Positions 1-64,000 of a stretch of DNA of 64,000 bases are shown piece after piece (position 1 is the first letter of the stretch; every line of letters begins with the position of its first letter). A program made the position numbers and the translations under genes. The stretch is from Paraglaciecola psychrophila 170 (GTDB taxonomy: Bacteria; Pseudomonadota; Gammaproteobacteria; Enterobacterales; Alteromonadaceae): the NCBI RefSeq assembly GCF_000347635.1, contig NC_020514.1:1922001-1986000 (forward strand), in the 5' to 3' direction. The notes beneath the pieces were generated by a model. It was not told where the DNA came from and did not search any database. It worked only from the letters and a program-made list of their open reading frames with translations.

Positions 1-1
1 A

Positions 2-232
2 GTCACCAACCAAGCTCGGGATTGGCTAGCAGATAAAGGTTATGATAAAAACATGGGCGCACGTCCTATGGCTCGTGTTATCCAGCAGCATGTTAAGAAA
101 GAATTAGCACACGAGTTATTATTCGGACGTTTGAGTCAGGGAGGCAGTGTCAAAATTGGCTTGAAAGATAACGAATTAACCTTCAAATTTTTCACTGACA
201 GCAAAGAAAAAACAGAGGTGCTCAACTCTTAA
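2..232 (+). CDS. clpA: ATP-dependent Clp protease ATP-binding subunit ClpA, C-terminal end (partial)
   Basis: The frame is open from base 2 to a TAA at 230-232 and gives the last 76 residues. The segment YDKNMGARPMARVIQ followed by KKELAHELLFGRL is the C-terminal D2 small domain typical of ClpA. ClpA is the AAA+ unfoldase that feeds substrates to ClpP and, with the adaptor ClpS, degrades N-degron proteins. That fits the two N-degron transferases (bpt, aat) found just downstream on the other strand. The 5' part lies outside the window. A strong bidirectional hairpin follows the stop. Confidence 0.93.
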   Translation, partial: VTNQARDWLADKGYDKNMGARPMARVIQQHVKKELAHELLFGRLSQGGSVKIGLKDNELTFKFFTDSKEKTEVLNS

Positions 233-261
233 ACTTTTTAACGTTAAATAGACAGATATAA

Positions 262-294
262 AAAAACCGATATTTTTCAATATCGGTTTTTTTT
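262..294. terminator. Bidirectional rho-independent terminator between clpA and infA
   Basis: An A-run, an 8-10 bp stem (AACCGATATT pairing with AATATCGGTT), a short loop and an eight-T run lie between convergent clpA and infA. The A-run on one side and the T-run on the other make it usable from both strands. Confidence 0.88.
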
Positions 295-362
295 GTATCT
301 CTAAAAATCTAAAGTTGAGCTAAGTAATTTACCTCATCAACCCAAAGATAAAATGATGATTA

Positions 363-581
<219 letters not shown>

Positions 582-665
582 CTAACTCTGTTACCTCTAA
601 TCAATAAAATAAGTGTCTAAAAATGCCGCGCAGATTTTGCCGAATAAGCTGGCGAGTGTAAAGCT

Positions 666-1379
666 TTACCCAGCTTTTTTTGCAATTAGTTGCCATTTAT
701 CGTCAAAAAAACGCTCATGAGGTAAAAAATTCTGTTTATAGCTCATTTTTTGACAGGTATCTATTTGATATCCCAAATATAAAAAAGCCTTATTAAGTGA
801 CCTAGCAAGTTCAATTTGTTGCAAAATAGCAAAGTTTCCTAACGACCGATGTTGTTCTTCGGGTTTGAAAAACGTGTATAAAGCCGATAAAGAAGATGCG
901 AGGTTGTCAGTTACAGCGACACCAATAAGCTCTTGATGTGCGTGTTCGTCAATTGCGTAAATTTCAATAAACAAAGCTTTATTCCAAGGGCTTAAGATAA
1001 ATCCTTGATATTGCTCTTTGGTCGCAGGGAACATGCTTCCGTCTGCATGACGTTGATTGATGTATGACTCGTACAATGGATAGTATTCTGGCTTGTCACT
1101 ATTACTAATACGTACCACCAAGTCCTGATTGCGCTTCATGGTGCGTTTTTGGCTTTTAGATGGTGTAAACATATTAACGGGAAGGCGAATAGACTCACAG
1201 GCGTTACACGAGCCACAATGGGGTCTGTAAACTTGTGTTCCACTGCGCCTGAAGCCGGCACCAATTAAAACGTCATACTCAGTGATAGTTGGCTCAGTAT
1301 CACTCATAAAAATCAATAGGCGCTCATCTTGCTCTGGTAGATAGCTACAAGTAAAGGGTGTAGATATGCCGAATTTCAT
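666..1379 (-). CDS. bpt: Aspartate/glutamate leucyltransferase (Bpt / Ate family)
   Basis: This enzyme transfers leucine from Leu-tRNA to N-terminal Asp or Glu, creating a destabilising N-degron read by ClpS/ClpAP. The N-terminal cysteine cluster PHCGSCNACESIRLP (ATE_N domain) and the GFRRSG motif before it are visible; the C-terminal half is the GNAT-like ATE_C domain. The frame is open upstream to 1499, but that extension overlaps aat. ATG 1379 gives MKFGIS and 237 residues, the family norm; ATG 1385 (MGMKFG) is an alternative. It follows aat by about 10 bp, so the two are probably co-transcribed. Confidence 0.9.
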   Translation of the reverse strand: MKFGISTPFTCSYLPEQDERLLIFMSDTEPTITEYDVLIGAGFRRSGTQVYRPHCGSCNACESIRLPVNMFTPSKSQKRTMKRNQDLVVRISNSDKPEYYPLYESYINQRHADGSMFPATKEQYQGFILSPWNKALFIEIYAIDEHAHQELIGVAVTDNLASSLSALYTFFKPEEQHRSLGNFAILQQIELARSLNKAFLYLGYQIDTCQKMSYKQNFLPHERFFDDKWQLIAKKAG

Positions 1380-1389
1380 GCCCATGAGA

Positions 1390-2103
1390 TTATAACCATT
1401 GCGAAATGTTAAGTGTTTGAGGTCGCCAAACGTCGTACTCAAATGTTTGCTGGCTTTGCTCCGCCAACATTGATAAAAATTGAGCTCTTGGCACTTCAAT
1501 ACACCCTAAACTGGCTAAATGAGGATTTTGCATCTGGCAGTCAATAAATTCTGCCGCTTGGGATTTCAGTAATCCAACCAAAGACAACATCGCTAATTTA
1601 GAGGCATTAGTGGCTTTGTGAAACATCGACTCACCGCAAAATACTTTACCCACTATTATGCCGTATAAGCCACCCACTAAGACATCTTCGCTCCATACTT
1701 CAACAGAGTGTGCATGACCAAGCTGGTGTAAATGTTTGTAGGCATTAAGCATGTCATCAGTTATCCAAGTGCCAGAATCGTTTCTAGGGATAGTGGCACA
1801 AATGTCTATGACTTGGTTAAAGGCGGTATTAATGGTGATGTGATACTCGCAGGTTCGAGCAAACTTTTTTAGACTTTTACTGCACTTGAAATTATCTAAG
1901 GGCAATATGCCTCGTGGGTCTGGAGACCACCACATAATAGGTTCATCATGACTGAACCACGGAAATATACCCGATGAATAGGCTAAAAGTAGCCGCTTGG
2001 CACTCAAGTCTCCACCAAATGCTAACAAACCATTTGGATCGGTGTGAGCTATTTCTGTTGGTGGAAATATAAGTTGTTGATTTAGCTTCGTTAGCGTTAG
2101 CAT
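1390..2103 (-). CDS. aat: Leucyl/phenylalanyl-tRNA--protein transferase
   Basis: The 237-residue protein contains the Aat core: FPPTEIAHTDPNGLLAFGGDLS, the FPWFSHDEPIMWWSPDPRG stretch and the GGLYGIIVGKVFCGESMFH segment. It adds Leu or Phe from charged tRNA to N-terminal Lys/Arg, marking proteins for ClpS-ClpAP. Its stop lies about 10 bp before the start of bpt, and with clpA nearby the three genes form an N-degron degradation neighbourhood. Confidence 0.96.
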   Translation of the reverse strand: MLTLTKLNQQLIFPPTEIAHTDPNGLLAFGGDLSAKRLLLAYSSGIFPWFSHDEPIMWWSPDPRGILPLDNFKCSKSLKKFARTCEYHITINTAFNQVIDICATIPRNDSGTWITDDMLNAYKHLHQLGHAHSVEVWSEDVLVGGLYGIIVGKVFCGESMFHKATNASKLAMLSLVGLLKSQAAEFIDCQMQNPHLASLGCIEVPRAQFLSMLAEQSQQTFEYDVWRPQTLNISQWL

Positions 2104-2144
2104 AGAAATATCATTGTTGTCTGTTATGCCAAGAGTGAATAAAA

Positions 2145-2167
2145 AAAGGCCTCAAGTCGAGGCCTTT
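2145..2167 (-). terminator. Terminator downstream of trxB
   Basis: On the minus strand AAAGGCCTC and GAGGCCTTT form a 9-bp stem with a 5-nt loop followed by a T-run, just after the trxB stop and before aat. Confidence 0.85.
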
Positions 2168-2183
2168 GTATTCTAGTTAATTG

Positions 2184-3138
<955 letters not shown>

Positions 3139-3267
3139 TTAACTCTCCAAATATTTTTTAACAGCCACTTTAGATGACTCAAATTTTCAATTAATATTAC
3201 TGGACTATTATGTGGGCATGTCGTGCGCTTTCAACATCCCGAGCGTAACTAAATTATAGTCAATACA

Positions 3268-5409
3268 TTATTTTCGCTGTGTTGCCTGAATTGCTGTCAA
3301 CGCAATGGTGAATACAATATCATCTACCAGTGCGCCGCGACTTAAATCGTTAACAGGTTTGCCCATACCTTGTAACATTGGCCCAATGCTTACCAAATTA
3401 GCGCTACGTTGCACCGCCTTATACGTTGTGTTGCCTGTATTCAGATCTGGAAAAATAAACACGGTGGCATGACCTGCTACTTTGCTATTAGGTGCTTTAT
3501 TTTTCGCAACACTTTCCATCACCGCCGCATCATATTGCAAAGGACCATCTATTAATAAATCAGGACGTTTCTGTTGTGCTATTTTAGTAGCCAATTTGAC
3601 TTTCTCAACATCTGTACCGGTTCCCGAATCACCTGTGCTGTAACTGATCATGGCCACTTTGGGGTCAATACCAAAAGCCGCTGCTGAGTCAGCTGATTGA
3701 ATCGCAATATCAGCTAATTGTTCAGCATTCGGGTCGGGGTTGATAGCACAATCGCCATACACCAATACTTGTTCTGGTAATAACATAAAAAATATTGAGG
3801 AAACTAAAGATGCCTCTGGTGCAGTTTTGATTAATTGCAATGCTGGGCGAATAGTATTAGCTGTGGTATTCACCGCACCTGATACTAATCCATCCACATG
3901 ATTTTGCTGCAACATCATGGTGCCAAGCACCACGTTATCAAGTAAAAGCTCTTTAGCTACTACTGCCGTTAATCCTTTATGTTTTCGTAATTCAACCATC
4001 GGTTTTACATACTGATCGCGGATGTCTTCAGGCTGTATGATCTTAACTGAATCAGGTAACAGCACGCCTTGTTGTTGGGCCACTCTTAATATCTCGGTTT
4101 TGTTACCAAGCAAAATACACCTCGCGATATTTCTTTGGGCACAAATGGCAGCGGCTTTGATGGTTCTTGGCTCTTCGCCTTCAGGCAGCACTACAGTTTT
4201 GTTCGCTTGCTTTGCTTGTTGGGTTAATTTATAGCGAAATGCTGAAGGAGAAAGCCTTAAGGCTCTATTTGAGTCCTTTGAGATTGACGCTACCCAATCA
4301 GAATCGATACATGCCGCAGTATGATCCATCACGCGGTTGATGCGTTGTTCGTCGTCGGCCGGAACCTCTTGATTGAACATATGTAAATTGAGCGATGTTT
4401 GCCAGGTGTTTTCTTGGGTTAATAAAACAGGTAAACCGGTTTCTAACGCTTGGGAACAAAGCTCCCAAATACGTGGGTCGGGTTGATATCCTCCCGTCAG
4501 TAACAGGGCGCCTATCTTGGTACCATTTTGTGCGGCCAAACAGGAAGACACTAATACGTCACTTCTATCACCGGACAATACTAACAGCGCGCCGGGCTTA
4601 AGGATGGATACCATATTATGGATTTCGCGGGCACAAAAATGCACACTTCGCAGCCTTCTGTGTTGGTAATCCCCTTCGTTTAATACCTGTGCATTTAGGT
4701 GTTTACATACATCGATTACACGAGGGGCAATTAGCTCAAAGTTCCAAGGAACAGAGCCTAGTAAGGCAAAAGATTTTGAGAAGATAGGCAAGCCGGATAA
4801 CTTATTGACAACATCAGTCGTTTGATTGTTGTCATGTTTTTCAATTAATTCGCTACTTAGACGGCCATTGTCATCAATAGGTGCATTGACCTTATTAAAA
4901 ATACACCCGATGACCTTTTTACCTTTATGGCCCCCATAACTGTCAGCCACAATTTCTAGTTTGTCATTCAGTTGATTTAACATCAAACTTCCGGGTGCAC
5001 TGACCAATACAATTTGCGCATCTAAGGCATTGCAAATCTCTCTGTTCAAGCGCACTGCATAGGGATGACTTTGGGTGGACACTAAACCTTCGATGATGGC
5101 AATATCTACTTTACCAGCGTGTTGTTCAAACAGTGCAATAATTTCCTCTAACAAAATATCTATTTTGTCTTGGCTGATCATTTCTTCAACATAGGCTGTG
5201 GACAAAGGCTTAGCTGGTTTTAATAGTCCAACGTTAGTCGCTATAGTGGTAGACTTCTCTGCTTCGTTGTCTCCTTGCCTTGGCTGGCCAACAGGTTTGA
5301 AAAAATCAACTTTTAGGCCCTGCTGCTGCATGACCCTAACCAAACCAAGGCTAACGCTGGTTAAACCCGCATTAGTGCCTACTGGTATCAACATTATTCG
5401 ACGTGGCAT
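3268..5409 (-). CDS. pta: Phosphate acetyltransferase
   Basis: A 713-residue, full-length proteobacterial Pta that interconverts acetyl-CoA and acetyl phosphate. The N-terminal third is a P-loop-like (AAA_26/dethiobiotin-synthetase-like) domain starting [20 protein letters not shown], the middle is a DRTGG-type domain (about 215-325), and the C-terminal PTA_PTB catalytic domain runs from about 385 and includes [10 protein letters not shown] and [10 protein letters not shown]. It follows ackA by 9 bp on the same strand, the usual ackA-pta operon for acetate overflow and recovery. Confidence 0.97.
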
Positions 5410-5418
5410 AGTAACTTC

Positions 5419-6609
5419 CTAGTGTACATATAACATGGCATCTTTGGCAATTACCCATTCTTCATTGGTGGCAATGGCAAAGATTGGTTTTGAACTGTTA
5501 TGGCTAATGAGTCCGGACTGACCGAAACGCATTTCTAGGTTTTTTTCCGCATCAAGCTCTAATCCTAGGTGCTGTAACTGACTGATAGTACTTTCTCTGA
5601 CATAAGCTGAGTTTTCACCAATACCGCCAGTAAAAACCAATGCATCTAATGTCCCTACAACCGCTAAATACGCACCAATATATTTGACCAAGCGATAAAT
5701 AAACATATCGAGAGCCAGCTTAGCCTGTAGGTTACCTTCTTTAGCTTGCTGTTCAAGCGTCCTGCAATCATTACTAAGCTTTGAAATACCTAACAATCCA
5801 GACTCTTTATTCAACAACTCGCTTACCTCAGATGCTGAATAGCCTAGTTGTTCTATCAAGTATGCAGGTATGCTGGGATCAATATCACCGCAGCGTGTAC
5901 CCATCATTAAACCCTCTAAAGGGGTGAAACCTAAACTTGTGTCAATGGCTTTACCCTGTCTGATAGCCGCTATGCTGCATCCATTACCAAGGTGTGCCGT
6001 GATTAAGTTACAATTTCCTAACGCTTTTTTAAGGGCTTTGGCCGCCTCGTGTGCTACATAATAATGGCTGGTTCCATGAAAACCGTAGCGCCTAATATTA
6101 TGTTGTTGGTAAAGCTCATAGGGGAGGGCATACAGATAAGCATGTTTAGGCATAGTCTGAAAAAATGCAGTGTCAAATACAGCAATATGCGGCAGATGTG
6201 GGAACGCGTTTTGAGCACTGTTGATACCAGTTAAGTTGACTGGATTATGTAACGGCGCCATCAGTGATGTTTTCTCAATGGCATGTATAACCTGCTCATC
6301 TATCAAGGTTGAGTGAGTGAAATATTCACCGCCATGAACCACTCTATGTCCTACTGCAACAATCCGTCGGCTTAAGTGTTCGAACTGTTTGAGAGTATCA
6401 GCAATGACAGCTAATGCTTGCTGATGGTCAGTATTGACTGGCAATTCACCATCATGCTGTTTGTGTTGATAACTGAAACCAAGCTTGCTAGAAACAGTGC
6501 CAAGATTTTCTGCCAATCCATGCAGGGGAGACCTTCCTGTTTTGGCTTCGATAATCGCAAACTTAATAGATGAACTACCGCAATTAAGAACAAGAACATA
6601 TTGATCCAT
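5419..6609 (-). CDS. ackA: Acetate kinase
   Basis: A 396-residue ASKHA-fold kinase converting acetyl phosphate plus ADP to acetate plus ATP. The phosphate motif VLNCGSSSIKFAI, the conserved GFHGTSHYYVA and HLGNGCSIAAI, and FTGGIGENSAYVR near the C-terminus are all present. It is first in the ackA-pta operon and divergent from yfbV, as in E. coli. Confidence 0.97.
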   Translation of the reverse strand: MDQYVLVLNCGSSSIKFAIIEAKTGRSPLHGLAENLGTVSSKLGFSYQHKQHDGELPVNTDHQQALAVIADTLKQFEHLSRRIVAVGHRVVHGGEYFTHSTLIDEQVIHAIEKTSLMAPLHNPVNLTGINSAQNAFPHLPHIAVFDTAFFQTMPKHAYLYALPYELYQQHNIRRYGFHGTSHYYVAHEAAKALKKALGNCNLITAHLGNGCSIAAIRQGKAIDTSLGFTPLEGLMMGTRCGDIDPSIPAYLIEQLGYSASEVSELLNKESGLLGISKLSNDCRTLEQQAKEGNLQAKLALDMFIYRLVKYIGAYLAVVGTLDALVFTGGIGENSAYVRESTISQLQHLGLELDAEKNLEMRFGQSGLISHNSSKPIFAIATNEEWVIAKDAMLYVH

Positions 6610-6765
6610 AAGTAAAAAATTCTTCTATTAGATATTCAATCACTAATGATAACGTTATGTGAAAATTATGAGTATCAATAGTTGATTTTATATAATTTAA
6701 GGATGTTAGCTAATGTGTGGTTTAGTCGCTAGAATAGACACAAGTTTTATCACGGAGTAACCAAG

Positions 6766-7212
6766 TTGACTCAAACTATTTTAGCAATGGTGAAAGACGG
6801 TCAGCAGTATATGCAAACATGGCCTATGCAACACCAGTTGTATGGCATGCTTCCTGAATGCAGGGTTATCTCAGCAACCAAATTTTCAATAAAAGTGATG
6901 CCTGCTCTAGCCGTGTTAACGGTTGTTGCATTAATTAATCTGCAAGGATATGACAAGCTACCTCAGGCTTTGGCCACAGGCGTATTCTTCCTGTCGCTTC
7001 CTTTGCAAGGATTAATGTGGCTAGGGCACCGTTCAAATCAAAGCCTGCCGCCTGCGTTAAAAAGTTGGTATTTTGACATTCATCATAAAATGCAAATCCA
7101 AGGTTGTGCGTTGCAATCCGCCAAAGCTAACCCTGATTATAAAGAGCTTGCCAGGCTATTAAGAACAGCGTTTGATGAATTAGATAAGGCGTTTACCAAG
7201 CGCTGGTTTTAA
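6766..7212 (+). CDS. yfbV: YfbV family inner-membrane protein (UPF0208)
   Basis: A 148-residue protein with two hydrophobic segments (about 44-60 and 70-88) followed by a basic, soluble C-terminal half. The sequence MWLGHRSNQSLPPALKSWY and the position divergent from ackA identify it as YfbV. In E. coli YfbV is implicated in insulating the Ter macrodomain; that role here is by homology. The start is a TTG preceded by GGAG. Its last bases overlap the end of convergent sprT by 4 nt. Confidence 0.85.
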   Translation: MTQTILAMVKDGQQYMQTWPMQHQLYGMLPECRVISATKFSIKVMPALAVLTVVALINLQGYDKLPQALATGVFFLSLPLQGLMWLGHRSNQSLPPALKSWYFDIHHKMQIQGCALQSAKANPDYKELARLLRTAFDELDKAFTKRWF

Positions 7213-7727
7213 ATATTATGTAAACGAGAAACTTCGGCCCTTAATGGGCCTCTACACTTCCTGCATATGTAGGTTTGTTGGCCTTTAAGCACTTTATTAT
7301 GTCTCCTTATACCTAACTCTATCGGTCCACACCCACATCGATAAGTATAGCTTTTCCCTTTTACTTTGGTGACATCCATGTGATGGTAGGTTTGCCCTTT
7401 TACGCCAAAAAGTTCAAGCATTAGACTTTGCCACTCTTTACCGTGAGGGCGTACTTTACCAAAAAGTTTATAGGCGAGTAAATGACAGACTTCATGGGGA
7501 ACCACCTCCTCTAAGAATGCATTAATATTATCAGACAGCAAAACCGGATTAAAACGTAACTCGTTTGTTTGCAGTCGAGCACAACCTGCAATTTTCCCCC
7601 TTTGGTTAAAGGTTATTTTTGGCAACTTGAAGCTATGCTCAAAATACAATGAAGCATGTTTAATACACTGCTCCACTTTTTGAATAATTAATTGTTGGGA
7701 ATTGAATGACAAAAATGGTCTACACAT
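7209..7727 (-). CDS. sprT: SprT family zinc metalloprotease-like protein
   Basis: The HEVCHLLAYKLFG segment is the HExxH-type zinc site of the SprT/Spartan family; the C-terminal zinc ribbon is seen as YRCGCG and YICRKC. ATG 7727 gives 172 residues, near the 165 of E. coli SprT; the frame extends to a TTG at 7763 that lacks a ribosome-binding site. It overlaps the end of yfbV. The physiological substrate of bacterial SprT is not established; eukaryotic Spartan cleaves DNA-protein crosslinks. Confidence 0.85.
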   Translation of the reverse strand: MCRPFLSFNSQQLIIQKVEQCIKHASLYFEHSFKLPKITFNQRGKIAGCARLQTNELRFNPVLLSDNINAFLEEVVPHEVCHLLAYKLFGKVRPHGKEWQSLMLELFGVKGQTYHHMDVTKVKGKSYTYRCGCGPIELGIRRHNKVLKGQQTYICRKCRGPLRAEVSRLHNI

Positions 7728-7797
7728 AAGATAAGTTACTAACAATAGAACTATTTTAAACAATAATCAGCTAATGCCAATCCTTTTTAGTATAACA

Positions 7798-8302
7798 ATG
7801 CAAGAACAACAACAACGTAGCTCTTAAGATTTTCAGCTTTTTAGCTGAGCCTACTGACGTCAACTTTGGTGGAAAAGTGCATGGAAAAGTGCATGGAAAA
7901 GTTGTGATGAAGTGAATGGATTAAGCCGTTTATGCTCGTGCCGCTGATTAGAAGTGCGCATTGCTTTGTCACAGTATCCATTAGCGGAATTCGATTTACT
8001 AGCCCCATTTGGGTAGGCCAGATGGTTACCCTCAATGCTCAAAAAGTACATACAGGCAAACCAGAATGCACATATATATCCGGATTGTGGCGGGTGATCC
8101 TAAAAAGAATAAAATGATCGAAACGGGTCATTGCATCATGGTATTTGTGGCCAGCGACCAAGCAGGCTATCTATTTGAAGTACCTAGCTAGCAGCCTCAA
8201 ACAAAACAGGATTTTGCCTTAGAAAAATATGCCATTCAGGCTAAAGAGTCGGCAAAAAGTCTTGATAAGGAATTGTTGTCTGCTTTAAATGAGGAGCAGT
8301 AA
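7798..8302 (+). pseudogene. Acyl-CoA thioesterase (hotdog fold), decayed
   Basis: Pieces of one hotdog thioesterase can be followed through three frames: LAEPTDVNFGGKVHG, then FVTVSISGIRFTSPIWVGQM, then MHIYIRIVAGDPKKNK and a C-terminus ending LLSALNEEQ. Lesions are an early frameshift after ATG 7798, TGA at 7913-7915 and TAA at 7922-7924 where the family has K-W-x-D-E, further frame changes near 7950 and 8065, and TAG at 8089-8091 where the family has Trp (PSWQPQT). A 12-bp tandem duplication at 7871-7906 has also added four residues (GKVH). It cannot encode a working enzyme. It was recognised from family motifs by eye. Confidence 0.78.
7871..7906 (+). repeat. 12-bp tandem repeat, about 2.7 copies
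   Basis: GGAAAAGTGCAT occurs twice in direct succession and is followed by GGAAAAGTTGTG. The unit is in frame with the surrounding thioesterase remnant, so it duplicates GKVH without shifting the frame. Confidence 0.9.
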
Positions 8303-8517
8303 GGGAATAGATTTTAATGCTTGCGTTTTTATATATCGAAACTTATTAAAGCATTTTCTATTTTTCCTATGCTGATGCGCAGGAAACCTTCAAATCTATA
8401 ACTTCTTAGTCATTCAGACAATATATTACCCGCAGTAAATTTCATTCACGAATTTTCAAAGAAGTAAATATGAGATGCGCAGAGTATAAGCCTCTGGTTT
8501 TCGTTCGCTTCAAAGCA

Positions 8518-8552
8518 AATGTCCCAAGCATGTTAAACATGATTGGGACATT
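8518..8552 (-). terminator. Hairpin downstream of sppA
   Basis: AATGTCCCAA pairs with TTGGGACATT (10 bp), and the loop holds a nested CATGT/ACATG stem. It lies in the 293-bp gap between the thioesterase remnant and the end of sppA. There is no clean T-run on either side, so termination is likely but not certain. Confidence 0.55.
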
Positions 8553-8595
8553 ATTATTCAGTCTTTAGACTGATAAATTGGAAATGTTAAGGCTT

Positions 8596-10455
8596 TTACA
8601 ACTCGCAAGCTAGGCAGTAAGCGTAAACACCTTTAGGATCATTCAGTGTTGCTACTGCTTCTATGTCCGCTGTTAATTCTTTAACGAGACTTAAAATAGT
8701 ACTGGATTTTTCTACTTCAAAAGCACCTTCAAAAGAAACGCTGACGTTTTGGAATAATTCTTTCCAGAACAGCTCACTTTTAGACAATGTTTTTTGGATA
8801 TATTGGGTATCGTAGGATTCTAAGTTAGCTAACTCAGCAGCAGCTTTCACCCCGTCATCTAAATAACCTAACTCATCCACTAAGCCTAATTCTAGGGCCG
8901 TTTCTCCAATCCAAACACGGCCTTGGGCGATCTGGTCTACTTGGTCTTTGCTCATACCACGCTTATCGGCAACCAGTGAGATAAATTGATCGTAGCCATG
9001 CTCGATGCCTCTTTGCATAATGGCCGCGACTTTGGGATTAAGGGTTTTAGTGATCCCCATACCAGCAAATTCAGTGGTGCCGACACCATCGGTATGTACA
9101 CCTAAATAATCTAGGGTGTTTTCAAAGGTCAAAAACATGCCGAATATACCGATAGAGCCGGTAATAGTGCTTGGCGCAGCAATTATTCTGTTTGCACCAG
9201 CAGAAATCCAATATCCGCCAGAAGCAGCATAGGTGCTCATAACAGCAACCACAGGTTTACCTATAGCTTGTAAATTTTCAACTTCTTGACGAATGATTTC
9301 AGAGGCAAAAGCACTGCCACCCGGAGAGTCGACATACAATACGACTGATTTGACGGTGTCGTCATATCTTGCTTTACGCAATAGTTCAGCCGTGCTGTCA
9401 CCACCAATTTGTCCGGCTTTTTTAGTGCCATTTAAAATAGTACCTTTTGCCACAACTATCGCAACTTTATCAATATTGTTAGGTATATTTGGCAGTACAG
9501 GATTAATAACTCTTAGGTAGTTTTTGTAACTGATTCCATTAAATCCCATGCCACTTTCGTCTTTACCTACCACAGCAACAATTTCTTGCAGAGCTTGTTC
9601 GCGAGTTTTAAGTGCATCAACCCAACCAAAATCTAACGCGTATTGTGCAAAGTCACCATCTGACTGTTCAAACTTTTCTAAGAACACATCGAGCTCTTCA
9701 TCAAAATGACTGACATCCAATCCTCGCGCTTCTGCAACGCTGGTTTTGTATTGTATCCACATTGCCGTTAACCAAGCTTTGTTTGCTTCTTTTGCAGCAT
9801 CTGACATGTCGTCACGAATGTAGGATTCAACAGCTGATTTGTAGGTGCCCACTTTAAACACGTGAGTTTCTGCTTTAAGCTTTTCGATAGCAGATTTGAA
9901 ATACATACCGAAACGTCCATAACCTTCAAACATCATAAAGCCCATTGGGTTCAGATATAGGTGGTCGGCACGGCTGGCGAGGTAATATTGGTTTTGAGTA
10001 TAGTAGTCACCAATAGCGTATATAGGCTTTTCGCTTTCTTTAAAGGCTTCTAATGCCACAGCAATTTGTTCTAACTTATCTAAACCGGCACTACCTAAGC
10101 CGTGCAAGTCTAAAACTAAAGCTTTGATTCGACGATCTTGTTTGGCGTTTTCGATGGTCAGCAATATATCTTGTAGTAATATTTCTGGGTTATCGTCTTC
10201 CTGTTCAAAGGCTTCTTCCATAAATTCAGTGAAAGGATCGACAGATTCTTTCTCGATGACTACGTTACCGGATAACTTCAGCACTAATGCAGAATTTGCT
10301 GGAACTGTGACTTGATTATCATTGTTTAAGAAAACCGAAATAAAGGCTAAAAAGATAACAATGAAAATAATATTTAAAAATAGTTTTCGACTAAAATTAA
10401 GCGCGGTCCATAAACCAACAAACAACGACTTTGTCCAACTTGTACCTGACGACAT
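8596..10455 (-). CDS. sppA: Signal peptide peptidase SppA, 67 kDa type (protease IV)
   Basis: A 619-residue membrane-anchored serine protease that degrades cleaved signal peptides in the periplasm. One N-terminal transmembrane helix (about 28-46) is followed by two tandem SppA domains. The catalytic Lys is in the KVGTYKSAVE segment (about 200) and the nucleophile Ser in DSPGGSAFASE (about 400). The length matches E. coli SppA (618). It is divergent from fadH. Confidence 0.95.
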   Translation of the reverse strand: MSSGTSWTKSLFVGLWTALNFSRKLFLNIIFIVIFLAFISVFLNNDNQVTVPANSALVLKLSGNVVIEKESVDPFTEFMEEAFEQEDDNPEILLQDILLTIENAKQDRRIKALVLDLHGLGSAGLDKLEQIAVALEAFKESEKPIYAIGDYYTQNQYYLASRADHLYLNPMGFMMFEGYGRFGMYFKSAIEKLKAETHVFKVGTYKSAVESYIRDDMSDAAKEANKAWLTAMWIQYKTSVAEARGLDVSHFDEELDVFLEKFEQSDGDFAQYALDFGWVDALKTREQALQEIVAVVGKDESGMGFNGISYKNYLRVINPVLPNIPNNIDKVAIVVAKGTILNGTKKAGQIGGDSTAELLRKARYDDTVKSVVLYVDSPGGSAFASEIIRQEVENLQAIGKPVVAVMSTYAASGGYWISAGANRIIAAPSTITGSIGIFGMFLTFENTLDYLGVHTDGVGTTEFAGMGITKTLNPKVAAIMQRGIEHGYDQFISLVADKRGMSKDQVDQIAQGRVWIGETALELGLVDELGYLDDGVKAAAELANLESYDTQYIQKTLSKSELFWKELFQNVSVSFEGAFEVEKSSTILSLVKELTADIEAVATLNDPKGVYAYCLACEL

Positions 10456-10602
10456 AAAAAGGTATTCACACTAATTAATAAATAATGCGGCATCCTATCT
10501 AAAAACGGACGTGGTGAACATTTACAAATGTAATTTTTTGTAACTTTCTCATTTATGCAAAAAAAATTTGAGATAGTATTACGGCAAGATCCCAAAAGGT
10601 AA

Positions 10603-12642
<2,040 letters not shown>

Positions 12643-12647
12643 TCGAT

Positions 12648-12686
12648 AAACGGGTAAGTGTAAACTTTACATACTTACCCGTTTTT
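12648..12686. terminator. Terminator between fadH and the RND pump gene
   Basis: AAACGGGTAAGT pairs with ACTTACCCGTTT (12 bp) and an inner GTAAA/TTTAC pairs as well. A T-run follows on the plus strand and an A-run precedes, so it can serve the convergent fadH and RND genes. Confidence 0.85.
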
Positions 12687-12708
12687 GGTTTTATCAATAT
12701 TAGGCTGG

Positions 12709-15700
12709 TTATAACTGAGCTGCATTCATCGAACTATCTGGCGAGTTTCCCTTGAGTTTTTCCACCAACATATAGTTGATTGGCACCAAGATGAGTGTGA
12801 TGAAAGTCGCAAACAAAATACCAAAGCCCAGTGAAACCGCCATAGGTATTAAAAATTGTGCTTGAGTCGACTTTTCAAACAGTAACGGCATTAAACCAAA
12901 AAACGTGGTTAAGCTGGTGAGCATAATAGGTCTAAATCTTGATGCGCCTGCTATCATCACAGCATCCATTAATGTGCCACCTACAAGACGCTTTTTATTG
13001 ATAAAGTCTACCAACACTAGTGAATCGTTTACGACCACGCCAACTAAAGCGAGCATGCCGAGTATGCTCATAATGGTCAGTTCCATACCCATTAACCAAT
13101 GCCCCATTACAGCACCTATCATGCTGAATGGGATCACACTCATCACAATAATGGGTTGAATATAGGATTTAAACGGGATAGCCAGTAGTAAGTAGATGGC
13201 AAAGAAAACCATCAATAAACCTACGGCTAATGAAGAAAATGATTCTCGTTGTTCACGGGCTTCACCTTCCATTTTCCACGTCACACCTGGGTATTGATTC
13301 ACCAGTTGCTGCACAAATTCAGTTAATTCTGCCTGCAACACCGTCATATTGGTATTTAGCTTCTCTACATAAGCCGTCACGCTAACGGTGCGAAAACGAT
13401 CGATGCGTGTTATTTGTGACGGGCTCTTACCTGGGATCGGGGTGGCCACATGGGATAAAGGCACCGAACCATCTGAAGGGGTTTGTATTAGTATGTTTTG
13501 TAAGTCAGATAAAGAACGGCGCTCACTGATAGGCAATCTTACCATGACTCTTACATCATCACGGCCACGCTGAATACGTTGTACTTGGCTACCAAAAAAG
13601 GCATTACGCACCTGATTGGACACATTCACCCGAGTCAGTCCCAATGCTTTACCTTGTTGGGTCAACTCAATTTGTAATTCTTCTTTACCGTCAGATAGGC
13701 TATCGGCAATCTCAAATACGGTAGGGTAGGTGGCAAGTCGCGTTTTTATTTGGTCAGCTATTTCTTGTAAAGTTACTTGTGAATTACCACTTAATTGCAC
13801 ATCAATAGGGTCTGACGAACGTCCTATTTCAGCTCGATAGGTAATACTTTCGGCTCCCGGAATTGGGCCAATAAGTTCTCGCCATTCACTTACTAAGTCC
13901 GCAGAGGTAATGGAGGACTCTCTTTGCTCTGGCGGTATAATTTCAAACCGCACTGAACCTACATTAAAGGAACCACCGCGCCCACCTGTAGACTCTAATA
14001 CATTGAGGATAACGCTTTGGCCTGTATCTGCGTCGATATACTTTTCTCGTAGCTCTTCGGCCTTATCAGACATTTTAATTATATATTGATTGGTGACTTC
14101 GAAAGTGGTGCCAGTAGTCATGGTTAAACTTGCCCTGACTGTTTCACTGGGTACACGGGGGAAAAATACAAATTTAGTCCAGCCGCTCATAAGCAATGCC
14201 AAGATAATTGAAAAGGTGCCAACGAAGGTCGCAAGGGTGGCCAATTTATGACGTAAACTGAAAGCTAAAAGAGGTTGGTAATAACGCAGAATTGCACGTT
14301 CAAAACCATCGGCAAAACCTTGTTGCCATTGTGCTAAGCGGTTACCTTTTGCAGGCTTTTCGTTACGTAACTTAATGCGTTTGAGGTGCGACGGTAAAAC
14401 AAATTTTGATTCTATTAATGAAAATATTAATACCGGGATAACCACCACTGGAATTTGTGCAAATAATGCACCACGGTTTCCTTCAATAAAGGCAAAAGGC
14501 AGAAAGGCTGCAACAGTGGTTAAAATACCGAAGGTGACAGGTGTGGCTACTTCTAGCGTGCCTTTAATCGCCGCTTCTTCACCAGATTCTGCAGTTCGCA
14601 GATGGGTGTAGATATTTTCACCCGTGACTATGGCATCGTCCACCACTATCCCCAGCACCAAAATGAATCCAAATAAACTCATTATGTTTAGGGTCACGCC
14701 GAAAAAAGGCATGGCTAAGAACGCACCCATAAAAGACACGGGGATGCCAATAAACACCCAAAAGGCGATAGCAGGGCGTAAGAATAGTGTGAGTAGCAGC
14801 AAAACTAATATTCCGCCTTGCAGTGCACTGCCACTAAGGGGCGCAATTCGATTTTTAACGATTTGTGAATCGTCATCCCAATAACTTAATTCGTAACCTT
14901 GTGGCATCAAAGGTTGTTTGTCTTTTACATATTCTTTGACTTTATCGGCTACTTCCACGGCACTTTGTTGACCAATTCGGTAGACATCTATAAATGCGGC
15001 TTGTTTGCCATTAAAACGAGTGCGTATCGGGGATTCTTCAAAGCCATCCTGAATGTCAGCAATATCTTTTAAGCGTAAAATTGAACCGTCACTGTTGGTT
15101 TTAATGGGAATGTTGGCGAATTCGTCTTTACGATAAGCTTGGCCTTTGGAGCGAATTAAAACATCGCCACCGTCGGTTTTAATGTTACCCGCAGAAATAT
15201 CACTACTTGAATTGGCTACCGCAATAGATACCTGTGCCAAGGTCAAACCATATTGACGTAATCGGTCTTGAGGAATTTCTAAGGCAATTTCGTAATCACG
15301 TACCCCAGATAATGCTACTTGAGTAATACCGGGAATACGTAATAAGTCATCGCGCACGTGTTCGGCAAATTCGTTGATTTCTTTTTCGCCATAAATACCC
15401 GAAATAGTGACCGCAATCACTTCACGTGTCCGTTGAGATAAGGAAACAACTGGATTTTCTGCATCGGCTGGAAAATTATTAATGGCGTCTACTCGTGATT
15501 TTATATCCGCCAGCATTTCTCGGGGGTCGTAATCAGAGTCTACATCGATACTAATTCTGGCAGAGCCTTCAGATGAGACACTGATGATTTGTTCAATGCC
15601 TTCCAAATCTTGTACGGCTTCTTCCACCAGAATAGCCACACCTAATTCGGTATCTTTGGGAGTGGCGCCCCATAAGGTCACTGAGACATTAATGGTGTCA

Positions 15701-15822
15701 CTTTCAAATGATGGAAACACTCCAAGAGGAATGCGACTGGTAAGGCTATAAATTCCAGCAAATAATATAGTGATCATCAGCAAATTAGCTGCCACATGGT
15801 TTCGGGCAAACCAGGCAATCAT
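12709..15822 (-). CDS. RND efflux transporter permease (AcrB/HAE1-type superfamily)
   Basis: The 1037-residue inner-membrane pump has the RND layout: TM1 at the N-terminus, a large periplasmic loop, TM2-6, a second loop and TM8-12. The proton-relay aspartates are visible in LGIVVDDAIVTGENI, and the duplicated half has LVGVVVNDSLVLVDF. It is third in an operon after an outer-membrane factor (broken) and a membrane-fusion protein, so it would form the proton-driven engine of a tripartite efflux system. Substrates cannot be read from the sequence. With the outer-membrane gene broken it may use another channel. Confidence 0.93.
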   Translation of the reverse strand: MIAWFARNHVAANLLMITILFAGIYSLTSRIPLGVFPSFESDTINVSVTLWGATPKDTELGVAILVEEAVQDLEGIEQIISVSSEGSARISIDVDSDYDPREMLADIKSRVDAINNFPADAENPVVSLSQRTREVIAVTISGIYGEKEINEFAEHVRDDLLRIPGITQVALSGVRDYEIALEIPQDRLRQYGLTLAQVSIAVANSSSDISAGNIKTDGGDVLIRSKGQAYRKDEFANIPIKTNSDGSILRLKDIADIQDGFEESPIRTRFNGKQAAFIDVYRIGQQSAVEVADKVKEYVKDKQPLMPQGYELSYWDDDSQIVKNRIAPLSGSALQGGILVLLLLTLFLRPAIAFWVFIGIPVSFMGAFLAMPFFGVTLNIMSLFGFILVLGIVVDDAIVTGENIYTHLRTAESGEEAAIKGTLEVATPVTFGILTTVAAFLPFAFIEGNRGALFAQIPVVVIPVLIFSLIESKFVLPSHLKRIKLRNEKPAKGNRLAQWQQGFADGFERAILRYYQPLLAFSLRHKLATLATFVGTFSIILALLMSGWTKFVFFPRVPSETVRASLTMTTGTTFEVTNQYIIKMSDKAEELREKYIDADTGQSVILNVLESTGGRGGSFNVGSVRFEIIPPEQRESSITSADLVSEWRELIGPIPGAESITYRAEIGRSSDPIDVQLSGNSQVTLQEIADQIKTRLATYPTVFEIADSLSDGKEELQIELTQQGKALGLTRVNVSNQVRNAFFGSQVQRIQRGRDDVRVMVRLPISERRSLSDLQNILIQTPSDGSVPLSHVATPIPGKSPSQITRIDRFRTVSVTAYVEKLNTNMTVLQAELTEFVQQLVNQYPGVTWKMEGEAREQRESFSSLAVGLLMVFFAIYLLLAIPFKSYIQPIIVMSVIPFSMIGAVMGHWLMGMELTIMSILGMLALVGVVVNDSLVLVDFINKKRLVGGTLMDAVMIAGASRFRPIMLTSLTTFFGLMPLLFEKSTQAQFLIPMAVSLGFGILFATFITLILVPINYMLVEKLKGNSPDSSMNAAQL

Positions 15823-15871
15823 GTCAGTTCTCCAGTCTTAGTTAATAGAGTAGGGATTAAAGGAATGATCA

Positions 15872-17179
15872 TTAGTGGCTACTTTGAGCGTTGGTTTCTG
15901 AAAAACTTGCTTTTTTAGCTGAACGTTTAGCGCGAAGCTCTTCCACGGTGATCCCCATTTTTTTTGCCATTTGTTGTAATTTGGCTTCTTGTTCGGGGGA
16001 AGCTTGACGCTGGGGCTGTTGTTCTTCAGCAATACTGACGCGGGTACCAGAACTTACTTGACCTAAAGGTGTGGTCACTAATAATTCACCTGGGCTTAGG
16101 CCGTTTTCAATAATCGTGTTTTGACTGTTCTGCCAACGGATACTGATATCTCGCCTTTTTAATAGGCCCTTTTCCACCACGTACACATAACTGCCTTGAT
16201 AAATAGCACTGTTATTTATCACAATGGCATCGTCGAGGGTTTTGCCTCGCACTTGAGCATTCACATATTGGCCTATCTTAATAGACGGACCAGGATGTAA
16301 TTTGGGATTATAGGGGTCTTCAATTTGAGCGACGATATAAAGTTGTTGGGTGCTGCTGTCAATAGCGCCTTCGGTACGAATGATTTTGCCAAGCCAAGTT
16401 TGACTTTTACTTAAACTAGAAGTAAAACGCGCTTCTATAACCGACTGTAAGCTATTACTGGTGCGGTATTCTTCTGGAAAATTAACCAATCCAATATCAC
16501 TATTGTTAATAGGTAAACGAATTTCTACCGAGTCCGTTGAGTAAATTTCTGCCACTTGGCTGTTGCTGGATAATACTTGACCAAAGTCCACGAGTTGCTC
16601 AAGTATCCTACCGTCATAAGGTGCAGTAATTTGTGTTCTTTCCAAAGCCAATTTAGCTATAGTTAATTTTGCTTCGGCGGATAATAAGCTAGCCTGCGCC
16701 GCTGCCAGTTGCGGTTTACGCAATACTAAATCAATGGGTGCCTGACCATTACCTAATCGTTTCCAGTCGGTTTGTGCTTGTCTGGCATTGGCTTGTTCTT
16801 CTAGCAGTACTTGTTCGGCTGAAAGTAAACCTGCTTCAGCAATTTTCACATCTGCATCATAATCTCGTTGATCGAGTTTAAGTAACACACCACCTTTGTC
16901 AAAGAACCCACCATTTCTAAATTGTGGGCTAACATAGTTAATTTGCCCCGATACTTGGGCGACTAACGCATTCTGAGTTCTGGGATGCACTGTGCCAAAA
17001 GTGTCAATAATGACAGTAAACTGTTGTGGTGCGAGTTCTGTTACTTCGACGGTTAATTGTGACGCGCCAGAGGGGCCACCTCTTTTACTTTCAGGTGGAT
17101 TGTTAAAAATAATATTGGCGATAACCAAGGTAAACACTAATATAGCCAGTGGAATTAACCACTTTTTTACCTTACTCAT
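15872..17179 (-). CDS. RND periplasmic adaptor (membrane-fusion protein, HlyD/AcrA family)
   Basis: 435 residues with an N-terminal membrane anchor (about 8-26), a lipoyl-like half motif (VSGQINYVSPQFRNGGFFDK), an alpha-hairpin coiled coil (about 100-190) and beta-barrel domains. The C-terminus is basic and low-complexity. Its start overlaps the end of the upstream outer-membrane factor frame by 8 nt and its stop lies 49 nt before the pump gene, indicating co-transcription. It would bridge pump and outer-membrane channel. Confidence 0.92.
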   Translation of the reverse strand: MSKVKKWLIPLAILVFTLVIANIIFNNPPESKRGGPSGASQLTVEVTELAPQQFTVIIDTFGTVHPRTQNALVAQVSGQINYVSPQFRNGGFFDKGGVLLKLDQRDYDADVKIAEAGLLSAEQVLLEEQANARQAQTDWKRLGNGQAPIDLVLRKPQLAAAQASLLSAEAKLTIAKLALERTQITAPYDGRILEQLVDFGQVLSSNSQVAEIYSTDSVEIRLPINNSDIGLVNFPEEYRTSNSLQSVIEARFTSSLSKSQTWLGKIIRTEGAIDSSTQQLYIVAQIEDPYNPKLHPGPSIKIGQYVNAQVRGKTLDDAIVINNSAIYQGSYVYVVEKGLLKRRDISIRWQNSQNTIIENGLSPGELLVTTPLGQVSSGTRVSIAEEQQPQRQASPEQEAKLQQMAKKMGITVEELRAKRSAKKASFSETNAQSSH

Positions 17180-18608
17180 TGATTAACACATCCTCTTGTT
17201 CGTTATCTTGTAGATTTTTGGTATCAGCGAAATCACGGCCTAGGGCAATATGTAAGTCAATGCGATTGGCGAGTAATTGATTTTTAATTTGGATCAAAGC
17301 ACTTTGAGCATTGAAAGAACGGCCTTGTGCTTCAAGCGCAGTCGTATAAGTCACCAATCCCCGCTGATATTGTTCAAAAGCTAATGTTTGGGCCGCTTCA
17401 GCGTTTTGCTGCGCGGCTAATGTGGCTTGGAAACGCTGTTTTAAACTACTTTCTGAGGTGATGGCATTCTCCACATTGGAAAATGCATTGTATAAAGTAT
17501 CCAAGTAAACTTGCTCTTGCTGTTTAAGTCGTAAGCGCGCTATCTCTTCATTCGCGTTTAGATCTCCGGCTCTAAACAGTGGGGCGGTCAAACCACCCAA
17601 TAATGACCATGCTAGGGACGAACCCGATAACAAATCTGATAGTTCATCGGCACTATCAGAGATTGATGATCTGAGGTTTATACTTGGAAAGCGCTGTTTA
17701 TGGGCAAAGGCCAATCCAGCATCTTGGGCTAATACTTGATACCAACTGGCCAATAATGCTGGTTTTCTACTAATAATATCTGATGGCATGCCTATTGGAA
17801 TGTCAGCAGTAAGTAACGGTGATGCCAGAGGCTCGGAGGTTAAACTAGCGTTAGGATAACGGCCTAACAAACGCTCTAAACTTCTAAGGGACTGGAGTTG
17901 TGAGGCTTCTTGCTCGGCTAAGTTTGATAATTCGGTATTCAGTTCATTTCTTGACAGGTAAACATCTAGCGCAGCATTGAGACCTTGTTCATAGCCTGAT
18001 TCTATAATGTCTAGATTTTACTTAGCATTATTAACCCTTTGCTCAAATAATTGGTATAGCTGCTTTGCCGCAATCCAATCAAACCAACGTGTGACCACGT
18101 TCGCTACTAGTGTTTGCCTATCCTTTTGATACTGGGCTTTGGCAGCCAAATACCTCAAATTAACTTGTTGTTGAGCAGCTGAAAGTTTGCCCCAAATATC
18201 TAACTCATAACTGGCTTCTAGGGCTATTGAACTACTATTGCTGATAACGCTATCTGTTGACTTAGAGCGACCAGTATTTAGGTTCAAGTCTAAATCTGGC
18301 CAAAAATCTGCGTCAGCTTGCACTAATTGTTGCTCAATTATTTGCACGTCGTAGGCTTCTTGGCGCAGAGCTTGGTTATTGTTTAGCGCCTCATCAATTA
18401 GCAGACTTAACTGAGGTTGACTGAATTGAGCAACCCAATTATCTGTTATAGGCAATGTAGTTTCACTGAACTGCCAGTTCTGTGGCACTAGTGCACTACG
18501 GAGGTTGTTGTCTACTTTGCTGGTATTCACACAACCACTAAGCAAAACCACAATTAATAATTAGAGAGTGAACTTCACTGAATATTTAAACCTTAGAAAA
18601 AACAACAT
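17172..18608 (-). pseudogene. RND outer-membrane factor lipoprotein (NodT/TolC-like), two in-frame stops
   Basis: Reading from ATG 18608 gives MLFFLRFKYSVKFTL, then TAA at 18561-18563, then LLIVVLLSGC, so the first stop lies inside an otherwise good lipoprotein signal peptide. The frame then runs through the first OEP repeat to a second TAA at 18018-18020 and continues without a shift (NLDIIESGYEQGLNAALDVY) to 17172. About 479 codons in total match the NodT outer-membrane factor length. There is no frameshift and neither stop is in a homopolymer, so a real inactivation is more likely than a read error. The downstream adaptor and pump genes remain intact. Confidence 0.88.
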
Positions 18609-19176
18609 GTAGTCTAAGGTATTGTGTCGTGACGAAAGCTGACTTTACACAACGTTTACACTCACTTTTATTCAACTTGTTTTATTGGCGATCCATCGTA
18701 AAAATGTGTTTTTTCTGAGCCAAAACAAGCCACTTATGATTGTGAAAATAACGCAATGTATAGATAGCAGTATTAAAAAGGCATGATTTTATTTACGAAT
18801 TCCGTACACAAATGTACAACCAGCAAACATAAGATAATTATTGATTGGTGTTAACTCTGATATATACACCTCACCTATTTGGTCGGTTTGCACACGGGTA
18901 GATAGTTCAAAGAAGACTCCCCAATCAGAGTCTTTGGCTCGAAGTTCTAAATAACCTGAGCTCGGGATAAGCCATACCGTCCAGCACCGCTATTATTGCG
19001 CTTATCTTCGTTGAGCTTGCTCTCAATAGCTGGCTATTCCTTCACAAGCTCGTCTTGATAAACACAATAATATCAGCACTGGATGCATTAAATGACCGAA
19101 TGAATCAACTGTACACTTCTAACTTGCTGTTTTTATTAGAGTTAATTTGTGTTTCGCGGCATGTCTTAACCCGAGT
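18609..19176. other. 568-bp gap with a gene remnant and a large imperfect palindrome
   Basis: On the minus strand an open frame from 18989 to the TAA at 18789 encodes about 66 residues ending in NNYLMFAGCTFVYGIRK; it has no plausible start and begins after a stop, so it looks like the 3' end of a lost gene. At 18981-19082 an imperfect inverted repeat of about 20 bp per arm closes a 102-bp stem-loop. No family was recognised. Confidence 0.5.
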
Positions 19177-19725
19177 TCAGGTTAAATAGGGCAAAACACT
19201 GATGCTCCATTTTCCAGTCGCGTAGTCATGATTAAGCGGTAAGTTTTTGGCGGTTACTATTTGGTATTGGCAATTTTGTTCAAGATGAATGGCTAAACCC
19301 AAATCACAATTTTGGCTAGTATATTTATTTGCCCAGTCTTGTTGATTAGTTTGAGTATGCGGATCCAGATCCAGATCCAGATCCAGCCATGGGGGAAGTA
19401 ACATCAACGCAATTGAGTTTTCTTTGTACCAGTGATTATCAATAAATAACATACTTGTGTGATGTATTTCCCACCCGAGACCACTCAATTCATTAATGAC
19501 TTTGTTTACTGCGTTTCGGTCATTAATAAGTGGTGAGTAGGTTAATGATAATTGGGTTATAGATTTGGGGAATGCTAAGAGGTTAGGTTTAACTATAAAA
19601 TCAGCCTTAACTAATTCTTTATTAATCTCTTCTATTTGTGCATCGGATAAATACCGGGAATAAAGATGGACTTTGGTTTGGCTGCATCCACAAAGAAACA
19701 AGGCCACAAATATGAGGTATTTCAC
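19177..19725 (-). CDS. Hypothetical lipoprotein with an Asp-Leu repeat
   Basis: 182 residues with a clear lipoprotein signal (IFVALFLCGCSQ, Cys at about 14). The rest is a mixed soluble domain of no recognised family. It contains the stretch LDLDLDLD at about 115-122, encoded by a 6-bp tandem repeat. It lies 22 bp downstream of the BlaR-TonB pseudogene on the same strand, so it may be the last gene of the blaI operon. It is probably attached to an inner leaflet of the outer membrane or the periplasmic face of the inner membrane. Confidence 0.7.
   Translation of the reverse strand: MKYLIFVALFLCGCSQTKVHLYSRYLSDAQIEEINKELVKADFIVKPNLLAFPKSITQLSLTYSPLINDRNAVNKVINELSGLGWEIHHTSMLFIDNHWYKENSIALMLLPPWLDLDLDLDPHTQTNQQDWANKYTSQNCDLGLAIHLEQNCQYQIVTAKNLPLNHDYATGKWSISVLPYLT
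19363..19386 (-). repeat. 6-bp tandem repeat, four copies, inside the lipoprotein gene
   Basis: ATCCAG is repeated four times on the plus strand, encoding alternating Leu and Asp on the minus strand. Unit number changes would alter the protein by two residues without a frameshift. Confidence 0.9.
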
Positions 19726-19747
19726 AATATATGTGGCCTTTTGTTAT

Positions 19748-20984
19748 TTAATGTTGGACTTTGATTTTTTCTATACTGGAATTCATAGCAGATTGACCTT
19801 CATCGATATTATCCATTTTATAATCTAATTGCACTGTTAAACCCGTTTGCCTTTGCGCTTGACCGCCTTGGATCCTTGGTTTGTATGTCCATTGTTTTAG
19901 GGCAGTTATGGAGTTTTTATCGAAGACCTGTTGTGGGAATGATTCGATCACTTGGATGTTATCGGTTGAACCATCTTTATCAATATCAAACTGTAATATG
20001 ATTGATCCTTCTTGTTTATTTCGTGCAGCCTCAACTGGATATTTGGGCTCAATTCTGAGCACGGGTGAAGCCATTGTGGAGCTGTCGACTGAGTGTGCCG
20101 TTTCAGCTAAGTTGGCTAACGCGACACCGGCAAGCAATGTGCTGCCTAATGCGATAGATAGGCCAATAAATGCGGGTTTAATTTATGCTGGATTTTTAAT
20201 ACTGGCGATACGTTTAAACATAGTGTGTTTTTCTCCATAGGGTGAGTAAATCGAAAAGCTGTGTAGTGAACGTTCAGCGCATTGCACTAGTGCTTTGCTA
20301 TAACTGATTTGATCTTCGGTAGTTGATTGTTTGAGTACGGCTGCGTCGCATGCTAATTCTTGGCTACGCCTAAAGGCACGGTACGCCAACTAAGAGAGTG
20401 GGTTGAACCAAAATACGGCCACAAACAATAAGGCAAATAAATTATAAAGGTTATCACCGCGGTGAAAGTGCACTAGCTCGTTTTTTATCATTAACTGTTG
20501 TTGGCGCTCACTGAATTGACTGTGGAAGCCCTCGGGGATAAGTAAGGTTGGTTTGAATATACCGCTCAGTATTGGGCTTGATAATTGATTGTTTTTGACA
20601 ACTGTCAATGTATTGGGTAGCGCTATACCAAGTTTCACTTTACGCGATCTAAAGTGTGCAATACGGTAAATTTTCCACTGGGCAATTGCAGCAAGAGATA
20701 AAATAGCAAGGCATCCAGATAACCATATCAATGTCCAGTTAAGGCCAATATTGACAGTGTTTGTTGCTGCGCCTATTTCAACTATATAACGATAGATAGA
20801 TTGATCGTCTACTGTAATGACATCTTGGGGTAGGTTATTAGCAATCAATAATAAAGGGACTAATAACCAAAGTGCGTAAATCACCTCGGTTCCTAAATTT
20901 TTTCATGGCTTTTGCTTCAAGGGTGATCAGCGTTAACAGTAAAAAACTGATGACAATCTGTTGCTCAATTAACCAATTAGTCAT
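19748..20984 (-). pseudogene. BlaR1/MecR1-like M56 peptidase fused to a TonB C-terminal domain, broken
   Basis: From ATG 20984 the frame begins MTNWLIEQQIVISFLLL. It shifts at an A6 run (20898-20903): removing one A joins AMKNLGTEVIYALWLLVP. The next part carries membrane helices and the M56 domain with SELACDA-type motif seen as SQELACDAAVL; the zinc His motif reads KNELVHFH instead of HExxH. In-frame TAG at 20390-20392 replaces a likely Trp (NPLS-stop-LAYRAF) and TAA at 20183-20185 follows KNPA. The C-terminal part (to 19748) is a TonB-type energy-transduction domain (EPKYPVEAARNKQEGSIILQF). Its start overlaps the blaI stop by 8 nt. In this family the peptidase senses a cell-wall or redox signal and inactivates BlaI. 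Confidence 0.85.
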
Positions 20985-21369
20985 TGTCTTGCTCCCACTT
21001 TTTAATCAGGGATTTAAGCTCATCTACATCTTCTTGGGACAATGAGTCTGAGTTAGCAAAACCTGCAACTAATGGTGCTACCTTCCCACCAAACAAACGA
21101 CTGACTAAACTTTTACTTTCCTTTTGAATATAAGTGCTGCGTTCAACTAAAGGAAAATACAAATAACTACGTTGTTGCTTATCAAAGTCGATAACATGTT
21201 TTTTAACCAATCTACTGATCAAGGTTTTAACGGTTTTCTCATGCCATGGTTTGTTTTGACTTAAGCGTTGGATAATTTCGTTGGCTGAGGCGGGGTATTG
21301 TTCCCATAATGCATCGAGTACTTCAAATTCTGTTTTAGTGATATCTGTTTTTATTGTTTCTGTTATCAT
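20977..21369 (-). CDS. BlaI/MecI/CopY family transcriptional repressor
   Basis: 130 residues with the BlaI winged-helix pattern: TKTEFEVLDALWEQYPASANEII, then HEKTVKTLISRLVKKHVI and a short C-terminal dimerisation helix. Such repressors bind TACA/TGTA dyads and are released by proteolysis through a BlaR-type sensor. A perfect palindrome lies 49 bp upstream of its start. The stop overlaps the start of the M56-TonB gene, indicating translational coupling. The repressor is intact while its sensor partner is broken, which would leave it unresponsive. Confidence 0.9.
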   Translation of the reverse strand: MITETIKTDITKTEFEVLDALWEQYPASANEIIQRLSQNKPWHEKTVKTLISRLVKKHVIDFDKQQRSYLYFPLVERSTYIQKESKSLVSRLFGGKVAPLVAGFANSDSLSQEDVDELKSLIKKWEQDND

Positions 21370-21417
21370 GACGCCGCTTGATAGTTAGTTACATTGATTA
21401 CGTTTGTAGTCGACAGA

Positions 21418-21441
21418 CTAAGATTACACTTGTAATCTTAG
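21418..21441. promoter_or_regulatory. Probable BlaI operator palindrome
   Basis: CTAAGATTACA and its exact reverse complement are separated by two bases. The core TTACA-CT-TGTAA has the TACA/TGTA half-sites used by BlaI/MecI repressors. It lies upstream of blaI in the gap before the cold-shock gene, so autoregulation is expected. Confidence 0.75.
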
Positions 21442-21675
21442 TAGGCAAGCACTTATTCCGCAATTTGTTAGTTTTACGGAATTTATAAGTCTTCAAATGG
21501 TTGATTAAACGAGTTTTTTGCTCTTAATTTGAAATTTATTCAATAAAGTTCAAATTAATCCGACATTTTGTAATTAAGCTGTTAGTATACGTATCGAGAT
21601 TCTATATCCACTTGCGCGATAGTGATAACGCAGATGGAACTAAATTTTTCACTATTATAATGAAGAGAGTTCAAA
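21442..21675 (+). other. Leader region of the cold-shock gene
   Basis: 234 bp with no open frame between the BlaI operator and the csp start. Long untranslated leaders that act as RNA thermosensors are known for cspA-type genes; a -10-like TATAAT occurs at about 21655. No specific cold-box could be assigned by eye. Confidence 0.35.
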
Positions 21676-21882
21676 ATGAGTAAAGGTACAGTTAAGTGGT
21701 TCAATGCAGATAAAGGTTTCGGTTTTATTGCTCCTGAAGATGGCAGTAAAGATTTATTCGTTCACCATTCAGAAATTCAAGCTGGTGGCGGATACGCAAC
21801 TTTGACTGACGGCCAAGCTGTTGAGTTTGAAGTTGGCGAAGGTCAGAAAGGTCCTTGCGCAAATAAAGTTGTACCACTTTAA
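21676..21882 (+). CDS. Cold-shock domain protein, CspA family
   Basis: A 68-residue single cold-shock (OB-fold) domain. RNP1 reads KGFGFIAPE and RNP2 DLFVHHSEI. It binds single-stranded RNA/DNA as a chaperone; whether it is cold-induced or constitutive cannot be told from the coding sequence. It stands alone with a purine-rich site (AAGAGAG) before the ATG. A hairpin at 21913-21940 follows. Confidence 0.95.
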
Positions 21883-22264
21883 GTTTTTTAAAAAACCTTA
21901 AAAGTATTAAGTCACTTAGCTATTTTACATAGCTAGGTGGCAATTTAGTTTTAGCCCCTACAAAAATCCATATTATCCTCGAAAACAAAACTTTCCAAGT
22001 CCAAACTAGATTCATAAATTTCTTAAATCTTAAAATCTCCAGTACCCAACACTCAATATTCTAAAGTCAGATTTCTGTTAGCACAGGAAATTACTCTGTT
22101 CGCTTGTCATAAAATCGCCATATTTGTTTCAAAATAATGTCATTTTTTTATCACGAAACTGTCAATTCTCTTCTCCATAATTAATTTTTTAATTAACTTG
22201 CCTTGTATTCGGTTAATTCCACAGTGAAATTTATTTCAAACCACCAAAAAATTGAGATCGGACA
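21883..22264. other. 382-bp intergenic region after the cold-shock gene
   Basis: It holds an imperfect hairpin at about 21913-21940 (CACTTAGCTAT against ATAGCTAGGTG), possibly the csp terminator, and AT-rich promoter-like sequence before the PhoX-like gene. No coding potential was seen. Confidence 0.4.
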
Positions 22265-24103
22265 ATGACAAAAGAAATTTTAGGAAGCTTTAAGTTATCT
22301 GCTATAGCACTTTCGTTAGCAATAGGTCTATTTGCCTGTGAAGGTGATGATGGTACTACAGGACCAATTGGGAATGTAGGCGAACAAGGAGATAATGGAG
22401 CTGTAGGTGCTGATGGTCAATCAGGACGTTCCGTACCTTTACTAACACGACTCGCTACCGTTCCTAGAGGTGCAGAGGTCACAGGTGCTTTTTTATCAGA
22501 TGCAGGAGATTTGTTCTTTAATGTGCAGCATCCATCTGATGCAAACTCAGAAGAGGATTCAAGCGGTAAAGTGTATAACAGAGGAACGGTTGGTGTACTT
22601 AGTGGTGTGAATTTTAACCGTTTACCTTCCAAAATTGCAGATTCTCCGGTCCCTGAAACTGAATTTGAGCGTCAAACAGTTATGACCGCTTTAGGGGAAT
22701 ATCAGGTGATTGGTCAAACAAATGACGTCTTTGCAGAACTTGGGGCGAAAGGTTTAGCTAAGGGACTGGGGATCCATTATGGCATTATGTCTGGCGACAA
22801 AATTATTGAAAACAATGCACCAGATTTTAACGGCTTTGTTTCTACTGGCGCAAATGAAGGTTATTTGTTTACCAATTGGGAATCGTACCCAGGGGGTATG
22901 AGCCGCATGAAAATTATAAAAGATAACGTAGGTAGCTGGTCTGTCACTGAAGCAATGATGCTTGATTTTGATTCAGTTCAGGGAACTGCCGCTAACTGTT
23001 TTGGTTCGGTTTCTCCATGGGGAACGCCACTTACTTCCGAAGAATGGATTGTTCGTTCAGACGTCAACTCCACTACCGATGCTAGTTGGAATGATCCAGC
23101 CAATACTAGCACCGATAATATGGAAGCACTGACTGCTCCAGATTTCCCTAATCCTTATCGCTACGGATATATTGCAGAAGTAACAGCACCAACAAGTGAT
23201 GCACCTATAGTAGTGAAGCATTTCACCGTTGGGCGTTATGAACATGAAAACTCGACTGTTATGCCTGACCGTAAAACGATGTATTCGTCTCAAGATGATA
23301 CCGGCGGCGTTTTATTCAAATTTATTGCAGATGCAGCTGAAGATTTAACTTCTGGTACGTTATATGGCGCTAAATTGAAGCAAGATGTGGGTAGTACAGA
23401 ACCTGCTACAACTGGCTTTGATGTGACTTGGGTTGAGTTAGCTAAAAGTGACAATGCTACCATCGGAGCTTGGATTGCTGAATATGATGGTATTGGTACT
23501 GATGATTATGTGGAAGGTAAAACAAGCTACATGACTATAGCAGACGTAAAAGCATGGGCTGATGGAGATGCTACTTATCCTCTAGTTGAAAATGGCGGAA
23601 GTTTTGTTACAGCAGGGCAGCCAATGGACGATAGATCTGCTTTTTTGGAGTCTCGTCAAGCAGCAAAAATGAAAGGTGCGACTGCTGAATGGAGAAAACT
23701 TGAAGGTATCAGTATTAATCATGATCGCGCGTTAGAAGCTGTGGGTGGTGTTGAGTCAATTGCAGATGAAAACGTAACCGAAGCCTTTATGTATATCGGT
23801 ATATCGGATATTGATAATACTATGATTGATGATGAAGGTGATATTCAGTTATCTGCCAGAGTGAAAGATTGTGGCGGTGTTTATCGAGCCAAGCTAGAAG
23901 AAAACTATGACCTTGCGCGTATTGAACCTGTTGTTATGGGGGGAACATACCGCTCAACACTAACCGGTGCTGAACGCTGTGATGTCAATCAATTATCTCA
24001 ACCAGATAATGTCATTGTTATGCGTGATGGCCGGATTATCATAGGCGAAGATGGCTTCCAAGAAAATAATACCTTGTGGATGTTCGACCCCAAAGGTGAA
24101 TAA
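22265..24103 (+). CDS. PhoX-like (DUF839) lipoprotein with a collagen-like N-terminal linker
   Basis: 612 residues. A signal peptide ends in the lipobox LFAC (Cys25). Residues 27-54 are about nine Gly-X-Y triplets (GTTGPIGNVGEQGDNGAVG), a collagen-like spacer. The rest is a PhoX/DUF839 beta-propeller with GYLFTNWESYPGGMSRM and TVMPDRKTMYSSQDDTGG, where VMPDRKT-type Asp/Glu clusters would hold calcium and iron in true PhoX phosphatases. Catalytic activity is inferred only. It is 76 bp upstream of a di-haem lipoprotein gene on the same strand. Confidence 0.82.
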   Translation: MTKEILGSFKLSAIALSLAIGLFACEGDDGTTGPIGNVGEQGDNGAVGADGQSGRSVPLLTRLATVPRGAEVTGAFLSDAGDLFFNVQHPSDANSEEDSSGKVYNRGTVGVLSGVNFNRLPSKIADSPVPETEFERQTVMTALGEYQVIGQTNDVFAELGAKGLAKGLGIHYGIMSGDKIIENNAPDFNGFVSTGANEGYLFTNWESYPGGMSRMKIIKDNVGSWSVTEAMMLDFDSVQGTAANCFGSVSPWGTPLTSEEWIVRSDVNSTTDASWNDPANTSTDNMEALTAPDFPNPYRYGYIAEVTAPTSDAPIVVKHFTVGRYEHENSTVMPDRKTMYSSQDDTGGVLFKFIADAAEDLTSGTLYGAKLKQDVGSTEPATTGFDVTWVELAKSDNATIGAWIAEYDGIGTDDYVEGKTSYMTIADVKAWADGDATYPLVENGGSFVTAGQPMDDRSAFLESRQAAKMKGATAEWRKLEGISINHDRALEAVGGVESIADENVTEAFMYIGISDIDNTMIDDEGDIQLSARVKDCGGVYRAKLEENYDLARIEPVVMGGTYRSTLTGAERCDVNQLSQPDNVIVMRDGRIIIGEDGFQENNTLWMFDPKGE

Positions 24104-24179
24104 ATCACTCTGACTATAAATCAAGCCTTAGGCACGACTGCTTAGGGCTTCATTTGATCTAATTTATAAAGAATAAGCC

Positions 24180-25865
24180 ATGTATCATAAACTAATACTA
24201 TTAAGCTGTTTATTGCTGTTGGCAAGTTGTGGCAACGAAAACAGTGTATCTGAACATTTGCTCGCTTCAAATATGCAAACCACTAATACGCCTTATGTTG
24301 AAACAGACGTCATTCCAGCTCTAGCATATATAGAACATAGTGAAGTATACAACGCTGAGTCTGTTATCCCGCCTCAGTGTTATACCAAAACAGATGGCAG
24401 TAATAACCCCTGTTATGCTTGTCACCAGTCATATAAGTACGATGAAATGCGACCTAACACTATGAATGATGGTGGGCTTCAAGGCGAATATGCGTTTTCA
24501 GAGCTAGGCACTAAAAATCATTGGAAGAACTTATTTGTGGATAGGAGCGAACTGATAAAAGGGGTATCTGACGACTCGATTAAACAATGGATCAAACAAG
24601 ACAATTACACTGCATTTATTGAACGATTTTCTAAGGATCCGAACTGGAAAGGCGAGATAACACCTATTAAAAATCTAGCAGAGCCTAGCCAGGCATTTGA
24701 TGAATTAGGCATGGCAAAAGATGGCAGTCATTGGGTAGCATTTAACTATAAGCCTTTCCCTAGCACTTTTTGGCCGACTAATGGCTCAACTGGAGACGCT
24801 ATGATCCGCTTACCTAAGGTGTTTAGGCAAAAAGATCAATTATTTTCACAGGACGTGTACTTCGCTAATCTTGGGTTGCTGGAAATGGTATTTAAGGAAA
24901 CTAATGAAATCAGTATTCCCCCTGTATCTGAACTGATCATAGGTGAAGATATTGATGGCGATGGCAAACTTTCAGCAGAAACCAATCGGATTAAACGCCG
25001 AACACACTATGTTGGTGATGCCGCTACAGAAACGCTGGCACATTTGTTATATCCAGAATATACCGAATTTTTACATACGGTGCGTTACATCGGTGTAAAT
25101 GATGATGGCAGTATTTACAACGCCCAGCGTATGAAAGAAGTGCGCTACATGAAAAAACATAGTTTCAAATCGAAGGCAGAACTTGCATCTGAATATTATT
25201 TAGAAGCTAAAGAAAAGAATTTTGAAAACTTGCCACAAGTTCATTTATTGGGTGATAAAGGAGTCAACAGTAATATGGGGTGGACGCTTAATGCTTACAT
25301 TGAAGATATAGATGGTGAATTGCGTCAACAACACGGGCAAGAACTCGCATTTTGCAGTGGTTGTCATAAAACAATCGGGGCTACTTTCGATCAAACGTTT
25401 TCATTTCCCAGAAAGGTTGAAGGTGCAGCAGGTTGGGGATACATCAACTTAAAAAACCAGCAAGACGTTCCTAATAAGGGGGAACAGCTTGGTGAGTTTC
25501 TCACTTATTTTCAGCGAGTGGGCGGGGGAGATGAGTTCCGTCAGAATACAGAAATGCTTGAGCGTTGGTTTAAGAAAAATGGTGATGTGGACTTGGATAA
25601 AGTTGCCAAAGCTGGATCTGTCTATGATTTGATCACGCCTTCATCTAGACGTGCTTTAGATTTAAATAAAGCTTATTTAACTATTGTCAAAGAGCAGAGT
25701 TATATCTTCGGTCGCGACGCGACCATTACTGCGGCGAAAAATGTCTTACAACGAGTAGATGAAAATCAAGCTCCTTTGGCGAAAGAGCATCGCTACCAAT
25801 GGGACATGCGCCTTGATTGGCGTAAACAGTTAAGTACTGATGTCAGTATGTTGGACCAGCCTTAG
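24180..25865 (+). CDS. Di-haem c-type cytochrome lipoprotein, function unknown
   Basis: 561 residues with a lipoprotein signal (LLLLASCGNE, Cys17). Two CxxCH haem c attachment motifs are present: CYACHQSY near residue 78 and CSGCHKTIGA near 395. The region between contains an EF-hand-like loop DIDGDGKLSAE (about 258-268), a possible calcium site. No enzyme family was recognised. It is followed by a membrane protein overlapping its stop by one base and preceded by the PhoX-like gene, so the three are probably one operon exporting a cell-surface redox module. Confidence 0.75.
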   Translation: MYHKLILLSCLLLLASCGNENSVSEHLLASNMQTTNTPYVETDVIPALAYIEHSEVYNAESVIPPQCYTKTDGSNNPCYACHQSYKYDEMRPNTMNDGGLQGEYAFSELGTKNHWKNLFVDRSELIKGVSDDSIKQWIKQDNYTAFIERFSKDPNWKGEITPIKNLAEPSQAFDELGMAKDGSHWVAFNYKPFPSTFWPTNGSTGDAMIRLPKVFRQKDQLFSQDVYFANLGLLEMVFKETNEISIPPVSELIIGEDIDGDGKLSAETNRIKRRTHYVGDAATETLAHLLYPEYTEFLHTVRYIGVNDDGSIYNAQRMKEVRYMKKHSFKSKAELASEYYLEAKEKNFENLPQVHLLGDKGVNSNMGWTLNAYIEDIDGELRQQHGQELAFCSGCHKTIGATFDQTFSFPRKVEGAAGWGYINLKNQQDVPNKGEQLGEFLTYFQRVGGGDEFRQNTEMLERWFKKNGDVDLDKVAKAGSVYDLITPSSRRALDLNKAYLTIVKEQSYIFGRDATITAAKNVLQRVDENQAPLAKEHRYQWDMRLDWRKQLSTDVSMLDQP

Positions 25866-26581
25866 TGGACTTTCCCTTGTTTGACTTTGTATTAGCCAGT
25901 TTGTTGATGGGCTTAGGCATTGGTCTCGATGTCGCCATTGCCACAGCTGCTAGAGCAAAACAATTGTCAACTATTCGCTTAGCATCCGTGTGGATTGTGG
26001 GCGTGTCCGTTACACATACCATTTTCCCAATGTTCGGTTATCTGTTGACGTATTTTAGTATTAAGATGCAACCTGCTATTGAACCGATTATTGGTTTACT
26101 GGCTTTTACTTGTATTTTTTATTATTTGAAAAGTGAATTAACCGAATTCGCCCAACCGAAAAAACAAGGTGAAGATAAACAACTAATGGTGACTCTTGGC
26201 TTGATTTTAGCCGTCAGTTGGGATGCGTTGTGGTCTGGTCCAGCTAAGTCTGCACAGGTGATAGGTTGGCCAGAGTTTTGGATATGGATATCATTCTTGT
26301 TGGTCGGGGTATTTGTATCTGTGCTGGCAATAGCCAGTTTGAGTTTCGCGCTACATGCACAGCGGTCAATCGAGGAGAGTCGTATGTCAAGATGGCTTAG
26401 TCTTTGGGTACAGTATTCAGTTATCGGTTATTTCGGATTGTTAGCAATGCTTAGATATACGCTAAACATCCATATTTATTGGTGGCAAGTGTTACTTCTG
26501 TCAGCTTTATTGATTGCGATAGCGATGAGCTTATTAATAGTCAAAGCAGCTAATAATCAAGTTAGTCGGACTGCAGATTAA
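25865..26581 (+). CDS. Polytopic membrane protein resembling MntP-type metal exporters
   Basis: 238 residues with six predicted transmembrane segments. The first, LMGLGIGLDVAIATAARA, and the fourth, LAVSWDALWSGPAKSA, each carry an Asp in a small-residue context, as in the two-fold repeat of MntP/LysE-superfamily exporters. Assignment to MntP is tentative. The GTG start overlaps the stop of the cytochrome gene (TAGTG), implying coupled translation. Confidence 0.6.
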   Translation: MDFPLFDFVLASLLMGLGIGLDVAIATAARAKQLSTIRLASVWIVGVSVTHTIFPMFGYLLTYFSIKMQPAIEPIIGLLAFTCIFYYLKSELTEFAQPKKQGEDKQLMVTLGLILAVSWDALWSGPAKSAQVIGWPEFWIWISFLLVGVFVSVLAIASLSFALHAQRSIEESRMSRWLSLWVQYSVIGYFGLLAMLRYTLNIHIYWWQVLLLSALLIAIAMSLLIVKAANNQVSRTAD

Positions 26582-27323
26582 GCGAGCTTAGCGTTGTATG
26601 TTCTTCTGATACTTTAAGAACGCTGCCTTGATCATACCAATCACCTAACACTATTCGCTGAGCTGGCTGGCCGTCAATTTCTAATCGGTGTATGGCAGGC
26701 CTATGAGTATGTCCGTGTATCAGCTTTTTGACTGCAAACTTTTGCATGCATGTTATGACTTCTTGTGATGTGACATCCATGATTTCAGCGCTCAGCTTAG
26801 ATTGTTTCTGTTTGCTGGTAGCGCGACCTTTGCTGGCGAGCTTGCGGCGTGTCGATAAAGGTAAGCTCAACATAATTCTTGGCCACCACCAACTGCGAGC
26901 CTTTTTACGAAAAGCTTGATACTCGATGTCCATAGTACACAGTTCATCGCCATGCATTATAAGAGTTGGCTCGCCGTATAAATCGATTACCACTTGTTCT
27001 GGCAATATTTTAAAACCTGCTTGTGTAGCAAAGCGCTGGCGGATTAAAAAGTCTCGATTGCCATGAATAAAATAAATAGGCACGCCAGATTGTCGTAAGG
27101 TGCTAAATGCCTTAGCAATGCTCAACGTAAAACTGTTTTGATCGTCGTCGCCAATCCATACCTCAAACAAATCCCCTAATACATATAAAGCGTCAGCTTG
27201 TGGTGCTTTTTCACGCAGAAACTCAAAAAAACATTGATTAATGTCATCTCTGGCAGCAGATAAATGTAAATCGGAAATAAAGTATGTAAAAGGAGTCGGT
27301 GAATTCGATGGGGTCAGAGTCAT
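26562..27323 (-). CDS. lpxH: UDP-2,3-diacylglucosamine diphosphatase
   Basis: 253 residues of the calcineurin-like metallophosphoesterase fold. The metal motifs SDLHLSA, YVLGDLFEVWIGDDD, HGNRDFL and HGHTHRP appear in order. LpxH removes UMP from UDP-2,3-diacylglucosamine in lipid A synthesis at the inner membrane. It overlaps the end of the convergent MntP-like gene by 20 bp and lies downstream of ppiB, as in E. coli. Confidence 0.95.
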   Translation of the reverse strand: MTLTPSNSPTPFTYFISDLHLSAARDDINQCFFEFLREKAPQADALYVLGDLFEVWIGDDDQNSFTLSIAKAFSTLRQSGVPIYFIHGNRDFLIRQRFATQAGFKILPEQVVIDLYGEPTLIMHGDELCTMDIEYQAFRKKARSWWWPRIMLSLPLSTRRKLASKGRATSKQKQSKLSAEIMDVTSQEVITCMQKFAVKKLIHGHTHRPAIHRLEIDGQPAQRIVLGDWYDQGSVLKVSEEHTTLSSLNLQSD

Positions 27324-27352
27324 TGATTTATCTGTTATCTAATAAATTCGGG

Positions 27353-27391
27353 ATCAGTGGGATTAAAATCATTGATTTTAATCCCACTGAT
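27353..27391. repeat. 18-bp perfect inverted repeat between ppiB and lpxH
   Basis: ATCAGTGGGATTAAAATC and its exact complement surround a 3-nt loop. It lies between the ppiB stop and the lpxH start on the same strand. No T-run follows, so it may be an mRNA stability or processing hairpin rather than a terminator. Confidence 0.85.
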
Positions 27392-27405
27392 TAACCTTTT
27401 GTATG

Positions 27406-27900
27406 TTATTCGACTATTTCAGCTTTTTGAATAACTACATCTTCTACAGGCACATCTTGATGATAACCAGAATTACCAGTCGCTACAGCTCTAATTTTTT
27501 CAACTACATCCATACCATCAGAAACTTCTGCAAATACGCAGTATCCCCAACCATCAGTACTTTCACTTCTGAAGTTTAAAAAGCTATTATCCCCGACATT
27601 AATAAAAAACTGTGCGGTAGCAGAATGAGGTTCGTTAGTGCGTGCCATGGCTACTGTGCCAAGGTTATTGACTAAACCATTATTGGCTTCGTTTTGGATT
27701 GTCGCTTTGCTTTCTTTTTGATCCATGCCCGGTTCAAATCCGCCGCCTTGGACCATAAAACCGTCAATCACCCGATGAAAAATTGTGTTGTCGTAAAAAC
27801 CTTCTTTTACATAGTCCAAAAAGTTGGCAACTGTAATAGGGGCTTTGTCGGCAAATAAAGTTAGAGTGATAACACCATAATTGGTATGGATTTTAACCAT
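27406..27900 (-). CDS. ppiB: Peptidyl-prolyl cis-trans isomerase B (cyclophilin)
   Basis: 164 residues, the full cytoplasmic cyclophilin length. [16 protein letters not shown] and [18 protein letters not shown] carry the catalytic Arg-Phe-Gln residues. No signal peptide is present, so it is the cytoplasmic form. It is divergent from cysS and upstream of lpxH. Confidence 0.95.
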
Positions 27901-28072
27901 GAAATAAATCCTTAATTGAGCAATATAGAAATAACTTTTACATTCTAGCCTAAAAGTGAATGTTTTTTAAGGCCTTAACAGTGATTGGCTGATGCAGCAT
28001 AGGTTTCTCGGTGATAGAATCCCGTTTTTAAATACTTTCGTTACTATTCATACATCAGAGGATTTTGATTCA

Positions 28073-29452
28073 ATGTTACATATATACAACACCCTAACCC
28101 GTCAGAAAGAGCAATTTAAACCATTGCAAGCAGGTAAGGTGGGGTTGTATGTATGCGGTATTACTGTTTATGACGTATGTCACGTTGGGCACGCCCGTAC
28201 TTATTTGAGTTTCGATTTAATGGTGCGCTATATGCGCTCTCGTGGACTTGAAGTGAAGTATGTTCGTAACATTACCGATGTAGACGATAAAATTATCTCA
28301 AGAGCGAATGAGCAAGGTTTAACCCCAGATCAGTTTACTGAAAAAACCATAGCGCGTATGCATGAAGATTTTGCGGCTATCGGTTTACTTGAGCCTGATG
28401 TTGAACCGCGCGTTACCACCCATATCCCTGAGATTATCAACGTAATTCAGCGCCTTATCGATAAAGGGTATGCCTATCAGGCGGACAGTGGCGATGTGCT
28501 GTTCGAAGTCAGTACCTACGCCGACTATGGAAGACTAGGACGACAAGACCTAGATCAGCTTAATTCTGGATCACGTGTTGCAGTGGCTGCTGAAAAGCGC
28601 GATCCACTAGACTTCGTATTATGGAAATCAGTTAAACCGGGTGAGCCTTTCTGGGAGTCTCCTTGGGGCAATGGACGACCGGGTTGGCATATCGAATGTT
28701 CCGCTATGAATCACAAACATTTAGGTGAACATTTTGATATCCATGGAGGTGGTTCTGATTTGACCTTTCCCCATCATGAAAACGAAGTGGCTCAATCTTG
28801 CTGCGCGTTTGATACACCTTATGTGAATTATTGGATGCACACCGGAATGGTGCAAGTAAACCAAGAAAAAATGTCTAAATCACTTGGTAATTTCTTTACT
28901 TTGCGAGATGTCTTAGAAGTATACGATGCCGAAACTGTACGTTATTTCTTAATGTCTGCTCAGTACCGCAGTCAGTTAAGCTATTCAGATAGTTTTATTC
29001 AACAAGCTCGCGCTTCACTAGAGCGTTTGTATACCGCTTTGCGCGATGTTACGCCGAATATGGATGTTGATGTCTCGATGGGGGATTATCAAACGCGTTT
29101 TAATCAAGCTATGGATGATGACTTTAATACGCCTGAAGCTTTCGCAATATTGTTCGACTTGGCCAAAGAAATCAATAAATCTGATGAACAGCAAGCTGCC
29201 GATTTAGCCGGTGTGATGATAAAATTGGCAGATATCCTAGGCATCTTACAACAAGCACCGAATGACTTTTTACAAGGCTCCGCAGGTGGTGTTCAGGATG
29301 ACGTTTTTGAAATTGAAGCATTGATCAAAGCTCGTAACGATGCACGGACTAACAAAGACTGGGCTGCGGCTGATGCTGCACGAGATGCGCTAAACGCATT
29401 AAATGTGGTGCTTGAAGACTCAGCCAATGGCACAACTTGGAGACGCAGTTAA
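28073..29452 (+). CDS. cysS: Cysteinyl-tRNA synthetase
   Basis: ATG 28073, preceded by GAGG, gives [15 protein letters not shown] and 459 residues, matching E. coli CysS; the frame is open upstream to 27992 but that part is not conserved. The class I signatures are [12 protein letters not shown] and [11 protein letters not shown]. Zinc-binding residues are Cys in [10 protein letters not shown] and in GWHIECSAM with a HENEVAQ segment. A perfect hairpin follows the stop. Confidence 0.96.
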
Positions 29453-29463
29453 ATTTTCAGCAA

Positions 29464-29487
29464 AAGCTCCAATTCTTATTGGAGCTT
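29464..29487 (+). terminator. Terminator downstream of cysS
   Basis: AAGCTCCAAT and ATTGGAGCTT form a perfect 10-bp stem with a 4-nt loop a few bases after the cysS stop. The T-run is short. Confidence 0.7.
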
Positions 29488-29618
29488 ACTCGTTTTGATT
29501 TATTGAAGTTGAGTCGTAGATTAATATTATGCTATGGAGGATTTTTGTTATTCATTGAGGTTAATGAGTGATTTTATATTTTTTATGAATGTTTATTCAA
29601 ACAAACCAATCAATTAAG

Positions 29619-30029
29619 TTATAACCAGCGCCTCACCTTTTTCTTGTAGAAAACATACTCTTCCCCAAAAATTATTTCGATGATGCGTTCTTCAGATTTA
29701 GTTTGAAATTCTGTGATGTAAAGGATAAAAGCGGGCAGGGTGATGAAACTGTAGACGTTACCAAATTTAAAAATGGCTGCAATAATTATGAGTTGCATGC
29801 CCAAATACATGGGGTTTCTGGTGACACGATAGATATCGCCTGATACCAGATAACTGGTCTTTTTGGGTTTGGTAGGATCAATTGTGGTTTTGGCTTTCCT
29901 AAACTCCCAGATGTCTGCAAAAGCCACCAATATTCCAGAGGCGCCAATATGCCAAAGCAGGGCAAAAAATATAGATGGCATTGGCAATAGCGGTAAGAAA
30001 TGACTTAACCCATAGGATAAGACTGACAA
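29619..30029 (-). CDS. Isoprenylcysteine carboxyl methyltransferase-family membrane protein
   Basis: 136 residues with about three to four transmembrane segments and the signature VTRNPMYLGMQLIIIA followed by the E-E-R-I / FGEEYVFYKKKVRRWL tail of the ICMT/PEMT family. These are SAM-dependent methyltransferases in membranes; the substrate in bacteria is usually unknown. It may share a transcript with the upstream voltage-sensor-like gene, whose stop lies 29 bp before its start. Confidence 0.8.
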   Translation of the reverse strand: MSVLSYGLSHFLPLLPMPSIFFALLWHIGASGILVAFADIWEFRKAKTTIDPTKPKKTSYLVSGDIYRVTRNPMYLGMQLIIIAAIFKFGNVYSFITLPAFILYITEFQTKSEERIIEIIFGEEYVFYKKKVRRWL

Positions 30030-30058
30030 ACAATACTATGGGAGGATGGACTTTCATC

Positions 30059-31093
30059 TCAAGTGATTTCATCTAATGATGTATCCACTTGAGGATCTTT
30101 ACTGTCAAATGAGTCTTTCCAACGCTGCTGCGATACATGTTGTTTAACCAACTCTAGACATTCATTTACAATTAATAACACTTCTTGGTCGAGCATATGG
30201 TCTTCGCTGGAGAAACGGCCAATTCCATGCTCAACAAAGTCATCTATTTTATCTGGAGTGATATCTTTTAATAGATTGATTATCGATTGTGTGACGATAT
30301 CGGTGACCGACTTCTCTAAGGTTTTTTCTATGGTGCTACCCAGCATAGGAACCAATTTCAAGGTGGATACTTGTGAATTACCGCGTACCGCCTTACCTAC
30401 ACTCTTTTGAACGTGACTGCGAACAGATTCACCATGATCGTCGTGTTCTATGGATTCACCAATATGCACCATTACTGAGGATAACCATTGGGTTAAAATG
30501 GGTAAACGACTGGCTAGAACTTGTTGGCTGATATCTTCTATTAAAGGTGAACCTGCAGCGATATCTTTTTGCGCATCAGATAATACTTTAACCACAATTC
30601 GGTCACTGAGTTCTTCAACCAACACATCGTAATAAAAAATAATAAATCGATACACTGCGGTATTGCGTAAATCGATAATTTCATACTTTTGAAGTCGGTA
30701 AAAAATAGAAAATATCCGTAAAAACCGGAATATTCTTGCTCCACCCAAAGGAATACAACCAATTAAATCGTACCAATGAATAAAGGGGAAAAAGTACCAG
30801 CGAACATAGGTTTTACGCATGACTGATGCTATCCAACGAATACAAAATTCAGTCAGAAAAACAACCACAAAAGCTAAGTCATAGAGTACAAAGTTTTCAT
30901 GGACTGGCGCATAACCCGTTACTAAGTCTGGCGATATAGACGCTAAGACAGACTTAAACGCTTGGGTGGCAAATAACCCATCAAATAGTAGCCAGATTAA
31001 GTTGATGATGAGTAATGCAAGCATCAATAAATCAAGAATTATCCATGGTCCTTCATGGCTAGATTTAAGTTTGGAATAACTAAAGTTAAGCAT
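30059..31093 (-). CDS. Ion-transporter-like membrane protein with a voltage-sensor-type S4 segment
   Basis: 344 residues. Helices are seen at about 20-40, 70-92 and 105-120, and the segment GARIFRFLRIFSIFYRLQKY has Arg at every third position, as in S4 of voltage-sensor domains. There is no recognisable pore-loop selectivity filter, so it resembles a sensor without a channel. The C-terminal half is soluble and helical with acidic and amphipathic stretches. It lies between mltD and the ICMT-like gene on the same strand. Function unknown. Confidence 0.7.
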   Translation of the reverse strand: MLNFSYSKLKSSHEGPWIILDLLMLALLIINLIWLLFDGLFATQAFKSVLASISPDLVTGYAPVHENFVLYDLAFVVVFLTEFCIRWIASVMRKTYVRWYFFPFIHWYDLIGCIPLGGARIFRFLRIFSIFYRLQKYEIIDLRNTAVYRFIIFYYDVLVEELSDRIVVKVLSDAQKDIAAGSPLIEDISQQVLASRLPILTQWLSSVMVHIGESIEHDDHGESVRSHVQKSVGKAVRGNSQVSTLKLVPMLGSTIEKTLEKSVTDIVTQSIINLLKDITPDKIDDFVEHGIGRFSSEDHMLDQEVLLIVNECLELVKQHVSQQRWKDSFDSKDPQVDTSLDEIT

Positions 31094-31117
31094 TAATAAA
31101 ATAGCCGTTTTTGCATA

Positions 31118-32785
31118 TTAGGTGCGAGTTACATCAACAAAAATTTTCAACTTTTGCCCTGGCTGAAGGTATTTTTTAAGCTTGGCTTGATTCCATTTTT
31201 GTATGTCACTTACTTTGACATTAAATTTTCCGGCTATACGCGCAAGTGAATCACCATTACGCACGGTGTAAGTGAGTGTGCGCATAACCGCATCTTTACG
31301 TTGCCCCTTGCTCACGTTATCAACCCACACCACTAATTTTTTACCTGGGCGCAGCGTATCTGTTGGTGCCATACCATTCCACTTCGCCAGTTGCCGTAAA
31401 TTGACTTTGTACTCTCGGCTAAGATCCCAAAAGGTATCGCCACTTTTAACCGTATGATTAATTTTATATGCACCACTTTTTTTAGACTGGGTTTTAGCCA
31501 AGCGCTGGTCTTGAGATAATGAATAAGAGTCTAAGGATTTTAGAGCAACCGGAATGATCAGATAATTGCCCGCGATAATCACATTACTTTTTAACTCGTT
31601 CACTTTGCTGATGATATCGGTATTAGTATGATATTTGTTTGCTAGTCTTAATAAACTATCACCAGTTCTGACTTTATGCCTGACCCAATTTAAGCGCTCT
31701 GAGCTATCGGTTTTGGCTAGTTCAGTAGAGAATTTTTCGACCTTGTCTATGGGCAGTAACAAGTTATATGGCCCATTAGGATCGGTAGCCCAGCGATTGT
31801 AACCGGGGTTAAGAGCGTGTAACTCTTTGACTGTGAGCCCGGCCATTTCTGCCGCTAAAGCTAAATCTATCTGTGAGCCTATGGTGACTTCTTGAGTCAA
31901 CGGGATATTGTTAATCTCAGGCCATTCAAAACTATACTGATCGCTGTTATCTAAAATATCGGCAAGCGCGAGGAGTTTAGGTACGTATGCACGGGTTTCT
32001 CTAGGTAAATCCAAGTTCCAAAAATCAGTTGGCTTACCCATTCTCTTATTTTTTCTGATCGATCGTTGTACACGTCCTTCACCGCTGTTGTATGCGGCCA
32101 ATGCATGTAACCAATTACCATCAAACATATTAACTAAGTAATTCAAATAATCGATAGCGCCTTGAGTCGACGCCATTACGTCACGTCGGCCGTCGTACCA
32201 CCACGTTTGTTTCATACCAAAACGTTTACCTGTAGAAGGGATAAACTGCCACATGCCAGCGGCACGTCCATGAGAATAAGCAAACGGGTCAAAAGCACTC
32301 TCAACAATGGGAAGCAGCACCAGCTCTAAAGGCATATTTTGCTGTTCCATTTTTTCAACGATTAAGTGCAAGAAAGGCTTGGCCCTTATAGCCACACGCT
32401 TCATATAATTGGGATGTTTAAGATACCAATTACGCTGCGCTGCAATACGATTGTTATCTTCAAATTCAAATCTAAGCTGACTCCGCACTCTTTGCCATAC
32501 GTCTTTAACTTCTATATCAGCGGCGGCTTCAGCTATTTTTTCTGGTACCTCAACAGCCACTTCTACTGTTTCAACTGGATGAGTAATAGGTATTGTGCCT
32601 GATGCGGCTGATTCACAATCAAAATGCTCTTCTGCTTGATTTTCAGGTTGTCCACACGAGACTAATATTTGCTCAGCAATTTGGTGTTCTTGTTCAAGTT
32701 GACTAGCTTGTTCGCTATTTGTTGTGGCATTACAAGCAGATAAAGTCCCGATTAGGGCCAATGATAGTAGAGTGTGTAAACGCAA
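31118..32785 (-). CDS. mltD: Membrane-bound lytic murein transglycosylase D
   Basis: 555 residues. A lipoprotein signal (ALIGTLSACNA, Cys18) leads to an SLT (GH23) domain with catalytic Glu in PIVESAFDPFAYSHGRAAG and the AYNSGEGRVQRSI motif. Three LysM peptidoglycan-binding modules follow (starting RHKVRTGDSLLRLANKYH, NHTVKSGDTFWDLSREY and TYTVRNGDSLARIAGKF). It cleaves glycan strands to 1,6-anhydro-MurNAc. It is next to gloB, as in E. coli. Confidence 0.95.
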   Translation of the reverse strand: MRLHTLLSLALIGTLSACNATTNSEQASQLEQEHQIAEQILVSCGQPENQAEEHFDCESAASGTIPITHPVETVEVAVEVPEKIAEAAADIEVKDVWQRVRSQLRFEFEDNNRIAAQRNWYLKHPNYMKRVAIRAKPFLHLIVEKMEQQNMPLELVLLPIVESAFDPFAYSHGRAAGMWQFIPSTGKRFGMKQTWWYDGRRDVMASTQGAIDYLNYLVNMFDGNWLHALAAYNSGEGRVQRSIRKNKRMGKPTDFWNLDLPRETRAYVPKLLALADILDNSDQYSFEWPEINNIPLTQEVTIGSQIDLALAAEMAGLTVKELHALNPGYNRWATDPNGPYNLLLPIDKVEKFSTELAKTDSSERLNWVRHKVRTGDSLLRLANKYHTNTDIISKVNELKSNVIIAGNYLIIPVALKSLDSYSLSQDQRLAKTQSKKSGAYKINHTVKSGDTFWDLSREYKVNLRQLAKWNGMAPTDTLRPGKKLVVWVDNVSKGQRKDAVMRTLTYTVRNGDSLARIAGKFNVKVSDIQKWNQAKLKKYLQPGQKLKIFVDVTRT

Positions 32786-32889
32786 TGTTTTTCCTTTTTA
32801 ATATTTTCTGCTGAAAATTATTTGTATTGTGAGCAGGTATGGCACGACAAAGTTACTTTAACGGCAGATTATTTAACTTATTCTACCGA

Positions 32890-33660
32890 TTAAAAATTAT
32901 CTTTCCAGCTTCTTAATGAAGTAAAAATTGCCAGTTCAGATACTAACGGTGAGCCTTTGCTTTTACTTACATTGGTCACTAGTTCAGCGCTATGACAACG
33001 TAAAAACGGATTCACCGCCAACTCTCTATATATATTCGATGGCAATGTTGGAGCATTTGCTGCTCTTTGTTGCTTAGCCCAATGTTTGTAATCAATTAAT
33101 GCTTGGTTATTAGGTTCAACGGCCTCAGCAAATGCAATGTTCGCCATGGTGTATTCGTGAGTACAGAAGACCTCAGTATCCGCAGGAAGTGCCGTTAACT
33201 TGGCTAAAGATATAAACATTTGTTGCGGTGACCCTTCAAATAATCGACCACAACCCGCCGAGAATAATGTGTCTCCACAAAACAGACCGATATCACCATA
33301 ATAAGCAATATGATCTAAAGTGTGTCCAGGCACTTCTAATACTGAAAATTTAACACCTAGTTTTGGCAGCTCTAATTCATCACCCTGTGATAGACGAACT
33401 GTAATTTGTTTAATCTCTTTATTTTGGGGGCCATACACAGGAATGTTTGGAAAAGCGTCTAAAAGTGCGTCAATGCCACCGGTATGATCCCAATGATGAT
33501 GAGTGATGATAATAGCTGAAAGACTGAGTTTGTTGTCGTGGCAAAAAGCTATAACAGGCTCAGCATCACCCGGATCAACAACTGTACAGTGAGTCTGATT
33601 GCGCAAACACCAAATATAATTATCATTGAATGCCTTGATGGGAAAAACGCTTACAGACAT
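32890..33660 (-). CDS. gloB: Hydroxyacylglutathione hydrolase (glyoxalase II)
   Basis: 256 residues of the metallo-beta-lactamase fold. ITHHHWDHTGG binds the two metals, with VPGHTLDHIAYYG and FCGDTLFSAGCGRLFEG completing the site; the C-terminal HAGH domain ends in NPFLRC and a short tail. It hydrolyses S-lactoylglutathione to lactate and glutathione. It is divergent from a yafS-like methyltransferase gene, the E. coli arrangement. Confidence 0.95.
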   Translation of the reverse strand: MSVSVFPIKAFNDNYIWCLRNQTHCTVVDPGDAEPVIAFCHDNKLSLSAIIITHHHWDHTGGIDALLDAFPNIPVYGPQNKEIKQITVRLSQGDELELPKLGVKFSVLEVPGHTLDHIAYYGDIGLFCGDTLFSAGCGRLFEGSPQQMFISLAKLTALPADTEVFCTHEYTMANIAFAEAVEPNNQALIDYKHWAKQQRAANAPTLPSNIYRELAVNPFLRCHSAELVTNVSKSKGSPLVSELAIFTSLRSWKDNF

Positions 33661-33723
33661 ATTCTGTCTCCTTTCATAAACATTAGTATTAACAGTATCT
33701 TAATTTTAGAGTACCATAAATTG

Positions 33724-34482
33724 ATGAGAGCAGCTTTAATCAAAAACCACCCAACTAAACCACAGCTATGGCAAGATTTGCCCTTAGGTAATGAGCTTAA
33801 ATGTTTGATTGAAAATGAAATATCTGAAGTAAGCCGTAAATTTTTTGGCTATCACTTAGTACGGCTAGGGCATTTAAGCAGCCAAATCGAACTCGCAGCT
33901 TGCCCCATAAAACATCAAATCAATATCACATCCGATACTCAAACATATACCAGCTTAGTCGCCACTTCCGATGATTTACCCGTGTGTGAAAACAGCATAG
34001 ACGCATTTCTCTTAGCTCATGAATTAGACTTTTCCAAAGATCCGCATCAGATATTAAGAGAAGTCGACAGAACCATTATGCCTAATGGTTATCTTGTCAT
34101 TACAGGTTTTAATCCCCTTAGTTTATGTGGTTTACTTAAATATTTACCCATCAATCAAGGCAACATATTGCACGAGGCTCGTTTTTTTAGCTGCTCTAGG
34201 GTAAAAGACTGGTTGCAACTACTAGGCTTTGAAATAGTGGACGTAAAACATTTATTATTCAATGAGCTGTTTTTGCAACGAAAACTTAGGTCGTCCTCAA
34301 AATGGAACCAATGGTGTTACCGATATTTACCTCTATTAACTACCATGTACGTGATAGTGGCCAGAAAGCGAGAAATACCGTTGTCGATGATCAAACCTAA
34401 GTGGAAAGCCAAAACTAAATTTTCCACAGTGGGTGCAAGTTTCAGAAAAGGAATTATGCAAGTTGAAACTCCGAAGAAGTAA
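33724..34482 (+). CDS. SAM-dependent methyltransferase, YafS-like
   Basis: ATG 33724 gives MRAALIKNHPTKPQLW and 252 residues; the frame is open further upstream but that part lies over gloB. The class I core shows VCENSIDAFLLAHELDFSKDP and EVDRTIMPNGYLVITGFNP, as in the Methyltransf_11 family, although the SAM-binding glycine motif is degenerate. In E. coli yafS lies beside gloB; the substrate is unknown. Confidence 0.82.
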   Translation: MRAALIKNHPTKPQLWQDLPLGNELKCLIENEISEVSRKFFGYHLVRLGHLSSQIELAACPIKHQINITSDTQTYTSLVATSDDLPVCENSIDAFLLAHELDFSKDPHQILREVDRTIMPNGYLVITGFNPLSLCGLLKYLPINQGNILHEARFFSCSRVKDWLQLLGFEIVDVKHLLFNELFLQRKLRSSSKWNQWCYRYLPLLTTMYVIVARKREIPLSMIKPKWKAKTKFSTVGASFRKGIMQVETPKK

Positions 34483-34966
34483 TGATGAGTAATAAAACTT
34501 TTTCACCCTCATTAACAATTCAGTTTACTCAATAGCTCACTTATTAGATTGGTTGACCTTGACGCCCCTTGTACCCTCAGATTCCATGTTGATAAGCTTG
34601 TTATAGAAAAACTTAAACTCGCTATATTTTATTTTTTGTTGCTCTCAACACTGTTGATAATAATTGCTTTGGCTCAATTTACTTATCTTGTAGTTTGTGA
34701 GGATTGATGAAATGTAACACTCATCTAGTATCGATTTCCAAAGTGATAGTATGACACCTCAATAAAGAACCTTCATCTATGGAAGACAGCAACAATATAC
34801 GTTTGTATACGGAATGTTGCTGTCTGGCGCGATTTTAAACAATTTAGAGCGTGGCAAATTATCCCAATAATTGCAGTAATGACGTCGATGTCGTTCCCTG
34901 TAAAATCTATAAGAATTACCACGTAACTGTTTTGCCTTTATAACTTTAACTACGCTGAGCGTTATT
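34483..34966. other. 484-bp intergenic region with a hairpin at 34785-34824
   Basis: GACAGCAACA (34785-34794) pairs with TGTTGCTGTC (34815-34824) around a nested TATAC/GTATA stem. It could terminate the ABC permease transcript or mark a small RNA. A short plus-strand frame ending at about 34707 contains one hydrophobic stretch (FYFLLLSTLLIIIALA) but has no convincing start, so it is not called a gene. Confidence 0.4.
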
Positions 34967-36205
34967 TTAACTTTTAGCGGATAAAGTTGAATGCAGGGCA
35001 TTCTTATAAGCTTCAAAAGCAGGAATGGTCGAGGTAATAATAGACGCGATAAGTATAATCCCAATTGCCATCAATGCTTCCATAGACAACAAATTAGCAC
35101 TGAGAAAAAGGCCATATTCTGATGCTAGCCAATCCCCCAAAAGAGCTAAGGTTAGGCTAATGGTAATCACCGATGCAACAATAGCAAAACACACTAAAAT
35201 TAATGCTTCAATCAGTACTAAAGAAAAAATCACGCCCGGTCCTGCACCCAATACCCGTAATACCGCAATTTCTGATTTTCTCTGATCCATCGATGCTAGC
35301 AGCATAGTAGACAAGCCAAACAATGAAGCAAATAGCACTAAGATGCTAATTACGCGCAGTAAGTTTTCAAAGTTTGCCATCATGCTCCATAGTTCTGACA
35401 TGGCAACTCCAGGTAAGATAGCCATCAACCGATCATCTGCATAACTGTTAATATTTCGTTGCAAGGTAAAAGTAGCGAACTTAGATTTTAAACCTAACAT
35501 CACCGCGGTTACATTGTTTGGGCTCAAGTCGACGGCATCGACATCGTTTATAAGTTGCCTGAGCTTAGCCGGAGATAAATGAATGGCTTCAATCGCTTCT
35601 AAAGTCACATGTAATGATTTGTCAACGGGTGTGCCTGTTGGTTTAAGTATGCCACTGACTACAAAAGGTGTGTCGTCATGATGCTTAAAGCTGACCGAAC
35701 CCACACCATGAGCGACCACTATTTCGTCACCCACTTGGTAGTTGTATTCTTTCGCCACGTCAATGCCTATGACTACCTCAAAAAGACTAGAAAAAGCCTG
35801 TCCCTGTACAAATTCTAGCGGTTGTTTTTTGCCATATCTAAAGTGAGTAAAGTAGTCTTGGGTAGTGCCAATCACCCTAAAACCATGATGCGAATCACCT
35901 AATGATATTGGGATAGCCCACTCTACCTGTTGATTATTTTGCAGAACTTTAAAGCTTTCATAATTGATATTATTAGTGGGACTGCCCATTCTAAAAACGG
36001 AGTAAAGCAACAAATTAAGCTGCCCACTAGGCGCCCCTACTATTAAATCAACACCGGATACAGTGCGACTAAAACTCTCTTTTGCTTGTTGTCTTATGTG
36101 CTCCACACCAAGTAACACACTGATGCTGATCAGAAGACTGAAAAAAGTCAGTAAAATCGATTTACGTCTATTTTTAAGGCTACTTACCGCCAAAGACATC
36201 AACAT
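34967..36205 (-). CDS. ABC transporter permease, FtsX/MacB type, in the zinc island
   Basis: 412 residues: one N-terminal helix, a periplasmic MacB-like domain (about 45-270), then three C-terminal helices with the FtsX core SMDQRKSEIAVLRVLGAGPG. Such type VII permeases transmit mechanical work across the membrane rather than passing a solute. Its start overlaps the end of the ATPase gene by 7 nt, so they form one transporter. The pair lies behind a Zur box. In Vibrio cholerae a comparable pair belongs to the zinc-regulated Zrg system (from memory), so a part in zinc acquisition is inferred. Confidence 0.88.
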   Translation of the reverse strand: MLMSLAVSSLKNRRKSILLTFFSLLISISVLLGVEHIRQQAKESFSRTVSGVDLIVGAPSGQLNLLLYSVFRMGSPTNNINYESFKVLQNNQQVEWAIPISLGDSHHGFRVIGTTQDYFTHFRYGKKQPLEFVQGQAFSSLFEVVIGIDVAKEYNYQVGDEIVVAHGVGSVSFKHHDDTPFVVSGILKPTGTPVDKSLHVTLEAIEAIHLSPAKLRQLINDVDAVDLSPNNVTAVMLGLKSKFATFTLQRNINSYADDRLMAILPGVAMSELWSMMANFENLLRVISILVLFASLFGLSTMLLASMDQRKSEIAVLRVLGAGPGVIFSLVLIEALILVCFAIVASVITISLTLALLGDWLASEYGLFLSANLLSMEALMAIGIILIASIITSTIPAFEAYKNALHSTLSAKS

Positions 36206-36927
36206 ACAGTTGACCCCTGTGACTGCTTCAGCGAATGAATATCAATACTGGACGAAAAATAGTGCTTTAAGCTCATATCGTGACTAACAAAAAGTAGGGT
36301 AGTGAGCTTAGACCGGCAAATATCTAATAGGATGCGCATGAAGGTATCTCTTGCTCCTGCGTCAAGTGCAGAAGTTGGTTCATCTACAATTAATAATTCA
36401 GGTTGATTAATCAAAGCCCGGGCTATCGCAACTCTTTGTTGTTGCCCAACACTGAGTTGACTGGCTTGCTGCTGTAAAATACTCGTGGGTAGCTTTAACT
36501 CTGTTAGTAATTGCGTAGCACGGCGTTCAATATCGTCAGACTTTTTAGCAAAGTACCCGGCGACCATAATATTTTGCAGCACGGTTAAGTAGGGGATCAA
36601 ATTAAACTGCTGGAAAACCACACCTATATGCCGGGCTCTAAATTGATCTCGTTTACGGGCAGAAAGGCCAGAAAAAGTTTGGCCCAATAGTCTCACTTCG
36701 CCTGTTTGCGGAGTCAAGATACCTGCAATCAAATTCAACAAAGTGGTTTTGCCCGAACCTGATTCACCATGCAAAAACACATGATCCCCATGCTGTATTT
36801 GCCAGTTCTCAATTTTCAAATCGATACTGCCTCTAGTATAACCATGTTGTAGATTTTCAACCTCGATCGACAATGGCTGAGACGTTACTCTATCCGTCAC
36901 ACTCGTGGAATTTTCGTTTAACTGCAT
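36199..36927 (-). CDS. ABC transporter ATP-binding protein (LolD/MacB type), Zur-box controlled
   Basis: 242 residues. Walker A is GESGSGKTTLL, the signature LSVGQQQRVAIARAL, Walker B LLIVDEPTSALD and the H-loop FVSHD. It starts 35 bp from the palindrome ATGTTATAACAT, placing it and the following permease under likely Zur control. It would energise the FtsX-type permease. Confidence 0.92.
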   Translation of the reverse strand: MQLNENSTSVTDRVTSQPLSIEVENLQHGYTRGSIDLKIENWQIQHGDHVFLHGESGSGKTTLLNLIAGILTPQTGEVRLLGQTFSGLSARKRDQFRARHIGVVFQQFNLIPYLTVLQNIMVAGYFAKKSDDIERRATQLLTELKLPTSILQQQASQLSVGQQQRVAIARALINQPELLIVDEPTSALDAGARDTFMRILLDICRSKLTTLLFVSHDMSLKHYFSSSIDIHSLKQSQGSTVC

Positions 36928-36961
36928 ATGCTGTTCATTTCTTCGCTAACCCGTAATGGAT

Positions 36962-36973
36962 ATGTTATAACAT
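36962..36973. promoter_or_regulatory. Zur box between the ABC operon and the first DUF3299 gene
   Basis: ATGTTATAACAT is a perfect palindrome in the TATGTTATAACATTAC context and closely follows the gammaproteobacterial Zur consensus of TGTTATA/TATAACA half-sites. It sits between divergent starts at 36927 and 37009 and could repress both. Confidence 0.75.
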
Positions 36974-37008
36974 TACACAATATAAATATTGAGTAATTTA
37001 TTTTGATT

Positions 37009-37594
37009 ATGCAATCGTACATCGGCAAAGCAGGGCTGTGTTTTTTATTGCTTCCCTTGCTTATCTCTTTGGCCAACGCCAAATTGCCAGAAAAAGATCA
37101 GAACTTCCAAACAACTGACTGGGTAGCCTTAATCCCTAAAGATGATCTGGACGCGCTGCTTAATCCACCTGATTTTCTTAGTGATATTGCAGATGGCTCG
37201 GATCAAGATTCGGTGGATTTATTGCAAAAAAAACACGAAGTTAGATGCCCAAGGTAAACGATTCCAAGAAGCGCTTGTGTCTACCACAGTGGTCAGCGAA
37301 TATGATGGAAAGTCCATCCGTATACCTGGCTTTATAGTACCTCTTGAGAGCGCAAATGAAAGAATGGTGACGGAATTTTTTATTGTCCCGTATTTTGGTG
37401 CATGTTTACATATGCCACCTCCTCCACCTAACCAAATTATTCATGTTGTTGTGAATGAAGGAATTGAGCTAGAAAATTTATACGACCCGTTTTGGTTTGA
37501 AGGCCGTTTGGCACTTAAAATCATCGAAACAGAAACCGGCTTATCGGCCTATTCAATGACACTACATCAAGTTATTCCATATCAAGAACCGTAA
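37009..37594 (+). pseudogene. DUF3299 family exported protein, frameshifted at an A8 run
   Basis: ATG 37009 begins a signal peptide (GLCFLLLPLLISLANA). The frame is lost at the A8 run 37226-37233; removing one A joins DLLQKNTKLDAQGKRF and restores a protein of about 194 residues. The C-terminal frame carries the family signature PYFGACLHMPPPPPNQIIHV. No other lesion is present, so a read error is possible. DUF3299 proteins are secreted and of unknown biochemistry, and one is linked to zinc-regulated transport. A second, intact copy lies at 39227. It directly follows a Zur box. Confidence 0.88.
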
Positions 37595-37607
37595 TTGGAG
37601 AATTTAA

Positions 37608-38078
37608 ATGACGATTAAACAATGCTTTTTTATCATAGCTATGGTGTGCATTCCGGCCATGTTATTGCCAGCATTCGCTTGTGATTTACATGGCTCAGGT
37701 GGCTATGGATTTAGCCCATTTGGGCCACGTTTTTCAATGCTTGATCGCAATGAAATGGATAGAAATCAACATAGCATTGCAAAACTAAGTATTACTCACG
37801 ACCGTTTTTTATCTGTACCTAACGGTTCGCCCTCAGTATTGGCATTCTCATATCAAATACCCAACTCATTTATTAACGTCAAACTTCAGTTTAGTAGCGA
37901 TAAAGATATCGATTTGTTTAAAGATTCAGAGGTTATATTGACGAAATCCAGTGGGGTTTATAAGTTACACTTCGTTCCTAAGGAAACTGGCGAGCAGCAT
38001 ATTAAAGTGCACATTACCGGATTAAGTGATGCAAGTTCAGTCGATGAAGAACGCCAAATTACAGTGCGCTCAATCTAA
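37608..38078 (+). CDS. Exported protein of unknown family in the zinc operon
   Basis: 156 residues with a signal peptide (CFFIIAMVCIPAMLLPAFA, cleavage before Cys-Asp-Leu-His). The mature part is beta-rich with a Ig-like look (KLHFVPKETGEQHIKVHITG). A short Gly/Phe segment HGSGGYGFSPFGPRFS lies at its N-terminus. It follows the first DUF3299 gene by 13 bp with an SD (TTGGAG), so the two are co-transcribed. Function not recognised; a periplasmic partner of the transporter is an inference. Confidence 0.7.
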   Translation: MTIKQCFFIIAMVCIPAMLLPAFACDLHGSGGYGFSPFGPRFSMLDRNEMDRNQHSIAKLSITHDRFLSVPNGSPSVLAFSYQIPNSFINVKLQFSSDKDIDLFKDSEVILTKSSGVYKLHFVPKETGEQHIKVHITGLSDASSVDEERQITVRSI

Positions 38079-38139
38079 TCAACTCGCAAATTGATACCCC
38101 ACAGCGTGTTTTGAAAAAAATGCCATGGGTTTTGGACAC

Positions 38140-39150
38140 TTACTTCTCTGCAAAAAGTGTATTTTCCAAGATATCGACGATTTGGTTAAGTGCTAACTGT
38201 CCTGTGGTGATGACCTCAAGTCGTGAGTCCATACTTTCATCTAGTTCGTTACAACTGATCACTTCATCGAGCTTATTAAAGGTAAAAATGCCTTTGTCGG
38301 TTATCATCACGGCTTTTAAACGATATACATCCAAGGTCGTTAGTTCACTCATTACTTGCCTGAAATCGAACACTTTGTCGGGGCGAAATGCCCAGCCACA
38401 AGAATAGAAGTCATCTTTAGCATTACTCACTTTTACTTTGCCATGGTTTGATAACTCTTCTTCTATATCCATTAATTCAGCACTGACGCCGTGCTCATGA
38501 TGGTTAGTCTCAGGCAGCTTAAACTTCGTTTTAGAAGAGAGTATGGATAACGCAATTTTGTTGTTATCCAAAACTGTAAGTGGTGTTGTGGCTAAATCTA
38601 ATTGAGTAAGATATTTGGTTAGATTTGCCTGATCATTCTCCTCATAAAGATCCGCTTTAGTTGCGATAATATGATCCGCAATTTCCAACTGTTCCCTAAA
38701 AACTTGATGTTGGCTATAACGTTCCTTTGTGACCAAGCGTGCATCAACCAGCGTGAGTGTGCTGTTGATAGAGAATGTATCTTGATAATGAGCTTGCTGT
38801 AAACTGGCCAACACTTCTTTGGGATGACCTAAGCCAGTCGGCTCGATGATCAGCCGATGGGGTTTGGCATAGGATACTAATTGATTTAGCGCGATTTGCA
38901 TGGGCAAACCTGATGTGCAACACATACAACCGCCGGGCACTTCTCGTACATAAATATTGTTTTCTGGACGGCCTTTAAAAAATGCACCATCAATGCCAAC
39001 TTCACCAAACTCATTGACTAAAATAGCCCATCTTTCGTTGGCAGGTTTCAGTGTTAATAAATGTTGGATAAGCGTGGTTTTTCCTGCACCCAAAAAACCC
39101 GTAATAATGTTAGTGGGAATTGGCAGTGTTTGTGAGGTCAATTTTTCCAT
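38140..39150 (-). CDS. COG0523/CobW family GTPase, probable zinc metallochaperone
   Basis: 336 residues. Walker A is GFLGAGKTTLI, the metal-binding motif GGCMCCTSG follows at about 74, the guanine specificity motif reads ATKADL, and a CobW C-terminal domain (about 225-325) ends the protein. The CxCC motif is the metal site of zinc-responsive chaperones such as ZNG1/YjiA/ZigA. It is divergent from the second DUF3299 gene across a near-perfect Zur box, supporting zinc starvation induction. Confidence 0.9.
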   Translation of the reverse strand: MEKLTSQTLPIPTNIITGFLGAGKTTLIQHLLTLKPANERWAILVNEFGEVGIDGAFFKGRPENNIYVREVPGGCMCCTSGLPMQIALNQLVSYAKPHRLIIEPTGLGHPKEVLASLQQAHYQDTFSINSTLTLVDARLVTKERYSQHQVFREQLEIADHIIATKADLYEENDQANLTKYLTQLDLATTPLTVLDNNKIALSILSSKTKFKLPETNHHEHGVSAELMDIEEELSNHGKVKVSNAKDDFYSCGWAFRPDKVFDFRQVMSELTTLDVYRLKAVMITDKGIFTFNKLDEVISCNELDESMDSRLEVITTGQLALNQIVDILENTLFAEK

Positions 39151-39198
39151 GGGTTTCCAATTAATTGATGTATGCTTATAGGATTCTTTAGTATTGTT

Positions 39199-39210
39199 AT
39201 GTTATATCAT
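39199..39210. promoter_or_regulatory. Zur box between the COG0523 GTPase and the second DUF3299 gene
   Basis: ATGTTATATCAT differs at one base from the perfect palindrome at 36962 and 45514. It lies between divergent starts at 39150 and 39227. Confidence 0.65.
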
Positions 39211-39226
39211 TATTATTCTGAGACCC

Positions 39227-39877
39227 ATGATTAAGTCCATTATTATTCTAATTATATTTTTGCTGTGTGGTGTGTGGGCAGGGCAGCACTCAAAAACGAT
39301 TTGGCGCTATATCGAACGTATTGTTATTGATGAACCTCCACTTTATGAGGCAAATAACACTGCCAATACTCAAGGTTTTTCTGCAGTACCTCTCATTACC
39401 ATTGGATGGAGCGAACTGTTACCAACAGAAGAAAAACAAATATTAAGTCGTTACCAGCAAAACTTGCCCACTGACTTAACGGATCAAGTTGTGTTGTCTC
39501 TGCAAGCGACTACAGATCAAGCCTACCAAGCGACGTTGCAGTCAACTAATATCGTTGAAAACTTTCTCAACAAAGCGATATCGATATCAGGGTTTATAGT
39601 GCCTATCGATGTGCAAGAGAATATAAATATGACTAGCTTTTTTTTAGTTCCTTACTTTGGAGCCTGTCTCCATTACCCTCCGCCACCACCTAATCAACTG
39701 ATTTATGTGACCCTTCCTGATGGCATGCCAGCAACCGATTTTCAAATGCCATACACAATTTCGGGCATTCTCAAAAAAGACTTATATGAAGACCCATTAG
39801 GCACCTCAGCATACAGCTTGGATTTATTGACGGTAGAAAAGTTTTATGAACAGCCAGATAATTTCCGTATGCATTAG
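39227..39877 (+). CDS. DUF3299 family exported/anchored protein, intact copy
   Basis: ATG 39227 (MIKSIIILIIFLLCGVWAG) gives 216 residues with an N-terminal membrane anchor or signal. The signature PYFGACLHYPPPPPNQLIYV matches the first copy at 37.4 kb, and an SGFIVPID segment precedes it in both. The frame is open upstream to a TTG at 39194 but that would overlap the Zur box. Same presumed role as the first copy in a zinc-responsive exported complex; the biochemical activity is unknown. Confidence 0.85.
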   Translation: MIKSIIILIIFLLCGVWAGQHSKTIWRYIERIVIDEPPLYEANNTANTQGFSAVPLITIGWSELLPTEEKQILSRYQQNLPTDLTDQVVLSLQATTDQAYQATLQSTNIVENFLNKAISISGFIVPIDVQENINMTSFFLVPYFGACLHYPPPPPNQLIYVTLPDGMPATDFQMPYTISGILKKDLYEDPLGTSAYSLDLLTVEKFYEQPDNFRMH

Positions 39878-39904
39878 TTTTTCTTGAAGTTAACTATATA
39901 CCCA

Positions 39905-40167
39905 AACCACCTCAATATGCGCGTTTTAGAACGACTGGGGCGCTTCAATTCAAGGCACGTCAATGACTGAATGTCGACCACCTTCTGAATTGGCGTAACG
40001 AAGAAGTGGAGTGCCCCAGCCGTTCCCTACGGGCGGGTTTTAAAGCGATTTATACGTCGTTGGCCATTTTTGACTTAGACCACTAGGTCTGAAAATAGCC
40101 GCCTCGCCTAGGAGGCCCCGCCTAAACCGCTTTAAATTCCCGCTGAATCCGACATCTTGAGGTGGTT
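39905..40167. repeat. About 260-bp palindromic element with terminal inverted repeats (MITE-like)
   Basis: The ends AACCACCTCAATATG (39905-39919) and CATCTTGAGGTGGTT (40153-40167) are inverted repeats with 14 of 15 matches. Inside, CGACTGGGGCGCTTC pairs imperfectly with GGAGTGCCCCAGCCG, and other GC-rich arms can fold. It is far richer in GC than its surroundings and has no open frame. Its right end contains the stop codon of the DUF839 gene. It looks like a non-autonomous mobile or structural repeat; a transposase was not found here. Confidence 0.75.
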
Positions 40168-41545
40168 AGAGTATAAAACTATCCCAAGGACCCGTTATGG
40201 CAACAGTAGTAGTCGGGGAATATAAGTTAACAAACAAGGTACGCCCATCTGGCGAAAAACAGGCACCTGCAGGCTCGGTTTGCAATCTTACGCGCGCCAA
40301 ATCATAGGTTTTTCCATCTGGCGTCACCCCTTTAATATGATTTTCTGTGTGATCAGTATATTGGTCTTCACACACAATTAAATGGCCATTAGGCGCTACG
40401 GTAACATTATCTGCAAAATTCATAGCTTGTGGATATTCACTTTCAACAAATAAACTCAGTTTGCCTGGACGCTTGTTTTCACTTGGACTACCTTCGACTA
40501 AAGAAGGCACGTAACGCATAATTTGTCCCAATTTTTTTGCACCGCCATTAGTGCAACAAAAATATAGTTCGTTATCACCCCAATGTATGCCTTCGCCTCG
40601 TGCAAATAGCGCTGCTCCTGCGTTAAAACCTCGTAACCTCAGGTCATCATCCGGACTTTCAGGATGATCCAACTCAATCCATTCAACGGCCATTTCTTGT
40701 TTTAATAGCATAGATTCTGAATGCCAGTTGCGTGTATCGAATTTAGGTTTTTGTGCTATCACCAATGCTTGCAAGCGACCACCAGCCTGTAAATTAGCTT
40801 TTTGATTGGGGATATAACGATAAATCAGGCTATCGTTTCTATCTTCGGTCATATAAACAATGCCCGTTCGAGGGTCAACACAAGCGGCTTCATGGTTAAA
40901 TCTGCCCATCGCTTTAATTGGGATGGCATTAACCATCTTAGTGGCATTGGCGGGTACTTCAAACACATAACCATGGTCTTTACTGATCATCTTGTCTGCT
41001 TTATCCACCGACTCTTCGCACGTCAGCCATGTTTCCCAAGGCGTAACACCACCAGAACAGTTGCGGATCGTGCCAATTAGCGACATAAACTGCTGTTCAA
41101 CACGTTTTGATTGCAGGTTGTAGACAATGGAACTGGTACCGCCGGGCAACGGATAAGTATTCTCAAAGGTGTCATAGGCAAACTCAAGCATCATAGCTTG
41201 CTTGTCACCATGATGTTTTTTGATCAGTTTATTGGCCGCGATTTCGTGATTTCTGATTAAAACTACTCGTTTATCATCAAGATAAAAACAACCCATACCA
41301 TCAGCACGATCAGGCACATCCAAGTCATCATGCATCTTGTCTCCCAGTCGCGATATAACCTGATAATTAAAACCAGAGGGTAAGTCTAATAACGCATTAG
41401 GATCAGGTATCAGTTTTCCGTATGCGGTATTTTGAGCCATAGCAGTTGTCTGCAAGCGAGACTGTGAGGCATGCAGATGTGATGCTAAGCCTCCAAACGC
41501 CATCGCGACTAAACCTTGATTAAATTGTCTTCTATTCATCATCAC
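40166..41545 (-). CDS. PhoX-like (DUF839) protein with a Tat-type signal
   Basis: 459 residues. The N-terminus NRRQFNQGLVAMAFGG is a twin-arginine signal, expected for enzymes folded with cofactors. The DUF839 propeller shows VLIRNHEIAANKLI, GGTSSIVYN, CEESVDKADK and GIVYMTEDRNDSLIYRY, and near the end LIVCEDQYTDHTENH. PhoX enzymes are calcium/iron phosphomonoesterases; activity here is inferred. The gene's stop codon lies in the TIR of the repeat element. It is 36 bp downstream of the exonuclease-phosphatase fusion gene on the same strand, suggesting a phosphate-scavenging pair. Confidence 0.82.
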   Translation of the reverse strand: MMMNRRQFNQGLVAMAFGGLASHLHASQSRLQTTAMAQNTAYGKLIPDPNALLDLPSGFNYQVISRLGDKMHDDLDVPDRADGMGCFYLDDKRVVLIRNHEIAANKLIKKHHGDKQAMMLEFAYDTFENTYPLPGGTSSIVYNLQSKRVEQQFMSLIGTIRNCSGGVTPWETWLTCEESVDKADKMISKDHGYVFEVPANATKMVNAIPIKAMGRFNHEAACVDPRTGIVYMTEDRNDSLIYRYIPNQKANLQAGGRLQALVIAQKPKFDTRNWHSESMLLKQEMAVEWIELDHPESPDDDLRLRGFNAGAALFARGEGIHWGDNELYFCCTNGGAKKLGQIMRYVPSLVEGSPSENKRPGKLSLFVESEYPQAMNFADNVTVAPNGHLIVCEDQYTDHTENHIKGVTPDGKTYDLARVRLQTEPAGACFSPDGRTLFVNLYSPTTTVAITGPWDSFIL

Positions 41546-41580
41546 CTTATCCTTATCCAGATCTTAATACAGAGAATTAG

Positions 41581-43212
41581 TTACCACGACCCATACATTG
41601 GGTTAGGCAATAAAATAAATATACGTGGTTGCTGCAACAACAAATCAGCGATATCGGCATCTTCTTGAGTCATGCTTGGAAAGTCCTTAATATTATCGCC
41701 CACGTGCATCAATATTTGCTGCGATCGCGACCATTCTTGTGTGCTTGTAGATGGTGTTTGGGGGCGGTAACAAGGTGCATTGCCCATTTCGACTTGTCGG
41801 CGGCGTAAGTCTTTGTCATTTATCATAGATTTGCCGTCAATAGCACGCTTATCTGCTTCGGCTCTACCTAACAAGCAGGTATTGCTTGGGGTAAGTGGTA
41901 AACCCAATGCGCGTAAATTCTGCCATGTGTATGACTCAACCTCTTTTTCTCGGTTGGTGATAAGGGCCAACTTGCAACCCTTATCTAATACCGTTTGAAT
42001 AAAGTCAGCAGTGCCCGGAACTAAACCAGCTGAGGCTTGTTTTACCCAGTTTTCCCACGTCTCGGGGATATAGCTAGCCCCCGTTTTATCCAGCGATACC
42101 TGATAAGGGCTATTATCTAGAATGGTTTCGTCTACATCCATTACCACCACCCAGCTATCTTTTTGTGGGGATAGTTGTTTTAGTGTGCTGGAAGCTTGTT
42201 GATAAATATCCTGAGTGAGAAATTGGTATTCTTTGCTGGTGGTTAACCATTTCACTGCTGGCGAAAGAGGCAATGGTTGTGCGCTAATCGACAGTGTGAC
42301 CGCACAATGATCACTCAACATGTCATCAACTTTCATATTGTCAAACTTGTGCGTTTGCGAGTGAAGCGTGACATAAGGTGACTGGAAACCACCCGCCAAA
42401 ACATGGTCGATAGGCGCCGGATAGTAAGGATGGCAACCTATCAAGTCGGCCGTGGTGTTAAACAACGTAGAGGCGCTGGCATTGGTATTAACAAACAGCT
42501 CTTGGGTAAGCTGATTATAAGGTGCACTTAAGCTATGGTTGAAGTCACCAAGAATTATGTAGGGCTGTTGGTCGCGTTCTTTTGCTTCTACCCATGCATC
42601 TAAAATCGGTGCCTGTTTGGCAAATACCTGACAGGCCTCTGAATCCGCTCGACTATAGTTATCCACAAAGCAGCCGCTCTTAAGATGCAGATTAAGAATT
42701 TCTGTCTCGCCCTTGGGTGTGGGTACAGTCACAGACAAACCATAACGTAAACCTTCTCTGTCTATAGCCAAATCAGCGTAGTTTTTGCTAGCTGAGATAG
42801 GTATATGTTTGCGAACCGCAAAAGCCACTTTTTGTTGAGTAGACAGGTTATCACTGCCTCGGCAAGCGTACGTTCGACTTGGCGCTCTATCAGATACAAT
42901 AATTTGCCATTCATCAGTGGCAAAAATTTGCTGTATTGCTTGTTTTGAAGCAACCTCTTGTAGAGCGAAAATATCAACATCTAATCTGTCTACGTAGGCT
43001 TTCATTGCATTAATTTCGGCTTGGCTACGGGGGGTGCAACCCAGTTCGGCAGGAAAGCTAAGGTGTTCAACATTCCAGGTGGCTAAGGTCATTTCATCAA
43101 AAGTAATCGGCTTAACCAACGGGACTGATTTTGCGGTGCGATGGCTATTGATTGTTGCCGAACAAGCCGTGCAAGTCAAAACGACTAGCGCCATACTTAA
43201 AAGGTTTTTCAT
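41581..43212 (-). CDS. Exported fusion of an endonuclease/exonuclease/phosphatase domain and a HAD acid phosphatase
   Basis: 543 residues with a lipoprotein signal (LVVLTCTACSA, Cys17). Residues about 40-310 form an EEP (DNase I-like) domain with LATWNVEHLSF, FALQEVAS, ILGDFNHSL and SDHCAVTLS. Residues about 335-540 form a class B/C acid phosphatase HAD domain with the nucleophile motif VMDVDETILDNSP and ITNREKEVE, ending HVGDNIKDFP. One protein could cleave extracellular nucleic acids or phosphodiesters and then dephosphorylate the products. Substrates are inferred. It pairs with the PhoX-like gene downstream. Confidence 0.87.
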   Translation of the reverse strand: MKNLLSMALVVLTCTACSATINSHRTAKSVPLVKPITFDEMTLATWNVEHLSFPAELGCTPRSQAEINAMKAYVDRLDVDIFALQEVASKQAIQQIFATDEWQIIVSDRAPSRTYACRGSDNLSTQQKVAFAVRKHIPISASKNYADLAIDREGLRYGLSVTVPTPKGETEILNLHLKSGCFVDNYSRADSEACQVFAKQAPILDAWVEAKERDQQPYIILGDFNHSLSAPYNQLTQELFVNTNASASTLFNTTADLIGCHPYYPAPIDHVLAGGFQSPYVTLHSQTHKFDNMKVDDMLSDHCAVTLSISAQPLPLSPAVKWLTTSKEYQFLTQDIYQQASSTLKQLSPQKDSWVVVMDVDETILDNSPYQVSLDKTGASYIPETWENWVKQASAGLVPGTADFIQTVLDKGCKLALITNREKEVESYTWQNLRALGLPLTPSNTCLLGRAEADKRAIDGKSMINDKDLRRRQVEMGNAPCYRPQTPSTSTQEWSRSQQILMHVGDNIKDFPSMTQEDADIADLLLQQPRIFILLPNPMYGSW

Positions 43213-43352
43213 GATCTTGGTTTCCGTGCAAGCTTGGTTGTTTTCTGTGATAAATACAAATTTTAGTCAAAGATATGCAAATACGATCGTCTGTGTTTGC
43301 AAGCACTTTGCATACGCTTAAATAAGTGTTTATATGCCGTTAATGTTAGGGC

Positions 43353-43778
43353 CTAGACACGAGAATTATCATGTTCTTGGTCATCACATTGACAGTTTTG
43401 TTGATTTCGGCACAACTGAAAATTACGATAATGTCCGTATGCAACAAACATGGCCCCAGCCACAGTGAGCAGCTTCTCCCATAGTTCACCGATTACCTCT
43501 TCCCCCAGTGCTACTGCTAGAACCAATGAGGTTAAACCAATCAATCCGTATTTTAGTAATTCGTATCTTTTATGCTGCTTGCATCCCATAAAAAGCGCAT
43601 AGATACTAGTAGGGATCACGGCAATAACCATCCATACATGAAACGCTTCATTATCCAAATTTAACGCAGCAAAGTTGGGTAACACAATCAATAAAAATGG
43701 TAATGCTAGGCAATGGATAGCACAGGTTAATGACAAGCCTATGGCCAGCTTATCGGCAAAAAATTTCATTGAGTTCAT
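43353..43778 (-). CDS. MerC-like integral membrane protein (zinc island, copy 1)
   Basis: 141 residues, four transmembrane segments, the first with CAIHCLALPFLL, the Cys-x-x-x-Cys-like pair placed as in MerC mercury transporters. The C-terminus is rich in Cys and acidic residues (CRNQQNCQCDDQEHD). No mercury genes are nearby; placement by zur and zrgA suggests a zinc or related metal role. It shares about half its positions by eye with the second copy at 45.1 kb. Confidence 0.78.
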   Translation of the reverse strand: MNSMKFFADKLAIGLSLTCAIHCLALPFLLIVLPNFAALNLDNEAFHVWMVIAVIPTSIYALFMGCKQHKRYELLKYGLIGLTSLVLAVALGEEVIGELWEKLLTVAGAMFVAYGHYRNFQLCRNQQNCQCDDQEHDNSRV

Positions 43779-43864
43779 AAATTGGCATCTCTGGTAAGCA
43801 TTTTTCTTCCTTTGTTTACGTGTTGTGGATGTTAGTCATATTGAAGTTGGTCATCTTTGGCGGT

Positions 43865-44356
43865 TTATACTTTCAGCTTGCACCTTATATTGGCAGGTTT
43901 GATTGCTGCTTCTTTGCATTCATCACAGACACAATCCATTTCAAGTTTCGAATTAACCACTTGAAATCCTGCTTGTTTCACATTTTTTTCAAGTGCTTGA
44001 ATAATGGAAAAGTCAATGCTGATTTCTTCGACTTTCTGACATTTGGTGCAAATTAAAAATTGCGGTTGATGGTTGTGATCACAAGGTATGTGCGAACAGG
44101 CCACGTACTTGTTAGCTATCTTTAACTTGTGTGCCAGATTTTCTTCTTCAAGAAAGTCTAATATTCGATAGACTGTCATGGCAGGTATCGTTTCGCCAAA
44201 TTCCTTCTTACAGAAATCGACCAATTCATAGGCAGAAAGTGCTTTGCCAGACTTCAAAAGGCCAGCTAAAACCTGCTTTCGCTTATCGGTCAAACGTGTG
44301 CCATGAACTTTACATTGTCGCTCTGCTTGGTTAATGATTGCATCCAGCTTATTCAT
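43865..44356 (-). CDS. zur: Fur-family zinc uptake regulator Zur
   Basis: 163 residues. The winged helix spans about 20-90 (HGTRLTDKRKQVLAGLLKSG, then IPAMTVYRILDFLEEENLAHK as recognition helix), and the metal/dimer domain follows with CTKC and CDEC forming the structural zinc site. It fits Zur rather than Fur by the segment SAYELVDFC and YVACSH. It lies between the two MerC-like genes and zrgA, and the surrounding operators match the Zur consensus. Confidence 0.88.
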   Translation of the reverse strand: MNKLDAIINQAERQCKVHGTRLTDKRKQVLAGLLKSGKALSAYELVDFCKKEFGETIPAMTVYRILDFLEEENLAHKLKIANKYVACSHIPCDHNHQPQFLICTKCQKVEEISIDFSIIQALEKNVKQAGFQVVNSKLEMDCVCDECKEAAIKPANIRCKLKV

Positions 44357-44364
44357 GACGTGGC

Positions 44365-44973
44365 CTAAAATGTTATCGTTTTATTACTGCGGGTAAGGGA
44401 TGCCGCACCTTGCTCCGATGTTGTTATCCAGATGCCATTAATCTGCTGCATGGCAGGAAACACATCAAAAAAACCAAGGGAAATTGACGACAACTCATCC
44501 ATGTCTTCACAGTCGTAATAATAATGCGCGACGATTTCACTGTGGTCGCCATGCTCATCCTCATCCTCGTGCTCATGACTATGGTCAAGGTCGCTTTTGT
44601 GGTGATCGTGAGTGTGAGCGTCTTTTTCTGTTGTTTTGTGTTCGATTAAATCTGACAGGTCTATCTTAGCTTGAGTAAGTCTGCAGCCCCCTGAAGAAAA
44701 TGAAAAAAGTGCTTTGTGGTCATTCAACTTTACTTCTGATTGTTTCACCTTTCTAATTTGTTGCTCTGTGCTCGCTTTATGTTCAAAGCCAACGATATTG
44801 ATTGCCGGCGATCGTAATTGCATTTCGAGTTTGTTTCCCCCAATGACAATATTAAGTTCAGACACACCATGCACATGTGCACTTAAATTTGCTTGTTGAG
44901 CATGGGCCATAGATAGACAAGAAACCGCAAAGATGCTTGAAAAAACACCGACACTCGTTCGTATTGTTGTCAC
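44365..44973 (-). CDS. ZrgA-type zinc uptake protein (DUF2796), His/Asp-rich
   Basis: The GTG start at 44973 behind AAAGGGG gives a signal peptide (VGVFSSIFAVSCLSMAHA) and about 202 residues; the frame continues to 45060 without a signal-like start. The N-terminal AHVHGVSELNIVIGG and an acidic histidine-rich loop (about 115-145, repeated H-D/E-H) mark DUF2796 proteins, periplasmic zinc binders of the Zrg system. It overlaps nothing but lies 8 bp before zur, so both are probably co-transcribed. A weak Zur-like half-site lies at 44991-45006. Confidence 0.85.
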   Translation of the reverse strand: MTTIRTSVGVFSSIFAVSCLSMAHAQQANLSAHVHGVSELNIVIGGNKLEMQLRSPAINIVGFEHKASTEQQIRKVKQSEVKLNDHKALFSFSSGGCRLTQAKIDLSDLIEHKTTEKDAHTHDHHKSDLDHSHEHEDEDEHGDHSEIVAHYYYDCEDMDELSSISLGFFDVFPAMQQINGIWITTSEQGAASLTRSNKTITF

Positions 44974-45046
44974 GTTACTACCCCTTTTCAACGTTATAAT
45001 TAGTGTGTTTAGAACAGTATTGATTAAGCTTTCAATTCCGCACATT

Positions 45047-45457
45047 TTACTGAGTTTCATGTTTGACGCGGCTTAATTGGTAGTTTCGAAAGTGCCCATG
45101 AGCGATGATCATAGAGCCCAGTACGGATACAACAACTTCACCTGTCTCGCCTAATACACCATGGCCTAAGGTGGTTGATATAATAATCAACGTAAGTCCA
45201 ATAGAGCCCACTAGAAAAACCTTATAACTGCGGTGATGTAAGTAGCCCATCATTAATGCCGCAATACTGATAGGCAGAACTGCGTATAACATCCACTGGT
45301 GAAACATTTTGTCATCTAAAGCAAATAATCCAGAAAAAGGTGGCAGTAAGATAAGCAGTATTGGCAATACCAAACAATGCACCACACATACTATTGAAAA
45401 ACCTATAGCCAATTTATCACTTAGTACTTGCAGCTTTGTCATTTTCAAATCTTTCAA
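45047..45457 (-). CDS. MerC-like integral membrane protein (zinc island, copy 2)
   Basis: 136 residues with four transmembrane helices and CVVHCLVLPILLILLPP in the first, matching copy 1. An internal ATG (MTKLQVL) at 45442 is an alternative start. It is the first gene of the minus-strand cluster merC-zrgA-zur-merC and starts 23 bp from a Zur box. Metal specificity is inferred from context. Confidence 0.78.
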   Translation of the reverse strand: MKDLKMTKLQVLSDKLAIGFSIVCVVHCLVLPILLILLPPFSGLFALDDKMFHQWMLYAVLPISIAALMMGYLHHRSYKVFLVGSIGLTLIIISTTLGHGVLGETGEVVVSVLGSMIIAHGHFRNYQLSRVKHETQ

Positions 45458-45479
45458 ACCCTTAGGTTGATTACCTTAT

Positions 45480-45525
45480 TGTTATAATATAACATAACGT
45501 CAATAAAAGTAAAATGTTATAACAT
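45480..45525. promoter_or_regulatory. Two Zur boxes between the MerC/ZrgA/Zur operon and the TonB receptor gene
   Basis: TGTTATAATATAACA (45480-45494) is a perfect 7+1+7 palindrome equal to the core Zur consensus, and ATGTTATAACAT (45514-45525) is identical to the box at 36962. One lies near each divergent start (45457 and 45546). Confidence 0.85.
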
Positions 45526-45545
45526 AACGAATGTGGAGAAGGAAA

Positions 45546-48104
45546 ATGTTTAAAGTTTCATCATTAGCGGTCATTGTTGCTGCACTGCTGCCGGCTAGTG
45601 CGTTTGCGCAATCCATAGAGGGAGTTGTAAAAAATAGTTTTGGAGAACCGATTGCAGGCGCCAAAGTAAAGCTAGAAGGCTCCAGCATTGAGGCCATTGT
45701 TGATACAAGCGGCCGATTTGTGTTTGAAGGGTTGAGTCCGGGTGTTAACGAACTGCATATAACAGCAGCGGGCTTTGCCCACCTGCATCAAGATATTGAA
45801 GTTCCGAGTTCTGGCACGAAAAATATATCATTCATGTTAAAAAATTCTCCCATTGAAGTGGTTGATATTGTTTCAACCCCGCTGCATTTATCCTCAATGG
45901 AATCGGCTTTGCCGGTGAGTGTGTTATCTGGAGAAGCATTGCGTCGTGAACAAAGCGGAACTATCGGTGAAACCTTGAATAGTCTGGTAGGTGTGCACTC
46001 TAGCTTTCATGCCAAAGTCGCCAGTACGCCAATCATTCGAGGGCTAAGTGGGCCTAGAGTATTGATTACACAAAATGGTCTTGATGTGAGCGACGCATCA
46101 CGCATTGGCCCAGACCATGCTGTCGCTAGTGAAGCATCCACTGCTACACGGATAGAGGTTTTACGTGGTCCAGCCACCTTATTTTATGGCAGTGGTGCTA
46201 TTGGTGGGGTGGTCAATGTGGTGGATAACCGTGTACCAACCGACAGCGAAACACGAGGCGAATGGTTAGTTCAAACCAGCACAGTCGATGACCAAAAACT
46301 TGCATCATTTAATCTGACTACTGGCACTGATAACTTTGCATTTTATGCAGATGGTTTTGTACGCGACTCAGACGACTATGAAATACCTGTCGAAGCCGAA
46401 TCTCATGAAGATGATCACGACGACCATGATGATCACGACGAGCACGAAGAACACGGTGGTAACTATACCGTTGAAAACAGTTCCGAAGAGTCATACGGCT
46501 TCACTTTTGGCGGTAGTTACTTATTTGATGATGGCTTTGTCGGTTTGTCAGTTGAAAAACTTGATCGGCAATACGGTATTCCTGGCCATTCACATGGCGA
46601 AGAAGGACACGAAGGTGAAGACCATGACGATGAAGACCATGAAGAAGAGCATCACGATGAAGAGCATTCAGAGGAGAATGTTTTTGCCGATCTTAAACAA
46701 ACACGGGTACAGCTTTTAAGTGAATTTGATCTGCAAAATAGTTTTATCAATCAAATTAAGTTACGTGCCGGTTTAACGGACTACGAACACGCCGAAATTG
46801 AAGAAGGACAAGCGGGTACTGTATTTGAAAACCAAACGCAGGAATTTCGAATAGACGCTCTGCACCAACCTTTTCAAGAGTGGCGCGGCGGGTTAAGCCT
46901 GCATTACAAACACAGTGAATCCTCAGCCGTAGGCGAAGAAGCTTTCACTCCTCCATCAGACACTAGCATGCTGGCGTTAGCTTTAATGGAAGAGCGACAC
47001 TTTGGTGACGTTTTATTGCAATTAGGTGGACGTATCGAGCGGGTAACCTTGGAAGCCAATGATGTTCTGCTATCCAATATTGAGTTGCACGCTGAAGGAG
47101 AGCATGAAGACGAGCACGATGACGAACATGAAGGCGATCATGATGAACACGATGACGATCATGATGATGAACATGGCGGCGAATCGTTTGCGTTTAATGA
47201 AAATTATACGCCTATATCATTATCCGCTGGTGCAGTCTGGAGTTTTGCTCCCGAGTACAATGTTGGTATTTCTGTCTCCCGTTCTGAGCGCGCACCCTCT
47301 GCGGCAGAGTTGTTTTCGTTTGGTCCGCACATAGGTACTGGTACTTACGAAGTAGGCGCTTTGTTTGAACTGCATGAAGAGGACGACGAAACCCATATTG
47401 AATTGTCGAATATGACAATCGAACTTGAAACCTCGAATAATATTGATCTGACGTTCCGTAAAACAGAAGGTGATGTTGGCTTCATATTTAATGTTTTCTA
47501 TAACAGTATCGATAACTACTTGTATCAGCAGGACAGTGGTTTAGTGGTGCATGTTGAAGCCCATGATCATGGGGAATCTGATGAAGAGGAACATTCGGAT
47601 GAAGAACATTCAGACGAAGAACATTCGGATGATGAAGATTCACATGAAGAAGGAAGCGAATTACCCTTGTTTGTGTTCAATCAACAAGACGTAGTGTTAA
47701 ATGGCTTTGAAGCACAAATTGCATGGCAAGTGAACAGCGCGTTTAAAACTGAAGTATTTGCTGATTTTGTCCGAGCCAGACTCAAAGATGGTGGTAATCT
47801 TCCAAAAACGTCGCCAATGCGTTTTGGCACTAAGCTGAGTTATGAAAACACGCAGTTGAGCGCGCACTTGAACATCACTCGTTATCAATCGCAAGAGCAT
47901 ACTGAGGAATATGAGTCTTCAACCGACGGTTACACCATGCTTGATTTAAATGTGTCTTACGACATACCAGCCTATAATATGGCGGTCTACTTTAAAGGTA
48001 ACAATCTAACTGATACAGAAGCACGTGTGCATACTTCCTATCTGAAAAATTTAGCGCCAAGACCCGGCAGAAACCTAAGCCTTGGCATAAAAGGATACTT
48101 CTAG
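45546..48104 (+). CDS. ZnuD-like TonB-dependent zinc receptor with His/Asp/Glu-rich loops
   Basis: ATG 45546 follows GGAGAAGG and gives MFKVSSLAVIVAALLPASAFA, a signal peptide; the ATG at 45531 is less likely. The mature protein (about 830 residues) has a carboxypeptidase-regulatory-like domain (about 22-95), a TonB plug (about 115-225, IIRGLSGPRVLITQNG) and an outer-membrane beta-barrel ending in Phe. Four extracellular segments are runs of His, Asp and Glu at roughly residues 284-304, 348-378, 517-545 and 672-703, suited to catching zinc. It is downstream of two Zur boxes and resembles neisserial ZnuD. Confidence 0.9.
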   Translation: MFKVSSLAVIVAALLPASAFAQSIEGVVKNSFGEPIAGAKVKLEGSSIEAIVDTSGRFVFEGLSPGVNELHITAAGFAHLHQDIEVPSSGTKNISFMLKNSPIEVVDIVSTPLHLSSMESALPVSVLSGEALRREQSGTIGETLNSLVGVHSSFHAKVASTPIIRGLSGPRVLITQNGLDVSDASRIGPDHAVASEASTATRIEVLRGPATLFYGSGAIGGVVNVVDNRVPTDSETRGEWLVQTSTVDDQKLASFNLTTGTDNFAFYADGFVRDSDDYEIPVEAESHEDDHDDHDDHDEHEEHGGNYTVENSSEESYGFTFGGSYLFDDGFVGLSVEKLDRQYGIPGHSHGEEGHEGEDHDDEDHEEEHHDEEHSEENVFADLKQTRVQLLSEFDLQNSFINQIKLRAGLTDYEHAEIEEGQAGTVFENQTQEFRIDALHQPFQEWRGGLSLHYKHSESSAVGEEAFTPPSDTSMLALALMEERHFGDVLLQLGGRIERVTLEANDVLLSNIELHAEGEHEDEHDDEHEGDHDEHDDDHDDEHGGESFAFNENYTPISLSAGAVWSFAPEYNVGISVSRSERAPSAAELFSFGPHIGTGTYEVGALFELHEEDDETHIELSNMTIELETSNNIDLTFRKTEGDVGFIFNVFYNSIDNYLYQQDSGLVVHVEAHDHGESDEEEHSDEEHSDEEHSDDEDSHEEGSELPLFVFNQQDVVLNGFEAQIAWQVNSAFKTEVFADFVRARLKDGGNLPKTSPMRFGTKLSYENTQLSAHLNITRYQSQEHTEEYESSTDGYTMLDLNVSYDIPAYNMAVYFKGNNLTDTEARVHTSYLKNLAPRPGRNLSLGIKGYF

Positions 48105-48139
48105 TCTGCGTAGTCTAGAGTATGTTTACACCAAGTAAG

Positions 48140-48173
48140 TGTCTGCATCCTTGATGGATGCGGACAGTTTTTT
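48140..48173 (+). terminator. Terminator of the TonB receptor gene
   Basis: TGTCTGCATCC and GGATGCGGACA form an 11-bp stem with one G-T pair and a 5-nt loop, followed by a T6 run. Confidence 0.88.
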
Positions 48174-48403
48174 CTATCTAAGGTTTGGGACGAAAAACTT
48201 TCCTGAGAAAGTAAGGTATTAATTTCGATTTTGTCCTAGGGAGCACACTAATATTTACATCGTTATGCTTATGTGCAGGGCTATAATCAGATAAATAATA
48301 TACTGAAAACAAACGAGCACTTAATGGTAAGACACAAAAGAATTACCTATAGCTGGGAAGCTTCCCCATGGAGGGCGTTGTTAAATTCTTTCAAAAATCA
48401 CAG

Positions 48404-48426
48404 TCGTAGATAGCTACGATTTTTTT
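48404..48426 (+). terminator. Orphan plus-strand terminator upstream of metG's 3' end
   Basis: TCGTAG and CTACGA (6 bp) flank ATAG and are followed by seven T. It is separated by about 230 bp from the receptor terminator. Confidence 0.65.
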
Positions 48427-48492
48427 CATTGGATTTGGCCCGCATCATAGCTCCTATATTGTGTTTCAATGATGCGGTTCACTTGTTTTCTG

Positions 48493-50523
48493 TTACTTTA
48501 CCTTCATTCCAGGCTGCGCACCGTCATCTGGATTCAATATCCATATCTCTTCCCCACCAGGGCCAGCAGCTAGTACCATACCTTCGGACATGCCAAAACG
48601 CATTTTGCGCGGCGCTAAATTAGCTACCATTACCGTCAACTTACCTTCTAAGTCTTCTGGTTTATATGCTGATTTAATCCCAGCAAACACCTGACGCGTT
48701 TCACCGCCTAAGTCCAACTCTAAACGCAGTAACTTATCTGCTTTCTCTACATGTTCTGCCTTAACAATACGAGCAATACGCAAATCAATTTTTGCAAAAT
48801 CATCAAAACTAATTGTTTCAGCTATTGGATCTTTAGCCAATGGACTATCGGGATCCTGCTGCACGGTTGGCTCTAAGTTTTCTTTTGAATCATCAATCAT
48901 AGCGTTAACTTTATCCATATCTACCCTTTGCATCAGGGCTTTAAATTTATTGATAGGGTGATCAGTTAACACACTTTGTGAACTTTTCCAGCTTAGTTCA
49001 TCGTTTAAAAATGCTTCAGATTGACTAGCCAAAATGGGTACCACCGGTTTTAAATACACCACTAAAATGCGAAACAAATTAATACCTAACGAACATACAT
49101 CGTGGGTAAATTTCTGTTTGGTTTCGTCTTTAATCGTCACCCATGGTGCATTTGTATCAATAAACTGATTCGCTTTATCAGCCAATGCCATAATTTCACG
49201 AATAGCTTTGTTATACTGACGTTTTTCAAAGGCCTGAGCGATGCTCGCTTCTGCTTGATGAAATTCTGCCACTAGTTCTGGTTCCAGCACGTTACTGGAT
49301 AACTTGCCGTCAAAACGCTTGGTGATAAAGCTAGCGCAACGACTGGCGATGTTTACAACTTTGCCGACTAGATCTGAGTTTACTTTTTGTGCGAAGTCTT
49401 CAAAGTTAAGATCAATATCTGATACTGCATCACTGAGTTTAGATGCGAAGTAATAACGTAAATATTCAGGATTCAGATGGTCTAAATAGGTGCGCCCTTT
49501 AATAAAAGTGCCTTTTGATTTAGACATTTTGGCACCGTTAACAGTCACAAAACCATGTACATTAACAGCACTAGGTTTTCTGAAGCCTGCGCCTTCAAGC
49601 ATGGCTGGCCAAAATAAACAGTGGAAATAGGTAATGTCTTTACCAATAAAGTGGTAAAGCTCCGCTTCCGAATCTTTATTCCAATACTCATCAAAATTCA
49701 AGCCGTCTGTTTTATCACAGAGGTTTTTAAAGCTGGCCATGTAACCAACTGGGGCATCTACCCACACATAAAAGAATTTGCCAGGAGCATTAGGGATCTC
49801 AAAACCAAAGTAAGGGGCATCACGGCTGATATCCCATTGCTGCATGCCTTCTTCAAACCATTCTTTAAGTTTGTTGGCAATTTCTGGTTGCACAGCGCCG
49901 CTTTGTAACCAGTCTTGCAGCATATCTTGAAATTGAGGCAAGTCGAAAAAGTAATGCTCAGAATCACGCAATACTGGCTCTGCACCTGATACCACTGAAC
50001 GAGGATTCTTTAACTCAGTAGGGTCATACGTGGCACTACATACATCACAGCTGTCGCCATTCTGGTCTTCTGCGCCACACTTCGGACAGGTACCTTGAAC
50101 AAAACGATCTGGCAAGAACATTTCTTTTTCAGGATCGTACAACTGACTAATAACCCGCTTACTGATATAACCTGCGTCATCTAAACGGTTGTACACCAAC
50201 TCGCAAAGTTCTTTGTTTTCGTCTGAGTGAGTGACATGGTAGTTGTCATAATTTATGCCAAAATCAATTAAATCTTGATGATGTTCGTCACGGGTTTGCG
50301 CCACCATTTCTTCAGGTGTAATACCGAGCTGTTGTGCCCTAAGCATAACAGGCGTGCCGTGGGCATCGTCCGCACAGACGCTGTAACAGCTATGGCCGCG
50401 CATTCGCTGAAATCTTGTCCATACATCGGTTTGAATATGCTCTAAAAGATGGCCTAAATGAATAGAGCCATTGGCATAGGGAAGGGCACTGGTAACAAGG
50501 ATTTTGCGAATTTGTTCTGGCAT
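48493..50523 (-). CDS. metG: Methionyl-tRNA synthetase
   Basis: 676 residues matching the E. coli dimeric form (677). Class I motifs [12 protein letters not shown] and [11 protein letters not shown] are present; the zinc knuckles are [17 protein letters not shown]. The C-terminal 110 residues are a tRNA-binding (EMAP-II-like OB) domain ([17 protein letters not shown]). It is divergent from apbC. Confidence 0.97.
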
Positions 50524-50632
50524 GGTGAATTATGTTTAACTGAATTGTAAAAAATGGTCGCAAATAGTAGCGAAAATACGCCATCATTGCATTATGAAAT
50601 TCCGTTTGTGTTATACAAAGTTAAGGTGAGAC

Positions 50633-51673
50633 ATGTTATTTGGTAGTAAAAACAATAAAAATATAGAGCAACTGAGTATAGTGGAATGTATAAGCCGCTT
50701 TTTTGAGTTGCCTATTGTATCAGTTGAAAGCTGGGTTGAAGTTAAAAAAGGAACAGTAAAAGTAACCTTACCGTTTGCGTCCAAAAGTCTGCATGAAGAA
50801 CTAATCAAACAAATTATAATTTCAGCAGAAGATACCAAGCTTGATATCAGCATTGATACCCAGATAGTATCGGCGCCAACTAAAATAGCCAAAATCCCAA
50901 AAGTCAAAAATGTGATTGCCGTGGCTTCTGGTAAAGGAGGAGTCGGTAAGTCGACCACTAGCGTCAATTTAGCTTATGCACTTATGGCAGAGGGTGCAAA
51001 GGTGGGCATCTTAGACGCGGACATTTATGGCCCCTCAATTCCCATTATGTTAGGTAATCCAACGGCGAAACCTAGCAGTAAAGACAACAAAAAGGTCGAA
51101 CCCATATCTGCACATGGAGTCGTAGCCAGTTCGATTGGATATTTTGTACCGGCTGAAGATGCCACTGTATGGCGCGGGCCAATGGCAAGTAAGGCGCTAC
51201 ATCAATTGATAAATGAAACAGCTTGGCCTGAACTCGACTATCTGATTGTAGATATGCCGCCTGGCACCGGTGATATTCAATTAACTATGGCGCAGCAGGT
51301 ACCATTGAGTGGTGCAGTAGTAGTGACTACTCCACAAGATTTAGCATTAGCAGATGCTATTAAAGGCATTGCTATGTTTAATAAGGTCAATATTCCTGTC
51401 TTGGGGTTAGTGGAAAATATGAGTTACCATCTGTGTAGTCAATGTGGTCACAAAGAAGCGATATTTTCTGAACAGGGAGGTGACAAGTTATCTGAAAAGT
51501 ACAATTTGCCTTTACTTGGAAAATTACCTCTCAATATTGACATACGCCAACATGCTGACAGCGGTAAGCCTTTACAAGTCTCAAATCCAGAACATGCATT
51601 AAGTGAAGTTTATCGACAATTAGCCAGGCAAACGTCAAAATATTGTTACTTAAAAAGTGTGCAAATAGCGTAA
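50633..51673 (+). CDS. apbC: Iron-sulfur cluster carrier ATPase Mrp/ApbC
   Basis: 346 residues. The deviant Walker A SGKGGVGKSTTSVNLA, YLIVDMPPGTGDIQLT and the C-terminal CSQCGHKE (CxxC for cluster binding) define the ParA/MRP family. An N-terminal DUF59-like region is shortened. It carries Fe-S clusters to apo-proteins in the cytoplasm. It lies divergent from metG and upstream of dcd, a conserved gammaproteobacterial order. Confidence 0.94.
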   Translation: MLFGSKNNKNIEQLSIVECISRFFELPIVSVESWVEVKKGTVKVTLPFASKSLHEELIKQIIISAEDTKLDISIDTQIVSAPTKIAKIPKVKNVIAVASGKGGVGKSTTSVNLAYALMAEGAKVGILDADIYGPSIPIMLGNPTAKPSSKDNKKVEPISAHGVVASSIGYFVPAEDATVWRGPMASKALHQLINETAWPELDYLIVDMPPGTGDIQLTMAQQVPLSGAVVVTTPQDLALADAIKGIAMFNKVNIPVLGLVENMSYHLCSQCGHKEAIFSEQGGDKLSEKYNLPLLGKLPLNIDIRQHADSGKPLQVSNPEHALSEVYRQLARQTSKYCYLKSVQIA

Positions 51674-51741
51674 GCTCACGACATAAAACAAACACGGTCA
51701 TTTGGCCTTAATAAAACCCAGTAATAAATGAGCTAATTTCT

Positions 51742-52332
51742 ATGAGATTGTGTGACAAAGACATCTACCAACATTTGCTAGATGGCAAAATTAAAATATC
51801 CCCACAGCCTGATTATGAAGAAATAAGTGGTGTCACCGTTGATATTAGACTGGGTAATAAATTCCGAGTGTTTGAAGATCATCATGCGCCTTACATCGAT
51901 TTAAGCGGCCCAAAAGCCCAAGTACAAGAAGCATTGAACAATGTGATGAGTGATGAAATTGTTATTGCAGATGACAAATCCTTCTTTCTTCACCCTGGTG
52001 AGCTGGCACTTGCAGTGACTCAAGAGTCAGTTACCCTGCCAGCTAATATTGTGGGTTGGTTAGACGGACGTTCCTCGTTAGCTCGGTTGGGTCTAATGGT
52101 GCATGTTACAGCTCATAGAATTGATCCCGGCTGGTCAGGCAATATTGTATTAGAATTCTTTAATAGTGGTAAGTTACCATTAGCCCTCAAGCCCGGCATG
52201 AAGATCGGTGCGATCAGCTTTGAGTTGTTATCAGATTTCGCTGAGAAACCTTACAATTCTAGAGCCGACGCCAAGTATAAAGACCAATCAGGTGCCACCG
52301 CTAGTCGTATTAGCGCAGATGATAAATCTTAG
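51742..52332 (+). CDS. dcd: dCTP deaminase
   Basis: 196 residues of the dUTPase-like trimeric fold. [32 protein letters not shown] and [11 protein letters not shown] are the family motifs, with Arg-Ser-Ser and the catalytic Glu in IVLEFFNSG. It converts dCTP to dUTP for thymidylate synthesis. It follows apbC by 68 bp. Confidence 0.95.
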
Positions 52333-52470
52333 GTGATCTAAACAGCGTTGCAAATATTACATTTAATTATATCGCCTGTAAAAAATACTGGGCGTGAAGG
52401 TTAATTTTGCTTCAGCAAGACACGTGTCAAATAGAAAACTCTCACTTTTAAACTCTCAGCAGGAGAACTT

Positions 52471-53085
52471 GTGCCAGATAATGCTCATTTTTATCAACCC
52501 AAAGACGGTCATCAACTAGAACATGACCCATTTAACTCTATTATTGCCCCACGGCCAATTGGTTGGATATCCAGCAAGAGTCTGAGTGGTCAGGTGAACT
52601 TAGCTCCCTATAGCTTTTTTAACGCCTTTAATTACCACCCTCCTATCATCGGCTTTTCTAGTATTGGCTACAAAGACAGTGTGAAAAATGCAGCTGATAC
52701 GGGAGAGTTTTGTTGGAGTTTGGTGACACGCTCTCTAGCGGAATCAATGAATCAAACAAGCGCAGCTGTTGGCTCCGACGAATTCGAGCTGGCTAACCTT
52801 GTTAAAGGCCAATCAAAAATCATTGATGTGCCTCACGTAGCACAAAGCCCCGTGGTGATGGAATGCAAAACATCCCAAGTGATTCAATTACAATCTGCCA
52901 GCGGTGAAGATTGCCAAACTTGGTTAGTCATGGGAGAAGTCGTGGGTGTGCATATATCTAAAATCGCACTAAAAGAAGGTGTTTACGATACTGCTGCCAT
53001 GGAGCCCGTTATGCGAGGCGGTGGACCAAGCGAATATTTCTCTGTGAGCGAACTACAAAAATTTCAATTGTTTCGCCCAAAGTAG
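52471..53085 (+). CDS. Flavin reductase-like FMN-binding protein
   Basis: 204 residues from a GTG preceded by AGGAG. The sequence FNSIIAPRPIGWISS and the NLAPYSFFNAFNYHPPIIGF segment are typical of flavin reductase / DIM6-NTAB split-barrel domain proteins that bind FMN. The physiological acceptor is unknown. It stands alone between dcd and the tRNA-Pro gene. Confidence 0.88.
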   Translation: MPDNAHFYQPKDGHQLEHDPFNSIIAPRPIGWISSKSLSGQVNLAPYSFFNAFNYHPPIIGFSSIGYKDSVKNAADTGEFCWSLVTRSLAESMNQTSAAVGSDEFELANLVKGQSKIIDVPHVAQSPVVMECKTSQVIQLQSASGEDCQTWLVMGEVVGVHISKIALKEGVYDTAAMEPVMRGGGPSEYFSVSELQKFQLFRPK

Positions 53086-53207
53086 ACTTAAAGCCCTAAA
53101 TTTCAGCTTAAAAAGCGAATCTTGGCTAAGGAATGTGCAACTAGAACAAATTAGCTCGATTTAGCGTTGCAAACAAAAATAAATTACGTAAACTGCCCAG
53201 CTTCGGT

Positions 53208-53284
<77 letters not shown>

Positions 53285-53321
53285 ACTAATTTGTTATCTC
53301 CCATGTTTAAACTCAACATCT

Positions 53322-53395
53322 TCAGCGCAGCTTGATACTGGCATACATTGACTGAGGGCGAAGGGGTCGTAGGTTCGAGTACTATCACACCGACC
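53322..53395 (+). pseudogene. Decayed tandem copy of tRNA-Pro
   Basis: The 3' half (GAAGGGGTCGTAGGTTCGAG, then ACTATCACACCGACC) matches the intact tRNA, while the D-arm and anticodon arm have substitutions and small indels and the acceptor 5' strand is gone. The 3' flank (TAATTTATTAATCTCCCAATG) resembles the flank of the intact gene, so the duplication covered about 115 bp. Confidence 0.85.
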
Positions 53396-53668
53396 TATTA
53401 ATTTATTAATCTCCCAATGCTAATCTAGTTGCCTTCAGATCAGCGCACTATTAATACTTTAGATTGAACAAATAACTGCAATGCTTGGTAATTTAGCCGT
53501 GGGCTATTGTGGGTAATATGTGTATTGGACATAGATAAGCGGGTCTAAAAAAAAGCAACGCTTAGCGTTAAATTGAAGTTTAATTTGGCCAAACCCCTAA
53601 GCTAAACTATTGCGGTAACAAGTGTTTGATAATCGTCAGTAGTGAATAGTTAATGTTACCTATTTACC

Positions 53669-54541
53669 TCAAGAGCTGAATAGGAACTCATGCCAAATGG
53701 GATGACAAGTTCTATCGTAATCAATCATTGTGGTTAGCAATTTTTTTCTTGCCGATGCGTCCACCATCTCTTCTGGTAATAGGGGATCTTGGTTGATTTT
53801 ACGTATCACGTGCTCTCCAATAAGAAATGACTCTTTGGTAGCTTGTTTGATATCAAGATTAGACAAGCGTTGTTCACTTTCCTTCATTATTGAGACTAGT
53901 CTTTCGTATGTATTTTCTAAATGTTCTGGTGACCATAAAGACTCAGGGCTTCTGGCTAATTCATTATTAAAATGCTCTACTTTCATTAAAATAGCTGTAT
54001 TTTCGAGTCCAATCTCAACTAGCCTGGTAAATGTCGCATTTGCATTTTCAGTAAGGTTATCCGGTCGACACCACAGATTTTTTTCGAGTGGTTCAAATCC
54101 AGTTAGTCGAAAAGCACGTTCACGAAATCGAATGTTTTGCTTAGATATACGCCCAAGATGAGCGCTATAAACGCATAACCAACCCCCTTTCCATTGTTCA
54201 ATTTTTGCTAGTGAATGTCGCCATGTTGATGCGAGTATACGAATCGATTTGTTGGTTGTGCCAAGGTTATAATTTCCACGTTGCCCGGCCAATAAAAATC
54301 CTTGTTTCACTAATCTTCCAGTTGCCACTCGGATAGTTGCAGGCTCATGTTCAAATAACTCTCCCCAAGCGATCAGTTGCTTAATCGACATCTGGTTAAG
54401 GTTAGGTTGGCTAAATAACGAAAGTAATAATCGATTTGATGATGGACAGTCAGATAATATTTTAGTGAGGTAATCACTATTCAATTTTTTATCATTATAA
54501 GTAGTTGCTTGAATATGCTGCATAGAGTTTATGTATCGCAA
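53669..54541 (-). CDS. PaaX family transcriptional regulator
   Basis: 290 residues: an N-terminal winged helix (about 35-100, EHEPATIRVATGRLVKQGFL), the central GGWLCVYSAHLG and GFEPLEKNLWCRPDNL, and a C-terminal PaaX_C domain ending DPLLPEEMVDASARKK and TCHPIWHEFL. PaaX represses phenylacetate genes and responds to a CoA thioester. Here its start overlaps the 3' end of a Rieske oxygenase gene by 13 nt, so it probably regulates that oxygenase or a related pathway. Confidence 0.85.
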   Translation of the reverse strand: MRYINSMQHIQATTYNDKKLNSDYLTKILSDCPSSNRLLLSLFSQPNLNQMSIKQLIAWGELFEHEPATIRVATGRLVKQGFLLAGQRGNYNLGTTNKSIRILASTWRHSLAKIEQWKGGWLCVYSAHLGRISKQNIRFRERAFRLTGFEPLEKNLWCRPDNLTENANATFTRLVEIGLENTAILMKVEHFNNELARSPESLWSPEHLENTYERLVSIMKESEQRLSNLDIKQATKESFLIGEHVIRKINQDPLLPEEMVDASARKKLLTTMIDYDRTCHPIWHEFLFSS

Positions 54542-55686
54542 GATACAGCTTGTCGCCCAATTTCCTTAGCAAGATGAGTATGCAAACGACCAATGGCACT
54601 CTCAAACAGACCAAATTCAAGATACTTGTTTGCCCCACTTAACAGTCCTCGTTGAGCCGATTGTACTATCTGCAAGTCTTCAATGGCGCCTTTGGCTGCG
54701 AATTTTTGCCCTTCAAAAATGGCATTTAGCAATTCAGTCTGGTGCTTAGCAATATCGCTGACAAGATAACTATGTTGCTGTGTGCTTGATTCATCAATTG
54801 GCTCAAGTACTACCACTTGCATACATCCGGGAAACGTTGAAATTACTACATTGGGAAACAAATGATAGACGTAGGTCAGCCGTCCATCAACACTGATATC
54901 AGTCAGGTTTTTATGTCTTAATCCCTCGATTGATTGGTAGGGAAAAGCCACGCGGCTATTTTCTCCAAAGGCTTCAACCACAGTGAGGTTGTCATATTGC
55001 ACTGGGAAAAAAGTATTTTTGTGGGTTTGCCGAATATGGTAACCCTCGAGAGAGCTCTCAAGATGTAATTTCCAATTTGCTTTGACTATCTGGTTACTTG
55101 AATGTAACAAACGGTAGCCGTCAGGTAGGAGTTTTGGCACCGACAAAACGTCCTGTTCTATATTGGCTTGGGGATTTTGGTTAATAAAGACTAAACCATT
55201 GCTCACCAAACACGCCACAGCAACCAGTCCTCTTGTTGCCTTATCAACATCAGGAAACCCATGTTCGTGGGGAATACTCCGTAGACTACCATCAAGACTA
55301 TAGGCCCAGCCATGATAGGGGCATACTAACGCGCGGGTGCAGCCATGGCCTTCGGCAAGTTGCACCCCTCTATGGCGGCAGGCATTCCTAAAAGCTCGCA
55401 CTTCTCCATCTAATCCGCGCACGGCTATCAAAGGTATACCAGCTACATCACGGGCAACATAATCACCAGACTTGGCAAGGGCGCTCGAAGGACAAAAAAC
55501 GATAGTTCGGCTTTGCAGTATTTTGAGTTCGATATCTAACCGTGCTTTCGAGCGGTAGTTATTAACCGGCTCCTTCCAGTTTTGGTTGCCATTATCAGTT
55601 GTGGCATTATCAATATGATCGAAAATCCTCTGCACCACTTCGGTGTCGCTCAATAGTTGTTTTTTGTTATTCGTAATCATTGCCAT
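54529..55686 (-). CDS. Rieske non-haem iron oxygenase, alpha subunit
   Basis: 385 residues. The Rieske centre is CRHRGVQLAEGHGC with CPYHGWAYSLDG (C-x-H and C-x2-H). The catalytic iron site is in LESSLEGYHIRQTHKNTFF (two His) with a later Asp. It hydroxylates or demethylates an aromatic or similar substrate in the cytoplasm. ATG 55680 fits the AGGAG site better than 55686. No reductase, ferredoxin or beta subunit is adjacent; partners must be encoded elsewhere. Followed by the PaaX-family gene. Confidence 0.9.
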   Translation of the reverse strand: MAMITNNKKQLLSDTEVVQRIFDHIDNATTDNGNQNWKEPVNNYRSKARLDIELKILQSRTIVFCPSSALAKSGDYVARDVAGIPLIAVRGLDGEVRAFRNACRHRGVQLAEGHGCTRALVCPYHGWAYSLDGSLRSIPHEHGFPDVDKATRGLVAVACLVSNGLVFINQNPQANIEQDVLSVPKLLPDGYRLLHSSNQIVKANWKLHLESSLEGYHIRQTHKNTFFPVQYDNLTVVEAFGENSRVAFPYQSIEGLRHKNLTDISVDGRLTYVYHLFPNVVISTFPGCMQVVVLEPIDESSTQQHSYLVSDIAKHQTELLNAIFEGQKFAAKGAIEDLQIVQSAQRGLLSGANKYLEFGLFESAIGRLHTHLAKEIGRQAVSCDT

Positions 55687-56038
55687 CTCCTAGGTTAAAT
55701 AAAGAAAGTCACCACACTTTATAGCTTACAGTCTATTTTTATAACGTAAAAGTTTATTAAGTGCAAAATTAAGTTATAAGTTTAGTTTGATCTTTTAAGT
55801 CTCGCTTTTCATTTTATTGCTTATTGCTTATTGCTTATTGCTTATTGCTAAAGTTTAAGACTGTCTGCAAAAATTCGTTATTGAAAGCTGATGAGAATAT
55901 TACTGGGGATTTGTTTTAGTTCACAGCAGCCCCCTGTGTCCGGATTGTTGTCAGCTTACAGATCTTAAAGCCTGCTATAACTATCAATACACAATTTAAT
56001 GTCATTTAGCTAAAACAGCTTTATTAAGGGAAATGGTT
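55687..56038. other. 352-bp intergenic region with a 7-bp tandem repeat
   Basis: At 55816-55849 the unit ATTGCTT is repeated 4.9 times. The remainder is AT-rich and contains the divergent start regions of the Rieske gene and the MddA-like pseudogene. No other gene is visible. Confidence 0.6.
55816..55849 (+). repeat. 7-bp tandem repeat (ATTGCTT), about five copies
   Basis: Direct tandem copies with no mismatches until the last base. A 7-bp unit in a promoter region could change spacing as copy number varies. Confidence 0.9.
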
Positions 56039-56769
56039 ATGAGTTCAATGAAAAAACAGGATGTTTCATTTATTCGTTGATTTTTATGGCGCGGGGGTGG
56101 TGTCATTACTTTACTTTGTTTGTTAACGATCTTTGGATGCCACATACAGTCAATAGCATAGTGCCGTCTGATTCTTTGGTGACGGTTATTGTCATCAATA
56201 CTTTTGCACTTTTACTGTTTGGCCTGCAGCATAGCGTGATGGCAAGGCCTTCTTTTAAGCGCTGGTTTACTCGTTTTATTGATCCCAGTAATGAACGTTC
56301 AACCTATGTGCTTGCAACTGCTGTGGCCATTGGAGGCATGTGTTATTTGTGGATACCTTTTTGCACTGTCATTTGGCAAGTCGAGTCTGAAATGTGGGGG
56401 TATGTGATCCGAGGTATTGCAGTTTTTGGATGGTTGTTTCTATTTATAGCGACATTTATGATCAACCATTTTGAATTATTTGGACTACGACAAACCTTTA
56501 ACCCTTTGCAAGGTAAGTCCGCACCTACTGCTACATTTAAAATGTCAGGGTTTTATAAGATAGTTCGCCATCCAATTCAGACAGGCGTGCTTATCGGCAT
56601 TTGGGCAGTACCTGTTTCCGCTTCTAGCCACTTAGTTTTTGCCACAGGTATCAGTGTTTATATATTTATAGGCTTGTATTTTGAAGAAAAAGACTTGGTC
56701 CAAGAATTTGGTGAAACTTATCTGGACTAAATGAAGCGGGTTAAAAGAGTGATCCCATTTATTATATAA
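56039..56769 (+). pseudogene. Methanethiol S-methyltransferase-like (MddA/NnrU-type) membrane protein, broken
   Basis: ATG 56039 begins SSMKKQDVSFIR, then TGA at 56078-56080, then FLWRGGGVITLLC. The frame then shifts once; the body (to 56730) has LLFGLQHSVMARPSFKRW, ERSTYVLAT, FMINHFELFGLRQTF and YKIVRHPIQTGVLIG, the NnrU/ICMT-like family motifs. TAA at 56728-56730 is followed in frame by MKRVKRVIPFII, the usual C-terminus. MddA methylates methanethiol to dimethyl sulphide using SAM; the specificity is inferred. Three independent lesions make it a true pseudogene. Confidence 0.82.
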
Positions 56770-56919
56770 ATATAAAAACAGCTTATTATGGAAGCGTTAT
56801 ACAATTATCAAGTCTTCTTCTGGAAGTATAAATTAAACAAATTGATATTTATCGATGTACTTGAACTGTTCCTTGGGTATGATCGAAAATTAATTTAGTC
56901 ATAAGGATTTTTTCCTCTT

Positions 56920-58311
56920 TTGCCAGAAAATTCCACTGAAAACTCTGCGGTCGCCAAATTTGCCTTAATTATTGTCTGTCTGGGCTCCATTATTGGGCCT
57001 CTGGGAATGGCTTCTGTGAATATTGCGATCCCTAATTTGGCTGCTGATTTACAGGCAAATGCCAAGATGGTCTCGTGGCTACCTACACTGTTTATCTTGA
57101 GCAGTGTAATCTTCATGCTGCCTGCTGGTAAATTAGCAGACAACTATGGAAGAAAGCGTATCTATTCCTATGGCCTAGCCTTAAACGCCTTTTCTTCTTT
57201 TATGTGTGGACTTGGCACCAGCATTGAGTGGGTCCTGTTTTGGCGATTTGTACAAGGTGCTGCAGCGTCGATGATATTTGGTACTGGTGTTGCGATCATT
57301 ACATCAGTTACCCCTTCTAACAAAAGAGGCGCTGCTTTAGGGATCACTGCAGCATGTATTTATGTTGGATTGACCATTGCTCCAGCAGTCGGTGGCTGGC
57401 TTACGGAATTATGGGGCTGGCGTTCGGTGTTTTTCTTTCAGGTACCTATCGTCATTGCACTTCTACTGTTGATTAAAATGCGCCTCACAGGTGAATGGAA
57501 GAATGATGAGAAAACTAAATACGATTGGTGGGGAACGGGTATTTTTGCATTGTTCTCTTCAACCTTAGTATATGGATTAAGCATATTACCCGACAATTTG
57601 GGATGGGTGATGCTCGGACTATCGGCTATCAGTTTAGCGCTGTTCATCTTACATCAGAGTCGTAGTCATCGGCCGCTTATTCGGGTACAAATGTTTCGCG
57701 AAAGTCGAGTGTTCTCTATGTCATTAACCACGTCACTGTTGATGTATGCCAGTAATTTCCCACTGGTATTTTTGATGAGTTTATATTTGCAATATGTAAA
57801 AGGTCTCAGTCCTTCACATGCTGGGCAGGTTTTATTGGTTCAGGCCTTGTCGATGGCAATAATGGCCCCGTTGTCTGGCAAGTTGGCCGACAGATTCCAG
57901 CCAAGGCTGGTGGCTACTCTGGGTTGTGTGATTGTTGCTTGCGGATTACTGGTACTGAGCCTTATGAACACAGCAACCAGTGTGACTTATATTGCTAGTT
58001 CGCTGCTACTTATTGGTATCGGCTTTGGACTATTTTCTACGCCTAACAACAACGCCATTATGGGAGGCGTTAAGCCTCAAGAGGTAGGAGTGGCTTCTGC
58101 ATCTATGAATCTTTCGCGAACGATAGGTAATCTTTTAGGAATGAGTCTGGTAAACCTTATGGTGCATTACTATTTGGGTAATGCTCAGTTTACACCAGAG
58201 CAAAACCCTGCACTTATTAAGACGGTTGAGATGGCACTCAATATGTCTCTTGCATTTGTTGTTCTAGCTTGTGCTATATCGGTTATGCGTGGCAAGTCGA
58301 GAGCAGCGTAA
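56920..58311 (+). CDS. MFS drug:H+ antiporter, DHA2 (EmrB/QacA, 14-TMS) family
   Basis: 463 residues with about 14 hydrophobic segments. Motif A reads GKLADNYGRKRIYSYG and motif C-like AACIYVGLTIAPAVGGWL. The TTG start lies behind AAGGA. It exports toxic compounds with protons; the substrate is unknown. The gene stands alone after the MddA-like pseudogene. Confidence 0.9.
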   Translation: MPENSTENSAVAKFALIIVCLGSIIGPLGMASVNIAIPNLAADLQANAKMVSWLPTLFILSSVIFMLPAGKLADNYGRKRIYSYGLALNAFSSFMCGLGTSIEWVLFWRFVQGAAASMIFGTGVAIITSVTPSNKRGAALGITAACIYVGLTIAPAVGGWLTELWGWRSVFFFQVPIVIALLLLIKMRLTGEWKNDEKTKYDWWGTGIFALFSSTLVYGLSILPDNLGWVMLGLSAISLALFILHQSRSHRPLIRVQMFRESRVFSMSLTTSLLMYASNFPLVFLMSLYLQYVKGLSPSHAGQVLLVQALSMAIMAPLSGKLADRFQPRLVATLGCVIVACGLLVLSLMNTATSVTYIASSLLLIGIGFGLFSTPNNNAIMGGVKPQEVGVASASMNLSRTIGNLLGMSLVNLMVHYYLGNAQFTPEQNPALIKTVEMALNMSLAFVVLACAISVMRGKSRAA

Positions 58312-58399
58312 TCAATATTTTGTTATTCAAATCACTTGAAATATTGTTAATACATATTATTTTTGATCTTCTTAGCGGTTACTGTGCGTATTTTACTGT

Positions 58400-58795
58400 A
58401 TGAAAAAACGTGAATTAATCAAACAACACCTATCTTTGCTCAACATAAATGAGCTTCTAAGATATCGATTATTGCTTTGTTCTGGTGAGCAAAACGAAGA
58501 TCTAGAGCTGGATATCAGCGACTTGTTTAAATATCCAGCACGACTTGAAACCAGCTATGTTGATAATTGGCAAAAAGATGTACTCAAGTTTTTGTTTCGT
58601 TATTTGGAAGAAGAATTTGAATCACCCCGTCAATTGGATGAAAAGATAGCTGATGTATTATCCAAGAAGATGTTTTCAGAGAAAGATAATCGCACATTAA
58701 ATATTTTTGAAAGTTTCTTGGCGAGCATGCAAAGCAGTAACGTGGTGATGATTCATTCTTCACTGCATCGTAAATTGGACAAGCTAAACTTTTAG
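58400..58795 (+). CDS. Hypothetical protein
   Basis: 131 residues, mostly helical and hydrophilic, with no signal or membrane segment. It starts MKKRELIKQHLSLLN and contains acidic and leucine-rich segments (LKFLFRYLEEEFESP). No family recognised. It is 88 bp after the MFS gene on the same strand. Confidence 0.6.
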   Translation: MKKRELIKQHLSLLNINELLRYRLLLCSGEQNEDLELDISDLFKYPARLETSYVDNWQKDVLKFLFRYLEEEFESPRQLDEKIADVLSKKMFSEKDNRTLNIFESFLASMQSSNVVMIHSSLHRKLDKLNF

Positions 58796-59286
58796 TTTTA
58801 GCGAGACTCGAAATTATTCACTATATGTCAAAAGATATTCCTGCTTTATTTCTGCATTAAGTGTACCTGTTATCTATTAACATTAGATTTGATGAGACTG
58901 TTAATATGCTGCAAACAGAGGCCTTGTCATATTATAAATCTGACGTTGAGCAGATTGCTATTGATAATTTTTATTTAGCTGTAACTCAATAGAAACCGGT
59001 ACAGATAATTAAAACGTAACGTTAATAAGAAAAAATTAATTTTATTTTTTATTGTTTTCTTATACGTTAAATTGTGTCCCTATAAAATAAAGGGTTACAG
59101 AGCAATTAAATAAAAAATTTTCGATTTGCTGTGTTCAATGTCAAATAAAAGGTCACATTTTCACATATTCTATTTTTTACATATTGTTGTGTAATGATAA
59201 TCTGATATCGTTGCAAAATTAAATTGTTGTTTAGTAAATCTGCAAATGTTTGTTGGTAATATCGCACTGTAAAAAGAGAAAAACTA
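58796..59286. other. 491-bp AT-rich region before the GGDEF gene
   Basis: A plus-strand frame ending in a TAG at about 58990 gives roughly 35 residues with no homologue recognised. The rest is very AT-rich and holds promoter-like sequence. Possibly a gene remnant; no gene is called. Confidence 0.35.
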
Positions 59287-60408
59287 TTGATTGATAACGA
59301 CCCAAAAATTCAGCGCCGTATTGACATGGACTTATTGAGCCGAGCTAAGACAGGTGTTGTGGTTTATGGATTTCTGCTTCCTGTGGTTTTTTGGCCATTT
59401 GATTTTTATATTTTACAACCCATGTTAAGTACAGTATTTGCCTTAAGCATGCTTTTTATTAGTATTTTGAGGGGGGGCCATTATGTTATAACAAAGCCGC
59501 TTTACCAATATTCAGTGAAGTTATGGCGGAGTTCATTTTACTTTTTGTCCCTGTGCCATGCGAGTATATTAAGTACTTTTTTTGTTTTTTCCATATTCGA
59601 TGAGCGATTTACTGCCATCTTACACATCACCATGCTAGCTATAGGTGGCATCTCCAGTGGTGCACTTGTGGCACTTATTCCTAGGATTAAATTTGCGTTA
59701 GTCAATCTAAGCGTATTACTTATCCCATCAATTGTAACTGGGATTATAATCAGCGAAAAATTTGCCTTTGCAGTTATGCTTGCCTTGTTTTTTGGATATA
59801 TTGCGATGATTGGGGTGCGCTCATCTAAAGAATATAATCGTTCGTTTGAAACAGAGTTGATACTCGATGATCAGAAAAATGAATTAGAAAGACTCAGTAA
59901 AATTGATGCTCTAACAAATATTTATAATCGAGGGTATTTTAATATTGAGTTTGAAAAACAATGGGAATATGCCAATCGTTTGAAACTTAGATTATCGTTA
60001 TTAATTGTGGATGTTGATCATTTTAAGGCATTTAATGATAACTATGGCCATTTACTTGGAGATGCCTGTCTAGTGCATGTTGCTAAGATTATTAATCAAG
60101 TAGGCAAACGAGAAACTGATATAGCTGCTAGGTTTGGAGGAGAAGAATTTGTGCTGTTGATACTGGAAAATGAAAATGAAAATGAAAATGAAAAAGCTAT
60201 AAAAGTAGCTGAAATTTTACGCCGTAAAATTGAACGTAGCCCGTTTAAAGTAGACGATAAATTGTTTCCTGTCACAGTGAGTATTGGCGTTGCAAGTATT
60301 CAACCTAGTCACAAAATGGACTCAAGACAACTCATTGAACAAGCTGATTCAGCCTTATATCAAGCAAAACACCAGGGGAGAAATCTTGTCATAGTTCATT
60401 CAGGTTAA
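59287..60408 (+). CDS. Diguanylate cyclase with a transmembrane N-terminal domain (GGDEF)
   Basis: 373 residues. The first 180 residues form about six transmembrane helices of a MASE-like sensor; a short coiled coil (about 190-205) leads to a GGDEF domain with the active site ARFGGEEFVLLI (GGEEF) and the RETD I-site five residues before it. It makes cyclic di-GMP at the inner membrane. Inside the domain, after the active site, a 6-bp repeat (60166-60195) inserts Glu-Asn units. The start is a TTG at 59287; no better start was seen. Confidence 0.88.
   Translation: MIDNDPKIQRRIDMDLLSRAKTGVVVYGFLLPVVFWPFDFYILQPMLSTVFALSMLFISILRGGHYVITKPLYQYSVKLWRSSFYFLSLCHASILSTFFVFSIFDERFTAILHITMLAIGGISSGALVALIPRIKFALVNLSVLLIPSIVTGIIISEKFAFAVMLALFFGYIAMIGVRSSKEYNRSFETELILDDQKNELERLSKIDALTNIYNRGYFNIEFEKQWEYANRLKLRLSLLIVDVDHFKAFNDNYGHLLGDACLVHVAKIINQVGKRETDIAARFGGEEFVLLILENENENENEKAIKVAEILRRKIERSPFKVDDKLFPVTVSIGVASIQPSHKMDSRQLIEQADSALYQAKHQGRNLVIVHSG
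60166..60195 (+). repeat. 6-bp tandem repeat GAAAAT in the GGDEF domain
   Basis: Four GAAAAT units followed by GAAAAA encode ENENENENEK in the surface loop after the GGEEF motif. Length changes keep the frame. Confidence 0.9.
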
Positions 60409-60568
60409 TATTTGAATGGCCACTAATTGGACTTTTTACGCCACTAAATTACTGAACTGAAACTAGTTTTTCTACTTTTTTCTGGTCCTTTAAACACACT
60501 TGTTTTTATTTCTGGATCTAAACCTGTAGAGAGACTCTGTCCACTTGTGTCTTAATAAGGTCTAAATT

Positions 60569-61278
60569 ATGTGCGGATACATTGAAGTTAATGGAGAACA
60601 ACACTCAATCATGCCGTTTCCAGAGCATGAAATTGTCAATCAATTTACCTTAAGACTCTTCAAACGTTATTACCCAGCCTTTGGTCAAGATCCCAATAAA
60701 ACCACCGATATTGTCATCGAGGAAAACGGAGAACTCAAACAGGTGGCTGCGACACGGTGGTTTGACTATTCAGACTCTTTAAAAAATGTTTGCGGGTCGG
60801 GACACGCGCCACATTTAATGCTCGTAATCTAGACATTTCCTGTTGGCAAAGTGCACTTCACTATAACCGTGCCATTGTTTTAGCAACCGGCATTGATAAG
60901 TATAAAGTTTTTGGGAAAACCAAACATCAACACTATGTGCAAAGTGATGAAATATTTGTGATTGGTGCGCTTTATCGCAAGATTAGCGAAAGCCGATATA
61001 GCTGTGCAGTGCTCACCAAAGACGCTCATCCTAAAATGGAGCCTCATCACGATAAGGCCTGCCCAGCTTTTTTGCCTAATGGCGAAAAATTTTTAAAACT
61101 TTGGCTGAGTAGGCCGGTGCAAAAACTCTTAGAAACAGATCACGTGCTTAATTATGCAACACTATATTCAACCCTCAAAGTACAGCGGGTCAAAACCTAC
61201 AAAGATAAAGTACCTTATCAATCCTTTTCCCCAGTAATACTTCACTCTGACCTACTAGTTATCCAAAGATCAGGTTAA
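60569..61278 (+). pseudogene. HMCES/YedK-like SOS response-associated peptidase, frameshifted
   Basis: The N-terminal frame starts MCGYIEVNG; Cys2 is the catalytic nucleophile that crosslinks to abasic sites in single-stranded DNA in this family. The frame fails at an A6 run (60781-60786): one added A joins SLKKCLRVGTRATFNARN, restoring the family's FNAR motif. The C-terminal part contains HHDKACPAFL, in the place of the usual HxRMP. It is a divergent member. With only a homopolymer lesion it may be intact in reality. Confidence 0.78.
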
Positions 61279-61492
61279 TTTAATGTCTGGCGTTATGGAA
61301 CTGTCGATATTCCTAGTACTCAGCAATGTACTTGATGCTAACGTGTTTTTATCTTGGCTAAATATCTAATATGTGACTCTCAGTTATTGCGAATTTTGCA
61401 ATATGTTCGAAAAGTGATTTGGATAAATATCAATAAAGTTGTTTACAGTACAATGGTATTTCTTATGAAAAGATACATAAAAGGTTTATCCC

Positions 61493-61741
61493 ATGCAATG
61501 AGACAAGCATAATTTTGTCAGTGATTTTCCTGAGCACCAGCACACCATTCGTCACCTGAATATGAACGACAATCACTTCGCGATAATTGTTTGACGCCTA
61601 TCATGAATTAGCGAGTGAAGTTCATGTTGAAAAAATAATGAGTCTGTTGCGGACGAGTATTTGGACTCTCTAAAAACACGACGGTTCCACCTTAAAGATC
61701 AATTGTTTAACTTAATGATTAAAGCAGAAAAAGCACTGTAA
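61493..61741 (+). pseudogene. YdcH-like (DUF465) small protein, decayed
   Basis: Fragments of a short coiled protein can be followed: DKHNFVSDFPEHQHTIRHLN, FDAYHELASEVH, then DEYLDSLKTRRFHLKDQLF. Lesions are a TGA as codon 3 (ATG at 61493), a one-base change near 61585 and a missing A in the A6 run at 61630-61635. The DUF465 family has this length and pattern; function unknown. Confidence 0.65.
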
Positions 61742-62290
61742 TGAGGTGTTTTTGAATTGTGTGTTTTGGATTTATAGTAAGTCAATGGGATCAATTAGTA
61801 TGGGTTGATACCATCATCCATAATGTCTAGGTCAGTTAAACCTTATGGATTTTTATCAATGTTGTATTTGAGCTGTTCGCTTATCTTCCAAACATGCATG
61901 ATAAAGATCCTAGGAATAGGTACACTAAAAAAGCTTAAGTTAAATCTCTGTAATTTACGATAAAGGTTACTAGTACTCAAATTCAGGAGCAATTCAAGTT
62001 CACCCTTAATGCCAATAAATTCTTACCTAGCTTACGTTGGTGACTACGGGGATAAAATTTCAGGGCGACGGACAGGTAAATAGTGTCACTTTCACTAGTT
62101 TTATTGTTGCGAGCCTTCAATTAGTATTGTTTGATAACCTTTCAATGGTAAAGATGCATTATTGGCTAAAAGAATATGGTACAAATTATCTAGCTGGATA
62201 AATCAGCGCTCTGTGGTTTTACTCAGCCACGATAGGCCAGCTATTAGCAACTTCTACTAGACATTCCCAACGGCGAACAGAATTAAATTT
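61742..62290. other. 549-bp region without an intact gene
   Basis: All frames have frequent stops. A minus-strand stretch at about 62215-62290 reads NSVRRWECLVEVANSW, which could be the remains of a gene, but no family was recognised. It separates the YdcH-like remnant from the persulfide dioxygenase remnant. Confidence 0.4.
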
Positions 62291-63144
62291 ATGAATAAAA
62301 TCGATATCACTGCGTTTTCCATAAAGATAATAATACGATCAGTTACTTAGTGGTCGATGGGGCCACATCTTGTTGTGCCATTATCGTTCCGGTACTGGAT
62401 TATGATCTTGCATCAGGGCGCACAAGCACCCTTTCAGCTGACAAAATTGTCAGTTATATTGTCAAAAATGGCTATACGTTAGAATGGATATTAGAAACCC
62501 ATGCTCATGCTGACCATTTATCAGCAGCACATTATTTAAAAGGCGTTTTGGGTGCAAGTATTGGTATTGGGGAACACATATGCAGTGTTCAAGAAACGTT
62601 TAAACCTCTCTTTAATTTAGAAAAAGAGTTCAAAACCGACGGTAGTTAGTTTGATCATTTGTTTACAGATGAAGAAATCATTAGATTAGGTCACGAGGAT
62701 ATTACAGTGATACATACGCCTGCGTGTGTGACCTACCTAGTCGAAGATAATGTATTTTTGGGGGATACTATGTTTATGCCAGATTATGGCACCGTGAGAA
62801 CAGATTTCCCCTTATGCAGCGCAAAGCAACTGTATCAGTCAATTCAATGAATACTGTCATTACAACTTTTAACAAGAATGTTTGTGGGTCATGACTATAA
62901 AGCGCCTGATAGGGATGTGTTTGCATGGGGGAAATCGGAGCTTGAACAGTAACGTAACAATGTGCACATCAAAGCCGCTATGTCAGTCGATGAGTTTGTC
63001 GAAATGAGAAATACCAGATATGCCACTTTGAATGTGCCACGTCTGTTGTTACCTGCGATCCAAATTAATATCAGGGCAGGGGCAATGCTACCAAAAGAGT
63101 CGAATGGGCATTCCCATTTAAAAATTCCTATAAACACACTGTAG
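62291..63144 (+). pseudogene. Persulfide dioxygenase-like metallo-beta-lactamase protein, broken
   Basis: ATG 62291 starts MNKIDITAF and shifts frame at a T4 run (62315-62318, one T missing). The body has DYDLASGRTSTLSADKIVSY, LETHAHADHLSAAHYL and FLGDTMFMPDYGTVRTDFP, the ETHE1/Blh-type persulfide dioxygenase motifs. In-frame stops are TAG 62647-62649 (family Gln in DGSQFDHLF), TGA 62848-62850 and TAA 62950-62952. The expected HTPGHTPAC has become HTPAC, a four-residue in-frame deletion that removes a metal ligand. The C-terminus ends LKIPINTL. It sits just upstream of TauE/SafE, as in sulfide-detoxification operons. Confidence 0.88.
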
Positions 63145-63154
63145 AGTCATTGCA

Positions 63155-63931
63155 TTGAATATTTTTATTGTTTTAGGTGCGGTTTTAATAGGGCTGAGTT
63201 TAGGCTTGTTAGGATCGGGTGGTTCAATTATTACCGTGCCGCTGCTCATTTATGTCGCAGATGAACCTGCCAAGCTTGCCATTGCTGAGTCACTTTTTAT
63301 AGTAGGGTGTATATCTGCTTTTGGCAGTCTGTCTTATGTCAAGCGCGGCTTAGTCAACTGGAAGTTTGTGATGTTGTTTGGTTTACCGAGTATGCTCGGT
63401 ACATACTTTGGGGCGTGGACTTCACAGTTTGTTTCTGGCGAAGCTCAGTTACTCACATTTTCTATCGTTATGCTCATTGCAAGTCGGTCAATGTTTGCAC
63501 CGGTCACGTCAACTAACATTGCTGAGCCAGTGCCACGCAATCTGTTGGTGATCATTACCGGTGTTTTGGTGGGGGCCATTGCAGGCTTGGTTGGTGTAGG
63601 TGGCGGATTTTTGATTGTACCTGCCTTATTTTTACTCGGGAAATTGGCCTTTCAACAAGCTATTGGCAGTAGTTTAATCATCATCACGATGCAATCGTTT
63701 ATCGGTTATCTAAAATACCAAGATGTACTTGAACAATTTGCTTTAACGATGAACTGGAAAATCGTTTCGGTGATTATTTTTATGGGGATTTTAGGCTCAA
63801 TTATAGGTGTGCGCATCGCCGATAAAATCCCACAACAACAGATAAAAAAGCTTTTTGCCATAGTATTGGTTGTTCTGGGCATATATATATTTGGCACAAC
63901 AATCTTCGACTATTTTCTAAATAGGAGTTAA
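63155..63931 (+). CDS. TauE/SafE family sulfite/sulfur-compound exporter
   Basis: 258 residues with about eight transmembrane segments in a two-fold repeat: GLSLGLLGSGGSIITVPLLI near the N-terminus and GAIAGLVGVGGGFLIVPALF in the second half. The TTG start is 11 bp after the persulfide dioxygenase stop. In related clusters the enzyme's product sulfite is exported by this protein. It is intact while the enzyme gene is dead. Confidence 0.88.
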   Translation: MNIFIVLGAVLIGLSLGLLGSGGSIITVPLLIYVADEPAKLAIAESLFIVGCISAFGSLSYVKRGLVNWKFVMLFGLPSMLGTYFGAWTSQFVSGEAQLLTFSIVMLIASRSMFAPVTSTNIAEPVPRNLLVIITGVLVGAIAGLVGVGGGFLIVPALFLLGKLAFQQAIGSSLIIITMQSFIGYLKYQDVLEQFALTMNWKIVSVIIFMGILGSIIGVRIADKIPQQQIKKLFAIVLVVLGIYIFGTTIFDYFLNRS

Positions 63932-63933
63932 GC

Positions 63934-64000
63934 GTGAAAAAAGTATCAAGTAATTTTTCTATATCTGGCCCCATTGACGATCAGATTTTAGACGCGCTCA
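63934..64000 (+). CDS. Start of a probable DUF442/BLH-type phosphatase-like domain protein (partial)
   Basis: GTG 63934, behind AGGAG and 3 bp after the TauE/SafE stop, begins KKVSSNFSISGPIDDQILDAL. This resembles the SGQI-x-x-x-x-x-x-x-LA N-terminus of DUF442 (TIGR01244) domains found in sulfide-detoxification operons. Only 22 residues are in the window, so the call is tentative. Confidence 0.45.
   Translation, partial: MKKVSSNFSISGPIDDQILDAL

Follow-up and report, generated by a model that had tools for sequence, protein, structure and literature searches.

A zinc-starvation cluster with Zur-box-like sites in a Paraglaciecola-like genome, and CxxHC MerC proteins as putative zinc importers

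The window analysed here is a stretch of 64,000 nucleotides from a Paraglaciecola-like genome, and positions 34967 to 48104 of it form a zinc-starvation cluster that carries Zur-box-like sites. At its left end lie zrgB (34967..36205, minus strand), which encodes a MacB/FtsX-type permease of 412 amino acids (PF12704 and PF02687), and zrgC (36199..36927, minus strand), which overlaps zrgB by 7 bases and encodes an ABC ATPase (PF00005). A Zur-box-like site with one mismatch (36963..36977) occupies the space between zrgC and the first of two ZrgE-type DUF3299 genes, DUF3299a (37003..37594, plus strand; PF11736, 143.7 bits for its downstream piece). The latter is split in two frames; the open reading frames 37003-37257 and 37142-37594 are one gene, broken around an A-run near 37230, and the gene is intact in a near relative (locus L277). 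It is followed by a gene for a small exported protein of 156 amino acids (37608..38078, plus strand) that falls in no Pfam or NCBIfam family. Fifteen relatives of this protein were found at E≤0.001, and it looks lineage-specific because the 12 of them that span the whole query are 69–92% identical. The CobW-type (COG0523) GTPase gene (38140..39150, minus strand; PF02492) has a GGCMCC motif, and its product scores 75.5 bits against NCBIfam ZigA, short of the cut-off of 600; a different GTPase of the same genome (locus L020) passes that cut-off with 618.7 bits. Between it and DUF3299b (39194..39877, plus strand; PF11736, 137.6 bits; solved relative 4hsp), whose frame has its first ATG near 39230, is another site with one mismatch (39195..39209).

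The central part of the span holds two genes absent from the list in the preliminary description, a PhoX-type phosphatase (40166..41545, minus strand; PF05787) that may be zinc-sparing, and a two-domain phosphatase with an endonuclease/phosphatase domain (PF03372) and a HAD acid phosphatase domain (PF03767; 41581..43212, minus strand); relatives of both recur at some MerC/Zrg loci. Next, all on the minus strand, are genes for MerC1 (43353..43778), a Zur-like regulator (43865..44356; PF01475), the periplasmic zinc-binding protein ZrgA (44365..45060; PF10986) and MerC2 (45047..45457). The Fur-family regulator has Zur as its best NCBIfam match, at 87.9 bits where the cut-off is 167, and matches E. 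coli-type Fur with 25.4 bits. ZrgA scores 172 bits with Pfam (cut-off 27.4) and 135.5 bits with the stricter NCBIfam equivalog NF047873, under its cut-off of 185; its solved relatives are 7ahw (PA4063) and 8ezw. An exact Zur box (45480..45494) and a second one with one mismatch (45515..45529) lie upstream of MerC2 and of a TonB-dependent receptor (45531..48104, plus strand; PF00593 and PF07715). The receptor's best NCBIfam match is ZnuD (NF038289; 359 bits, far under the cut-off of 950), from which it differs by an extra N-terminal carboxypeptidase-regulatory-like domain. The preliminary description had called this span a zinc-starvation island, and all of the genes it named are where it placed them, as are Zur-box-like sites and the four His/Asp/Glu-rich stretches it saw in the translated receptor.

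The Zur-box pattern TGTTATANNATAACA, with at most one mismatch allowed, was searched in the whole window and gave 6 rows where 0.21 are expected; none of 100 shuffled sequences reached 6. Five rows fall inside the island, at four sites (36963, 39195, 45480 and 45515), and the sixth is outside it at 24378. Genome-wide counting by itself says little, with 27 rows for the pattern and 26 for its reversal. From the box-like sites we propose that Zur would bind in the island and repress it.

The Vibrio ZrgABCDE system and PA4063-PA4066 of Pseudomonas aeruginosa have in common ZrgA, an ATPase, a MacB-like permease, DUF3299 (ZrgE) and Zur-box control (PMC9817125, PMC9820375, PMC11481552). The island encodes ZrgA, the ATPase with its MacB-like permease, and DUF3299 twice, so it does contain the Zrg-type transporter previously claimed. 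It differs from the Vibrio and Pseudomonas systems in having two DUF3299 genes, separate units and, in a scan of 10 island proteins that left out small ORFs, no match to DUF2607 (ZrgD) at E≤0.001, and its span adds zur, the two MerC genes, the COG0523 GTPase, the receptor, the small exported protein and the two phosphatases; zrgD is missing from some Vibrionaceae as well (PMC9817125). Among 185 genomes of the class, DUF3299 is present in 24, ZrgA (over its cut-off) in 21 and both in 18, and in 16 of these 18 the two genes are no more than 8 kb apart (Fisher test run); the refutation proposed in the preliminary description, unrelated contexts in most genomes, is thus not borne out. A third DUF3299 gene of the genome studied here stands alone. 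CxxHC MerC (below) is missing from 11 of the 18 genomes that have both ZrgA and DUF3299, and Zrg can therefore do without it.

The ZrgB model has LolCDE and MacB as its best matches in the PDB (Foldseek, E≤1e-14), and with an FtsX-type membrane part and a periplasmic domain after the first helix it is alike in fold to these and other type VII ABC transporters. It is set apart from them by invariant periplasmic histidines and by its partners, ZrgA and DUF3299, and unlike MacB its ATPase is a separate chain. Histidines 166, 176 and 209 of the periplasmic part are invariant in 39/39 and 20/20 sequences; besides H36, H405 is a histidine in 14/39. The helices, whose limits we set from the model, hold two invariant glutamates, E280 and E333, so a metal path through ZrgB is possible. 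The mechanotransmission ABC pair of the preliminary description thus stands as regards the fold, and falls as regards novelty, since the MacB similarity and mechanotransmission of a ZrgBC-type pair have already been discussed (PMC9820375, PMC11481552). DUF3299, put forward there as an extension of the Vibrio system, is likewise zrgE (PMC9817125, Table 1) and is ruled out as a new element, so that most of the novelty first supposed is in print. The new element of the island, and its most informative part, is the MerC-like pair, which had been listed as one addition among several.

MerC1 and MerC2 belong to PF03203 (110.1 and 109 bits, cut-off 27.6), the family of mer-operon MerC, and like it are small helical membrane proteins. 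They lack the mercury-type signature, a GCAxCF cysteine pair without CxxHC; in its place they have CxxHC and His 116, and they lie outside any mer operon, with zrgA and zur as neighbours. The CxxHC clade is split deeply from mercury-type MerC. C19, H22, C23, E101 and H116 are invariant in all 59 proteins of a set chosen by CxxHC, and C19, H22 and C23 in 121/121 of a larger one; the set of 59 is preferred for conservation because the larger was selected on CxxHC and also includes duplicate loci. Foldseek returned no match to the MerC structure at E≤0.001, the VIA-align rows are helical bundles, a kind of match about which that tool warns, and a sequence profile (A3) gave two doubtful rows against PDB sequences. 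Proteins of this kind commonly carry a mercury-transporter label, and in the plasmid records examined the CxxHC clade is labelled only "MerC domain-containing".

All four MerC-family genes of this genome are at Zur boxes or, in the case of MerC1, behind zur in its gene string. Linkage was measured in a held-out phylum sample of 80 regions outside the class sample, which contain 81 MerC places scoring 66 bits or more; places below 66 bits were left out and their genomes scored as lacking CxxHC MerC. Our profile recovered 75 of the 81 places, and the other six are mercury-type by sequence. Of the held-out CxxHC genes, 51/72 have a zinc marker no more than 5 kb away or a box at their start, compared with 0/9 mercury-type MerC genes and 0/20 random regions of the same genomes; the remaining 21 CxxHC genes have no marker. 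In 13 of the 51 the marker is a Zur-like gene only (two of these were checked, and both match Zur better than Fur, under the cut-off), and the count is 38/72 when a Zur-like gene alone is excluded as a marker. A 3-kb version gives 50/75 over both kinds of MerC. Boxes at the gene start occur in 19/72 CxxHC genes vs 0/658 control ORFs. ZnuC-like ATPases occur in two random regions, L253 and L262 (393 and 397 bits), and weak receptor or ATPase matches in others; ATPases were markers in no group, and the weak receptors are below threshold. The class sample, own genome excluded, gives 15/19 for CxxHC and 0/18 for other MerC genes, a comparison that is partly circular because Zrg was the reason for including some of its regions. 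When MerC was the only bait, zinc markers turned up at 76/80 named loci (the nearest relatives of MerC1; 5 kb, ZnuA also counted), and the neighbours that keep recurring there are Zur, COG0523, MerC, the receptor and DUF3299. The zinc link of the CxxHC clade is thus well supported. On a Tolypothrix plasmid the neighbours of a CxxHC MerC are an ArsR-type regulator and a metal P-type ATPase; a Sphingomonas plasmid MerC, CxxHC status unchecked, has no zinc gene annotated nearby. A literature search, of a kind that misses most subscription papers, found no MerC-zinc link, and the passages on MerC in PMC12193353 concern the mer operon only.

The distribution of CxxHC MerC is complementary to that of ZnuA, which is present in 8/59 genomes with CxxHC MerC and 292/339 without it (7/26 of the former outside the two richest families; p-values are inflated by relatedness of the genomes). 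ZIP proteins are present in 27/59 CxxHC-MerC genomes (E≤0.001, several of them weak) and another 27 have neither ZIP nor ZnuA, which rejects ZIP as a general ZnuA substitute. Genomes without ZnuA and ZIP still need zinc uptake. As 51/59 CxxHC-MerC genomes lack ZnuA, 27 of them ZIP too, some zinc importer must be missing there; because of the complementary distribution a ZnuABC-like role is suggested for CxxHC MerC, which in many relatives may be a substitute for the standard zinc pump. Both are tied to Zur-linked zinc acquisition, and they differ in that MerC comes without its own ATPase and has no sequence relation to ZnuABC that was found (or expected). The genome that contains the window has ZnuA as well.

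We consider it reasonably likely that the whole is a Zur-repressed zinc-scavenging cluster in which ZrgBC is a non-channel machine and CxxHC MerC a zinc carrier. This model builds on the observed gene content, box-like sites, CxxHC linkage, ZnuA complementarity, ZrgB fold and conserved residues, from which we infer the protein-level roles. The ZnuD-like receptor would move zinc over the outer membrane into the periplasm, where ZrgA and the DUF3299 (ZrgE) proteins would bind it or pass it on; ZrgBC, as a type VII machine of LolCDE/MacB fold, would use ATP to move a putative zinc-docking periplasmic domain, and would not itself be a channel. The two CxxHC MerC proteins would take zinc through the inner membrane into the cell, in much the way that mer-operon MerC carries mercury, and the COG0523 GTPase and phosphatases may allocate or spare zinc.

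An ordinary Zrg cluster, in which ZrgABC is a complete zinc importer, ZrgA being the binding protein, while MerC merely accompanies zinc genes in an accessory role (as anchor, sensor or buffer for zinc), seems to us unlikely. The V. cholerae zrg system does require ZrgA, which is read there as the ZrgBC binding protein (PMC9820375), and the Zrg genomes without CxxHC MerC noted above agree with this. However, ZrgA is present in only 3/10 own-family MerC genomes that lack ZnuA, 7/10 being without it, and in 0/99 genomes of family f200 (where no control was matched, the profile having matched in the own-family search), which weakens Zrg as a ZnuA substitute. In addition, several Pseudoalteromonas loci combine MerC with the receptor and a box and have no Zrg gene within reach, and the ZrgB fold is of the mechanotransmission type. 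It is quite improbable that the metal moved by CxxHC MerC is a different divalent one (cobalt or manganese, for instance) substituting for zinc during starvation. Cobalt can lower the zinc demand (PMC11481552) and the substrate is not settled by Zur control alone, but the genomes that lack ZnuA, and often ZIP, speak against it, as an argument and not as a substrate test. Finally, we think it very doubtful that ZrgBC is a MacB-type exporter of a metallophore or its metal complex in a chelator-recycling cluster, as proposed for pyochelin and cobalt in P. aeruginosa, where PA4064/PA4065 was modelled as a MacB transporter and the mutant is reported to accumulate cobalt (PMC11481552). The ZrgB model also matches MacB, but the ATPase is on a separate gene, no MacA- or TolC-like partner or metallophore synthesis gene was found by family name among the island proteins scanned (ORFs 33000-50500), and the recurrent neighbours are those listed above.

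The preferred model, with ZrgBC as a machine that need not be the channel, would recast Zrg, and bears on the dispute between zinc import (Vibrio) and metallophore export (Pseudomonas). As to MerC, linkage and distribution lead us to favour, by a narrow margin, the view that the CxxHC proteins are unrecognised Zur-controlled inner-membrane zinc importers that replace ZnuABC in most sampled genomes of the own family and in a second family, f200, with a C19/H22/C23/E101/H116 site instead of the mercury-type cysteine pair, and that together with a ZnuD-like receptor they make up a zinc route free of an ABC motor. If this is true, it would assign a function to a large annotated family and put a name to the zinc route that is missing in many bacteria.

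The stretch at window positions 34967-48104, described preliminarily as a zinc-starvation island, is confirmed as such, and it is a rearranged version of a recurrent Zur/Zrg cluster in a genome of 5.41 Mb (one contig). Leftmost, ZrgB and ZrgC lie on the minus strand; a predicted Zur box separates them from plus-strand DUF3299a and a small, lineage-specific exported protein, followed by the minus-strand COG0523 GTPase, another predicted Zur box and plus-strand DUF3299b. A frame change in an A-run, arising in the assembly or in the strain, splits the DUF3299a gene, which is unsplit in the same cluster of a close relative (L277). Minus-strand genes for PhoX and a two-domain phosphatase (40166-43212) lie between DUF3299b and the tightly spaced MerC1, Zur, ZrgA and MerC2 (all minus), and two predicted Zur boxes lie between MerC2 and the plus-strand ZnuD-like receptor at the right end. 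PhoX may spare zinc, since it is an iron/calcium enzyme, and the two phosphatase genes possibly form the zinc-sparing end of the zrgA-zur-merC string. Genes resembling PhoX were found close to MerC or Zrg genes at loci L188, L333 and L119 (L323 is the same locus as L119), and in near relatives L276 and L277 as well. The window ZrgB is 98% identical to that of a Paraglaciecola sp., and the two named loci nearest to the window MerC are also from Paraglaciecola.

Exact Zur boxes also lie at three further loci noted in this genome. One is at a second ZnuD-like receptor, whose frame is seemingly split into two ORFs (genome 4667037-4669243; L019 5038-7244). At 2147089-2156546 (L021) a box stands in front of a TonB receptor gene, found with a second Zur-like regulator, znuC, znuB, znuA, a COG0523 GTPase and a PepSY protein. 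The third precedes a single string at 4817240-4819995 (L020) of MerC4, a GTPase above the cut-off for ZigA, DUF1826 and a protein weakly resembling DsbB.

The preliminary interpretation, which extended the Zrg system by DUF3299 and proposed mechanotransmission, stands in part, but the extension and much of the inference are not new, since the following is in print: Table 1 of PMC9817125 lists zrgE of V. parahaemolyticus under DUF3299 and shows a 76- to 206-fold rise of the five zrg genes under zinc starvation, a passage of PMC9820375 calls the Zrg permease MacB-like, and parts of PMC11481552 model PA4064/PA4065 as a MacB transporter, mention mechanotransmission and argue for export of a pyochelin-cobalt complex. 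DUF3299 has a solved structure (4hsp), described in a portion of PMC8561739 as an OB-like fold; C158 is conserved in 76 of 77 proteins and H160 in all 77. DUF3299 and ZrgA co-occur: they are present in 24 and 21 of 185 class genomes, respectively, and together in 18, in 16 of which they lie within 8 kb (hand count; a Fisher test was run). A third DUF3299 gene (genome 5076038-5076511; L025 8039-8512) has no adjoining ABC, ZrgA or Zur gene. A Phaeobacter plasmid (L274 3072-6555) carries a bare Zrg core of Fur-family regulator, DUF2796, ATPase, permease and DUF3299, and tblastn with DUF3299b matched 175 plasmid records, chiefly Rhizobium (98) and Phaeobacter (57).

The best matches of the ZrgB model (mean pLDDT 80.5) are type VII ABC permeases, LolCDE and MacB among them. 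In its periplasmic part His 166, 176 and 209 are invariant in 39 aligned proteins, and also in a set of 20 with more distant members (35-52% identity to the window ZrgB). Within the helices, whose limits were set by hand, the 39 proteins have no conserved His or Cys other than H36, which lies at the end of helix 1 (36/39; 5/20 in the distant set); E280 and E333 are two (nearly) invariant glutamates there. This conservation, compared among ZrgB proteins alone, fits zinc handling on the periplasmic domain better than a channel.

Four genes of the genome belong to the MerC family, among them MerC3 (4342200-4342607) and MerC4 (4819603-4819929). Predicted Zur boxes lie no more than about 70 bases from the ORF starts of MerC2, MerC3 and MerC4, and MerC1 comes after zur in the string with zrgA. 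A tree of 97 CxxHC and 16 mercury-type (GCAxCF) proteins separates the two kinds on a long branch with support 1.0. Either a box at the gene start or a zinc marker no more than 5 kb away (Zur-like, COG0523, DUF1826, ZrgA, DUF3299, ZrgB or strong ZnuD-like receptor) was found for 51 of 72 CxxHC genes in a held-out phylum sample (38 when a Zur-like gene alone is discounted) and for none of its nine mercury-type genes; among 20 random regions of the same genomes none had a marker, and none of 658 ORF starts had a box. With MerC as sole bait, markers were present at 76 of 80 named loci, the nearest relatives of MerC1 (73 with the same discount), frequently in the order COG0523, DUF1826, ZrgA, Zur, MerC, COG0523, DUF3299, ZrgC, ZrgB. 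Hosts include Pseudoalteromonas (several loci being receptor, box and MerC only), Colwellia, Microbulbifer, Gilvimarinus and a Methylophaga MAG, and a Catenovulum plasmid carries MerC, DUF3299, ZrgC, ZrgB and two exact boxes. On a Tolypothrix plasmid (L275 6959-7369) the setting of a CxxHC MerC is unlike the Zur one: its neighbours are an ArsR-type regulator and a heavy-metal P-type ATPase.

ZnuA (PF01297) is present in 300 of 398 sampled genomes, but in only 8 of 59 with a CxxHC MerC versus 292 of 339 others, counts that cover related genomes, so that their p-values are inflated by shared ancestry. The window's own genome has both. All 14 other sampled genomes of its family have CxxHC MerC and lack ZnuA, as do all 18 CxxHC-MerC genomes of a second family (f200); outside these two, ZnuA is found in 7 of 26. 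In 10 of 16 families with CxxHC MerC, none of the sampled MerC genomes has ZnuA, and 27 of the 59 genomes lack ZIP as well as ZnuA. ZrgA does not account for the absence of ZnuA: it is present in none of 99 f200 genomes and in only three of the ten ZnuA-less MerC genomes covered in the window's family. Four genomes (G408, G493, G513, G541) have CxxHC MerC and no match to ZnuA, ZIP or ZrgA; in G541 ZrgB, ZrgC and DUF3299 adjoin the MerC gene.

To judge from a title cited in PMC6416403, a MerC fusion reportedly raised cadmium accumulation in Arabidopsis, and zinc belongs to the same element group as cadmium and mercury. The MerC of mer operons is described, in a part of PMC12193353, as a carrier of Hg2+ into the cytoplasm. 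Within the island it is the CxxHC MerC clade that deserves following up: given its linkage to zinc genes, the absent ZnuA and the added His ligands, the simplest reading is that these proteins would import zinc into the cell.
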